Part shown: positions 1-38,325 of the stretch, one piece after another
Numbering within the stretch: the stretch's first letter is position 1
Layout of the letters: every line of letters starts with the position of its first letter
Assembly: GCA_029289095.1 (NCBI GenBank)
Contig: JARFUG010000030.1
Span: 1 to 38,325, forward strand
Direction: 5' to 3'
Origin: Desulfuromonadales bacterium
Lineage (GTDB): Bacteria; Desulfobacterota; Desulfuromonadia; Desulfuromonadales; JACZKF01
Length of the DNA stretch: 38,325 nucleotides
Made by a program: the position numbers and the translations under genes
The notes under the pieces: model-generated
The model's input: only the letters and a program-made list of their open reading frames with translations
What the model was told of the DNA's origin: nothing
Databases searched by the model: none

Positions 1-48
1 TGCAGTTGGGTCACGAAGAACCACTCACCCTTTTACGCAGATCGATAA

Positions 49-3000
49 ATGACTAAGAGCATTGTCGCCATCTTGTTTCTTCTCGTTGTTCCTGCGGCCG
101 CAGTAGAGGGCTCTGCACGCAGCAAAGATGCGGATTCCGTGCGTGAAACGGCTTCTCTGGGCGGGGCGGTCGAATTCCATCTCCCCTCCGACGAGATCTT
201 CATCCCCTGGATTCATGACCCCTCCATATTCGACGAGGCGGGAGACCGCATCGAAACTCGGCAGGTCGTCGAGAACGAGGTGACGACGATCAAGCTTGAA
301 AATCTCGTCCCCCCCATCCTCTTTCGCCTCGGCGAGGCCGAGGTCTCCGAGGAGCACCTCGAGTTCCTCCGCGACGTCCTCAATGGCATGCGCCACCGCA
401 GCAACGTTCGGCTCCATTTCGTCGGGCATTCCGATGCACTGCCGCTGAGCGAGCAACTGGCCGCGATCTACGTCGACAACATCGGACTGTCCCGGGAGCG
501 GGCTGGAACGACAGCGGAATATTTCCAGCGCGCACTCGATCTCCCCCCCCATGCGATCTCCTACGAGGGGATGGGCGAGACCCGTCCCGTCGCGGACAAC
601 GCCACGGAGGAAGGGCGTAGGCTCAATCGCCGCGTCGAGGTCCAGGTCTGGTACGACGAGATCAGCGACAAGCTCGTCGAAAGGGACGTCATCGTCCCCT
701 CCGAGGTGAACCGCATACAGGTCTGCCGTGTCGAGACCGTCTGCAAAATGCGCTACAGGGAAGGGCACGCGCACCGCGCCCGCGTGAAAAACCTGATCGC
801 CCCCCTCTATTACGTCGACGGCATGGCGGAGACGCCCGAAGCCTATGTGCAGCAGGTCGCTCAGGCTCTGAGGAATCTTCGCGGCAAGGAAAACGTTGTC
901 GTGCGCTTCATCGCCCACACCGACAACGCTCCTTTGAGCGGACGCGACGAGCGCATCTACGGCAACCACGCCGGGCTCTCGAGCGCCATCGCCCGTCGCG
1001 TCTCCCTCGCCGTCCAGGAAAGTCTGGGCCTGTCGCCGGGCGCCGTTGAAAGCGAGGGGAGGGGAGCGCTGCAGCCGGTGGCAGGGAACGACACGCAGCA
1101 GGGGCGCGCGTTCAACCGGCGCGTCGAAGTGGAGTTCTGGTACGACGATCCCCTGCAGGAGTTGCCGGACGAACCGCAGCTCTGCCCTGAGGATGGCGGC
1201 TCGCAGATCGTCACCCGCGTCTACGATCCGCCGTCGGGCGGCCTCGATCCGATCGTCTTCCGCGAGGGCCGGCCTTTCGTTCCCGCCGGATTGCCTGAAC
1301 GGCTGCGTGCCGTCATGGACGAAATAGATCACAAGTCCAATGTGCGCCTGCGCTTTGTCGGCTACACGAGTAATGAACGCCTCGACCGCCGCACCGCCGC
1401 CGTCTACGGCGACGACATTGGATGGTCGACGGCCCGCGCCCGCCGCGCCATGGAGACCGTCCGTGAGCAGATGAAGTTGAAAGAGGGGGAAACAGAGTTC
1501 GAAGGGCGCGGTTTCGTCCAGTCCGATGACGTGGTGAACGCAGGCTTCATCACGTCGGATTCGTCCAGGGTTCAGGTGCAGGTTCTCTACGACGAAACCG
1601 TCCTGCGCGACGACTATGAGGGGGTCGATATCGCCCCTCTGACCCGAACGGTGCGTCCCTCCAATCCCTTCGGCCTCAACCTGATGCGCATCACCGTCGA
1701 CGGACGCCCGCTGGACGACCCGGGAAGGAGCATCCCCGACATCCAGCGTTGCACCGACGTCGCCCTCGACAGGGCCCATATCGAATTCAAGCACGACAGC
1801 CTCAGGCTCGAGCCCCGTTTGAACATCACCGCCTGGCCGCGCATCATCCGCTATCAGGACGCCGAGGAAACCGATTTTCCGGAAAACCTTGTCAACTTCC
1901 GACTCTACACCAACTATCGCAGCTTCATTGACCGTGCGGAGGTGAGAATCTTCGAAGAAGGGCAGTCTGCGCGTGACGCCCCCTTCGCTGTCGTCGAGAT
2001 CGACGATGACGGCATGGCGCAATGGCAGCCGAACTTCGAGGAGTACTCCGCGCCGGGACGAACTTTCAACTATCTCGTCCGGGTCTACGATTCGGCAGGG
2101 CGCTTCGATGAAACGATTTTCCAGCCGATCCGGGTTCTCGACCGCATCGACCCCTCCATCGCAGAGGCCGATCTCCAGAAGGAACTGCTCGTCGGATACG
2201 GCGAAAGCCGCATCGCGAGCCGCAACATCCCCCTTCGGGGCGGCTCGGTCGAGGCCCGCGGCAGCGCCATTCCCCCGGGGCACGGGGTCTGGCTGGCCGG
2301 CTACGAGGTTCCGGTGGACGGCCAGGGGCGATTCGTCGCAGAGGAAATCCTTCCCGACGGGCTTCACACGGTAGAGGTCGCCATTCTCGACAGGGGCGGC
2401 AACGGCGAGCTCTTCCTGCGCGACCTGAGGCTTGAAAAGAGCGACTGGTTCACCGTGGGGATCGCCGACCTGACCTTCTCCGCCAACAAGACCAATGGCC
2501 CGGCCCGGCTCCTCGCCCCCGACAGACGCCAGTACAGCGACGATTTCGACGTGCAGGGGCGCCTCGCTTTCTACACGAGCGGCAGGTTCGGGGACGGCTG
2601 GAGCCTCACCGCAAGCGCCGACACCCGCGAAGGGCCGCTCGATGAGATCTTCAGCAATTTCATGGACAAGTCGCCCGACGCCCTCTTCAGGCGCATCGAC
2701 CCGGATTTGCATTATCCGACCTACGGCGACGACGGCGTCGTTACAGAAGATGCGCCGACGATGGGGAAGTTCTATGTGCGTCTGGCCAGGGACAGGAACT
2801 ACGGGCTCTGGGGGAACTTCAAAGTCGGCTACACCGACAACACCCTGGCCCATGTCGATCGGGGTCTCTATGGCGCCAATGTGCACTATCAGAGTCTTGC
2901 TACGACGAGCTTCGGCGAGGAGCGCTTCATGGTCGACGGCTTTGCCGCCGAACCGGGGACGGTGGCGGGGCGGGACGAATTCCGCGGGACTGGCGGATCT

Positions 3001-5127
3001 CTCTACTTCCTGAGAAAACAGGACATCCTCGCCGGTTCGGAGCGCGTGCGCATCGAAATTCGCGACAAGGATTCGGGGATGGTGCTGGGCGTGAAGAATC
3101 TCGTCCCCGTTCTCGACTACGACATCGACTATCTGCAGGGGCGCATCCTTCTGTCTCAGCCTCTTTCCGGAACGGCGGACGATTCGCTCCTGGTGCACAG
3201 CGGCTCTTTCAGCGGTCACCCCGTCTTCCTCGTCGCGCGCTATGAATTCACCCCTGGCTTCGAGGACCTCGACGCCCTTGCGGCGGGGGGACGCCTGCAC
3301 TACTGGTTCGGCGACACCGTGAGACTCGGAGCGACGGCGAGCCGATTCGAGGAGGTCGGAAGCGAGAACACCCTGAACGCCGCAGATCTGATCGTTCGCA
3401 AATCGGCCCAGACATGGCTGCGCCTCGAGGGAGCGCGCAGCGAAGGACCGGGGCTCCTCGCGACGACCTCCGTCGACGGCGGCTTCCACTTCGGCATCGA
3501 CCAGGGGCTGGACGGCATCGACGTCGAGGCGTGGGCCTGGCGCGTCGACGCGGCCGTCGGATTGGGCGATCTTTTCGAAAGGGGGCGGGGGCGCCTCACC
3601 TTCTACCTCCAGGACCTCGAAGCAGGCTATTCGGCGCCGGGACTCGTCACCGACAGGGACCTGACCCAGTACGGCGCATTCGCAGATCTCCCTCTTTTCG
3701 ACCGCTTTTCTCTGCGCATCAAGGGGGACAGGTCGGTGCAGAACGAGGGGCTCGAGACCGACGCCGTCGAGCTCAACGTCGACTACCAGTGGGACGCCCA
3801 TTGGACGGTGAGCTCGGGAGTGCGCCACGACAGCCGCCGGGACAACTCCGCCGTCGTCCCCCTCACCCAGGAGGAAGGCGAGCGCACCGATGCCGTCGTC
3901 CAGCTCCTGTACGATTCGCGTGGGCGCTGGAACGCCTATGGATTCGTGCAGGACTCGCTGAAGACGACCGGCAATCGCGAGGACAACTTCCGGGTCGGCA
4001 GCGGCGGCGCCTTCCGGCTGACCGATCGCTTCAGGGTCGATGGGGAAGTTTCCGAGGGCGATCTCGGGGCGAGCGCCCGTGTCGGAACCGACTTTCTCTA
4101 TACCGATCGCACCAACCTCTATTTCAACTACGCATTCGAGAACGAGCGCACCGACAACGGTTTGCGCGCCAGAAAAGGGAATATGGCCTCGGGGTTTCGG
4201 ACCCGCTATTCGGACAGCGCAAGCGTCTATCTCGAGGAGCGCTATACCCACGGAGACGTGCCGACGGGGCTGACCCATTCCACGGGGGTTGATCTTTCCC
4301 CTGTCGACCGCCTCAACCTCGGCGCCAATCTCGATTTCGGCACTCTGAAGGATCGTCAGACCGGATCTGAACTCAAGAGGACGGCAGCGGGTGTGCGGGC
4401 TGGCTACGGATTCGACAGGCTCGCTCTCGCCAGCGCTCTCGAGTTCAGGGTCGACGAAACCCAGCATCCCGACCTGACGACCTCCAGACGCACCACCTGG
4501 CTGACACGAAACAACCTGAGATATCAGATTTCCGAGGACTGGCGCCTCATCGGGAAGTTCAACTATGCCCACAGCCAAAGTTCCCTCGGCCAGTTCTTCG
4601 ACGGCAACTACGCCGAGGCGGTGATCGGGTACGGGTATCGACCCGTGCATCACGACCGCCTCAACGCCCTCGTCAAGTACACCTTCTTCTACAACGTCCC
4701 GACGGCCGAACAGACGACGGGAGCGGTCGCCGCCTCAGGCGTCATTCAGCGCAGTCATATCGGGGCGATCGACGTGATGTACGATCTGACTCCGCGATGG
4801 ACTGTCGGAGGGAAGTACGCCTACCGGCATGGCGAGGTGAGCCAGGACCGCGTGGACCGGGAGTTTTTCACCAGCCGCGCGCATCTCTACATCGTGCGGG
4901 CCGACTGGCACTTCATTCACCGCTGGGATGCACTCATCGAAGGGCGACTTCTCGATCTCCCTGACGCCCAGGACCGCCTCGGCGGGGTCCTGCTCGGCCT
5001 CTACCGGCACATGGGGAACCACGTCAAGCTCGGCGCCGGCTACAACTTCAGCCGCTTCTCCGACGACCTGACCGACCTCGATTACAGGCGCCAGGGGCTG
5101 TTCATCAATTTGATCGGGAAATTGTGA
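49..5127 (+). CDS. Large outer-membrane protein with three OmpA-like domains and a C-terminal beta-barrel
   Basis: The 1692-residue product starts with a signal peptide (MTKSIVAILFLLVVPAAA). Three OmpA/MotB-like peptidoglycan-binding domains follow at about residues 85-205, 250-370 and 395-520. The first two share the pattern GHSD or AHTD, then LSxxRA or LSSAIA, then EGxGxxxPVAxN, then NRRVEVxxWYD. The third is more diverged (GYTSN, EGRGF). Residues about 570-800 look like Ig-like beta modules. From about residue 820 to the end the sequence has the alternating amphipathic pattern of an outer-membrane barrel and ends on a barrel-like strand (FINLIGKL). The inferred role is a barrel anchored to peptidoglycan, forming the outer-membrane end of the machine encoded downstream. 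No convincing Shine-Dalgarno precedes ATG 49, and the window starts too close to show a promoter. The OmpA calls are firm and the barrel is likely; its substrate is unknown. Confidence 0.85.
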   Translation: MTKSIVAILFLLVVPAAAVEGSARSKDADSVRETASLGGAVEFHLPSDEIFIPWIHDPSIFDEAGDRIETRQVVENEVTTIKLENLVPPILFRLGEAEVSEEHLEFLRDVLNGMRHRSNVRLHFVGHSDALPLSEQLAAIYVDNIGLSRERAGTTAEYFQRALDLPPHAISYEGMGETRPVADNATEEGRRLNRRVEVQVWYDEISDKLVERDVIVPSEVNRIQVCRVETVCKMRYREGHAHRARVKNLIAPLYYVDGMAETPEAYVQQVAQALRNLRGKENVVVRFIAHTDNAPLSGRDERIYGNHAGLSSAIARRVSLAVQESLGLSPGAVESEGRGALQPVAGNDTQQGRAFNRRVEVEFWYDDPLQELPDEPQLCPEDGGSQIVTRVYDPPSGGLDPIVFREGRPFVPAGLPERLRAVMDEIDHKSNVRLRFVGYTSNERLDRRTAAVYGDDIGWSTARARRAMETVREQMKLKEGETEFEGRGFVQSDDVVNAGFITSDSSRVQVQVLYDETVLRDDYEGVDIAPLTRTVRPSNPFGLNLMRITVDGRPLDDPGRSIPDIQRCTDVALDRAHIEFKHDSLRLEPRLNITAWPRIIRYQDAEETDFPENLVNFRLYTNYRSFIDRAEVRIFEEGQSARDAPFAVVEIDDDGMAQWQPNFEEYSAPGRTFNYLVRVYDSAGRFDETIFQPIRVLDRIDPSIAEADLQKELLVGYGESRIASRNIPLRGGSVEARGSAIPPGHGVWLAGYEVPVDGQGRFVAEEILPDGLHTVEVAILDRGGNGELFLRDLRLEKSDWFTVGIADLTFSANKTNGPARLLAPDRRQYSDDFDVQGRLAFYTSGRFGDGWSLTASADTREGPLDEIFSNFMDKSPDALFRRIDPDLHYPTYGDDGVVTEDAPTMGKFYVRLARDRNYGLWGNFKVGYTDNTLAHVDRGLYGANVHYQSLATTSFGEERFMVDGFAAEPGTVAGRDEFRGTGGSLYFLRKQDILAGSERVRIEIRDKDSGMVLGVKNLVPVLDYDIDYLQGRILLSQPLSGTADDSLLVHSGSFSGHPVFLVARYEFTPGFEDLDALAAGGRLHYWFGDTVRLGATASRFEEVGSENTLNAADLIVRKSAQTWLRLEGARSEGPGLLATTSVDGGFHFGIDQGLDGIDVEAWAWRVDAAVGLGDLFERGRGRLTFYLQDLEAGYSAPGLVTDRDLTQYGAFADLPLFDRFSLRIKGDRSVQNEGLETDAVELNVDYQWDAHWTVSSGVRHDSRRDNSAVVPLTQEEGERTDAVVQLLYDSRGRWNAYGFVQDSLKTTGNREDNFRVGSGGAFRLTDRFRVDGEVSEGDLGASARVGTDFLYTDRTNLYFNYAFENERTDNGLRARKGNMASGFRTRYSDSASVYLEERYTHGDVPTGLTHSTGVDLSPVDRLNLGANLDFGTLKDRQTGSELKRTAAGVRAGYGFDRLALASALEFRVDETQHPDLTTSRRTTWLTRNNLRYQISEDWRLIGKFNYAHSQSSLGQFFDGNYAEAVIGYGYRPVHHDRLNALVKYTFFYNVPTAEQTTGAVAASGVIQRSHIGAIDVMYDLTPRWTVGGKYAYRHGEVSQDRVDREFFTSRAHLYIVRADWHFIHRWDALIEGRLLDLPDAQDRLGGVLLGLYRHMGNHVKLGAGYNFSRFSDDLTDLDYRRQGLFINLIGKL

Positions 5128-5139
5128 AGTGCAGGGGCC

Positions 5140-5188
5140 GACGCGGCCGCGTCTGATCAGACGGATAGGTCGGATCGGACGGATCCGA
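5140..5188. repeat. Intergenic palindromes and 9-bp tandem repeat
   Basis: A perfect 14-bp palindrome (GACGCGGCCGCGTC, 5140-5153) overlaps a perfect 12-bp palindrome (GTCTGATCAGAC, 5151-5162). Three 9-bp units follow (CGGATAGGT, CGGATCGGA, CGGATCCGA at 5162-5188), with a degenerate fourth unit just before them. Similar GGTCGGAT-type intergenic repeats are familiar from Geobacter-like genomes; that comparison is from memory. It could be a REP-like element or an mRNA-stabilising structure between operon genes. Confidence 0.6.
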
Positions 5189-5252
5189 TGCGGCCGGACT
5201 TGGCAGTGGCGGCAAAGCAAAGAACCGAATCCAACAACAACAGGTGGCAATC

Positions 5253-5765
5253 ATGATCAAGTGGCTGAAGATAGCGGTTCCTGTGTTGACGATGCTCATG
5301 CTGAGCCTCTCCGCCCATGCGCAGAACGTCTCGCGGGAGCAGATCAAGGGGCTCGATGAGCAGGTTCAGGAGATCAAGAGCGACATTCTCGACATCGCCG
5401 CGCAGCTCAACCGCCTGGAGGAGAGGCTTCTCTATCCGTCTGAAACCCAGGTCGCGGTCTTTGTGTCGCTCGGCGCAGGGGAGAGGTTTCGTCTCGATTC
5501 TATCGAACTCAAGGTCGGCGGCAGGACCGTCGCGCATCATCTCTATACCTACAAAGAGCTCGAAGCGCTGCAGAAAGGGGGTGTCCAGCGCCTCCATACC
5601 GGCAACGTGACGACCGGGGAGCACGCGATGGAGGTGACCCTTCTCGGCAGGTCTGGTGGAAGCGATCTCCGAAAAAATGCGAGCTTCACCTTCAATAAAG
5701 AAGTGGGGCCGAAGATCGTCGAACTGGTCGTGTCGAACCAGGGCATCACCCTCAAGGACTGGTAG
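5253..5765 (+). CDS. Exported coiled-coil protein of the envelope operon, function unknown
   Basis: The 170-residue product (MIKWLKIAVPVLTMLMLSLSAHAQ) has a clear signal peptide ending at AHA-Q. A heptad-rich coiled coil follows at about residues 27-60 (QIKGLDEQVQEIKSDILDIA and on), then a beta-rich domain of about 100 residues. ATG 5253 is preferred because CAGGTGG lies 8-10 bases upstream; an in-frame GTG at 5244 would add three residues and cover that site. It sits 125 bases after the OmpA-barrel gene and 59 before the TPR gene, on the same strand. I do not recognise a named family. A periplasmic adaptor is inferred from the signal peptide, coiled coil and context. Confidence 0.8.
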   Translation: MIKWLKIAVPVLTMLMLSLSAHAQNVSREQIKGLDEQVQEIKSDILDIAAQLNRLEERLLYPSETQVAVFVSLGAGERFRLDSIELKVGGRTVAHHLYTYKELEALQKGGVQRLHTGNVTTGEHAMEVTLLGRSGGSDLRKNASFTFNKEVGPKIVELVVSNQGITLKDW

Positions 5766-5799
5766 GGGCGATGCGTGCGAACACAAGGTTCGCCCCTAC
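5762..5799. repeat. 10-bp perfect inverted repeat at the gene junction
   Basis: GTAGGGGCGA (5762-5771) is the exact reverse complement of TCGCCCCTAC (5790-5799), with an 18-base loop. The left arm contains the stop codon of the upstream gene. It resembles the dispersed TAGGGGCGAACC-type repeats of many environmental genomes. No T-run follows, so it is a hairpin repeat and not a convincing terminator. Confidence 0.6.
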
Positions 5800-5824
5800 G
5801 AACACATCCTTTTTCGAGACTGCC

Positions 5825-7714
5825 ATGCCCAGACTCCTGGTTCTGCTGACAATCCTGCTCTTCGCCACCTCCTCCATGGCTGCCGGCGCCTCCGCCCCGA
5901 AGGAGCTGAGAGACCTCTATTTCGGTGAGGCGCTCTATCACGCCTTTCAGGGGGAGTGGTTCGATTCCATTGCCCGGCTCGACACCGAGCTTGGCCAGTT
6001 CTACGGCCTCGACGAGCCCCGGCTCGACACCCTCTATTTCCACTTGAATCATGCGGAGTTCTCCGTCGGCGACTTCGAGCTCGCTTACCGCATGCATCGA
6101 CGTGCCGGGCGGGCCATAACGAGGGTGATCGAGGGAAAAGTCGAAGAACCGGTGCGCAACGACGCGATCTTCCGCCTGGCGCGGATCTACTTTCAGAAGG
6201 ATCAGCCGGATAACGCCCTTCACGCCGTGGAGCGCATCCGCGGAAGCGTCCCGCCCGCCATCCGCGACGATGTCGAATTTCTGCGGGCGCAGATCTACAT
6301 GGCCAACGGCCGGCATGCCGAGGCGGCGCGCCTCTTCAGGGATCTGCAGGGCTCGAGAACTCTGGAGGGCTTCAGCACCTACAATCTCGGCATCGCCCTG
6401 CTCAGGGACGGAGACGAGCAGGGAGGGCGCGGATCTCTCAACCGCACCGGGCAGATCGGAGCCCGAACCCCTTCCACACAGGCGATCCGGGACAAGGCGA
6501 ACCTCGTTCTCGGATACAGGCTCCTTGAAGATGCCCATCACGATGGAGCCAAGGAAGTCCTCGACCGCGTCCGGTTGAGCGGCCCCTTCTCCAATCGGGC
6601 GCTGCTCGGTTCGGGATGGGCCGACGCCAATGCGGAGCGGTTCGATCGCGCACTCGTTCCATGGAGCATTCTGGCGGAGCGCGAGGTCACCGATGCGGCG
6701 GTGCAGGAGGCGATGCTCGCCCTTCCTTACGCCTACGGGAAACTCAATATTCACGGCCGCGCTGCCGTTCTGTACGCCAGAGCTCTTGAAGCCTTCGGGA
6801 CCGAGGTCGACAGGCTCAGTGCATCCATCGCCGTCATTCGGGAGGGAAAATTTCTCAAGGCTCTTGTGCGCGAGGAACTGAAGCAGGACAGCAACTGGGT
6901 CGTCAGGCTGCGGCAGCTCCCCGAAACCCCCGAAACGTTCTATCTCCTCGAGCTGATGGCGTCCCACGATTTCCAGGAATCGCTCAAGAACTACCTCGAT
7001 CTTGAGCAGTTGCGCAAAAAGCTCGAAGTCTGGGAGAAGGATCTCGACGCCTTCGAGGAGATCATCCGGATCCGCCGTGCCTATTACGAACCCCTGCTCC
7101 CCGGGATCGACCTGGAGTTCCGGCGACTTGACTCGCAGATGCGTCTTCGCATCGAACAGCGCGACCGGATCGCGCAGCGACTCCAGGGGATGCTGACGGC
7201 GCCGAGGCCTGATTTCCTCGCAACGGCCGAGGAGCGGGTCCTCAGAGAGGAGATCTTGAGGCTCGAGCAGCATCTCGCCCGACAGGGATCTCTCGTCCCC
7301 GACGACATCGAGGCGCGCATCAGGCGTCTCAGGGGCGTCATCGACTGGGACATCCATACCGAATACGACCACCGTCTGACGGTTGCACACCAGAACCTGT
7401 ACGAACTCAACACAATCATCGACAGCCTGCAGAAACAGCACGCGGCCTATGTTCGCATCCGCCAGGCCGCGACCCACAGTTACGAGGGGTACGACGACCT
7501 GATCCGGCGCCAGCGCCTCAAGATTCGTACATCTCGCGAGACCGTTGGAGAACTGATGGCGCGACAGGGTCATTTTCTCGAGGTCATGGCGGTCAACGAA
7601 CTCGCGCGGCGACGCGATCGCCTTGAGGAGTTCCAGGTCACGGCACGCTTCGCCCTTGCAGACAGCTACGACCGCGCCACCAGAGCCCAGGGGGAAAAGA
7701 GGATGGAGCAATGA
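5825..7714 (+). CDS. Periplasmic TPR and coiled-coil protein
   Basis: The 629-residue product starts with a signal peptide (MPRLLVLLTILLFATSSMAA). ATG 5825 is chosen because the reading frame opens 18 codons earlier inside the hairpin repeat and that extension lacks signal-peptide character. The N-terminal half (about 25-330) consists of helical TPR-like repeats such as YFGEALYHAFQGEWFDSIAR and FLRAQIYMANGRHAEAARLF. The second half (about 360-600) is long charged helix with strong coiled-coil character. It overlaps the next gene by four bases (ATGA, 7711-7714), so translation is probably coupled. The inferred role is a periplasmic scaffold in the trans-envelope machine, comparable in kind to TPR proteins of gliding systems; direct orthology is not shown. 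Confidence 0.8.
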   Translation: MPRLLVLLTILLFATSSMAAGASAPKELRDLYFGEALYHAFQGEWFDSIARLDTELGQFYGLDEPRLDTLYFHLNHAEFSVGDFELAYRMHRRAGRAITRVIEGKVEEPVRNDAIFRLARIYFQKDQPDNALHAVERIRGSVPPAIRDDVEFLRAQIYMANGRHAEAARLFRDLQGSRTLEGFSTYNLGIALLRDGDEQGGRGSLNRTGQIGARTPSTQAIRDKANLVLGYRLLEDAHHDGAKEVLDRVRLSGPFSNRALLGSGWADANAERFDRALVPWSILAEREVTDAAVQEAMLALPYAYGKLNIHGRAAVLYARALEAFGTEVDRLSASIAVIREGKFLKALVREELKQDSNWVVRLRQLPETPETFYLLELMASHDFQESLKNYLDLEQLRKKLEVWEKDLDAFEEIIRIRRAYYEPLLPGIDLEFRRLDSQMRLRIEQRDRIAQRLQGMLTAPRPDFLATAEERVLREEILRLEQHLARQGSLVPDDIEARIRRLRGVIDWDIHTEYDHRLTVAHQNLYELNTIIDSLQKQHAAYVRIRQAATHSYEGYDDLIRRQRLKIRTSRETVGELMARQGHFLEVMAVNELARRRDRLEEFQVTARFALADSYDRATRAQGEKRMEQ

Positions 7715-10700
7715 AGGGACTGCGGCTTCTCATCCTGTTGTCAGTGCTGATTTTTCTCTGCGCCTGTCAGTCACCGGGCGACCGGGATACGATCGCCAAG
7801 CTGCGCACGGCGCCGGCAGATCTCCGGGAAGAAACCATCGAAGGCGGACTCGAAAAAGCGATGGAGAGCTATCAGCGCTTTCTGACGGACACACCGGAAT
7901 CGGCCCTGACTCCTGAGGCGATTCGCCGTCTCGCCGACCTAAAGGTGGAGAGGGAGTACGGATATTTGACCGGAGGATTTGCCTCACAGAGCCTGCCGAC
8001 TTCTTTAGATTCCACAAGAGCGGATCAAGGAATAGGGGCATCCTCCGTCCATGCCGCCTTGGGCAGTTACCGTCCCGAGCCTCTCCAGGCAAGAGAGTCC
8101 GAAGAGTTCGTTCATGCGCCCATCTTTCAGGAGTCTGAGGACGAGTTCGAGAAACGGATGACGGAGTTCCCGCCCGGTTCGGTCTCCCCCCTCGACGATC
8201 TTGAAAGGGCGGGGACGCTGGAGGCGATCGCCCTCTATCAGAAACTCCTCACGGACTACCCGCACTACGACCGCAACGACCAGGTTCTCTACCAGATGTC
8301 CCGGGCGTACGAGGAACTCGGAAGAATCGAGGAGGCGATGGATGTGATGGACCGCCTCGTGCACGAATTCCCCCGCTCCCGATATATCGACGAAGTGCAG
8401 TTCCGCCGCGCCGAATACTTCTTCACCCAAAGGCGCTGGCTCGATGCAGAGGAGGCTTATGCGAGCATCGCCGAAATGGGAGTCGCCTCCTCCTTCTACC
8501 AACTCGCCCTCTACAAGCTCGGGTGGACCTTCTACAAGCAGGACCTCTATGAGGACGCCCTGCACAGGTTCATTGCCCTGCTCGATTACAAGGTATCGGT
8601 GGGACACGATTTCTCGCAGACGGAAGACGAGCCTGAGCGCAAGCGTCTCGAAGATACCTTTCGCGTAATCAGCCTGAGTTTCTCCAATCTCGGCGGACCC
8701 GACTCGGTTGTCGATTACTTCTCCCGATTCGGCAGGCGTGGCTACGAAGACGGTGTCTACAGCAATCTTGGCGAGTTTTATTTCGACAAACTGCGCTACG
8801 CCGACGCCACCGCGACGTACAACGCCTTCATCAGCCGCAATCCGTTCCACAAGAGGTCGCCCCATTTCCACATGCGGGTCATCGAAATCAACATCGCCGG
8901 AGGATTTCCGAGTCTCGTCCTGCAGTCGAAGAAAGACTTCGCCACCACTTACGCTCTGACGGCCCCCTACTGGAAGCATTTTGAACCAAGCGACCATCCC
9001 GAGGTGCTCGGGTACCTGAAGGCGAACCTGACCGACCTTGCCAACCATTACCACGCCCTCTACCAGGACCCCCAACATCTCGAGGAAAAGACGGAGAACT
9101 TCAACGAGGCGCTGCACTGGTACAGGGAGTTCCTCGTTTCATTTCCGAGGGAAATCGAATCTCCTGCCATCAACCACCAGATGGCCGATCTGCTGCTTGA
9201 GAACCGCTTCTTTGCGCAGGCTGCCGTCGAATACGAGAGGACGGCCTACGGCTACCCTCTCCATGCGAGCGCTTCGGCTGCCGGCTATGCGGCGATTTTC
9301 GCGCACCGGGAGCATCTCGGCGTCGTCAGCGCCCCGGGGCGCGAGGCGGTTCGGCGTGAGGTCGTGCGCAGCTCCCTCACCTTTGCCGACACCTTCCCGG
9401 AACACGAAAAGGCGTCGATCGTCCTCGGGGCTGCCGCCGACGACCTGTACGACATGAAGGACTTTGCGGGCGCTCTGGCGGCCGCCACGAAGCTCATCGA
9501 GGTCTTCCCAGGCGCCGATACCGAGGTGCTGCGCGGCGCCTGGCTGGTGAGCGCTCATTCATCCTACGAGCTTAGACACTACGCAGACGCCGAGAGCGCT
9601 TACGTGAACGTGCTCGCGCTGCTTCCTCCCGATGATGAAGCACGCGATGGCCTGATCGACAACCTGGCCGCCTCGATCTACCGGCAGGGTGAGGAGGCGA
9701 TCTTCCTGGAAGATTACCGGGCAGCGGCCGGTCACTTCCTCCGGGTAGGGCGCATGGCGCCGACCTCCTCGATTCGGGTGAACGCTGAGTATGATGCCGC
9801 GGCCGCGCTGATACAGCTCAAGGACTGGGAAATGGCGGCCGCCGTTCTCACCGCATTTCGGAGCGCTTTTCCCGGACACGAACTCCAGCCTGAGGTGACC
9901 AAGAAGATCGCACATGTCTACAGGGAAGACGGTCAGCTCTCGAAGGCGGCCGCCGAATACGAGCGCATCGAGCGAGAATCCGATGATGAGGAGGTGAGAC
10001 GCGAGGCGCTGCTCATTGCCGCAGAGCTTCACGAAGAGGCGCGAGACTCATTGCGCGCCCTGGCAGTCTATCGGCGCTATGCCGAGTATTTCCCGCGGCC
10101 GGTGGAGCTCAATCTCGAGACGCGGCGCAAGATTGCCGACATCCTCAAGGCCGACAATGACGAGCAGGGTTATCTGGCCGAACTGAGGCGCATCGTCGAT
10201 ATCGACGCCTCCGCGGGGCGGCAGCGCACTGCACGGACGCGCCACCTGGCCGCGCACGCTGGGCTGGTGCTGGCCGAGCCGAAGTACCACCAGTTCGTGG
10301 AGGTGAAGCTGAAAAAGCCTTTCGAACAGAACCTGCGCAGGAAAAGGGACCTGATGAGAGTGGCGACACAGGAATACGTTCGGCTCGTCGACTACGAAGT
10401 CGCTGAGATCACGGCCGCCGCCACCTTCTATCTCGCCGAGATCTATGCCCACTTCAGCAAGGCGCTGATGGAGTCGGAGCGCCCTGACGACCTGAGCCCC
10501 CTGGAGCTGGAGATGTACGAACTCGCCATCGAGGAGCAGGCGTATCCGTTCGAAGAGCAGGCGATCACGGTCCATCAGAACAACCACGAGTTGATCTCCC
10601 TGGGGATTTACAACGTCTGGGTCGAAAGAAGCATGCGCAGACTCGCCGAAATGGTGCCGGCGCGTTACGCCAAGGACGAAGAGACCAGCGGGGTCATCGC

Positions 10701-10965
10701 GTCTCTTGGAACGTACGTCTTCGAGATCGACAGGCCCGCGGCCGCGGAGCCGATGGTGGTGGAAGGGGCGGCAGAGCAAAACCAGGCGATCGTGCCTGTT
10801 GAGCAAACGCTGCCGGCCGTAGGGTACTCGGTGATCGATGAGGACGCGCCGGTGGAAACGGCGCAGATCGAGGAAACGGTGCAGGCCGAAGAGACGGTGC
10901 AGACCATGATCGTCAAAGGCAAATTTACCGCCGAGGACGCAGAGAACGTAAAGGCAAAGCAATGA
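7711..10965 (+). CDS. Large TPR lipoprotein (1084 residues)
   Basis: The N-terminus MKGLRLLILLSVLIFLCACQ is a lipoprotein signal with lipobox LCAC. Residues about 150-900 contain many TPR or TPR-like units, for example IALYQKLLTDYPHYDRNDQV, VLYQMSRAYEELGRIEEAMD and YYALYQ-type helices. The start overlaps the preceding stop codon (ATGA). The C-terminal 60 residues are low in complexity: near-repeats IEETVQ and AEETVQ, then a tail (FTAEDAENVKAKQ) encoded by the intergenic repeat at 10929-10994. The inferred role is a lipid-anchored periplasmic hub that binds the other operon products. A TolA/YbgF-type or GltE-type partner role is possible. The family assignment beyond TPR is uncertain. Confidence 0.85.
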   Translation: MKGLRLLILLSVLIFLCACQSPGDRDTIAKLRTAPADLREETIEGGLEKAMESYQRFLTDTPESALTPEAIRRLADLKVEREYGYLTGGFASQSLPTSLDSTRADQGIGASSVHAALGSYRPEPLQARESEEFVHAPIFQESEDEFEKRMTEFPPGSVSPLDDLERAGTLEAIALYQKLLTDYPHYDRNDQVLYQMSRAYEELGRIEEAMDVMDRLVHEFPRSRYIDEVQFRRAEYFFTQRRWLDAEEAYASIAEMGVASSFYQLALYKLGWTFYKQDLYEDALHRFIALLDYKVSVGHDFSQTEDEPERKRLEDTFRVISLSFSNLGGPDSVVDYFSRFGRRGYEDGVYSNLGEFYFDKLRYADATATYNAFISRNPFHKRSPHFHMRVIEINIAGGFPSLVLQSKKDFATTYALTAPYWKHFEPSDHPEVLGYLKANLTDLANHYHALYQDPQHLEEKTENFNEALHWYREFLVSFPREIESPAINHQMADLLLENRFFAQAAVEYERTAYGYPLHASASAAGYAAIFAHREHLGVVSAPGREAVRREVVRSSLTFADTFPEHEKASIVLGAAADDLYDMKDFAGALAAATKLIEVFPGADTEVLRGAWLVSAHSSYELRHYADAESAYVNVLALLPPDDEARDGLIDNLAASIYRQGEEAIFLEDYRAAAGHFLRVGRMAPTSSIRVNAEYDAAAALIQLKDWEMAAAVLTAFRSAFPGHELQPEVTKKIAHVYREDGQLSKAAAEYERIERESDDEEVRREALLIAAELHEEARDSLRALAVYRRYAEYFPRPVELNLETRRKIADILKADNDEQGYLAELRRIVDIDASAGRQRTARTRHLAAHAGLVLAEPKYHQFVEVKLKKPFEQNLRRKRDLMRVATQEYVRLVDYEVAEITAAATFYLAEIYAHFSKALMESERPDDLSPLELEMYELAIEEQAYPFEEQAITVHQNNHELISLGIYNVWVERSMRRLAEMVPARYAKDEETSGVIASLGTYVFEIDRPAAAEPMVVEGAAEQNQAIVPVEQTLPAVGYSVIDEDAPVETAQIEETVQAEETVQTMIVKGKFTAEDAENVKAKQ

Positions 10966-10994
10966 GGCTTCGGGTTTTCTCTGCCTTCTCGGCG
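10929..10994. repeat. CGCAGAGAA-type inverted repeat spanning a stop codon
   Basis: The left arm CGCCGAGGACGCAGAGAA (10929-10946) and right arm TTCTCTGCCTTCTCGGCG (10977-10994) pair at 16 of 18 positions. The stop codon of the TPR lipoprotein gene (10963-10965) lies in the loop. A related core (GCGCAGAGATCGCAGAGAA) appears in the next repeat, near 11757. This looks like a widely dispersed intergenic repeat that has entered a gene end. Confidence 0.65.
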
Positions 10995-11038
10995 CCCTTT
11001 GCGCTGAAAAATGAAATGGATGAATGGAGAAAGATGCG

Positions 11039-11704
11039 ATGCAACTGATCACCGGAGAAGGCAAAAGGCAAGCCGCAGTCCTCGCGCTGATTTTAGCGAC
11101 GGCCATCCTCGCAGGGTGCGCCACCGGCGGAAAATCCCGGCCGCCGATCTCTGCCCCTGCGACGGAGGGTCTGAGAGTGGAGCGGCTCGAGGAGGGGAGG
11201 GAAGGATTCGTCATCGTTGAAACCCCCCGAATGAGCCCGGAATCCCGCAGCGATTTTGAGCGTGCCGTCGCACTGCTGAAAGCGGAGGAATACTTGCGGG
11301 CGGCCGAGCTGCTCGAAAAGCTGATCGAAAGCTCTCCGGGCGTTACGGCGCCCTATATCAACGCCGCCATCGCCTACAGGCATCTTGAGAACCCGGAGCG
11401 GGCCGAAGCGCACCTGAAGGAAGCGCTGAAGCTGATTCCCCAGCATCCGGCGGCGAACAACGAATACGGCCTCATGCTCCGAAAGACCGGTCGGTTCGCC
11501 GAGGCGCGAGACGTCTACGAGAAGACCCTCGAGACTTTTCCGGACTACTATCCCGTTCGTCGCAATCTCGGGATTCTCTGCGATCTGTACCTGAGCGATC
11601 CGCAATGTGCACTGGAGCAGTACGAGATCTACAGCGAAGCCGTTCCCGACGATGAGCGGGTCAGGATGTGGGTCGCCGATCTGCGCATGCGGCTGGGACT
11701 TTAA
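11039..11704 (+). CDS. TPR lipoprotein (GltE/AglT-like)
   Basis: The 221-residue lipoprotein has the lipobox LAGC within VLALILATAILAGCATGG. ATG 11039 is chosen because GGAGA lies 7 bases upstream and gives a compact signal; ATG 11024 would add five residues. About three to four TPRs span residues 75-215 (FERAVALLKAEEYLRAAELL, INAAIAYRHLENPERAEAHL, EYGLMLRKTGRFAEARDVYE). It lies between two hairpin repeats in the envelope operon. Small TPR lipoproteins are standard partners in Tol-Pal-like and gliding machineries (AglT/GltE in Myxococcus), so a structural role at the outer-membrane inner leaflet is inferred. The orthology needs a profile search. Confidence 0.85.
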   Translation: MQLITGEGKRQAAVLALILATAILAGCATGGKSRPPISAPATEGLRVERLEEGREGFVIVETPRMSPESRSDFERAVALLKAEEYLRAAELLEKLIESSPGVTAPYINAAIAYRHLENPERAEAHLKEALKLIPQHPAANNEYGLMLRKTGRFAEARDVYEKTLETFPDYYPVRRNLGILCDLYLSDPQCALEQYEIYSEAVPDDERVRMWVADLRMRLGL

Positions 11705-11730
11705 GGATACGAGCAAAATGCAATTTTTCC

Positions 11731-11850
11731 CGCCCGTTCGCTTCGCTCACTCGAGGCGCAGAGATCGCAGAGAATTCATAAGCGTTAGCCGAAATTCTTT
11801 CTGGTTTTCTCTGCGGTCTCTGAGCCTCGAGCGACTGCAAGGAGCGGGCG
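11731..11850. repeat. 120-bp imperfect inverted-repeat element
   Basis: The outer arms CGCCCGTTCGCTTCGCTCAC (from 11731) and TGCAAGGAGCGGGCG (ending 11850) pair imperfectly. The inner arms pair better: CTCGAGGCGCAGAGATCGC (11750 on) against TCTCTGCGGTCTCTGAGCCT and CGAG (ending 11831). The central loop is AT-richer. The element fills most of the 172-base gap between two genes of the operon and ends just before a strong ribosome site. It shares the GCAGAGA core with the repeat at 10929-10994. Confidence 0.65.
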
Positions 11851-11876
11851 TGAGATGCTTTTTAAAGGAGGAATAC

Positions 11877-12152
11877 ATGCATCGGAAAATCGCTGTCATT
11901 CTGTGTCTTGTCCTTTTGACGCCTGGAATCGCCACAGCCCAGGAGGACGGAACGGAGGCAATGGAGCTTTCGGGGATGTCGATCGTCGGCAACGACGAGG
12001 CCCCCAAATCGCTCTACATCGTGCCATGGAAGAGCTCCGAGATCGGGGTTGAGACGAGTCTGAACAGGATGCTGAACGAGAGCGACGTCCCCGTCGACCG
12101 GGACGTCTTCATGCGGGAGCTCGATTTTTATGAAGTTAGCAGGAGCCAGTAG
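11877..12152 (+). CDS. Small exported protein of the envelope operon
   Basis: The 91-residue product starts MHRKIAVILCLVLLTPGIATA-QE, a clean signal peptide. ATG 11877 has a strong ribosome site (AAAGGAGG, 11865-11872). The frame continues upstream through the hairpin repeat, but that part is not signal-like and is rejected. The mature protein is about 69 residues and acidic (AMELSGMSIVGNDEAPKSLY), with no recognised domain. The last few codons (SRSQ) run into the next repeat. Its position immediately before the TolQ/TolR genes and its strong ribosome site suggest a periplasmic accessory subunit. The function is unknown. Confidence 0.75.
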   Translation: MHRKIAVILCLVLLTPGIATAQEDGTEAMELSGMSIVGNDEAPKSLYIVPWKSSEIGVETSLNRMLNESDVPVDRDVFMRELDFYEVSRSQ

Positions 12153-12155
12153 CCA

Positions 12156-12212
12156 GGAGTTGGGAGATAGGAGTTAGGAGTGAATCCGGTATTTCTACCA
12201 ACTCCCAACTCC
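12156..12212. repeat. GGAGTTGGGAG inverted repeat
   Basis: GGAGTTGGGAG (12156-12166) is perfectly complementary to CTCCCAACTCC (12202-12212). Extra partial copies (GGAGCCAG, GGAGTTAGGAG) lie on the left side. The element fills the gap between the small exported protein and the TolQ gene, ending shortly before the TolQ ribosome site. Confidence 0.6.
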
Positions 12213-12251
12213 CAGATACAAATTATTCATTCACAAGGAGGCAGAACAGTT

Positions 12252-12905
12252 ATGGACACGTTCTACGCAATCATTGGTTTTTTCCAGAAGGGCGGGCTTT
12301 TCATGTACCCGATCCTGATCGTCTTCGCCGTCGGGATGGCGATCGCAATCGAACGCTGGTTTCAGTTGAGCCGCATCCGAAGCGAGAACCGCAGGATGTG
12401 GAACGAACTCCATCCGGTGCTGGTCGAGGGCGATTTCGAAAAGGCGCGCGAGATGGTCAGCGAGGATAAGTCGACCATCTCTCAAATGCTCGGGATGGGG
12501 CTGGCGCGTCAGGGTGCTGTCAGGCGGCGCGAAGACATCGAGATCGCCATGGAGGAGAGCATGATGGAGATCATTCCGCAGTTGGAGCGGCGCACCCCCT
12601 ATGTTGGGCTCCTTTCCAACATCGCCACACTTCTCGGGCTTCTCGGCACCATCATGGGTCTGATCGAGGCCTTCACCGCCGTTGCCAACGCCAATCCGGC
12701 CGAGAAAGCCGATCTCCTCTCGGCCAGTATCTCGGTCGCCATGAACACCACCGCCTTCGGGCTGATGGCGGCCATCCCCCTTCTGCTCATTCATGCCAAG
12801 CTGACGTCGACCACCGGGCAGATCGTCGACAGCCTGGAGATGGCGTCGGTCAAGGCGCTCAACAGCATCTCCAGCACCGCCAAGCGCCAATTCCAGGCGA
12901 GTTGA
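12252..12905 (+). CDS. TolQ/ExbB/MotA-family proton channel subunit
   Basis: The 217-residue product matches the TolQ/ExbB family in length. ATG 12252 follows AAGGAGG (12235-12241). TM1 is at about residues 14-34 (LFMYPILIVFAVGMAIAIER). The conserved pair of helices follows at about 115-140 (YVGLLSNIATLLGLLGTIMG) and 160-180 (SVAMNTTAFGLMAAIPLLLI). The LLGTxxG and NTTxFGLxxAIP motifs carry the Thr residues that line the proton path in TolQ and ExbB. The protein would form the inner-membrane pentamer around a TolR dimer and use proton-motive force. It is followed at 2 bases by TolR-1, which overlaps TolR-2. The gene order equals AglR-AglQ-AglS of the Myxococcus gliding motor. Confidence 0.93.
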   Translation: MDTFYAIIGFFQKGGLFMYPILIVFAVGMAIAIERWFQLSRIRSENRRMWNELHPVLVEGDFEKAREMVSEDKSTISQMLGMGLARQGAVRRREDIEIAMEESMMEIIPQLERRTPYVGLLSNIATLLGLLGTIMGLIEAFTAVANANPAEKADLLSASISVAMNTTAFGLMAAIPLLLIHAKLTSTTGQIVDSLEMASVKALNSISSTAKRQFQAS

Positions 12906-12907
12906 CG

Positions 12908-13399
12908 ATGGGGAGGCGACATCGGTACAAAAAGCGGATGAAAGAGACCCCGGAGCTCAACATCACCACCTTCCTGAACCTGATGGTCGTCCTGATCCCT
13001 TTTCTGCTCATCAGCGCTGTCTTCTCGCGCGTGACGATCGTGGAGCTGAGCGTGCCGACAGGCGCAGGCGGTGCGGCCTCGAACAAGCCCAACTTCAGCA
13101 TCGAGGTGATCGTTCGCGACAAGGGGCTGGAACTGGCGGACGGATCGAGAGTGGTCGCTGCGATTCCGAAGAAGGATGATGCCTACGACATGGAAAAGCT
13201 CTCCAGGATGCTGCTCAGCCTCAAAGCCGAATATCCGGAGAAGGAAGACGCCATCGTCCTGATGGAGCCCCAGATCGAATACGATCACCTCATTGCGGTG
13301 ATGGACGTCGTGCGGGCCGCCGAAATCCAGGGCAAACAGGGGGATGAGCTTCAAAGGGTCGTCCTTTTCCCCGATATTTCCATCGGAGATGCGCCATGA
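12908..13399 (+). CDS. TolR/ExbD-family protein lacking the membrane Asp
   Basis: The 163-residue protein has a short basic cytoplasmic tail (MGRRHRYKKRMKE), one membrane helix (LNITTFLNLMVVLIPFLLIS, about 17-36) and a periplasmic ExbD-type domain. ATG 12908 is chosen; TTG 12902 is possible but less likely. Where TolR and ExbD have the proton-carrying Asp (LxLxPLxDVxxxLLxFF), this protein has Asn24 (TTFLNLMVVL). That change is expected to block proton relay in this chain. It ends with a four-base overlap (ATGA) with TolR-2, so the two are probably made in equal amounts and pair with each other. Confidence 0.9.
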   Translation: MGRRHRYKKRMKETPELNITTFLNLMVVLIPFLLISAVFSRVTIVELSVPTGAGGAASNKPNFSIEVIVRDKGLELADGSRVVAAIPKKDDAYDMEKLSRMLLSLKAEYPEKEDAIVLMEPQIEYDHLIAVMDVVRAAEIQGKQGDELQRVVLFPDISIGDAP

Positions 13400-13890
13400 A
13401 GAACAGCAGACGTATAAAACGGATGGGGCGCAACAGGAAAGCTGTGCCCGGGCTGAACCTGACGTCGCTGATGGACGTCTTCACCATCCTGGTCTTCTTC
13501 CTTCTCGTGAACTCCGCCGCCAGCGAAGTTCTCGAACCTCCGAAGCAGATCACCCTGCCCGACTCGGTGGTCGAAGCCAAGCCGAGGGAAACAGTGGTCA
13601 TAATGGTCGGTACCGAAACGGTGACGGTTCAGGGAGAAGAGGTGATCCGAACACCCGAACTCCTCGAGGTGCGCGCTGAGACAATTGGCGCCATCACCGA
13701 ACGTCTCGAGTTCCTTGAGCGCAATATCATCGGGATCAGCACTCAGGCAGTCGTCGACAGCAAGGAGGTCACCATTCTGGCCGACAGGACGATTCCATTC
13801 AGCGTGCTGAAAAAAATCATGTCGACCTGCACCCAGTCCGGGTACGGCAAGATCTCCCTCGCTGTCATCCAGAAGGCCTCACAGGGGTAA
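13396..13890 (+). CDS. TolR/ExbD-family protein with intact membrane Asp
   Basis: The 164-residue protein has a basic tail (MKNSRRIKRMGRNRKAVPG), a membrane helix with Asp27 in the expected place (LNLTSLMDVFTILVFFLLVN), and a periplasmic ExbD/TolR domain ending with the typical TVPFxxLxxIMxTCxxxGYxKISLAV pattern (seen as RTIPFSVLKKIMSTCTQSGY). It is the proton-relay-competent partner of the preceding TolR-like protein. The TonB-like gene starts 2 bases after its stop codon. AglS or AglQ of Myxococcus are the closest functional analogues by gene order. Confidence 0.93.
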   Translation: MKNSRRIKRMGRNRKAVPGLNLTSLMDVFTILVFFLLVNSAASEVLEPPKQITLPDSVVEAKPRETVVIMVGTETVTVQGEEVIRTPELLEVRAETIGAITERLEFLERNIIGISTQAVVDSKEVTILADRTIPFSVLKKIMSTCTQSGYGKISLAVIQKASQG

Positions 13891-13892
13891 TC

Positions 13893-15278
13893 GTGCATAC
13901 ATCCATACTGTCACAGGAACTGGATCTGCTGAACGCCCAGATCGGGCAGGTGCGGGGGAAACTCGCCGGACTCGAAGGTGAGCTGCGCGCCGTGGAGTCG
14001 GAACTGGAGACGTTCTCCGTCGAAAGGACGCGTTTCGAGGCGCTGGGCAGTGTTTGCAACTCTCTCGACAGGCTCGCCGAAATCGGCGCGGGAGATCTTT
14101 TCTGGAGCGGGGTGCCCGAGCTCAGGGACCCGTCCGAATACCTGGCGCTGCTTCGCGAGCGCATCGGCGAATTCGAATCGGAGATCCTGGGGACCGTAGA
14201 AAGACGCGGGGCTCTCAGGAAGCAGATCGACGTCTTGCTCGACGATCTCGACGACCTCCATGAAGAAGTCCGCCAGGCGTATGCCCGTGAAGAGCGTCGC
14301 CAGGAAGAGTTCGTCGTCGAGCGCGAGATTTCGCCTCTCCCCTATCGCGCGATGATCATGCCCTGGAGCGGAGACCGGGCGAGCGAAGGACGTTTTCGGC
14401 GCACCGTTGCGCTTGCTCTGCTTCTGTGCATCGTCTTCGGTTCGCTCATTCCGATGATTACCCTGCCGGTGCGTGATCGCAGCCAGGTTGTCGAAATCCC
14501 CGAGCGGCTCGCCATGCTCGTCAAGAAGGAGCCGCCGAAACCCGAGCCGGCGCCGCAGCCGCAGCGCCCTGAGCAGGAGCCGAAGCCGGAGCCCGATCCG
14601 CAAAAGCCGCAGGAGCGTCCGCAACAGGAAAAGCCGCAACCGACTCCTGCCGAGAGGCAGACGGCGCGGAAGAAAGCCGAAAGTACAGGAGTTCTGGCCT
14701 TCAAGGATACTTTCGCAGACCTGCTGGAGGATCTCCCCGTGGCGAAACTCGGCGCCCAGGCCAGCCTGAGCAACGATGCGTCTTCGGGTCAGGCGACGGC
14801 GCAACGGTCGCTGGTGACGACGCAGGCCAGAGGCTCCAGCGGGGGTATCAGCACTGCGGCTGTCAGCCGCAACGTCGGAAGCGGGAATGCCGGCCGAATC
14901 GGCGGCGTCGACTTCGCCCGCGTCGAGAGCTCGGTCGCCGGGATCGGCCCCGAGGCGAGACCGCTGAGCGACGGACCGGGGCCGGCACGGACCGACGAAG
15001 AGATCCAGATCGTCTTCGATCGCTACAAAGCGACCCTCTACCGGATCTACAACACCGAACTGCGCAAGAACCCGACTCTTCGAGGAAAGATGCTGCTGCG
15101 CATCACCATCGAGCCGGGCGGCGAGGTCTCGGCGTGCACGGTCGAGTCGACCGATCTGGCGTCTGCCGAACTGGTGGCCCAGATTGTCGAACGCGTCCAG
15201 CGGTTCAATTTCGGACCAAAGGGCGATGTCCCCCGCGTCACCATCCTCTATCCGATCGATTTCCTCCCCGCCGGGTAA
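13893..15278 (+). CDS. TonB-like protein with coiled-coil N-terminus and AgmX/PglI (GltJ/GltG)-type C-terminal domain
   Basis: The 461-residue protein starts at GTG 13893 (AGGGG a few bases upstream). Residues 1-145 are helical coiled coil predicted to be cytoplasmic. TM is at about 171-191 (TVALALLLCIVFGSLIPMIT). A Pro/Glu/Gln/Lys-rich spacer at about 210-258 can span the periplasm. The C-terminal about 95 residues contain FDRYKATLYRIYNTELRKNP, LRGKMLLRITIEPGGEVSAC, then VQRFNFGP and VTILYPIDF. This pattern fits the domain shared by AgmX (GltJ) and PglI (GltG) of Myxococcus: a Tyr-rich helix, PxLxGKxxxxxxIxxxGxV, then FxF and YPxxF. It would transmit motion from the TolQ/TolR motor to the TPR and OmpA proteins. 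A large cytoplasmic coiled coil is not usual for TonB. Confidence 0.85.
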   Translation: MHTSILSQELDLLNAQIGQVRGKLAGLEGELRAVESELETFSVERTRFEALGSVCNSLDRLAEIGAGDLFWSGVPELRDPSEYLALLRERIGEFESEILGTVERRGALRKQIDVLLDDLDDLHEEVRQAYAREERRQEEFVVEREISPLPYRAMIMPWSGDRASEGRFRRTVALALLLCIVFGSLIPMITLPVRDRSQVVEIPERLAMLVKKEPPKPEPAPQPQRPEQEPKPEPDPQKPQERPQQEKPQPTPAERQTARKKAESTGVLAFKDTFADLLEDLPVAKLGAQASLSNDASSGQATAQRSLVTTQARGSSGGISTAAVSRNVGSGNAGRIGGVDFARVESSVAGIGPEARPLSDGPGPARTDEEIQIVFDRYKATLYRIYNTELRKNPTLRGKMLLRITIEPGGEVSACTVESTDLASAELVAQIVERVQRFNFGPKGDVPRVTILYPIDFLPAG

Positions 15279-15293
15279 TTGTATCCTTAAAAA

Positions 15294-15318
15294 GCCTCCC
15301 CCTTTTTGAGGGGGAGGC
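15294..15318. terminator. Hairpin after the envelope operon
   Basis: GCCTCCCCC (15294-15302) and GGGGGAGGC (15310-15318) form a 9-bp stem with loop TTTTTGA. The T-run is on the minus-strand side (TTTTTAAG after the stem), so it is a textbook terminator only for minus-strand transcription, where no gene lies nearby. For the + operon it may act as a 3' stabilising hairpin or as a dispersed repeat. Confidence 0.45.
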
Positions 15319-15325
15319 GAACCCC

Positions 15326-15369
15326 TTGTCATATGACGGCGCGGCAAGATGGTACCATTGTCATATGAC
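15326..15369 (+). promoter_or_regulatory. Paired 10-bp palindromes upstream of the EEP gene, candidate operators
   Basis: TTGTCATATGAC occurs twice, at 15326-15337 and 15358-15369, exactly 32 bp apart (three helical turns). Each copy contains the perfect palindrome GTCATATGAC. A third perfect palindrome, ATGGTACCAT (15349-15358), lies between them. The second TTGTCA could be a -35 box with TTTACT (15380-15385) as -10. A small hairpin CTGGAG/CTCCAG (15371-15389) follows before the start codon. Cooperative binding by a dimeric regulator is inferred from spacing and symmetry only. Confidence 0.4.
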
Positions 15370-15401
15370 CCTGGAGCGCTTTACTCCAGTCGGGGGGATC
15401 C

Positions 15402-16187
15402 ATGCGCTTCGTCCTCTACAACATACGATACGCAACAGGGGTGAGGATGCACGATTATCTTCGCTCCTCGAGCCGCAACCTCGAGCGGATTACGTTCTTT
15501 CTGCGTGATCTGCAACCCGATCTCGTCGGTCTGGTCGAAGTTGATCACGGCTCCTATCGCTCCCGGGGCAAGAATCAGGCACAGCTCATGGCCGACGCCC
15601 TCGGGCACTACCATTCATACTCGGTCAAGTACAAGGAAAACTCCCTCTGGCTCAACATCCCCGTACTGCGCCGGCAGGGCAATGCCTTTCTTGCCCGGGA
15701 TCGCATTCGAAACGAACGTTTCCATTTTTTTGATTACGGCATGAAGCGTCTCGTCATGGAGATGGAGCTCGATCACGTCGTCGTCTACCTGGTCCATCTG
15801 GCCCTCGGTTCGCGGGCCAGGCATCAGCAACTTGGGGCGCTCTACAAGTTGGTGAAGGGGAGCAGGAAACCCTACATCGTCGCCGGGGACTTCAACGCAT
15901 TATGGGGAGAGAGAGAGATCGATCTTTTTCTCGCGGCGACGGGGCTCAGGAGCGCCAACAGTCAAAGTCTCCCGACCTATCCAAGCAACAATCCCACCCG
16001 CCATCTCGACTTCATCCTCTGCAGCAGCCGGGTCAACATTCGCGATTTCAGCATCCCGCGGGTTCCCTATTCCGATCACCTCCCCCTCGTTCTCGATTTC
16101 GACATCAACGTGCGCAGGGAGAAGCGGAAAAAATCGCGCAGGCACGATAAATCAGACCGAGCGCTTCAGGAGCTCAGGGAAGTGTGA
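15402..16187 (+). CDS. Endonuclease/exonuclease/phosphatase (EEP) family protein
   Basis: The 261-residue protein spans a whole EEP fold. Visible motifs are YNIRYATG at the N-terminus, the metal-binding Glu in GLVEVDHG (about residue 47), HLALGSRARHQQ (about 132), GDFNALWG (about 162), RHLDFILCS (about 199) and SDHLPLVLDF (about 224). These give the expected Asn, Glu, Asp-x-Asn, Asp and Asp-His catalytic set for Mg-dependent phosphoester hydrolysis. There is no signal peptide and the C-terminus is very basic (RREKRKKSRRHDKS). The start is preceded by a G-rich ribosome site (GGGGGG). It overlaps the convergent CheW/LysM gene by 14 bases at its 3' end. The substrate (DNA, phospholipid or inositol phosphate) cannot be told. 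Confidence 0.88.
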   Translation: MRFVLYNIRYATGVRMHDYLRSSSRNLERITFFLRDLQPDLVGLVEVDHGSYRSRGKNQAQLMADALGHYHSYSVKYKENSLWLNIPVLRRQGNAFLARDRIRNERFHFFDYGMKRLVMEMELDHVVVYLVHLALGSRARHQQLGALYKLVKGSRKPYIVAGDFNALWGEREIDLFLAATGLRSANSQSLPTYPSNNPTRHLDFILCSSRVNIRDFSIPRVPYSDHLPLVLDFDINVRREKRKKSRRHDKSDRALQELREV

Positions 16188-18792
16188 TCTCTTGACCAGG
16201 ATAGATGCGGTTCGGATCTGCGATGGCATTTTTATCGGCGATCTCACGATAGAAGAAGGGGTTGCCGGTTCGGCGGCGGGCGATATCCCACAAGGTGTCT
16301 CCCGACACGACCCGGTAGGTCGCTCGTCTCGCCCCTGTGGGGGGGATCGGTTCTGCAGCGACGGTGGGGGAGGGGGGTTCCGGGGTCGGCGCCTCGACGA
16401 CACGGGTCGCAGGGGAGGGGGGCGGCGTCTCGGCGTTCTTATTTTCATGGGGCACCGGAACGACGACGGGCAGCGCGGTTTCCTGAGGCATTCTGCCATT
16501 GGCCGGGGATGGAGGAGCCGTCACGAGAACCGGACCCTCGGCAAGGTGCAGGTAGTAGCCCCCTCCGGCGCTCAGGCAGAGAAGGAGTATCGCAATGACG
16601 GCGGCACGGCTGGGCAGACGGGAGGACCCTTCGCGCCGAGATCTGCCGTGAGGACGCGCTTCTTCCCGGGACCGGTCTTCGACGGGGGGAGGGGCTGCGG
16701 GCAGGGACGGAACCGCAGTTTTCTTCGGGTCCTCCTCCGGTGTCGAATGGGGCGGCGTTTCCGAAAGACGATTTCCTCCGGGAGAAGAGCAGATTTCTTG
16801 ATGTGTCGGCGCGCCAGGTAGAGACGCTTCCCGCTGCGGAACGGGCGGGGGGGGCGGCGTCGGCGGATCGGACGCGTCTGAGGACGTTTCGGAAAAGATC
16901 GGATCTGAGATATTGGTGGAAGATTCAACTTCCTCCAGGGCAACCTCCTGTGCCCGAACGGGCGCTTCGCGCGGCTCCGGTGAAACCGCTACAATATTGT
17001 CGCTCTTATGAAATATCGCTTGCACGTCATTTTCTTCTTCGATCCGAATCCACTCCCCTGAAAGATCGATCGTCTCTTCCGTTTCCTCTTCCCCGGAGTC
17101 ATCTGTCGGTTGCACGATCTGTTGCGGAACGCTGGAAGAGCTGGATTCGATCTCGCGCAACCTCTGGGCGGATTCGGCCGATTCCGCATCGAGGTGTAGA
17201 GGGACGGCCTGGGGCGGCATAAAGGAAGGAGGGACCTTCGGCATATCGTGCGCTTCGGCAGGGTGTTCGATGGGCTGGTCTGTTTCCGAAAAATGAGCCG
17301 AGGAAGACTCCAGGTCCGCTCCGGTGGTCTCTCGCACATCTTCGGGCGTTTCCTCTTTTGTTTCCTCGTTCGAAGCAGCCTCGAGGGCGTCGGGCTGATC
17401 GGGCTCATCCGCCAGGACAATATCCCGTCGGATCTTCACCAGCGCCGGATCGAAGTTCAGAGCCATCGCCTTGACGTTAAGGACGATGATCACCTCTTCA
17501 GATTTCAGGTAACATCCGTAGACGAGGTGGTGAGGGAGATTGAGAGGAAGTTGACGCAGGTTCTCCCTGCCGGGGCGGGTCTCACCGTAGATCTCTCCGG
17601 CGACAACCAGGGCCCTGAAGTCTTCCTTCTGCACCGCAAGGAGCCTGCACCCTTCCTCCTCCCGGCTCTCCTGCCCGAAATAAGGGGCCAGATCGATGAC
17701 GGGCCACAGAACGCCCCGATGAACCGCTACCCCCCTCAGCAGGGGGAGGTCGGAGGGGATGTCGTGTATTGGCAGAATGGGCAGAACCGTTTCGACTTCA
17801 GCCCCTGGAACGGCGAAACGCGCCCCTGGAAGGGAAAACTCGAGGAAGGAATCCTCCGAATGCCCGTCGACGTCATCTTCCGAACTGTAGCGCTCTGGCA
17901 GCGGGGGGAGGGGAAGGGCGTTTTCAAACATCTCCGCCAGGTCGAGCAGAGGGATCATCTGGGAACCGGTCAGCAGGGCGGAGCGCATCCCCCGGCGTTG
18001 GACGAGGGGTGGAAGTGCGAGACAATTTTCGGTTTCAAGCGTTTCCGTCTCAAGTCGATCGGTTCGAAGGATCGCCTTCAGTCCCTCTATTTCTGCGACG
18101 ACGAAGACGTGGGAGGGGCCGGGGGAAAGGTCGAGCAAGGGTTCGAGCTGCACCACCGGTCGCAGGTCGTTTTCGGTGCTTCCAATCCCGAGAAGGAAAG
18201 GAGGGGCATTGCCTACGGTACAAATTTTGACGGCCGTTTCGGCCAGCTCACGCAGTTCGGTCCGGGGGATAGCGAAGATCCTGCCACCAAAATGAACCAG
18301 ACTGAAGGAATTGCAGAGCTCCAGAGGGGATCTGTGTTGAGAGAACTCGAGAGCCGCAGCGGGAGGCGCCCACTCTCCTCTTTCGAGGCGTGCGCGCAGA
18401 ACGCTCAATTCGAGGATCGGCATCAGCTCCCCTCCGAGCAGGACGCAGTGCGAAACCAGCGGGTATTTCAGGGAGTTCGGCGCCGGCAGGAGGCTCTGCT
18501 CAGGAACACTTTCCCGATGAACACAGTCGGCGACGAAAAAGGCTGTTTCCCTGTCGTAACCAGCCAAAAAAAGGGCGGATCCACGACTGCTGCGCGGTTC
18601 TGCGGGGTAACCGAGACAGGCGGCTAGATCAGTCAAGGTAACGGGATTTTCGTCAATCAGGATCAATCCCGCCACCTGCGGCGGGTGCAGGGGGAGGCGA
18701 AAAAAGCCGGCGGTTTCTTCGATGTGGATGATCTCTGTGCTGCGGGCGGCATGCAGACGCCCGGAAAGGGCGAACAGGACAAGATCGACCAT
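16174..18792 (-). CDS. Triple CheW-like, membrane-anchored protein with periplasmic LysM domain
   Basis: The 872-residue protein starts at ATG 18792 (minus) with GGAGAG 6 bases upstream. Three CheW-like units are visible at about residues 1-140 (VAGLILIDENPVTLTDLAAC), 155-290 (FSLVHFGGRIFAIPRTELRE) and 312-460 (LLRGVAVHRGVLWPVIDLAP). An acidic, Ser/Glu/Pro-rich linker leads to a single TM helix at about 730-750 (AAVIAILLLCLSAGGGYYLH), a Pro-rich spacer of about 70 residues and a LysM domain at 824-872 (YRVVSGDTLWDIARRRTGN). With no N-terminal signal, the CheW units should be cytoplasmic and LysM periplasmic on peptidoglycan. The protein would couple chemosensory-type partners to the cell wall. 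The LysM and third CheW calls are firm; the first two CheW units are more divergent. Confidence 0.8.
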   Translation of the reverse strand: MVDLVLFALSGRLHAARSTEIIHIEETAGFFRLPLHPPQVAGLILIDENPVTLTDLAACLGYPAEPRSSRGSALFLAGYDRETAFFVADCVHRESVPEQSLLPAPNSLKYPLVSHCVLLGGELMPILELSVLRARLERGEWAPPAAALEFSQHRSPLELCNSFSLVHFGGRIFAIPRTELRELAETAVKICTVGNAPPFLLGIGSTENDLRPVVQLEPLLDLSPGPSHVFVVAEIEGLKAILRTDRLETETLETENCLALPPLVQRRGMRSALLTGSQMIPLLDLAEMFENALPLPPLPERYSSEDDVDGHSEDSFLEFSLPGARFAVPGAEVETVLPILPIHDIPSDLPLLRGVAVHRGVLWPVIDLAPYFGQESREEEGCRLLAVQKEDFRALVVAGEIYGETRPGRENLRQLPLNLPHHLVYGCYLKSEEVIIVLNVKAMALNFDPALVKIRRDIVLADEPDQPDALEAASNEETKEETPEDVRETTGADLESSSAHFSETDQPIEHPAEAHDMPKVPPSFMPPQAVPLHLDAESAESAQRLREIESSSSSVPQQIVQPTDDSGEEETEETIDLSGEWIRIEEENDVQAIFHKSDNIVAVSPEPREAPVRAQEVALEEVESSTNISDPIFSETSSDASDPPTPPPPPVPQREASLPGAPTHQEICSSPGGNRLSETPPHSTPEEDPKKTAVPSLPAAPPPVEDRSREEARPHGRSRREGSSRLPSRAAVIAILLLCLSAGGGYYLHLAEGPVLVTAPPSPANGRMPQETALPVVVPVPHENKNAETPPPSPATRVVEAPTPEPPSPTVAAEPIPPTGARRATYRVVSGDTLWDIARRRTGNPFFYREIADKNAIADPNRIYPGQEITLP

Positions 18793-18942
18793 GAAAACTC
18801 TCCATGTTCATAACAGTTCGCAGTGACCTACAAGAGATCGAAATGTTTGGCAATGCACGAAACGGGCCGTGGTGCTCTGGTTGCCGAAAGGCGAATCTGC
18901 GCTAGTCCTTAGATCAGGGCGTTTTTCTCATGGAGATCCGTC

Positions 18943-19476
18943 ATGATCCTGGAAAGTGCTCAAATTCTCGGCCGCACTCTCGTCACGGGCATTCTGGCCT
19001 ACTTCGTCATTGTCCTGGTCCTGAGAGTCACCGGAAAAAGGACGCTCTCCAAATGGAACGCATTTGACTTCATCGTGACCGTCGCTCTCGGATCGGCGCT
19101 GGCGAACGTCATCCTCTCGCCGGATGTCTCACTCGCCGAGGGGGCGCTCGCCCTCTCGCTTCTTTGTTTTCTGCAACTGCTGGTGACCTGGATTTCGGTG
19201 CGGTCCGACCGATTTCAGAATCTGATAAAATCGACGCCGGCACTTCTTCTTTACGAGGGCGCCTTTCAACATCAGACGATGCTTCGCGAGCGCGTGACGC
19301 AGGCGGAGATTCGATCGGCACTTCGCAGCCAGGGGATCTGTGCGATCGAGGAAGTCGCGGCGGTTATCCTGGAGACCGACGGCACCTTCAGCGTCATTCC
19401 ACGGTGGGCGGGAGAGTCCCGCAGTGCTCTCGCCGACGTGGCAGGGTTGGCTGCAGGGGAAGGCGCCGGCCGATGA
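18943..19476 (+). CDS. DUF421 (YetF/YcaP-type) membrane protein
   Basis: The 177-residue protein has three predicted N-terminal helices, then the DUF421 core motifs RVTGKRTLSKWNAFDFIVTV and ALGSALANVILSPDVSLAEG, then a soluble C-terminal domain (STPALLLYEGAFQHQTMLRE, ICAIEEVAAVILETDGTFSV). This matches YetF/YcaP. The biochemical role of the family is unknown; links to spore or envelope membranes are reported for some members. GGAG (18932-18935) precedes ATG 18943. It overlaps the DUF2254 gene by four bases (ATGA), so the two should be co-translated. It is divergent from the CheW/LysM gene across about 150 bases with no clear promoter seen. Confidence 0.9.
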   Translation: MILESAQILGRTLVTGILAYFVIVLVLRVTGKRTLSKWNAFDFIVTVALGSALANVILSPDVSLAEGALALSLLCFLQLLVTWISVRSDRFQNLIKSTPALLLYEGAFQHQTMLRERVTQAEIRSALRSQGICAIEEVAAVILETDGTFSVIPRWAGESRSALADVAGLAAGEGAGR

Positions 19477-20792
19477 AGACACGCCTCTATAACTTATGGG
19501 AAAAGCTGCGGATCAGTTACTGGTTCATCCCCGCCCTGATGGCGCTCGGCGCTCTGTTGCTCGCCTATGGAGTGGGCTGGCTCGATGAATTTTCGATGCC
19601 GGACTGGCTGCTGGAGAGCCGATGGCTGCACAAGAGCGAGCCCGAAGGGGCTCGTCAACTCCTCTCTACCGTCGCCGGGGGGATCATCACCGTTACCGGC
19701 GTCGTCTTTTCCGTCACCATCGTCGCGCTCTCCCTGGCATCCCAGCAATTCGGACCGAGACTCCTTTATAACTTCAGACGCGATCGTGGAAACCAGGTCG
19801 CCTTCGGAACGTTCGTCGCCACTTACCTGTATTGTCTTCTGGTGCTTCGCACCATCCGGGAGGGGAATGACGCCTTTGTCCCTCACCTGTCCGTTTTTGT
19901 CGGATTTCTGCTCACTGTCATCAGCCTGGGTGTCCTCATCTATTTCATTCATCATGTGGCGGAATCGATCCAGGCGACGACCATCATCTCGCTTGTGCAT
20001 GATGATCTGAAACGAAAAATCGACACGATCTTTCCCGACCCATATAATCAGGCCCCTGTTTGGGAGCAAAGAGATTCTGAAGAGCAGATACCGGATAATT
20101 TCACACAAATGGCCTCCGCCATCAGGGCCGCCAGGACGGGCTATCTTCAGGCGATCGATGTCGAGGGGCTGATGCAGATCGCCTGTGAATACGATTTGCT
20201 CGTTCAATACGAGCATCGTCCAGGGCACTATGTGATCAGGGGTTCGGCCATAGCCCGTGTCGTTCCCCGCGTGGATGAGGAGGAAACTGCCTGGCAGGAG
20301 AGCGTGCGTGATTCTTTCATCATCGGCTGGCAACGAACCCAGGAGCAGGATATCGAGTTTCTCATCCATGAATTGGTGGAAATTGCCGTGCGGGCGCTCT
20401 CTCCCAGCATCAACGATCCGCATACGGCCATCGCCTGCGTCGACCGGCTCGGCTCCTCTCTCGCCGAGCTGGCAGGGCGCGCCATGCCTTCAGCATATCT
20501 GCACGATGAGGAAGGGGTTCTTCGCATTATCACCCGTCCCCATAACTACAGAGGGCTTGTCGATGCCTCTTTCGACCAGATCCGACAATACGGGATGAGC
20601 TCGGTCGCCCTGACGATACGTCTTCTCGAGATGATCGGAGCGATACTCCCCTTTGCCCCTGACGAGGCGCGTCGGGCGCCGCTGCTCCGACAGGCGGCGA
20701 TGATCGATGAGATCAGTCGACGGGCTTTCCCCGACAGAGAGGACACTGAGGAAATCCATGGCCGCTACCTGGCCCTCATGAAAATTCTGTAG
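19473..20792 (+). CDS. DUF2254 predicted membrane protein
   Basis: The 439-residue protein begins MKTRLYNLWEKLRISYWFIP. Four membrane segments lie in the first about 150 residues (FIPALMALGALLLAYGVGWL; TVAGGIITVTGVVFSVTIVA; GTFVATYLYCLLVL; VFVGFLLTVISLGVLIYFIH). A soluble domain follows with the typical DUF2254 motifs LASQQFGPRLLYNFRRDRGN and VEIAVRALSPSINDPHTAIA. ATG 19473 is chosen because the frame extends far upstream inside the DUF421 gene and only the overlapping ATG makes sense. The function of the family is unknown. Confidence 0.88.
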   Translation: MKTRLYNLWEKLRISYWFIPALMALGALLLAYGVGWLDEFSMPDWLLESRWLHKSEPEGARQLLSTVAGGIITVTGVVFSVTIVALSLASQQFGPRLLYNFRRDRGNQVAFGTFVATYLYCLLVLRTIREGNDAFVPHLSVFVGFLLTVISLGVLIYFIHHVAESIQATTIISLVHDDLKRKIDTIFPDPYNQAPVWEQRDSEEQIPDNFTQMASAIRAARTGYLQAIDVEGLMQIACEYDLLVQYEHRPGHYVIRGSAIARVVPRVDEEETAWQESVRDSFIIGWQRTQEQDIEFLIHELVEIAVRALSPSINDPHTAIACVDRLGSSLAELAGRAMPSAYLHDEEGVLRIITRPHNYRGLVDASFDQIRQYGMSSVALTIRLLEMIGAILPFAPDEARRAPLLRQAAMIDEISRRAFPDREDTEEIHGRYLALMKIL

Positions 20793-20883
20793 GGTATCGA
20801 AGGGGTGTTGGCGGAGGGAGCTGATCCTTGTCTTTCTCATCCAAGGGCGATAGACTTAACTTTTGGAAAAAGGAGGGTTTGCG

Positions 20884-20901
20884 ATGAAGTTGGAGCCGTG
20901 A
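20884..20901 (+). other. Five-codon leader minigene (MKLEP) before the ZIP-like gene
   Basis: AAGGAGGG (20870-20877) is the best ribosome site in this gap. Six bases later is ATG 20884, which reads Met-Lys-Leu-Glu-Pro-stop. The stop ends one base before ATG 20903 of the next gene. The layout suggests translational coupling, because ribosomes ending the minigene could reinitiate on the main ORF. It may also be a chance short frame. Confidence 0.35.
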
Positions 20902-20902
20902 T

Positions 20903-21634
20903 ATGGAGGGTTGGACAACAACAGCCTGGGTGACGGGCATTCTTGCATTCATCCTTGCCGGCATCCACCAGGAAGCAGGCCGCATCAGGGTGCTCGACGT
21001 CGTCCCCAGAAGCCGCTGGCTCTCGGCTGCTGGCGGGATTTCCACCGCGTACGTCTTCGTCCACATCCTCCCCGAGATGGGGGTCAGCCAGAGACAACTG
21101 ACCCAGGCGCTCGCCGAGCAGAGATGGTTTGCCGTGGTGGAGCATCATATCTTCTTCATTGCGCTGCTCGGCCTCGTCTCCTTCTACGGGCTGGAGCGGG
21201 CGGCTCGTCGCAGCCTGCGCGAGGGAGACGGTGCGGGGGTTTTCTGGCTCCACCTCGGGTCGTTTGCCGTCTACAATGTCGTTATCGGCTTTTTTCTTCT
21301 GGATCGCGCTCAGAGAGGGTGGATCGCCCTCGTTCTATTCGCGTTTGCCATGGGGGTGCACTTCTTCGTCAACGATGCGGGGCTGCGCCACCACTTTCCC
21401 CGTCTTTATCAGAGGTTCGGGCGCTGGATTCTGAGTGCAGCCATTCTGGTCGGATGGGCTGCGAGCCTTTTCGTCGATCTGCATCCGGCAGCGATTCCCG
21501 TCCTTTTCGCCCTGCTCGCCGGAGGAATTATTCTCAACGTCCTCAAGGAAGAACTACCCGACGAGCGTGAGAGCCGCTTCTGGGCCTTCGCGGCCGGGGC
21601 TATCTTCTACGGTCTTCTGCTGCAACTGGACTGA
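20903..21634 (+). CDS. Multi-helix membrane protein, distantly ZIP-like
   Basis: The 243-residue protein has about seven to eight predicted membrane helices. Features reminiscent of ZIP-family metal transporters are a Gly/Ser-rich helix with His and Glu (AAGGISTAYVFVHILPEMGV, about 42-61), AVVEHHIFFIALLGLVSFYG (about 76-95) and a C-terminal NVLKEELPDE next to a final helix (FWAFAAGAIFYGLLL). The usual ZIP HxxPEG signature is not present, so transport activity is uncertain. A possible promoter (TTGTCT, 17 bases, TAGACT at about 20828-20856) lies upstream, and a minigene with a strong ribosome site precedes the start. A general integral membrane protein of unknown function is the safe call. Confidence 0.65.
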   Translation: MEGWTTTAWVTGILAFILAGIHQEAGRIRVLDVVPRSRWLSAAGGISTAYVFVHILPEMGVSQRQLTQALAEQRWFAVVEHHIFFIALLGLVSFYGLERAARRSLREGDGAGVFWLHLGSFAVYNVVIGFFLLDRAQRGWIALVLFAFAMGVHFFVNDAGLRHHFPRLYQRFGRWILSAAILVGWAASLFVDLHPAAIPVLFALLAGGIILNVLKEELPDERESRFWAFAAGAIFYGLLLQLD

Positions 21635-21807
21635 TGGGCGAACCTCAAGCAACCCGCCTTTTGCTTCGGCGGCTGAATATGTCCTGAACTATGACGGGCT
21701 TTCAGGTGCGCGCCACCCGGGTCAGAGCCCAGACTTCCTCTCGCAGATGATCCGTCTCGTCGAGGAGGGATTCTCAATTTGTTGGCGAAAGCATCCTTTG
21801 CTGCGTC

Positions 21808-22035
21808 TTAATGCTTCCACTCTCTTTCAGTTATCGTCTTGGGGTTGTTCTCCTTGAGGATGCTTCTGATTTCGGCCTCGGTCGCTGTCGGGATGATGAC
21901 CTTGATCTCTTTTTTCTCTTTGTCGACAAAGATCTTTTCCCTTGGAATTCCAGCGATTTCAGCGTTGATGATGTTGTACTCAGCGGCTTTCAGTGCGTCT
22001 TCCGATTCAAAGGTTGCTGTCAGTGTCTTGTTCAT
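21808..22035 (-). CDS. Small alpha/beta protein, function unknown
   Basis: The 75-residue protein starts MNKTLTATFESEDALKAAEY. ATG 22035 (minus) is preceded by GGAGG at proper spacing (GGAGGATATCAC-ATG). An upstream in-frame ATG at 22062 covers the ribosome site and is rejected. The alternation TLTATF, EDALKAAEYNIINAEI, EKIFVDKEKKEIKVIIP, EAEIRSILKENN suggests a ferredoxin-like beta-alpha-beta-beta-alpha fold as in small stress proteins. No catalytic motif is seen. It has its own candidate promoter (22096-22122) and stands alone between the ZIP-like and KefB-type genes. Confidence 0.75.
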   Translation of the reverse strand: MNKTLTATFESEDALKAAEYNIINAEIAGIPREKIFVDKEKKEIKVIIPTATEAEIRSILKENNPKTITEREWKH

Positions 22036-22095
22036 GTGATATCCTCCGTAGACTTTGAACAAAAGTTCCCCAACGTTAGACCTGCTCTTGCTGAC

Positions 22096-22122
22096 ATTTT
22101 ATCACGCTTCGGTATTTGTCAA
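22096..22122 (-). promoter_or_regulatory. Candidate sigma-70 promoter of the small protein gene
   Basis: On the minus strand a perfect -35 TTGACA (22117-22122) and -10 TAAAAT (22096-22101) stand 15 bases apart, about 60 bases upstream of ATG 22035. The spacer is shorter than the usual 17, so the assignment is tentative. Confidence 0.45.
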
Positions 22123-22216
22123 CCGAACTTGCCACCTTTAGAGTTTACTGAAGGCAAAGATGAGAAAACAGGCAGTGGATTCAGGTTGGATATAGTGCTT
22201 CCGGGCGGGCCAAGCG

Positions 22217-24361
22217 ATGGTTGTTGAAAACATATTTACCGAAATGGCGGCGATCCTCGCCATCAGCGCACTGATCGGCGCCCTGGCCGTCAAGCTGAAG
22301 CAGCCATTGATCGTCGCCTTCATTGCAGTAGGTATTCTCGTCGGGCCTGCGGGACTCGATCTTGTGACCGCCGAGGAACCGCTGCATCTGCTTGCCGAGA
22401 TAGGCATTGCCATTCTGCTCTTTGCGGTCGGGCTCAAGCTCGACCTGCACCTGATCCGCAGTATGGGGCGAGTCGCCCTCGCAACCGGCATGGGGCAGGT
22501 CATCTTCACCTCGGTCGTCGGATTTCTGATCGCCCTTGGCCTGGGGATGTCCCTGGTCGGGGCTCTGTATGTGGCGGTCGCCCTGACCTTTTCGAGCACG
22601 ATCATCATCGTCAAACTCCTCTCGGACAAGCGCGAGATTGACGCTCTGCACGGGCGTATCGCCATCGGTTTTCTGATCGTGCAGGATATCGCGGTTGTTC
22701 TGGCGATGATCGGTCTGACGGCCCTTGGCGCCGGGGAGGCGGCCGAACACGTCTCGATCGCCTTCCTCATGACGTTTCTCAAGGGCGCCGTCTTCATCGC
22801 CGTCCTCGGTGTGCTCATGCGGTATGTCCTGCCGAATCTCCTCTCCCATCTCGCCCGCTCTCAGGAGCTTCTCATCCTCTTCGCCATCGCCTGGGCGGTC
22901 CTTCTCGCAACGGGGGGAGATCACCTCGGTTTCAGCATGGAGGTCGGCGCATTTCTGGCCGGTGTCTCTCTCGCTTCCACAGATTATCGGGAGGCCATCG
23001 GTTCACGGCTCGTCACCCTGCGCGACTTTCTACTTCTTTTCTTCTTCATCAATCTCGGCGCGCAGCTCGATCTCTCCACCCTCGGGAACCAACTTGGCGC
23101 TTCTCTGATCTTTTCGGCCTTCGTGCTCATCGGCAATCCCCTGATCGTCATGACGATCATGGGGTACATGGGATATCGCAAGCGTACGGGTTTCCTTGCC
23201 GGCCTGACGGTGGCCCAGATCAGCGAATTCTCTTTGATCCTCGGGGCGCTCGGCGTGAGTCTCGGGCATATCGACATGGATACGATGGGTCTGATCACTC
23301 TTGTGGGGCTCATCACGATCGGTCTTTCGACCTACATGATTCTCTACTCGCACCAGATCTACAACCGCCTCGCGCCTTACCTGGACATTTTCGAGAGGAA
23401 GATTCCCCACCGCGAACAGACCGAAGACAGCAGCGGCGAGGTCGGCGAGTTCGATATCATCCTCTTCGGGCTCGGACGGTACGGACGCAACATCGCCAAG
23501 AACCTGCGGCTGCGCCAGAGAAAGGTCCTCGGTATCGACTTCGACCCCCAGGTCGTCGCCGACTGCCGTCGGGAGGGGTTCCCCGCGCGATACGGCGATG
23601 CGGAAGATCCCGAGATCCTCGAACATCTGCCCCTTTCGAGCGCCTCCTGGGTCGTGAACGCCACCCCTGGCCGCGACGTCAACCTTGTGCTCCTTAAAGC
23701 GCTCAGGGAGCGTGGGTACAAGGGCAAGATCGTGCTCACCGCCCATACTCTGGCAGAAGCGGAAGCCTTTCGGGCAGCGGGAGCGGACAAGGTGCTTTGG
23801 CCGTTCATCGATGCCGCCGAGCAGGCCGTCGATGCCCTGAGCGCCCCAATGGACCGGATATCCGAGATCTCGCCCTGGCCGATCACATTGACCGAGGTGC
23901 GCCTGAAGCCGGGATTCGTCGCCGCCGGAAAGCGCATCCGGGATCTCGACCTGAGGGCGGCGACAGGAGCGACGATCATCGCCGTCGACCGCGCAGGGAG
24001 AAGCCATTTCGATCCGGATCCCGATTTTCTCCTCTTTCCCGGAGACCGCCTGGTGCTGATGGGGGAGAGGGAAAACCTCGATCGCGCGCGGGCGCTTCTC
24101 GAATTGCGGGAAGAGCTGAAAAGCGGAAACGGAGCCCTCTTCCGCATGAAAGAGATCTCCCTCGCGACGGATTCCCCCTGGAAGGGGCGTACTCTTTCGG
24201 AGTTGAACCTGAGAGGCAAGTACGGCATCACGGTCATAGGGATTCGACGCGGCGAAGAAAGAATCACATCCCCGCAGCCTTCGGAACTCCTTCTGGAAGG
24301 GGATGTGCTGGTCGTCGTCGGCAGTGAAAAGGCCATTCGCACCATCGAAACGCCGGAGTAA
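22217..24361 (+). CDS. KefB-type monovalent cation:proton antiporter (CPA2) with TrkA domains
   Basis: The 714-residue protein has a CPA2 membrane domain of about 12 helices (residues 1-385) with typical signatures: KQPLIVAFIAVGILVGPAGL, LFAVGLKLDL, IGFLIVQDIAVVLA and GFSMEVGAFLAGVSLAST. Then comes a TrkA-N/RCK Rossmann domain (about 412-530) with GLGRYGRNIAKNL and the acidic residue at the second strand end (GIDFDP). Two TrkA-C-like units follow (about 560-630 and 645-710; each ends FPGDRLVLMG or LEGDVLVVVG). It should exchange K+ or Na+ for H+ under nucleotide control. ATG 22217 has a weak ribosome site. KefB of enterobacteria is shorter (about 600) and has one C-terminal unit; here there are two. 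Confidence 0.9.
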   Translation: MVVENIFTEMAAILAISALIGALAVKLKQPLIVAFIAVGILVGPAGLDLVTAEEPLHLLAEIGIAILLFAVGLKLDLHLIRSMGRVALATGMGQVIFTSVVGFLIALGLGMSLVGALYVAVALTFSSTIIIVKLLSDKREIDALHGRIAIGFLIVQDIAVVLAMIGLTALGAGEAAEHVSIAFLMTFLKGAVFIAVLGVLMRYVLPNLLSHLARSQELLILFAIAWAVLLATGGDHLGFSMEVGAFLAGVSLASTDYREAIGSRLVTLRDFLLLFFFINLGAQLDLSTLGNQLGASLIFSAFVLIGNPLIVMTIMGYMGYRKRTGFLAGLTVAQISEFSLILGALGVSLGHIDMDTMGLITLVGLITIGLSTYMILYSHQIYNRLAPYLDIFERKIPHREQTEDSSGEVGEFDIILFGLGRYGRNIAKNLRLRQRKVLGIDFDPQVVADCRREGFPARYGDAEDPEILEHLPLSSASWVVNATPGRDVNLVLLKALRERGYKGKIVLTAHTLAEAEAFRAAGADKVLWPFIDAAEQAVDALSAPMDRISEISPWPITLTEVRLKPGFVAAGKRIRDLDLRAATGATIIAVDRAGRSHFDPDPDFLLFPGDRLVLMGERENLDRARALLELREELKSGNGALFRMKEISLATDSPWKGRTLSELNLRGKYGITVIGIRRGEERITSPQPSELLLEGDVLVVVGSEKAIRTIETPE

Positions 24362-24671
24362 GGCGGAAATCAAAACCCACGCCTTCTGTGGCAACAAACT
24401 TACCTTTCTTGTCTTTTTTCTCCTTCCTTGGTAGTACTGCGGGGCAAACCTGTTACTTTTATTAAGACCAGGGGTACTCAAGGGGGACAGCGCCTTTCGG
24501 TGCGGCCCAGCGGATGACCGGTCTACCCCCTTCTTTCTTGACAGAAAATCCGCTGCACGCCCTGCGAAAGCCACGTTCGCCTTTCCACCCGCCGAGCCGC
24601 ACGACGCCTCTGCACTCTCCTTGAAGATCCCTGCCGTTTCACCTCTGTGATTTTGTCCAAAGGAGAAGAAC
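24362..24671 (+). other. 310-base leader with nested RNA-like structure, no gene
   Basis: No coding frame is credible here. AAGGCG/CGCCTT near the start could weakly terminate the antiporter gene. A -24/-12-like TGGCAACAAACTTACC lies at about 24389-24404, with one key mismatch (AC for GC). Then come nested complementary segments AGTAC...GTACT enclosing CCTG...CAGG (about 24433-24479). A GGGGG...CCCCC stem (about 24482-24532) encloses a GCGCC-TTTC-GGTGC hairpin and is followed by a pyrimidine run, as in an attenuator or terminator. The multicopper oxidase ribosome site AAAGGAG is at the 3' end. No known riboswitch class was matched. Confidence 0.4.
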
Positions 24672-26117
24672 ATGAAACGAAGAGACTTCCTCAAGATGAG
24701 CTCCTGCGGCATCGCCGTGGTCGCTCTCGGCTCTGGAATGATGCCCCTATTCGGCCGGGCCGGTCATGCCCTGGATCATTCGGAACGGCTGCTCGATCTT
24801 AAGCTGACCGAGGTCGATGCCCAGATGGTCGACCGGACCTTGGTCTACATGTGGGCCTTCAGCGCACCGGAGTTGGGGCCGAGAATTCCGGCGCCGGTTC
24901 TGATCGTGCAGGAAGGGGAGACGGTGCGCCTCAATGTCACCAACGAGATCGAGAGGGGGGGAGATCACGGCTTTGCGGTCCCCGGCGTCTTCGACAGTGG
25001 ACCCATCCCCTTCGGCGAGAGCGTCGAGGTGGAATTCGCAGCGCCAAAGGCCGGAACCTACTTCTATCTCGATCCCTTCAATGCGCCGGTCAATCGCGTC
25101 ATGGGTCTGCACGGCGTGCTGGTCGTCATGCCCGACACCGTCGGGAACAATACCCCCTACAGTGATTCAACCCCCAACGTGCAGCGGCTTTTCGATGAGC
25201 TCGGAACAAAAGGGTGGTCGCCCGGACTCGGTTCAGACCATTTCCCCGGTCACCCCTGGGACCCGGCCCGCACCTGGGTGTGGCTCTTCAATACCGTCGA
25301 TCCCGACAAGAACGATCTTCTCGATCCGGAAAGGGTCGGATCGGTCGATTTTCTCTCCGCAGCGGAATTTGAGGACGGCTATCTGCCGCGCTATTTCACT
25401 CTCAACGGAAAGAGTGGTTTTTTCGCCGCGGGCCATTCCGACGAGGGACATGAGCACGTTCTGGGGGGAAAACTCGATATTCAGGCCGAACTCTCCCCCT
25501 TCGGCAACGTCGGCCAGCCGGCCCTGATCCGTTCGCTGAATGCCGGGCTCGCCACCCACTCTCCGCATCCCCACGGGAATCATTTCTATCTCCTGGCCGA
25601 AAACGGCACGGTGCGCGACAACGTGTGGTGGATCGACACCTGGAGCATCGCGCCCCTCGATCGCAAGGATCTGTTGCTCCCCTTCATCGTCCCCCCGGAG
25701 ATCGGGGCCTGGCCACCCGTCGATGAGCTTTTCCCCCTTGTCTACCCCATGCATTGTCATGTGGAGATGTCTCAGACGGCCGCAGGCGGAAACTACCCGC
25801 AAGGGGCTGTGACCCACTGGCAGATCGATGGCGACATAGACGAGCACGATGCCGTCATCCTGATCGATGTCGCAGAGATCAGAGTGCGATCCGGAAGGAT
25901 TCGGCTGGAGGGCCGCTGCTCGGCCCCAGGTGTCGTCCTGGGGCTTCACCCCGGCGACGGAACCGCGCCCGCGGTGGCGGAGATCCCCGTGGACGGCGAC
26001 GGGCGCTGGCGCTACCAGGGCAGAGCCCTCTCTTTTCTGGGGAGTCGGCGCGCAACGCTGATGGTGCACGGTCACGGACACGGCGCGATGCACACCGTGC
26101 GTCTTCATGTGCGATGA
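24672..26117 (+). CDS. Tat-exported multicopper oxidase-like subunit carrying the C-terminal copper motifs
   Basis: The 481-residue protein starts MKRRDFLKMSSCG, a Tat signal (RRDFLK). Cupredoxin-like segments follow. The first-domain sites expected to be HxHG and HxH are degenerate: only D98-H99-G remains, and YFYLDP stands where YWYHxH would be. Near the C-terminus are HSPHPHGNHF (His296, 299, 301, 304) and YPMHCHVEMS (His361, Cys362, His363), which resemble multicopper-oxidase motifs 3 and 4. The fourth motif lacks the expected type-1 His (Ser at that place). A beta-rich extension covers about 390-481. The next gene, 49 bases on, contains the motifs missing here, so the two probably form one oxidase. 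Alone, this chain should not be a complete oxidase. Confidence 0.82.
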   Translation: MKRRDFLKMSSCGIAVVALGSGMMPLFGRAGHALDHSERLLDLKLTEVDAQMVDRTLVYMWAFSAPELGPRIPAPVLIVQEGETVRLNVTNEIERGGDHGFAVPGVFDSGPIPFGESVEVEFAAPKAGTYFYLDPFNAPVNRVMGLHGVLVVMPDTVGNNTPYSDSTPNVQRLFDELGTKGWSPGLGSDHFPGHPWDPARTWVWLFNTVDPDKNDLLDPERVGSVDFLSAAEFEDGYLPRYFTLNGKSGFFAAGHSDEGHEHVLGGKLDIQAELSPFGNVGQPALIRSLNAGLATHSPHPHGNHFYLLAENGTVRDNVWWIDTWSIAPLDRKDLLLPFIVPPEIGAWPPVDELFPLVYPMHCHVEMSQTAAGGNYPQGAVTHWQIDGDIDEHDAVILIDVAEIRVRSGRIRLEGRCSAPGVVLGLHPGDGTAPAVAEIPVDGDGRWRYQGRALSFLGSRRATLMVHGHGHGAMHTVRLHVR

Positions 26118-26166
26118 GGGGCGCCGCTGAAAAGGAACACAGAGATATCACAATGGAGGATATGCC

Positions 26167-27453
26167 ATGCCCAGAGAAATCATTCACCGCGACGTCGGCC
26201 TGCCCGCCGGAGACGATGTCGAGAACACTGATTCCTTCCGCCAGTTCGGCTGCGATATGCCCGAGAGCATCGATTTCGTCGATGATGACGAGGATGTGCG
26301 CGGACTCTTTCGCCCCGGGTTCAAGTTTCGCCATGATCTCGACGGAGAAGACGATCTTGAAGGGTACGGCTGGGGGGATCCTACTGTCCTTCGCACCCCC
26401 GACGTTAAACCTCGCGATCGTCTCTTCCTTCGCGAGATGGACCACCGCGATATCTTCATCCCGATAAACGACGATTCGGGACGCCGAGAGGAGATCGAGA
26501 TCTGGGGCTTCACCGACTATTTCGGCAGCGACGAGCTCGAATTTCCCAATCCGACGATGCGGGCGGTGCAGGGGGAACTCATCCACAGCTATCACCGTCC
26601 GAGCCATGGTCCCCACACCATCCATCACCACGGTATCGGCGCATCTCCCATCAACGACGGCGTCGGGCACATCACTTTCGAACTTGAAGGGGACGGCTAC
26701 ATCTACCAGTTCCGTGCCAAGGACCCCGGCACCTATATCTATCACTGCCACCGCAACACCGTTCTTCACTTCGAACTCGGCATGTACGGCCTGCTCATCA
26801 TCGATCCTCCTGCGCCTCCGGGAAGCAACCTGACCGCCCCCTATGCAGACGGGGGGCCGGGATACGTGATGCGCCGAAGCGACCCTGTCCGGTACGATGT
26901 GGAAGGCCTCTGGGTCCTCGACGATTTCGATCTGCGCTGGCACGACGACCGTGCGGACGACGGCGTGCTCAACCACGGACACGGCGCCGGGATCGAATGC
27001 CCCTTCGAACCGTGGCATCCGGACCCGGAGGAGAACCCTCACCTGCACCGCTTCGAACCGAACCGTTTTCTTATCACCGGGGTGATCGCCGATCAGAGAG
27101 ATCCTCTCATCACCCATCCGAAGGTGGCGGTTGATGCCCGAGTGGGCGACACTGTCCTGCTGCGGGTCGTCAACGCCAGCTACACCCGGACGAAAATCAC
27201 TCTGCCGTCGGCACTCAACGCCGAGGTCATCTCCATGGACGGGAAGGTTCTGGGGGGAGAGGGACATACGAGCTACGCCTATCCCTTTTCACTGTCGGAA
27301 ATGGGAGACAGCTTCGAGCTGACCACTGCTCAGCGCTGGGATCTGCTCCTGCACGACGCGCCGGCGGGGACATGGGAGGTTGAAGTGGAATACCGCCATT
27401 GGATCAGCGGCAAGGTGCTTGGCGTCGCACGCACGCTGGTGACGGTGACATGA
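26167..27453 (+). CDS. Multicopper oxidase-like subunit with N-terminal HHHG/HCH copper motifs and no signal peptide
   Basis: The 428-residue protein starts at ATG 26167 after GGAGG. Residues 1-130 are acidic and not signal-like (MPREIIHRDVGLPAGDD). A cupredoxin domain holds HTIHHHG (His150 and 153-155) and YIYHCH-x5-H-x4-M (His193, Cys194, His195, His201, Met206), that is, motifs 1 and 2 plus a full type-1 copper set. A second cupredoxin-like domain (about 300-428) has no visible copper ligands. These motifs complement those of the preceding Tat-exported protein. Co-export by the Tat partner (hitchhiking) is inferred from the missing signal. A strong terminator-like hairpin follows. Confidence 0.82.
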   Translation: MPREIIHRDVGLPAGDDVENTDSFRQFGCDMPESIDFVDDDEDVRGLFRPGFKFRHDLDGEDDLEGYGWGDPTVLRTPDVKPRDRLFLREMDHRDIFIPINDDSGRREEIEIWGFTDYFGSDELEFPNPTMRAVQGELIHSYHRPSHGPHTIHHHGIGASPINDGVGHITFELEGDGYIYQFRAKDPGTYIYHCHRNTVLHFELGMYGLLIIDPPAPPGSNLTAPYADGGPGYVMRRSDPVRYDVEGLWVLDDFDLRWHDDRADDGVLNHGHGAGIECPFEPWHPDPEENPHLHRFEPNRFLITGVIADQRDPLITHPKVAVDARVGDTVLLRVVNASYTRTKITLPSALNAEVISMDGKVLGGEGHTSYAYPFSLSEMGDSFELTTAQRWDLLLHDAPAGTWEVEVEYRHWISGKVLGVARTLVTVT

Positions 27454-27483
27454 CAGAGGGGGAGTCGGATAATCACGGCAAAA

Positions 27484-27514
27484 CGACGGCCGGCGAATTC
27501 ACCGCCGGCCGTCG
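27484..27514 (+). terminator. Hairpin after the multicopper oxidase genes
   Basis: CGACGGCCGGCG (27484-27495) and CGCCGGCCGTCG (27503-27514) form a perfect 12-bp stem with a 7-base loop, followed by CGTTTGG. It sits between the + oxidase genes and the convergent DUF2325 gene and may stop both. The T-run is weak. Confidence 0.6.
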
Positions 27515-27564
27515 CGTTTGGAAGGGTTGATCAGCATGCTTCCCGTACGAGGCTCTGAGCCTCA

Positions 27565-27867
27565 TCATCGTTCCTGACGAGCCTTTATCGGACAGAGTTC
27601 GTCCAGACACTCCCGCAGAGTGCAGACGCCGCAGGAATGGAGCTGATGGACGGGTATGTCGAGCTTTCGCGCCGCCGCCATGATTTCCCGCCGGGCGCGG
27701 TGCGACACCTTGCCGGTGAAGAGGATCACCGCATCGGCGCTGCCGAGGCGGGCGGCCATCCCTTTTTCCGCCTGGCTGAAGATGCGCAGGTCGATGCCGT
27801 GAGCTTTGGCCTCGGCTTCATAGTGTTTGCCGAGCCTGTCCATTCCGCCTACCATGACCATTGTCAT
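27565..27867 (-). CDS. DUF2325 family protein
   Basis: The 100-residue protein begins [20 protein letters not shown], the characteristic DUF2325 start (a short Rossmann-like strand then GGxxRL). [20 protein letters not shown] and a C-terminal CGVCTLREC follow. AAAGGAG stands 7 bases before ATG 27867. The start overlaps the stop of the DUF3793 gene by four bases, so the pair is co-translated. The family's biochemical role is unknown. The four Cys residues near the C-terminus ([10 protein letters not shown] and ELC) could bind metal; that is inference. Confidence 0.9.
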
Positions 27868-28550
27868 ACCTCAACTCCTTTCATCCGGCCGATGCCGGAA
27901 TGTCGAATGCAGTTGATGGGATTTCTCCCCCTGGCGAGTCTTCGCACCATTTTCCCCCGGCAGGCCCGATGACGTTGCGCAAGTTCGAGACTGCGGCGAG
28001 GATCGCCGTAGATCTTCCAGGGACCCTGACAGGTGAAGGGGAGGGGAGACCAGCCGAGAAACCCGGCGACGTCCTTGAGGGGATAACCGAGGAAAAGACC
28101 GATTTCATGAGGGAATCCGGTTTGCTTCACCCGAGTCTTCAGCTCTTCCAGTGCCATCTTCCAGTCACTGTACTGCGGATATCCGGCCTTGGCGAGAAAA
28201 CGTCTTGCGCGCGGCGATTCGAGCAACTCACCCAGGTGCATCGGATCGTAAATAAGAACCAGAAGCGACTCACCCCTGTCGTGCAGAACCTCGGCGCAGA
28301 AATCCGCTTCGGCGAGTATCTCCGCCCCGAAATCCTTCCAGAGTCTGTAGATGTTGGAACCGCAGGCATTGCTGCGGTTTGTGATGTTGACGAGATTGGC
28401 CGGCTTGACCCCTGCCAGAACTTCTGCCCCTTCGAATGCGAGGAACGAAGCAAGACAGTCTCTGCCGGCAGGAAAACGATGGGCCACATGGCGCCAGGCC
28501 GCGGGGGATGCATCAGGTCGAAAACGTGATAGAGCAGACGCCGGCGGCAT
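27864..28550 (-). CDS. DUF3793 family protein
   Basis: The 228-residue protein starts [23 protein letters not shown] 28550 follows AGGAGAATTCA; longer in-frame upstream sequence runs through the promoter and is rejected. Family-typical segments are [40 protein letters not shown] and [23 protein letters not shown]3793 genes often stand near iron- or flavodoxin-related genes in anaerobes. A Fur-like palindrome in the promoter (28576-28590) supports an iron link here. The function is otherwise unknown. It is the first gene of a two-gene operon with DUF2325. Confidence 0.88.
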
Positions 28551-28575
28551 TGAATTCTCCTGGAAAAACAGAAAT

Positions 28576-28619
28576 TGAAATTTGATTTCATTTGTATAGC
28601 AAGCCGAGCGCCTTGTCAA
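28576..28619 (-). promoter_or_regulatory. Promoter with Fur-like palindrome for DUF3793-DUF2325
   Basis: On the minus strand -35 TTGACA (28614-28619) and -10 TATACA (28593-28598) are 15 bases apart; a 17-base alternative is TACAAA. Immediately downstream is the palindrome TGAAATCAAATTTCA (28576-28590), which matches a 7-1-7 Fur box at about 10 of 14 positions and would overlap the transcription start. Iron-dependent repression is inferred. Confidence 0.5.
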
Positions 28620-28682
28620 GAGAGAAACTTTTAAGGCCTCTTGGCGGAATCTGTAGGGAGCGTTTGGGCTGTATCATTCATC

Positions 28683-30116
28683 TCACGTATTCAATGCCTG
28701 ATCTTCCGTTCGCCCTTCCGTGTGGCGATAGGGGAGGGCGAGGCAGAACTTGCTCCCTTTTCCCACCGTACTCACCGCCCATATCCGCCCCCCCTGCAAT
28801 TCGGCCAGTTTGCGTGAGATATAGAGTCCGAGTCCGAGCCCCTCCCGGTCTCTCTCTTTGTCGCCGCGGTAGAAGCGGGTAAACAGACGGGGCAGATCTT
28901 CAGGGTTGATCCCCGGCCCCTGATCGCATACCTGAATCACCGCTTCCCGATCCGCGGTCATGACGCTCAGGCGGATTGCGGCCCCTTCGGGAGAATATTT
29001 GAGTGAATTGGTCAAAAGGTTCAGAACGATGCGCTCCAGAAGAGCGGGGTCGGCAAGGACGGTCGGGATAATCTGCGGCACTTCGATGCGGATGCGCTCG
29101 GCGTGCAGGACGACGGCAAAGCGCCTCAGCAGATCGTGGAGATATGCGCTGAGTTCGATCGGCTGCAGTTCGACCCTGATCTGACCGCTCTCGAGCCGCG
29201 CCGTTTCTGTAAGGCTTCGGATCATGTGCTGCATCCGTTCGGCCCCTGTTTCGATAGCGGAGACGCTGAGGCGCATCTCGTCTGCCACGCACCCGTGACG
29301 GAGCCTCTCCTGCATCAACTGCGCATGTCCGAGAATGACCGTCAGAGGGGTGCGAAGATCGTGAGAGACGGTGTGGTTGTATTCCTCTTTCTCCCGCTGT
29401 AGACGGTGGAGTTCACTGATGTCCTGCCCGACCGCAACCGCACCGATGATCTTTCCATCTACATTGTGCAGAGGGACGGCCGAGAGAATGATCATTGCGC
29501 GGGTCCCATCGTGGCGGCCGATCTCGTAGCGTTCGCCGAGAACCGTCTCTCCTTTTTCGATCGCCCGCTTCATTGGCCACCCTTCGGGCTGCACCGGCGA
29601 GCCGTCATCGAGGCGCCAACCGCTCTGGATGCCGTATTCCGGCAGGGCGGAGGCTTGCTGAGCGAAGATCTTTTCGACCATCCTGTTGGCCTCCACGATT
29701 TTTCCAGAGGGGTCGCTGATCCAGACGGCTACGGGAAGCGTTTCGAGAACGGTTCGCAGGTGGCGATGCTCGACTTCTTCGCGATCCCGGGCGAGTTCGA
29801 CCTCTTTCAGCAGGTCTTCGCGAGCCTTTTCCGTTCTTCTGTAGGTGAGAAAGATCGGGCGAATCAGAAGAACCCCGGCGAAAGCAAGGACGGAGCTCGC
29901 CAGGCTGAACGTTTCTTCCACGAGGTAGAGGCGATACTCGTAGAACAGAACCAGTAAGGTTTGAATGCCGAGTCGAGCGAAACGTACCGTGAAGGCGAGA
30001 GCGAGGAGAATCCAGGCGAGCTTTCGCCCGGAGACGGCGATGAGCATCAGGGCAAGAACGGCCGCCGCGGCCTGAAAAGCCATGGAGAGCAGATGCAGGG
30101 CCAGGGCATACGACAT
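28683..30116 (-). CDS. Membrane-bound PAS sensor histidine kinase
   Basis: The 477-residue protein has three to four N-terminal helices (about residues 4-95), a short coiled coil, a PAS domain (about 115-240: VLETLPVAVWISDPSGKIVE through VAVGQDISELHRLQ), a HisKA domain with phospho-His in YNHTVSHDLRTPLTVILGHA, and an HATPase_c domain with N-box (NLLTNSLKYSP), DQGPGI and GLGLGLYISRKLAE. ATG 30116 is chosen for AGAGG 6 bases upstream; ATG 30134 is possible. No response regulator with a receiver domain is nearby. The divergent sigma-54 activator has none, so the partner is unknown. A weak promoter (TTGCCC, 16 bases, TAGAGT) is seen between 30150 and 30180. Confidence 0.92.
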   Translation of the reverse strand: MSYALALHLLSMAFQAAAAVLALMLIAVSGRKLAWILLALAFTVRFARLGIQTLLVLFYEYRLYLVEETFSLASSVLAFAGVLLIRPIFLTYRRTEKAREDLLKEVELARDREEVEHRHLRTVLETLPVAVWISDPSGKIVEANRMVEKIFAQQASALPEYGIQSGWRLDDGSPVQPEGWPMKRAIEKGETVLGERYEIGRHDGTRAMIILSAVPLHNVDGKIIGAVAVGQDISELHRLQREKEEYNHTVSHDLRTPLTVILGHAQLMQERLRHGCVADEMRLSVSAIETGAERMQHMIRSLTETARLESGQIRVELQPIELSAYLHDLLRRFAVVLHAERIRIEVPQIIPTVLADPALLERIVLNLLTNSLKYSPEGAAIRLSVMTADREAVIQVCDQGPGINPEDLPRLFTRFYRGDKERDREGLGLGLYISRKLAELQGGRIWAVSTVGKGSKFCLALPYRHTEGRTEDQALNT

Positions 30117-30200
30117 TGGAGCCTCTCGCGGCATGGGTTCGGGAAAACTCTATCCCTCAAATTCCTTCGGGCAAGGGGAAGGGTTGCATCCATTTTTGGC

Positions 30201-30216
30201 TGGTAGAGATCTTGCA
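30201..30216 (+). promoter_or_regulatory. Candidate sigma-54 promoter of the activator gene
   Basis: TGGTAGAGATCTTGCA has GG (30202-30203) and GC (30214-30215) exactly 10 bases apart, as required for -24/-12 promoters, and a perfect TTGCA. The -24 element TGGTAGA departs from TGGCACG. It lies 38 bases before the start codon of the sigma-54 activator, so autoregulation is likely. Confidence 0.5.
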
Positions 30217-30218
30217 AT

Positions 30219-30234
30219 GTTACCGAAGCGAAAC
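30219..30234. promoter_or_regulatory. 16-bp site, first copy, candidate activator or operator site
   Basis: GTTACCGAAGCGAAAC matches GTTACCTGAGCGTAAC at 31608-31623 in 13 of 16 positions. The better copy is a partial palindrome (GTTAC...GTAAC). The two copies flank the sigma-54 activator gene. This copy lies directly downstream of its -12 element. Confidence 0.4.
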
Positions 30235-30254
30235 GCTGTCACGGAGAGATTTTC

Positions 30255-31616
30255 ATGCAGAAACAGATCTCAATCTATCAGTCCATCGTCAACGATATGG
30301 TCGAAGGCGTCATCTTCCTCGATGAAAACGACATCATCCGTATCTGCAACCCGGCCGCCGAAAAGATCCGAAATGTCAGCGCCGAGCGGATCGTCGGACG
30401 GCCGATATTCGAAATTCATCCCCCCCCCACACATCCCCGCATTCGCGATCTTCTGGCGAATCTGAAGTCGGGGGTGATCAGTTCGAGCAATCGAATCATT
30501 CATTCCCGAGGTCGTTATTTCGAGAACTCCTATTCGGCAATCCGCGATTTGGCGGAGAATTATCTCGGCACTTTGCTGATCAGTCGCGACATCACGGAGC
30601 GCAAACGTCTGTCGGAGGAAAATCTGCAGTTGAAGAACCCCTCTTCCCAGGCCCCCCGGATGATTGCCGGAAGCGCGGCCATGAAGAGGGTTGTGGAGAT
30701 GATCGATGCGGTGGCGGGACTCGACTCCACGGTCCTGGTGACTGGAGAAAACGGCACCGGCAAGGAACTCGTGGTGGAGAGAATCCATCGCCAGAGCGCC
30801 CGCAGAGAGGGGCCTCTGGTGAGGGTCAACTGCGCCGCACTCCCTGAAACGCTCATTGAATCTGAACTATTCGGATATGTGCGGGGCGCCTTCACCGGTG
30901 CGGTCGAAGATCGCAAGGGAAAGTTTGAGCTCGCCCATGGGGGCACCCTTTTTCTGGACGAAATAGGGGAAATACCCATCGCTAGCCAGGCCAAGCTCCT
31001 GCGGGCCATTCAGGAGAAGAGAGTGCAGCCAGTCGGGGGCCGCAGGGAGATCGAAGTCGATGTCCGCATCGTTGCTGCGACCAACCGCGACCTCTCCGAC
31101 GCCGTTGAACATGGGGTCTTTCGCGAGGACCTCTTCTACCGTTTCAATGTCATCAGCATCAATGTCCCGCCCCTTCGCGAACGCCGCGAGGACATCCTGC
31201 CGCTTGCGGAGTTCTTTCTTGAGCAGTTCTGCCATTCCATGGGCCGGGATAAACGTTGTCTCTCTCCGGCGGTGCGCGCCCTTCTTCTCTCTTATCCGTT
31301 TCCGGGCAATGTCCGTCAACTCAAACATGCCATGGAGCGGGCGGTCGCACTCGGGAAAGAAGAGCTGATCCTTCTGGACGATCTGCCTGCGGATCTCACC
31401 GGTCGTAGAATTCAGGCCGCATCTCCTTTGCCCGTCTTCGATCCGGACCAGCCCCTGCGCGATGCCCTCGCCCAGTTTGAGCGTGATTATATCGTCTGCG
31501 CGCTTTCTCACTTCGAGCATCGAAAGCTAGAGGCGGCTCGCGCTCTGGGAATTTCCCGCAAGAGTTTATGGGAGAAAATCAATCGTCACGCCCTCCAGCC
31601 TGCCGACGTTACCTGA
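30255..31616 (+). CDS. Sigma-54-dependent activator: PAS, AAA+ and Fis-type HTH
   Basis: The 453-residue protein has a PAS domain (about residues 5-115: VNDMVEGVIFLDENDIIRIC through LLISRDITERKRL). The AAA+ sigma-54 interaction domain (about 135-365) has Walker A GENGTGKE, the sigma-54 contact loop GAFTGA and Walker B GGTLFLDEIGE. A C-terminal Fis-type HTH follows (ARALGISRKSLWEKI). There is no receiver domain, so it is controlled by its PAS domain and not by phosphorylation. It has its own -24/-12 promoter. Another such promoter stands before the octaheme reductase about 140 bases downstream, which makes control of nitrite/nitrate reduction its likely task. The signal (a ligand, redox state or nitrite/NO) is unknown. 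Confidence 0.93.
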   Translation: MQKQISIYQSIVNDMVEGVIFLDENDIIRICNPAAEKIRNVSAERIVGRPIFEIHPPPTHPRIRDLLANLKSGVISSSNRIIHSRGRYFENSYSAIRDLAENYLGTLLISRDITERKRLSEENLQLKNPSSQAPRMIAGSAAMKRVVEMIDAVAGLDSTVLVTGENGTGKELVVERIHRQSARREGPLVRVNCAALPETLIESELFGYVRGAFTGAVEDRKGKFELAHGGTLFLDEIGEIPIASQAKLLRAIQEKRVQPVGGRREIEVDVRIVAATNRDLSDAVEHGVFREDLFYRFNVISINVPPLRERREDILPLAEFFLEQFCHSMGRDKRCLSPAVRALLLSYPFPGNVRQLKHAMERAVALGKEELILLDDLPADLTGRRIQAASPLPVFDPDQPLRDALAQFERDYIVCALSHFEHRKLEAARALGISRKSLWEKINRHALQPADVT

Positions 31617-31623
31617 GCGTAAC
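31608..31623. promoter_or_regulatory. 16-bp site, second copy, candidate upstream activator site
   Basis: GTTACCTGAGCGTAAC carries symmetric GTTAC and GTAAC halves and overlaps the stop codon of the activator gene. It is about 145 bases upstream of the -24 element at 31753, a usual distance for sigma-54 enhancers, and resembles the copy at 30219-30234. Confidence 0.4.
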
Positions 31624-31632
31624 ATGTCTCTC

Positions 31633-31662
31633 CGCAGTGGTCACCCAACGGTGACCACTGCG
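31633..31662. promoter_or_regulatory. 13-bp perfect inverted repeat upstream of the octaheme reductase
   Basis: CGCAGTGGTCACC (31633-31645), loop CAAC, GGTGACCACTGCG (31650-31662) form a perfect inverted repeat. It can act as the transcript end hairpin of the activator gene (no T-run follows) or as a binding site about 105 bases upstream of the -24/-12 promoter. The sequence alone does not decide between these. Confidence 0.55.
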
Positions 31663-31752
31663 ACGCGCTTCTCTTTGTTTCTCTCCAGCAGTTCCCTCGC
31701 ATCGCCTCAAAAAACTCTGTTAAATCAATAGCCTTCCACTATTAATCTTGTC

Positions 31753-31768
31753 TGGCACGTTTTCTGAA
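31753..31768 (+). promoter_or_regulatory. Candidate sigma-54 promoter of the nitrite reductase gene
   Basis: TGGCACGTTTTCTGAA has a perfect -24 element (TGGCACG) and a -12 element with TG in place but A for the final C (GA at the GC position). The expected start near 31778 leaves a leader of about 85 bases with a GCGAGA/TCTCGC hairpin (31788-31814). The ribosome site AGGAGG follows. Confidence 0.5.
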
Positions 31769-31864
31769 GAAGGGCTCCCGCAGGTCCGCGAGATCGCGGC
31801 GCGCGTGGTCTCGCAGGGGACGAAACAGGGGAGTTTCCCCATATCAGAAGGAGGCTAGTAAAAG

Positions 31865-33469
31865 ATGGGTAGCAAGAAGTTCATCATCGCAGCAATCGTC
31901 GGCCTTGCAGGTGCCGCTCTTGTCCTGGGTGGGACCGGGACGCCTGAAGCCGATGCACAGTCCAGGGGGGGGAGCGTCAACCCGAACCAATGCTTCGCCT
32001 GCCACAGCGAAGTGAAGGAACTGCACACCGGTTCGATCCATGCGTCACTTTCCTGTAACACCTGCCACGGCGCGATGGAGGCTCACGTCCGCAATCCCCG
32101 CCAGAACAGACCCACAACCAGCCTTGAGCTCTCGACCTGCGGGGCCTGCCATCCCGATCAGTACGACAGCTTTTACCAGGTGAACTACGACGCCACTCCC
32201 CGCAACGAAAAGGGACTCCCCACCGGGCGCTCCCCGATGCAGGACAAGCTTCTGGCGCCGCACGGCTTCACCAAGGAGCATAACGAGCCCCGCGCCCATC
32301 CCTTCATGCTGATCGACCAGATCGCCGTTGATCGCTTCGCCGGCGGCCGCTATCAGTTCAAGGATCTGTTTGCCACCGCCCGAACCGGCAAGTTGTGGGA
32401 CGTTCTCGTCGACACCGGCAAGATCCTCCCCGAGCACGCCCAGGCGGGGAACCCGGTCTGTCTGCAGTGCAAGACCAGCGACCTGATTCTCGATTGGGCC
32501 TACATGGGCGATCCCGGCAAGGGCGCCAAGTTCGACCGTACGTCCGACGTTCACGCGGTTGTCAAGGCTGTACAGAACCCCATGGGATGCATCCAGTGCC
32601 ACGATCCTCACAGCGCCAAGCCCCGGGTCATTCGGGATGCTCTCATCGACGCGGTGCAGCGTGACGGCGCCCGCCCCTACGCCGAGGACAAGGGCAAGGG
32701 GATGATGGAAGTTGTCTCCTTCCGCAATGATTTCCGCAAAATCGGCCTTGTGCCGCAAGGTAACTCCAACCTGATGTGCGCCCAGTGCCATGTCGAATAC
32801 ATGTGCAACCCCGGTTTCGAACCCGTCAGCGGTGACAGGGTTCCCATGACGGATCGTCGCAGCAACCATTTCCCCTGGAAGAGCGCCAAGGACCTGCTCG
32901 CCCATTTCGACGACGTCAAGTTCGCCGACTTCAGGCACGCCGTCACCGGCGCTCCCCTCGTCAAGCTGCAGCATCCTGAAATGGAGACCTACTGGGGGAG
33001 CGTGCACGAGCGTGCAGGGGTCCAGTGCCACGACTGCCACATGCCCCAGAAGACGAACGCCTCCGGAAAGAAGTTCACCAGCCACAAGGTCGTGCGCCCC
33101 TTGCACAGCATCGAGGCCTCCTGCCTCGGATGCCACCCCGATTCGACGGCTGAAGAACTTGCCTACATCGTCGAAGGGGTTCGCAACTACACCAAAGGAA
33201 AGATGCGCAAGGCCGAGGCCGCCATCGGCGAGTTGATCGACACCTTCGCCGCTGCCCAGAAGGCCGGTGTCTCCGAGGACGTTCTCAATCAGGCCCGCCG
33301 CCAGCATTCGGTTTCCCATGTGCTCTGGGAGTGGTGGACCGCCGAAAACAGCGACGGATGGCACAACCCGGAACTGGCCAAGGAGACGCTGATCGACTCC
33401 ATCGTTCAGGCCAAGAAGGGGACCGAGATCCTTAAACAGGCGATGGCCCAGAAGGCCGCAGCCAAATAA
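31865..33469 (+). CDS. Octaheme c-type nitrite reductase (Onr/TvNiR-like)
   Basis: The 534-residue protein has a signal peptide (to about residue 32) and eight heme motifs: CFACH (43), CNTCH (64), CGACH (92), CLQCK (199), CIQCH (242), CAQCH (305), CHDCH and CLGCH near the C-terminus. The single CXXCK as the fourth heme is the hallmark of ammonium-forming octaheme nitrite reductases such as that of Thioalkalivibrio. Tyr312-Met-Cys314 follows heme 6, matching the cross-linked Tyr-x-Cys of that enzyme's active site. Size (about 525-560) fits the family. The protein should reduce nitrite to ammonium in the periplasm. The gene has a sigma-54-type promoter and a strong terminator, so it is probably monocistronic. 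Confidence 0.92.
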   Translation: MGSKKFIIAAIVGLAGAALVLGGTGTPEADAQSRGGSVNPNQCFACHSEVKELHTGSIHASLSCNTCHGAMEAHVRNPRQNRPTTSLELSTCGACHPDQYDSFYQVNYDATPRNEKGLPTGRSPMQDKLLAPHGFTKEHNEPRAHPFMLIDQIAVDRFAGGRYQFKDLFATARTGKLWDVLVDTGKILPEHAQAGNPVCLQCKTSDLILDWAYMGDPGKGAKFDRTSDVHAVVKAVQNPMGCIQCHDPHSAKPRVIRDALIDAVQRDGARPYAEDKGKGMMEVVSFRNDFRKIGLVPQGNSNLMCAQCHVEYMCNPGFEPVSGDRVPMTDRRSNHFPWKSAKDLLAHFDDVKFADFRHAVTGAPLVKLQHPEMETYWGSVHERAGVQCHDCHMPQKTNASGKKFTSHKVVRPLHSIEASCLGCHPDSTAEELAYIVEGVRNYTKGKMRKAEAAIGELIDTFAAAQKAGVSEDVLNQARRQHSVSHVLWEWWTAENSDGWHNPELAKETLIDSIVQAKKGTEILKQAMAQKAAAK

Positions 33470-33484
33470 ACGTTCGCCAAAAAA

Positions 33485-33515
33485 GGGCGGAGCTTCGGAA
33501 GCTCCGCCCTTTTTT
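33485..33515 (+). terminator. Rho-independent terminator of the octaheme reductase gene
   Basis: GGGCGGAGCT and AGCTCCGCCC form a 10-bp GC-rich stem (33485-33509) followed by TTTTTT. It stands 15 bases after the stop codon. Confidence 0.9.
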
Positions 33516-33625
33516 GCGGCCCGGAGCTATTGTACGGTAAATTTTCGGTAAATGTCGGCGAGGAACGATCCACGCAACTGATCCCGTCATATAATGAAGG
33601 CATTTGCCTTTCTAGGGAGGATCCT

Positions 33626-34141
33626 ATGGGACTGCAGAAGAAAGGAGAAGGAGGAGTCGTGAAGACTCTTTTCCTGCCGGTGATTGCGTTTCTGGTTTTC
33701 TGGGGAGGCGCCCCTGCCGAAGCCTATCAGAACGGCGCCCCCACGCTCGAATGTTTCACCTGCCATGTGCCTGTCGGGGAACATTCCTCCGATGTCAGAG
33801 TCAAAGGAATCCCCGCGCGCTACAAACCTGGAAAGACGTATCGAATCACCATTTCGGTGAAGAGTGACATCCGATCGCTCGGCTCAGTGCATGGTGGTTT
33901 CGTCCTGCAGGCTTCGGCAGGAGAATTGATCGTCGTCGATCCGGTTCACACACAGATTTCAAACGGTCTGCTCACACATACCATCGAAGGGTCGGCTCTT
34001 CGCAGTTGGAAGACGGCATGGAAGGCGCCGCGGGAAGGTGATACGGAATTCATCGTGATGGCGACCGCTGTGAACGGCGATTTCGCCCCCATCGGCGATG
34101 CAGTCGTGGCGGAGGTCCTTACCTCCCGGTCCAGTAAATGA
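33626..34141 (+). CDS. Exported monoheme cytochrome c with Reeler-type domain
   Basis: The 171-residue protein (from ATG 33626, AGGGAGG upstream) has a signal peptide ending at AEA and one heme motif, CFTCH (Cys43, Cys46, His47). A beta-sandwich domain with the Reeler look follows (IPARYKPGKTYRITISVKSD, LGSVHGGFVLQASAGEL, EFIVMATAVNGD). A second good start is GTG 33659 (in-frame after AAGGAGGAG), which gives a standard 22-residue signal peptide; either start is possible. It overlaps the NapA frame by four bases if NapA starts at 34138 and otherwise ends 20 bases before it. It is probably the electron donor or partner of the molybdoenzyme. No membrane anchor is seen in the mature part. Confidence 0.85.
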   Translation: MGLQKKGEGGVVKTLFLPVIAFLVFWGGAPAEAYQNGAPTLECFTCHVPVGEHSSDVRVKGIPARYKPGKTYRITISVKSDIRSLGSVHGGFVLQASAGELIVVDPVHTQISNGLLTHTIEGSALRSWKTAWKAPREGDTEFIVMATAVNGDFAPIGDAVVAEVLTSRSSK

Positions 34142-34161
34142 CACTTGAGGAGAGTATCGAG

Positions 34162-37100
34162 ATGAAACTGAGCAGACGTGATTTTCTGCGCGCCGGCGCT
34201 TTGTCCGCCGCCGCACTCGCCGCCGGTATCGCCAAGCCGCCGCTTGTATTTGCCGCCTCCGCCACCGTGCGCACCTTTCCCATCGGACAGTGCCGCTACT
34301 GCGCCGTCGGCTGCACCATGCTGGCCGACTGCGAGGTCGACGCGGCCGGAAAGGTTCTCAAAGTCCTCGCCATCAAAGGGGATCTCACCAGCACAGTCAA
34401 CCGGGGGGTCCTCTGCACCAAGGGATTTTACCTCCACAGGGCGATCGCCTACCCCGAGCGCCCTAAAGGCGCACTGGTGCGCCGCGAGTGGATCAATCCG
34501 GCGACCGGCAAGCCTGATCTGAAACGCTCCCCCCGGGTTCTCGAGGGACGAACCACCAAGGATCCCAACGGCATCAAGCCTTCTGAAGTCGACATGAGGG
34601 AGAATTTTGTCGAAGTCCCCTGGGAAGACGCCATCGAGTTTGTCGCCGATGCGGTTGAGGTTTCCCTCAAGGAACATGGCCGCCACAGCGTGGCCTACTA
34701 CGGCAGCGGCCAGCTCGGCTCCGAAGAGACCCACATCATGAACAAGGCGTTCAAGGGGGGCGGCATGCTCGCCAACAACGCCATCGAAGGGCAGCCGCGC
34801 ACCTGCATGGCGTCGGCCGTCGTGGGATATCTGTACAATTTCGGCAAGGACGAGCCCTATGGCTGCCTCGACGACATCGACGTCCCCGATCCCGACTTCG
34901 GCAAGCACGCCGACACCTTCTTCCTCATCGGCAACAATACCGCCGAGGGGCACCCGATCATCTTCAACCGCATGGCTGCGGTGAAGGCGAAAAATCCCAA
35001 CGCCAAGGTCATCCTGGCCGATCCACGCAAGACGCGCTCCGGCACTATCGCCGACCTGTGGCTCCCCTTCGCCAGCGGTCGCGACATGGTTCTGCTCAAC
35101 TCCATGCTCTACGTCATGGCCATGGAGCTCGACAAGGCACGCTACGACGTGGAGAAGGGGACGGTCGATGCGCAGTGGAAGTACCTCGACAAGAAATTCA
35201 TCGAGCGCCACGCGAGCTTCGGCATTCACGAGGACGTGAGCAAGACGTGGATCAAGACGACATACGGCGGCACCCGAGACACCGCCTGGGACATGACCTA
35301 CTCGGCGACCCCGCGCAAGACCTTCCCCAACCTGAAGAACAGCTACGCCTCCGAGGATGAGATCCTGCGCGACCTCTACAAAGGGTTTGCCATCTTTTTG
35401 AAATTCTTGGAGGACTACAAGCCCGAGAAGGTCACTGAGGCGATCTTCGAGGGGGAATCGCCCCTTCTGTATGACGCTTCGACCCGCTCGTGGAAGAAGA
35501 TCAGCGGACCCGAGGCGATCCGTCTGGCGACCAAGTGGTTCGTCGATGGATATACCGTTTCGACCTGGTGCATGGGTGTCAACCAGAAGCTTCAGGGGAC
35601 ATGGACCAACGCCACCCTGCACTCCATGCACCTGCTTACAGGAAAGGCCGTCAAACCGGGGCGCCACTCTTTCAGTTTCACCGGTCAGCCCAACGCTTGC
35701 GGCGGAATTCGCGCCCCCGGCGCGCTGTGCCACGCGCTCCCCTACGGACGCCTGGTCGCCAATCCAGTACACCGCGGCGCCGTCGAGAAGATCTGGAGCG
35801 ATCGAAGCGCCGCATATCTGAAGAAGCAGGGGGCGAGCGAGGCGGTGATCGCGGCCGAGACGGCCAAGATCAAAATCCACGACAAGCCGGGTCCGCACAC
35901 CATGGAGATGTTCCGTCGCCTCGGGGCGGGACAGATCAAAGTGCAGTTTGTGGCCTGCGTCAATCCGGGGCAGAGCCTCCCCTACGCATGGCCGTACCGC
36001 CAGGCGATGGCCGGGGCGAACAAGGGGAGCGCCTGGCCCCTCGTCGTGACGATGGAGTCGTTCCCGACCTCCTCCACCATGGTCTCCGACGTCGTCCTCG
36101 GAGCTTCGAGCTGGTATGAAAAGGAGTTCGTCTTCGGCAACCTGGAGCGCCGCTACCAGGTTGTCAAGCAACTCATCGAGCCGTACGGCAACACCATTCC
36201 CGATCACACCATCTTCGCCCTCATCATGCGGCGCCTTGAAGAGAAGGGGGTCCTCCCCAAAGGGCACATCTCTCAGTTCTGGCCGGAGAAGTACGATGGG
36301 AAGGACTGGATGCAAAAAACGATCGCCGCCTCCAGGGAGAAGGAGTGGAACCGCGAGTTCTCCGGAAACATCTGGGAGGAGCTCATGATCCTCTCCAAGG
36401 GGACGGGATACGACTTCTCCGGCATGAACCGAGAAGTGCTCCTTGAACAGAACCACGGCTACCGCATCCCCTTTCCGGCCGAAGTCCACACCGATGCCGA
36501 GATGCGCAGGAGGTACCAGCGCTACGACTCCAAGATCCAGTACGCCTGGCCCTACGATCCCCACATCGACAAGCTCACGGCGAACTACCTGCGCAACATG
36601 AAGGAGTTCAATCCCGTCTACGGAGCGTGGCTCGAGAAGAACATCGAGACGATGAAGGCCGACCGCGCCTACCAGAGGGAGAACAACGTCCCCGAAGGGT
36701 GGTACGCGAGCTTCTACAACTCCAACGCCTTTATCAACGGCATGATCGACATCCTCACTCCCGACGGCGGGACGCGCAAGGCCCCCGGATGGGACGGGCG
36801 CGCCGTCATCTGGGCCAATCCGTGGTGGGCCTGCAAATTCGACGGGAAGGAGTTTGTCAAGTACGACACCGTGGGCGTGATCGAACGCCGTTTCGTCCCC
36901 GAGAAGGTCGAGGAGAACAGCGCTCAGCCCTTCGAGACGATTGCCAGCTACCAGGTCAAGGTGATCGGCGACCCGGACAGGGATCTCGACGCCCTGAAGA
37001 ACATCGCCCTGTCGCCGGCGGAGTTCCAGAACCTGCGCCACGAGTACCGCAAGGCGGACGGATCGAATCTTCTCATCATCGACACCACCGACTACAAATA

Positions 37101-37500
37101 TGGCGCCTGCACCGGACGCGTGGTGGAACACTGGCACACCGGCAGCATGACAACCCGCGTTGCCGAGCTCAACCGTGCCGTTCCCGGGGCGTACGTCGAG
37201 ATCAACCACGAACTTGCCTCCAAACTCAAGATCCGTGACGGCGACCCGGTCATCGTCGAGTCGCCGCGCGGTAAGGTCGAGCTCCCCGCCAAGGTCCTCA
37301 ACGTCGCCCTGGCGACGGGCGGGCCGCGCTACGACTATGTTTTCGTCCCGTGGTTCGACGAGTACAAGCTGATCAACATGATCATGCGCGACGCCTACGA
37401 CCCCTTCAGCTTCCAGCCCGACTACAAGCTCTTCGCCGTGAAAATCTACAAGGGGAAGACCAAGGGGCGACAGGCCGAACCGGGAAAGGTGATCGCGTAG
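34162..37500 (+). CDS. napA: NapA-type periplasmic nitrate reductase, extended form
   Basis: The 1112-residue protein begins MKLSRRDFLR (Tat signal). [4Fe-4S] ligands are C44, C47, C51 and C85 with the following Lys87. The molybdenum ligand is Cys215 in RTCMASAVVGYLYNFGKDEP, close to NapA. More NapA signatures are LLTGKAVKPGRHSFSFTGQP, NACGGIRAPGALCHALPYGR and the C-terminal TGRVVEHWHTGSMTTRVAEL. NapA is normally about 750-830 residues; here about 280-350 are extra, partly at about 105-150 and mostly in the middle to late part (about 690-1000). ATG 34162 is preferred for GAGGAG upstream and the Tat motif; ATG 34138 is possible. The NapA family call is firm. Nitrate as substrate is likely but not proven for this long form. 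Confidence 0.85.
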   Translation: MKLSRRDFLRAGALSAAALAAGIAKPPLVFAASATVRTFPIGQCRYCAVGCTMLADCEVDAAGKVLKVLAIKGDLTSTVNRGVLCTKGFYLHRAIAYPERPKGALVRREWINPATGKPDLKRSPRVLEGRTTKDPNGIKPSEVDMRENFVEVPWEDAIEFVADAVEVSLKEHGRHSVAYYGSGQLGSEETHIMNKAFKGGGMLANNAIEGQPRTCMASAVVGYLYNFGKDEPYGCLDDIDVPDPDFGKHADTFFLIGNNTAEGHPIIFNRMAAVKAKNPNAKVILADPRKTRSGTIADLWLPFASGRDMVLLNSMLYVMAMELDKARYDVEKGTVDAQWKYLDKKFIERHASFGIHEDVSKTWIKTTYGGTRDTAWDMTYSATPRKTFPNLKNSYASEDEILRDLYKGFAIFLKFLEDYKPEKVTEAIFEGESPLLYDASTRSWKKISGPEAIRLATKWFVDGYTVSTWCMGVNQKLQGTWTNATLHSMHLLTGKAVKPGRHSFSFTGQPNACGGIRAPGALCHALPYGRLVANPVHRGAVEKIWSDRSAAYLKKQGASEAVIAAETAKIKIHDKPGPHTMEMFRRLGAGQIKVQFVACVNPGQSLPYAWPYRQAMAGANKGSAWPLVVTMESFPTSSTMVSDVVLGASSWYEKEFVFGNLERRYQVVKQLIEPYGNTIPDHTIFALIMRRLEEKGVLPKGHISQFWPEKYDGKDWMQKTIAASREKEWNREFSGNIWEELMILSKGTGYDFSGMNREVLLEQNHGYRIPFPAEVHTDAEMRRRYQRYDSKIQYAWPYDPHIDKLTANYLRNMKEFNPVYGAWLEKNIETMKADRAYQRENNVPEGWYASFYNSNAFINGMIDILTPDGGTRKAPGWDGRAVIWANPWWACKFDGKEFVKYDTVGVIERRFVPEKVEENSAQPFETIASYQVKVIGDPDRDLDALKNIALSPAEFQNLRHEYRKADGSNLLIIDTTDYKYGACTGRVVEHWHTGSMTTRVAELNRAVPGAYVEINHELASKLKIRDGDPVIVESPRGKVELPAKVLNVALATGGPRYDYVFVPWFDEYKLINMIMRDAYDPFSFQPDYKLFAVKIYKGKTKGRQAEPGKVIA

Positions 37501-37510
37501 AAGATGGAGG

Positions 37511-37535
37511 GGCGGCCCTCGTGGCCGCCTTCTCT
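37511..37535 (+). terminator. Hairpin after napA
   Basis: GGCGGCC (37511-37517), loop CTCGT, GGCCGCC (37523-37529), then TTCTCTTT. The stem is short but GC-rich, with a pyrimidine-rich tail, so it is a probable partial terminator or attenuator before the ferredoxin gene. Confidence 0.55.
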
Positions 37536-37604
37536 TTGTGAAGATCTTTCTATACGCAGATTACGCAGATTTTCGCACGTTGACATGCATCGCCTGACCT
37601 TCAT

Positions 37605-37687
37605 AACCCCTCCCGGCTTCCCCTTATCTCTAAGGGGAAGGGAAAAGCCTTCCCCCTCTCAAGTTAAGAGGGGGTTTAGGGGGAGTT
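37605..37687. repeat. Multi-hairpin intergenic repeat
   Basis: CTTCCCCTTA-TCTC-TAAGGGGAAG (37617-37640) is a perfect 10-bp hairpin and CCCCCTCT...AGAGGGGG (37652-37674) a second. The outer arms AACCCCTCCC and GGGGGAGTT pair partially. The cloverleaf-like shape is familiar from dispersed repeats in environmental deltaproteobacterial genomes (from memory). A short direct repeat (ACGCAGATTACGCAGATT, about 37553-37571) lies upstream. Confidence 0.65.
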
Positions 37688-37708
37688 ATTTCTCTGTGAG
37701 TCATCGCC

Positions 37709-38325
37709 ATGAACCGCTCCCGCAGATTCTTCCTAGGAACTTCTCTGGCCGCCGTTGGAGCTCTGACCATCGCCCGTCCTTCGGCGCAGTGCTCAGACCC
37801 TCCTGAAGACTCCGGCCCCTTGCCGCAGATCGTGCAGGGGGGACCGATCCGCCCTCCTGGTGCGTTGCCGGAGAAGGAGTTTCGCGCCCGCTGCATTAGT
37901 TGTGGCGTCTGTGTGGGCATCTGCCGCGGGAAGAGGTTCGACGCCCTTACTCCGGCTCCCCACGGCACGAGGAGCGCCTTCGGCGCCCCGAGAGTGGTCG
38001 ACATGCGCGATTTTCCCTGCACTCTCTGCATGGAGTGTCCACCCCGGTGCCCCACGGGGGCGTTGCGCAAGGTCGAAAAAGAGGACGTTCGGATGGGAAT
38101 GGCTCTGATCGATCTTGGGCTTTGCTTCGGCTGGAACGGCGACGTCTGTCTCTCGTGCAGCAAGGCATGTCCTCTGGGCGCCAAGGTCTTCGATTTTCAT
38201 TATGGTCAATGGGGGAATCAGCCCTACATCAACGAAGCGTGCGTGGGCTGCGGGTTGTGCGTCAAATTCTGTCCTCTGGGGGGATCGGCCATCAAGGTCG
38301 TCACCCGAGAGAGATACAAGGAAGT
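37709..38325 (+). CDS. napG: NapG/MauM-type periplasmic 4Fe-4S ferredoxin (partial, runs off the window)
   Basis: The frame from ATG 37709 is open to the last base (205 codons plus two bases). It starts MNRSRRFFLGTSLAAVGALT, a Tat signal (SRRFFLG). Four clusters of Cys residues follow: CISCGVCVGIC (about residue 60), CTLCMECPPRCP (about 107), CLSCSKACP (about 148, lacking the usual second-position Cys but with Cys nearby upstream) and CVGCGLCVKFCP (about 179). This is the NapG/MauM arrangement of four [4Fe-4S] sites. NapG passes electrons toward periplasmic nitrate reductase, usually with membrane NapH, which may lie just beyond the window. Distance and repeats after napA make co-transcription uncertain. 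Confidence 0.85.
   Translation, partial: MNRSRRFFLGTSLAAVGALTIARPSAQCSDPPEDSGPLPQIVQGGPIRPPGALPEKEFRARCISCGVCVGICRGKRFDALTPAPHGTRSAFGAPRVVDMRDFPCTLCMECPPRCPTGALRKVEKEDVRMGMALIDLGLCFGWNGDVCLSCSKACPLGAKVFDFHYGQWGNQPYINEACVGCGLCVKFCPLGGSAIKVVTRERYKE

Follow-up and report, generated by a model that had tools for sequence, protein, structure and literature searches.

A standalone Agl-Glt/Nfs-type core machine of Desulfuromonadales and its genetic linkage to a giant adhesin-like protein

Agl motors use the proton motive force to drive both the Glt and the Nfs machinery, and in Myxococcus a D28N substitution in AglQ leaves the motor unable to conduct protons and the machine paralysed (PMC3858216); according to a review, AglQ and AglS both have the carrier Asp (PMC9389320). 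In 2011, Luciano and colleagues reported a seven-protein core of this machinery clustered in Geobacter, gammaproteobacteria, one betaproteobacterium and Fibrobacter, and their main text mentions one additional gene that it does not name (PMC3169522). The core comprises GltC, GltD, GltE and GltG plus AglR, AglQ and AglS, is standalone and has been assigned no function (PMC3169522, PMC3858216), although Wartel and colleagues considered it in 2013 as a possible basal transport machinery (PMC3858216). In Fibrobacter, the genes FSU_2396–2398 and FSU_2400–2403 (OmpA, TPR, TPR, TolQ, ExbD, ExbD, TonB) are upregulated on cellulose, and the FSU_2396 and FSU_2397 products (an OmpA and a TPR protein) reportedly form a complex that includes a fibro-slime protein (PMC6851124).

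We analysed a 38,325-nucleotide stretch of DNA from a Desulfuromonadales bacterium (hereafter the window), in which open reading frames define ten consecutive plus-strand genes, A–J, at positions 49–15278 (Table 1). An earlier note, made from the window sequence, had described these genes as one operon, and they are real: homologues occur in the same order, with 43–88% identity, in genomes of the same taxonomic order. Family alignments shifted several starts inward (B to ~5271, C to ~5825, F to ~11877, G to ~12252 and H to ~12908). The domains, signal peptides and lipoboxes that the note had listed were borne out by Pfam, NCBIfam and reading of the sequence: TPRs in C, D and E, MotA_ExbB in G and ExbD in H and I (all Pfam), signal peptides in A, B, C and F, and lipoboxes in D (FLCAC, with Cys19 invariant across the D family) and E (LAGC). 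Its near-zero spacing of the last four genes corresponds to about −4 to +2 bases. J consists of an N-terminal coiled-coil part, one transmembrane segment, a proline-rich linker and an AgmX/PglI (TonB-like) tail, which matches the NCBIfam model of the AgmX/PglI C-terminal domain (NF033768) at 60.2 bits against a cut-off of 40; a profile search for a solved structure of a J relative returned none. B was modelled by AlphaFold with a mean pLDDT of 85.5, and a fold search returned transthyretin/Ig-like sandwich neighbours, none of which provided a functional lead. Elsewhere in the window lie an 872-amino acid protein that oddly combines three CheW domains with a LysM domain at its C-terminus, a long proline-rich stretch linking them (16177–18792, minus strand), and a pair of neighbouring genes whose products have the multicopper-oxidase N-terminal domain (Cu-oxidase_3; 24672–27453).

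Table 1. Genes of the locus in the window, with predicted products and the basis of each assignment
Gene	Coordinates	Strand	Predicted product and basis
A	49..5127	+	Exported 1692-aa outer-membrane protein: OmpA-like units x3, middle domains, large C-terminal beta-barrel
B	5271..5765	+	Exported; coiled-coil plus transthyretin/Ig-like beta-sandwich; family conservation, AlphaFold
C	5825..7714	+	Exported TPR/coiled-coil protein; GltC homologue; Pfam, profile matches adjoining GltD homologues in Myxococcota
D	7711..10965	+	Large TPR lipoprotein; GltD homologue; Pfam/NCBIfam, profile matches
E	11039..11704	+	TPR lipoprotein; GltE homologue, short form; weak GltE-model match, collinearity
F	11877..12152	+	Small exported protein; conserved motif GMSIxGNxEAPKSLxIxPWKSS; occupies the GltF place
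G	12252..12905	+	TolQ/AglR-like proton channel subunit; MotA_ExbB domain
H	12908..13399	+	First TolR/AglQ-like subunit; ExbD; Asn replaces the proton-carrying Asp
I	13396..13890	+	Second TolR-like subunit; ExbD; invariant Asp27
J	13893..15278	+	Bitopic force transducer; GltG homologue without FHA domain

Comparison with Myxococcota linked this operon to the Agl-Glt/Nfs core. The D profile identified a frame of 1059–1324 amino acids ~4–7 kb from the GltG homologue in all eight Myxococcota genomes searched. Its matches at the gltD position had E values of 1e-19 to 1e-60 in the GltG loci, and down to 1e-66 when all the Myxococcota loci are counted. Across 13 Myxococcota loci, matches to D, E and J were ordered gltD-gltE-gltG in nearly all, and C (gltC) stood ahead of gltD wherever the stretch extended that far. 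The ORF that precedes gltD gave a weak to clear match to the C profile in most loci (7e-4 to 2e-15), the E profile matched the ORF after gltD through a TPR similarity that is weak alone and gains weight from its position, and the J profile matched the GltG homologues. Four further Myxococcota loci are arranged as (C)-D-E-G-H-I-J, the window order with the motor inside, and two of these four have a weak B match in front. This collinearity of C-D-E-J with gltC-D-E-G identifies the locus with the Agl-Glt/Nfs 'core complex', the features of which are present: homologues of GltC, GltD and GltE, a GltG-type transducer, one TolQ and two TolR. As judged by homology, the locus almost certainly belongs to the class of standalone Agl-Glt/Nfs-type core machines, class alone being meant. 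The earlier note's trans-envelope complex with a TolQR-type motor and kinship to Agl-Glt/Nfs is upheld by these profile matches and this collinearity; its word 'undescribed' is not, since the core was already reported in 2011 (PMC3169522) and 2013 (PMC3858216), Geobacter included.

A small exported protein also lies between E and J at the gltF position of the Myxococcota loci. F resembles GltF in its place, its size and its signal peptide, but showed no profile similarity (E 0.3). The proteins at the GltF position share YDFEDDxVxGDLxxPDG...SLIxIRxxFxPEMLKSVEDL, and the F family shares GMSIxGNxEAPKSLxIVPWKSS.

We surveyed 58 genomes from the family and order, 14 of which, besides this genome, contained a close TolQ (72–88% identity). 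The same ten genes followed in the same order wherever the contig was long enough, with the sole exception of genome G031, which keeps B–J with neither A nor the giant gene Z (described below) beside them. The G031 loci (L045 and L139) hold a divergent core, with C and D at 43–51% identity and no Z-A alongside, and by eye its flanks are pilM-Q-like and aro genes upstream and an M48-like TPR metalloprotease downstream. A search of a species-level genome collection with the D profile gave 239 relatives, and we read the best 80 of these. The order B-C-D-E-F-G-H-I-J is kept in these ~80 loci, barring small genes missed by mechanical gene calls, and this neighbourhood survey confirms that the genes are conserved together in relatives. 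Hosts among the best 80 include Desulfuromonadia (Geotalea, Geobacter, Citrifermentans, Geomonas and Malonomonas), many Gammaproteobacteria (Alcanivorax, Woeseiaceae and Steroidobacteraceae), Betaproteobacteria (Methylibium and Gallionellales) and a few Myxococcota; a search for plasmid-borne relatives of D found none. In a tree of D, the window protein falls in a 39-row, mainly Desulfuromonadia clade with a support of 100. Four contigs labelled Chromatiales, Methyloceanibacter, Haliea and Nitrospirae (L051, L057, L065 and L067) carry the Desulfuromonadia-type locus and represent either misbinned MAG contigs or transfer.

The contig of the window (C141) begins 48 bp before A, so that a further gene of the system is missing from it. 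In all 19 Desulfuromonadia-arrangement loci with >800 bp upstream of A, a giant gene, Z, lies immediately upstream on the same strand, giving the order Z-A-B...J, and its C-terminal profile scores 403–496. Where complete in same-order genomes, Z has 1885 to 4380 amino acids, an N-terminal hydrophobic signal-like segment and DUF11, DUF7507, DUF7619, SdrD_B and isopeptide-type fimbrial domains; by eye, its C-terminal end resembles an atypical OmpA-type domain. A DUF11/SdrD_B/isopeptide make-up is typical of fibrillar adhesin stalks in a recent survey (PMC12617251), and both features, the signal peptide and the tandem DUF11/isopeptide stalk domains, are present in Z, which we regard as adhesin-like with a putative adhesive role. 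Gamma- and betaproteobacteria have a permuted block, B...J-Z-A: in five such loci that were read through, Z frames of 1923–4432 codons end at the A start on the same strand, with J visible before Z in three. Among the remaining loci whose flanks are long enough, Z adjoins the core in almost all, and in three Burkholderiales-type loci (L092, L101 and L109) a Z-like frame lies upstream of B on the opposite strand. In this genome, Z occupies ~11271–20778 of contig C30, a span that includes a run of N; the contig ends at 20778, and the frame leaves it a few codons short of the expected stop. Taken with the start of C141, this break indicates that A and Z are very probably adjacent here and separated by an assembly break. 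The cargoes listed in the earlier note (motility, polysaccharide, cytochrome and outer-membrane transport) omit the best candidate, Z, which was lost at that break.

Of the three OmpA-like units that the earlier note had assigned to A, two were recognized by Pfam and the third, missed by Pfam, by alignment to those two (30–37% identity, best E 1e-17). The C-terminal barrel is predicted by AlphaFold, with moderate confidence, to have ~26–30 long strands, which is unusually large (mean pLDDT 60 over 1133 residues and ~70–87 across much of the barrel). Because this model is moderate, a conduit wide enough for Z is only conjectural. A fold search with the model returned generic large outer-membrane barrels (TonB-dependent receptors, LptD and AlgE) and identified no family. 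A 1542-codon open frame antisense to A (25–4653, minus strand) probably arises from the base composition of GC-rich coding sequence and gives no sign of being a gene.

H and I, both TolR-like, are not alike at the carrier position: H has Asn in 76 of 79 relatives and I has Asp in all 80. Core-type pairs of Myxococcota and some motor-only pairs are Asn/Asp too, and the other pairs are Asp/Asp. Together with the effect of AglQ D28N, Asn in H and Asp in I suggest that the motor probably uses one carrier per H–I pair, if H and I heterodimerise. Dependence on proton motive force is likewise suggested by the conservation of Asp27 in I and by homology. Two kinds of TolQ-TolR-TolR cassette, Asn/Asp and Asp/Asp, are seen in Myxococcota (L222–L233). 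Several Desulfuromonadia and related loci (L046, L047, L048, L049, L052, L053, L059 and L067) have a second TolQ directly after J, with ~71–76% identity to the window TolQ where measured, so that these operons end in a duplicate of the channel subunit.

In the reading that we favour, an Agl-type proton motor acts via GltC/D/E-like parts on the barrel of A and displays or moves the adhesin Z; as a whole statement, with the core assigned by homology and the cargo by linkage, this could as well be wrong as right. At the inner membrane, homology establishes an AglR-like channel, G, with two TolR-like partners, H and I; protons passing through G together with I, which alone of the partners has a carrier Asp, would drive J. 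J, which is GltG-like and able to span the periplasm, would push or pull an assembly of C, D, E and B, and this assembly would pass the force to A, the outer-membrane barrel with OmpA-like units. The client Z would be exported through A or anchored by it and then displayed, retracted or moved along the surface; the outcome would be attachment to solids or cells and perhaps also a slow movement on surfaces. The Fibrobacter cluster that responds to cellulose, with its fibro-slime complex, is a parallel from the literature (PMC6851124). We propose that the machine exports or moves Z because in relatives its genes almost always adjoin the Z gene, a linkage that would also fit a Z that is merely anchored. 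Points against an adhesin machine are the moderate barrel model, the B–J locus of G031 without Z-A and the location of Z and A on two contigs in this genome. That Z-A-B...J constitutes a proton-powered adhesin system in its own right, in which an Agl-type motor whose asymmetric TolR pair has a single Asp drives a giant isopeptide-stabilised fibre passing via or from a very large barrel with OmpA-like anchor units, is a tentative proposal that we consider possible rather than probable.

Co-occurrence bears on whether Z-A is instead an independent adhesin-secretion or surface-layer-like pair that has only its genomic neighbourhood in common with the motor core. A near-full-length A relative is present in 14 of 14 system-bearing genomes, and A occurs in 14 of 15 same-order genomes with the core TolQ versus 1 of 43 without it (Fisher p 2e-11). 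This association, and the retention of the block on both sides of the rearrangement across phyla, make independence unlikely, although the Z-A block does shift between both ends of B–J, part of A occurs in G035 without a close core TolQ and the core of G031 has no adjoining Z-A. Partial or weaker relatives of A with no close core TolQ were seen in G035, G054 and G020.

The cargo of the same core could also be a polysaccharide or other surface polymer, with Z-A as a surface receptor or scaffold alongside: Nfs, a close functional relative, handles the spore coat, and Agl-Nfs moves a carbohydrate polymer (PMC3858216). However, Z and A recur beside the cluster in ~80 loci and no family of glycan synthesis or export does, and we consider this improbable. 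We give still less credence to a true gliding machine in which Z would be a focal-adhesion adhesin and A an outer-membrane platform, travelling along the cell as in Myxococcus. The homology of the core to Glt/Agl and the sharing of a locus by a motor and an adhesin-like protein speak for gliding, but the operon has no genes with the size and domains of GltI or GltJ, J lacks the FHA domain of GltG, and Geobacteraceae and Alcanivorax are not known to glide. A Tol-Pal or CpoB-like system for envelope stabilising or division, suggested by the TolQ/TolR homology and by a D score above the cut-off of the YbgF model (97 bits against 90), has next to no chance of being correct: none of the ten proteins has a TolB domain, G scores 56.9 bits against the TolQ equivalog, far below its cut-off of 221, and TolB lies with another TolQ at a separate locus on contig C11, so the cluster is not a known Tol-Pal operon, an outcome that the earlier note had weighed.

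Returning to the adhesin-moving machine that we favour, what may be new here is the conserved adhesin-barrel pair Z-A and the Asn/Asp motor, the core itself being already known. In the openly accessible literature searched, we found no paper that ties DUF11 adhesins to a TolQ/Glt cluster, which leaves priority uncertain. The standalone Agl-Glt core was reported in 2011 with no function assigned to it; a conserved, physically linked client candidate and an outer-membrane partner in cultured Geobacteraceae and Alcanivorax make that function directly testable. Because H and I pair Asn with Asp in nature, they also allow one to ask how many carrier residues a motor of this type requires.

Compared with the core of Luciano and colleagues (Group B genes), the locus is alike in clustering homologues of GltC, GltD, GltE and GltG with those of AglR, AglQ and AglS in the arrangement C-D-E-(motor)-J, and differs in extent, since A, B, F and giant Z also belong to the conserved unit seen here. 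With the gliding Agl-Glt system of Myxococcus it shares the motor plus the GltC/D/E/G homologues; in contrast, J has no Pfam match to the FHA domain of GltG and a coiled coil at its N-terminus, H has Asn where AglQ has Asp28, and A and Z stand in place of the Group A proteins (GltA, B, F, H, I, J and K). The Nfs sporulation system of Myxococcus has the same core family but relies on an AglRQS motor encoded elsewhere, whereas the window operon contains its own. Likeness to Tol-Pal extends to the TolQ/TolR fold, OmpA domains and a TPR lipoprotein, yet this operon has two TolR and no TolB. If Z-A-B...J is a dedicated adhesin system, its logic would be unlike both T9SS/SprB gliding and LapA-type adhesin retention. 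The Fibrobacter cluster FSU_2396–2403, which from its locus tags appears to be the Fibrobacter core of Luciano and colleagues, has by those tags the same OmpA, TPR, TPR, TolQ, ExbD, ExbD, TonB order as the window; compared by annotation, its reported partner is a fibro-slime protein, in place of the DUF11 protein that we propose for the window system.
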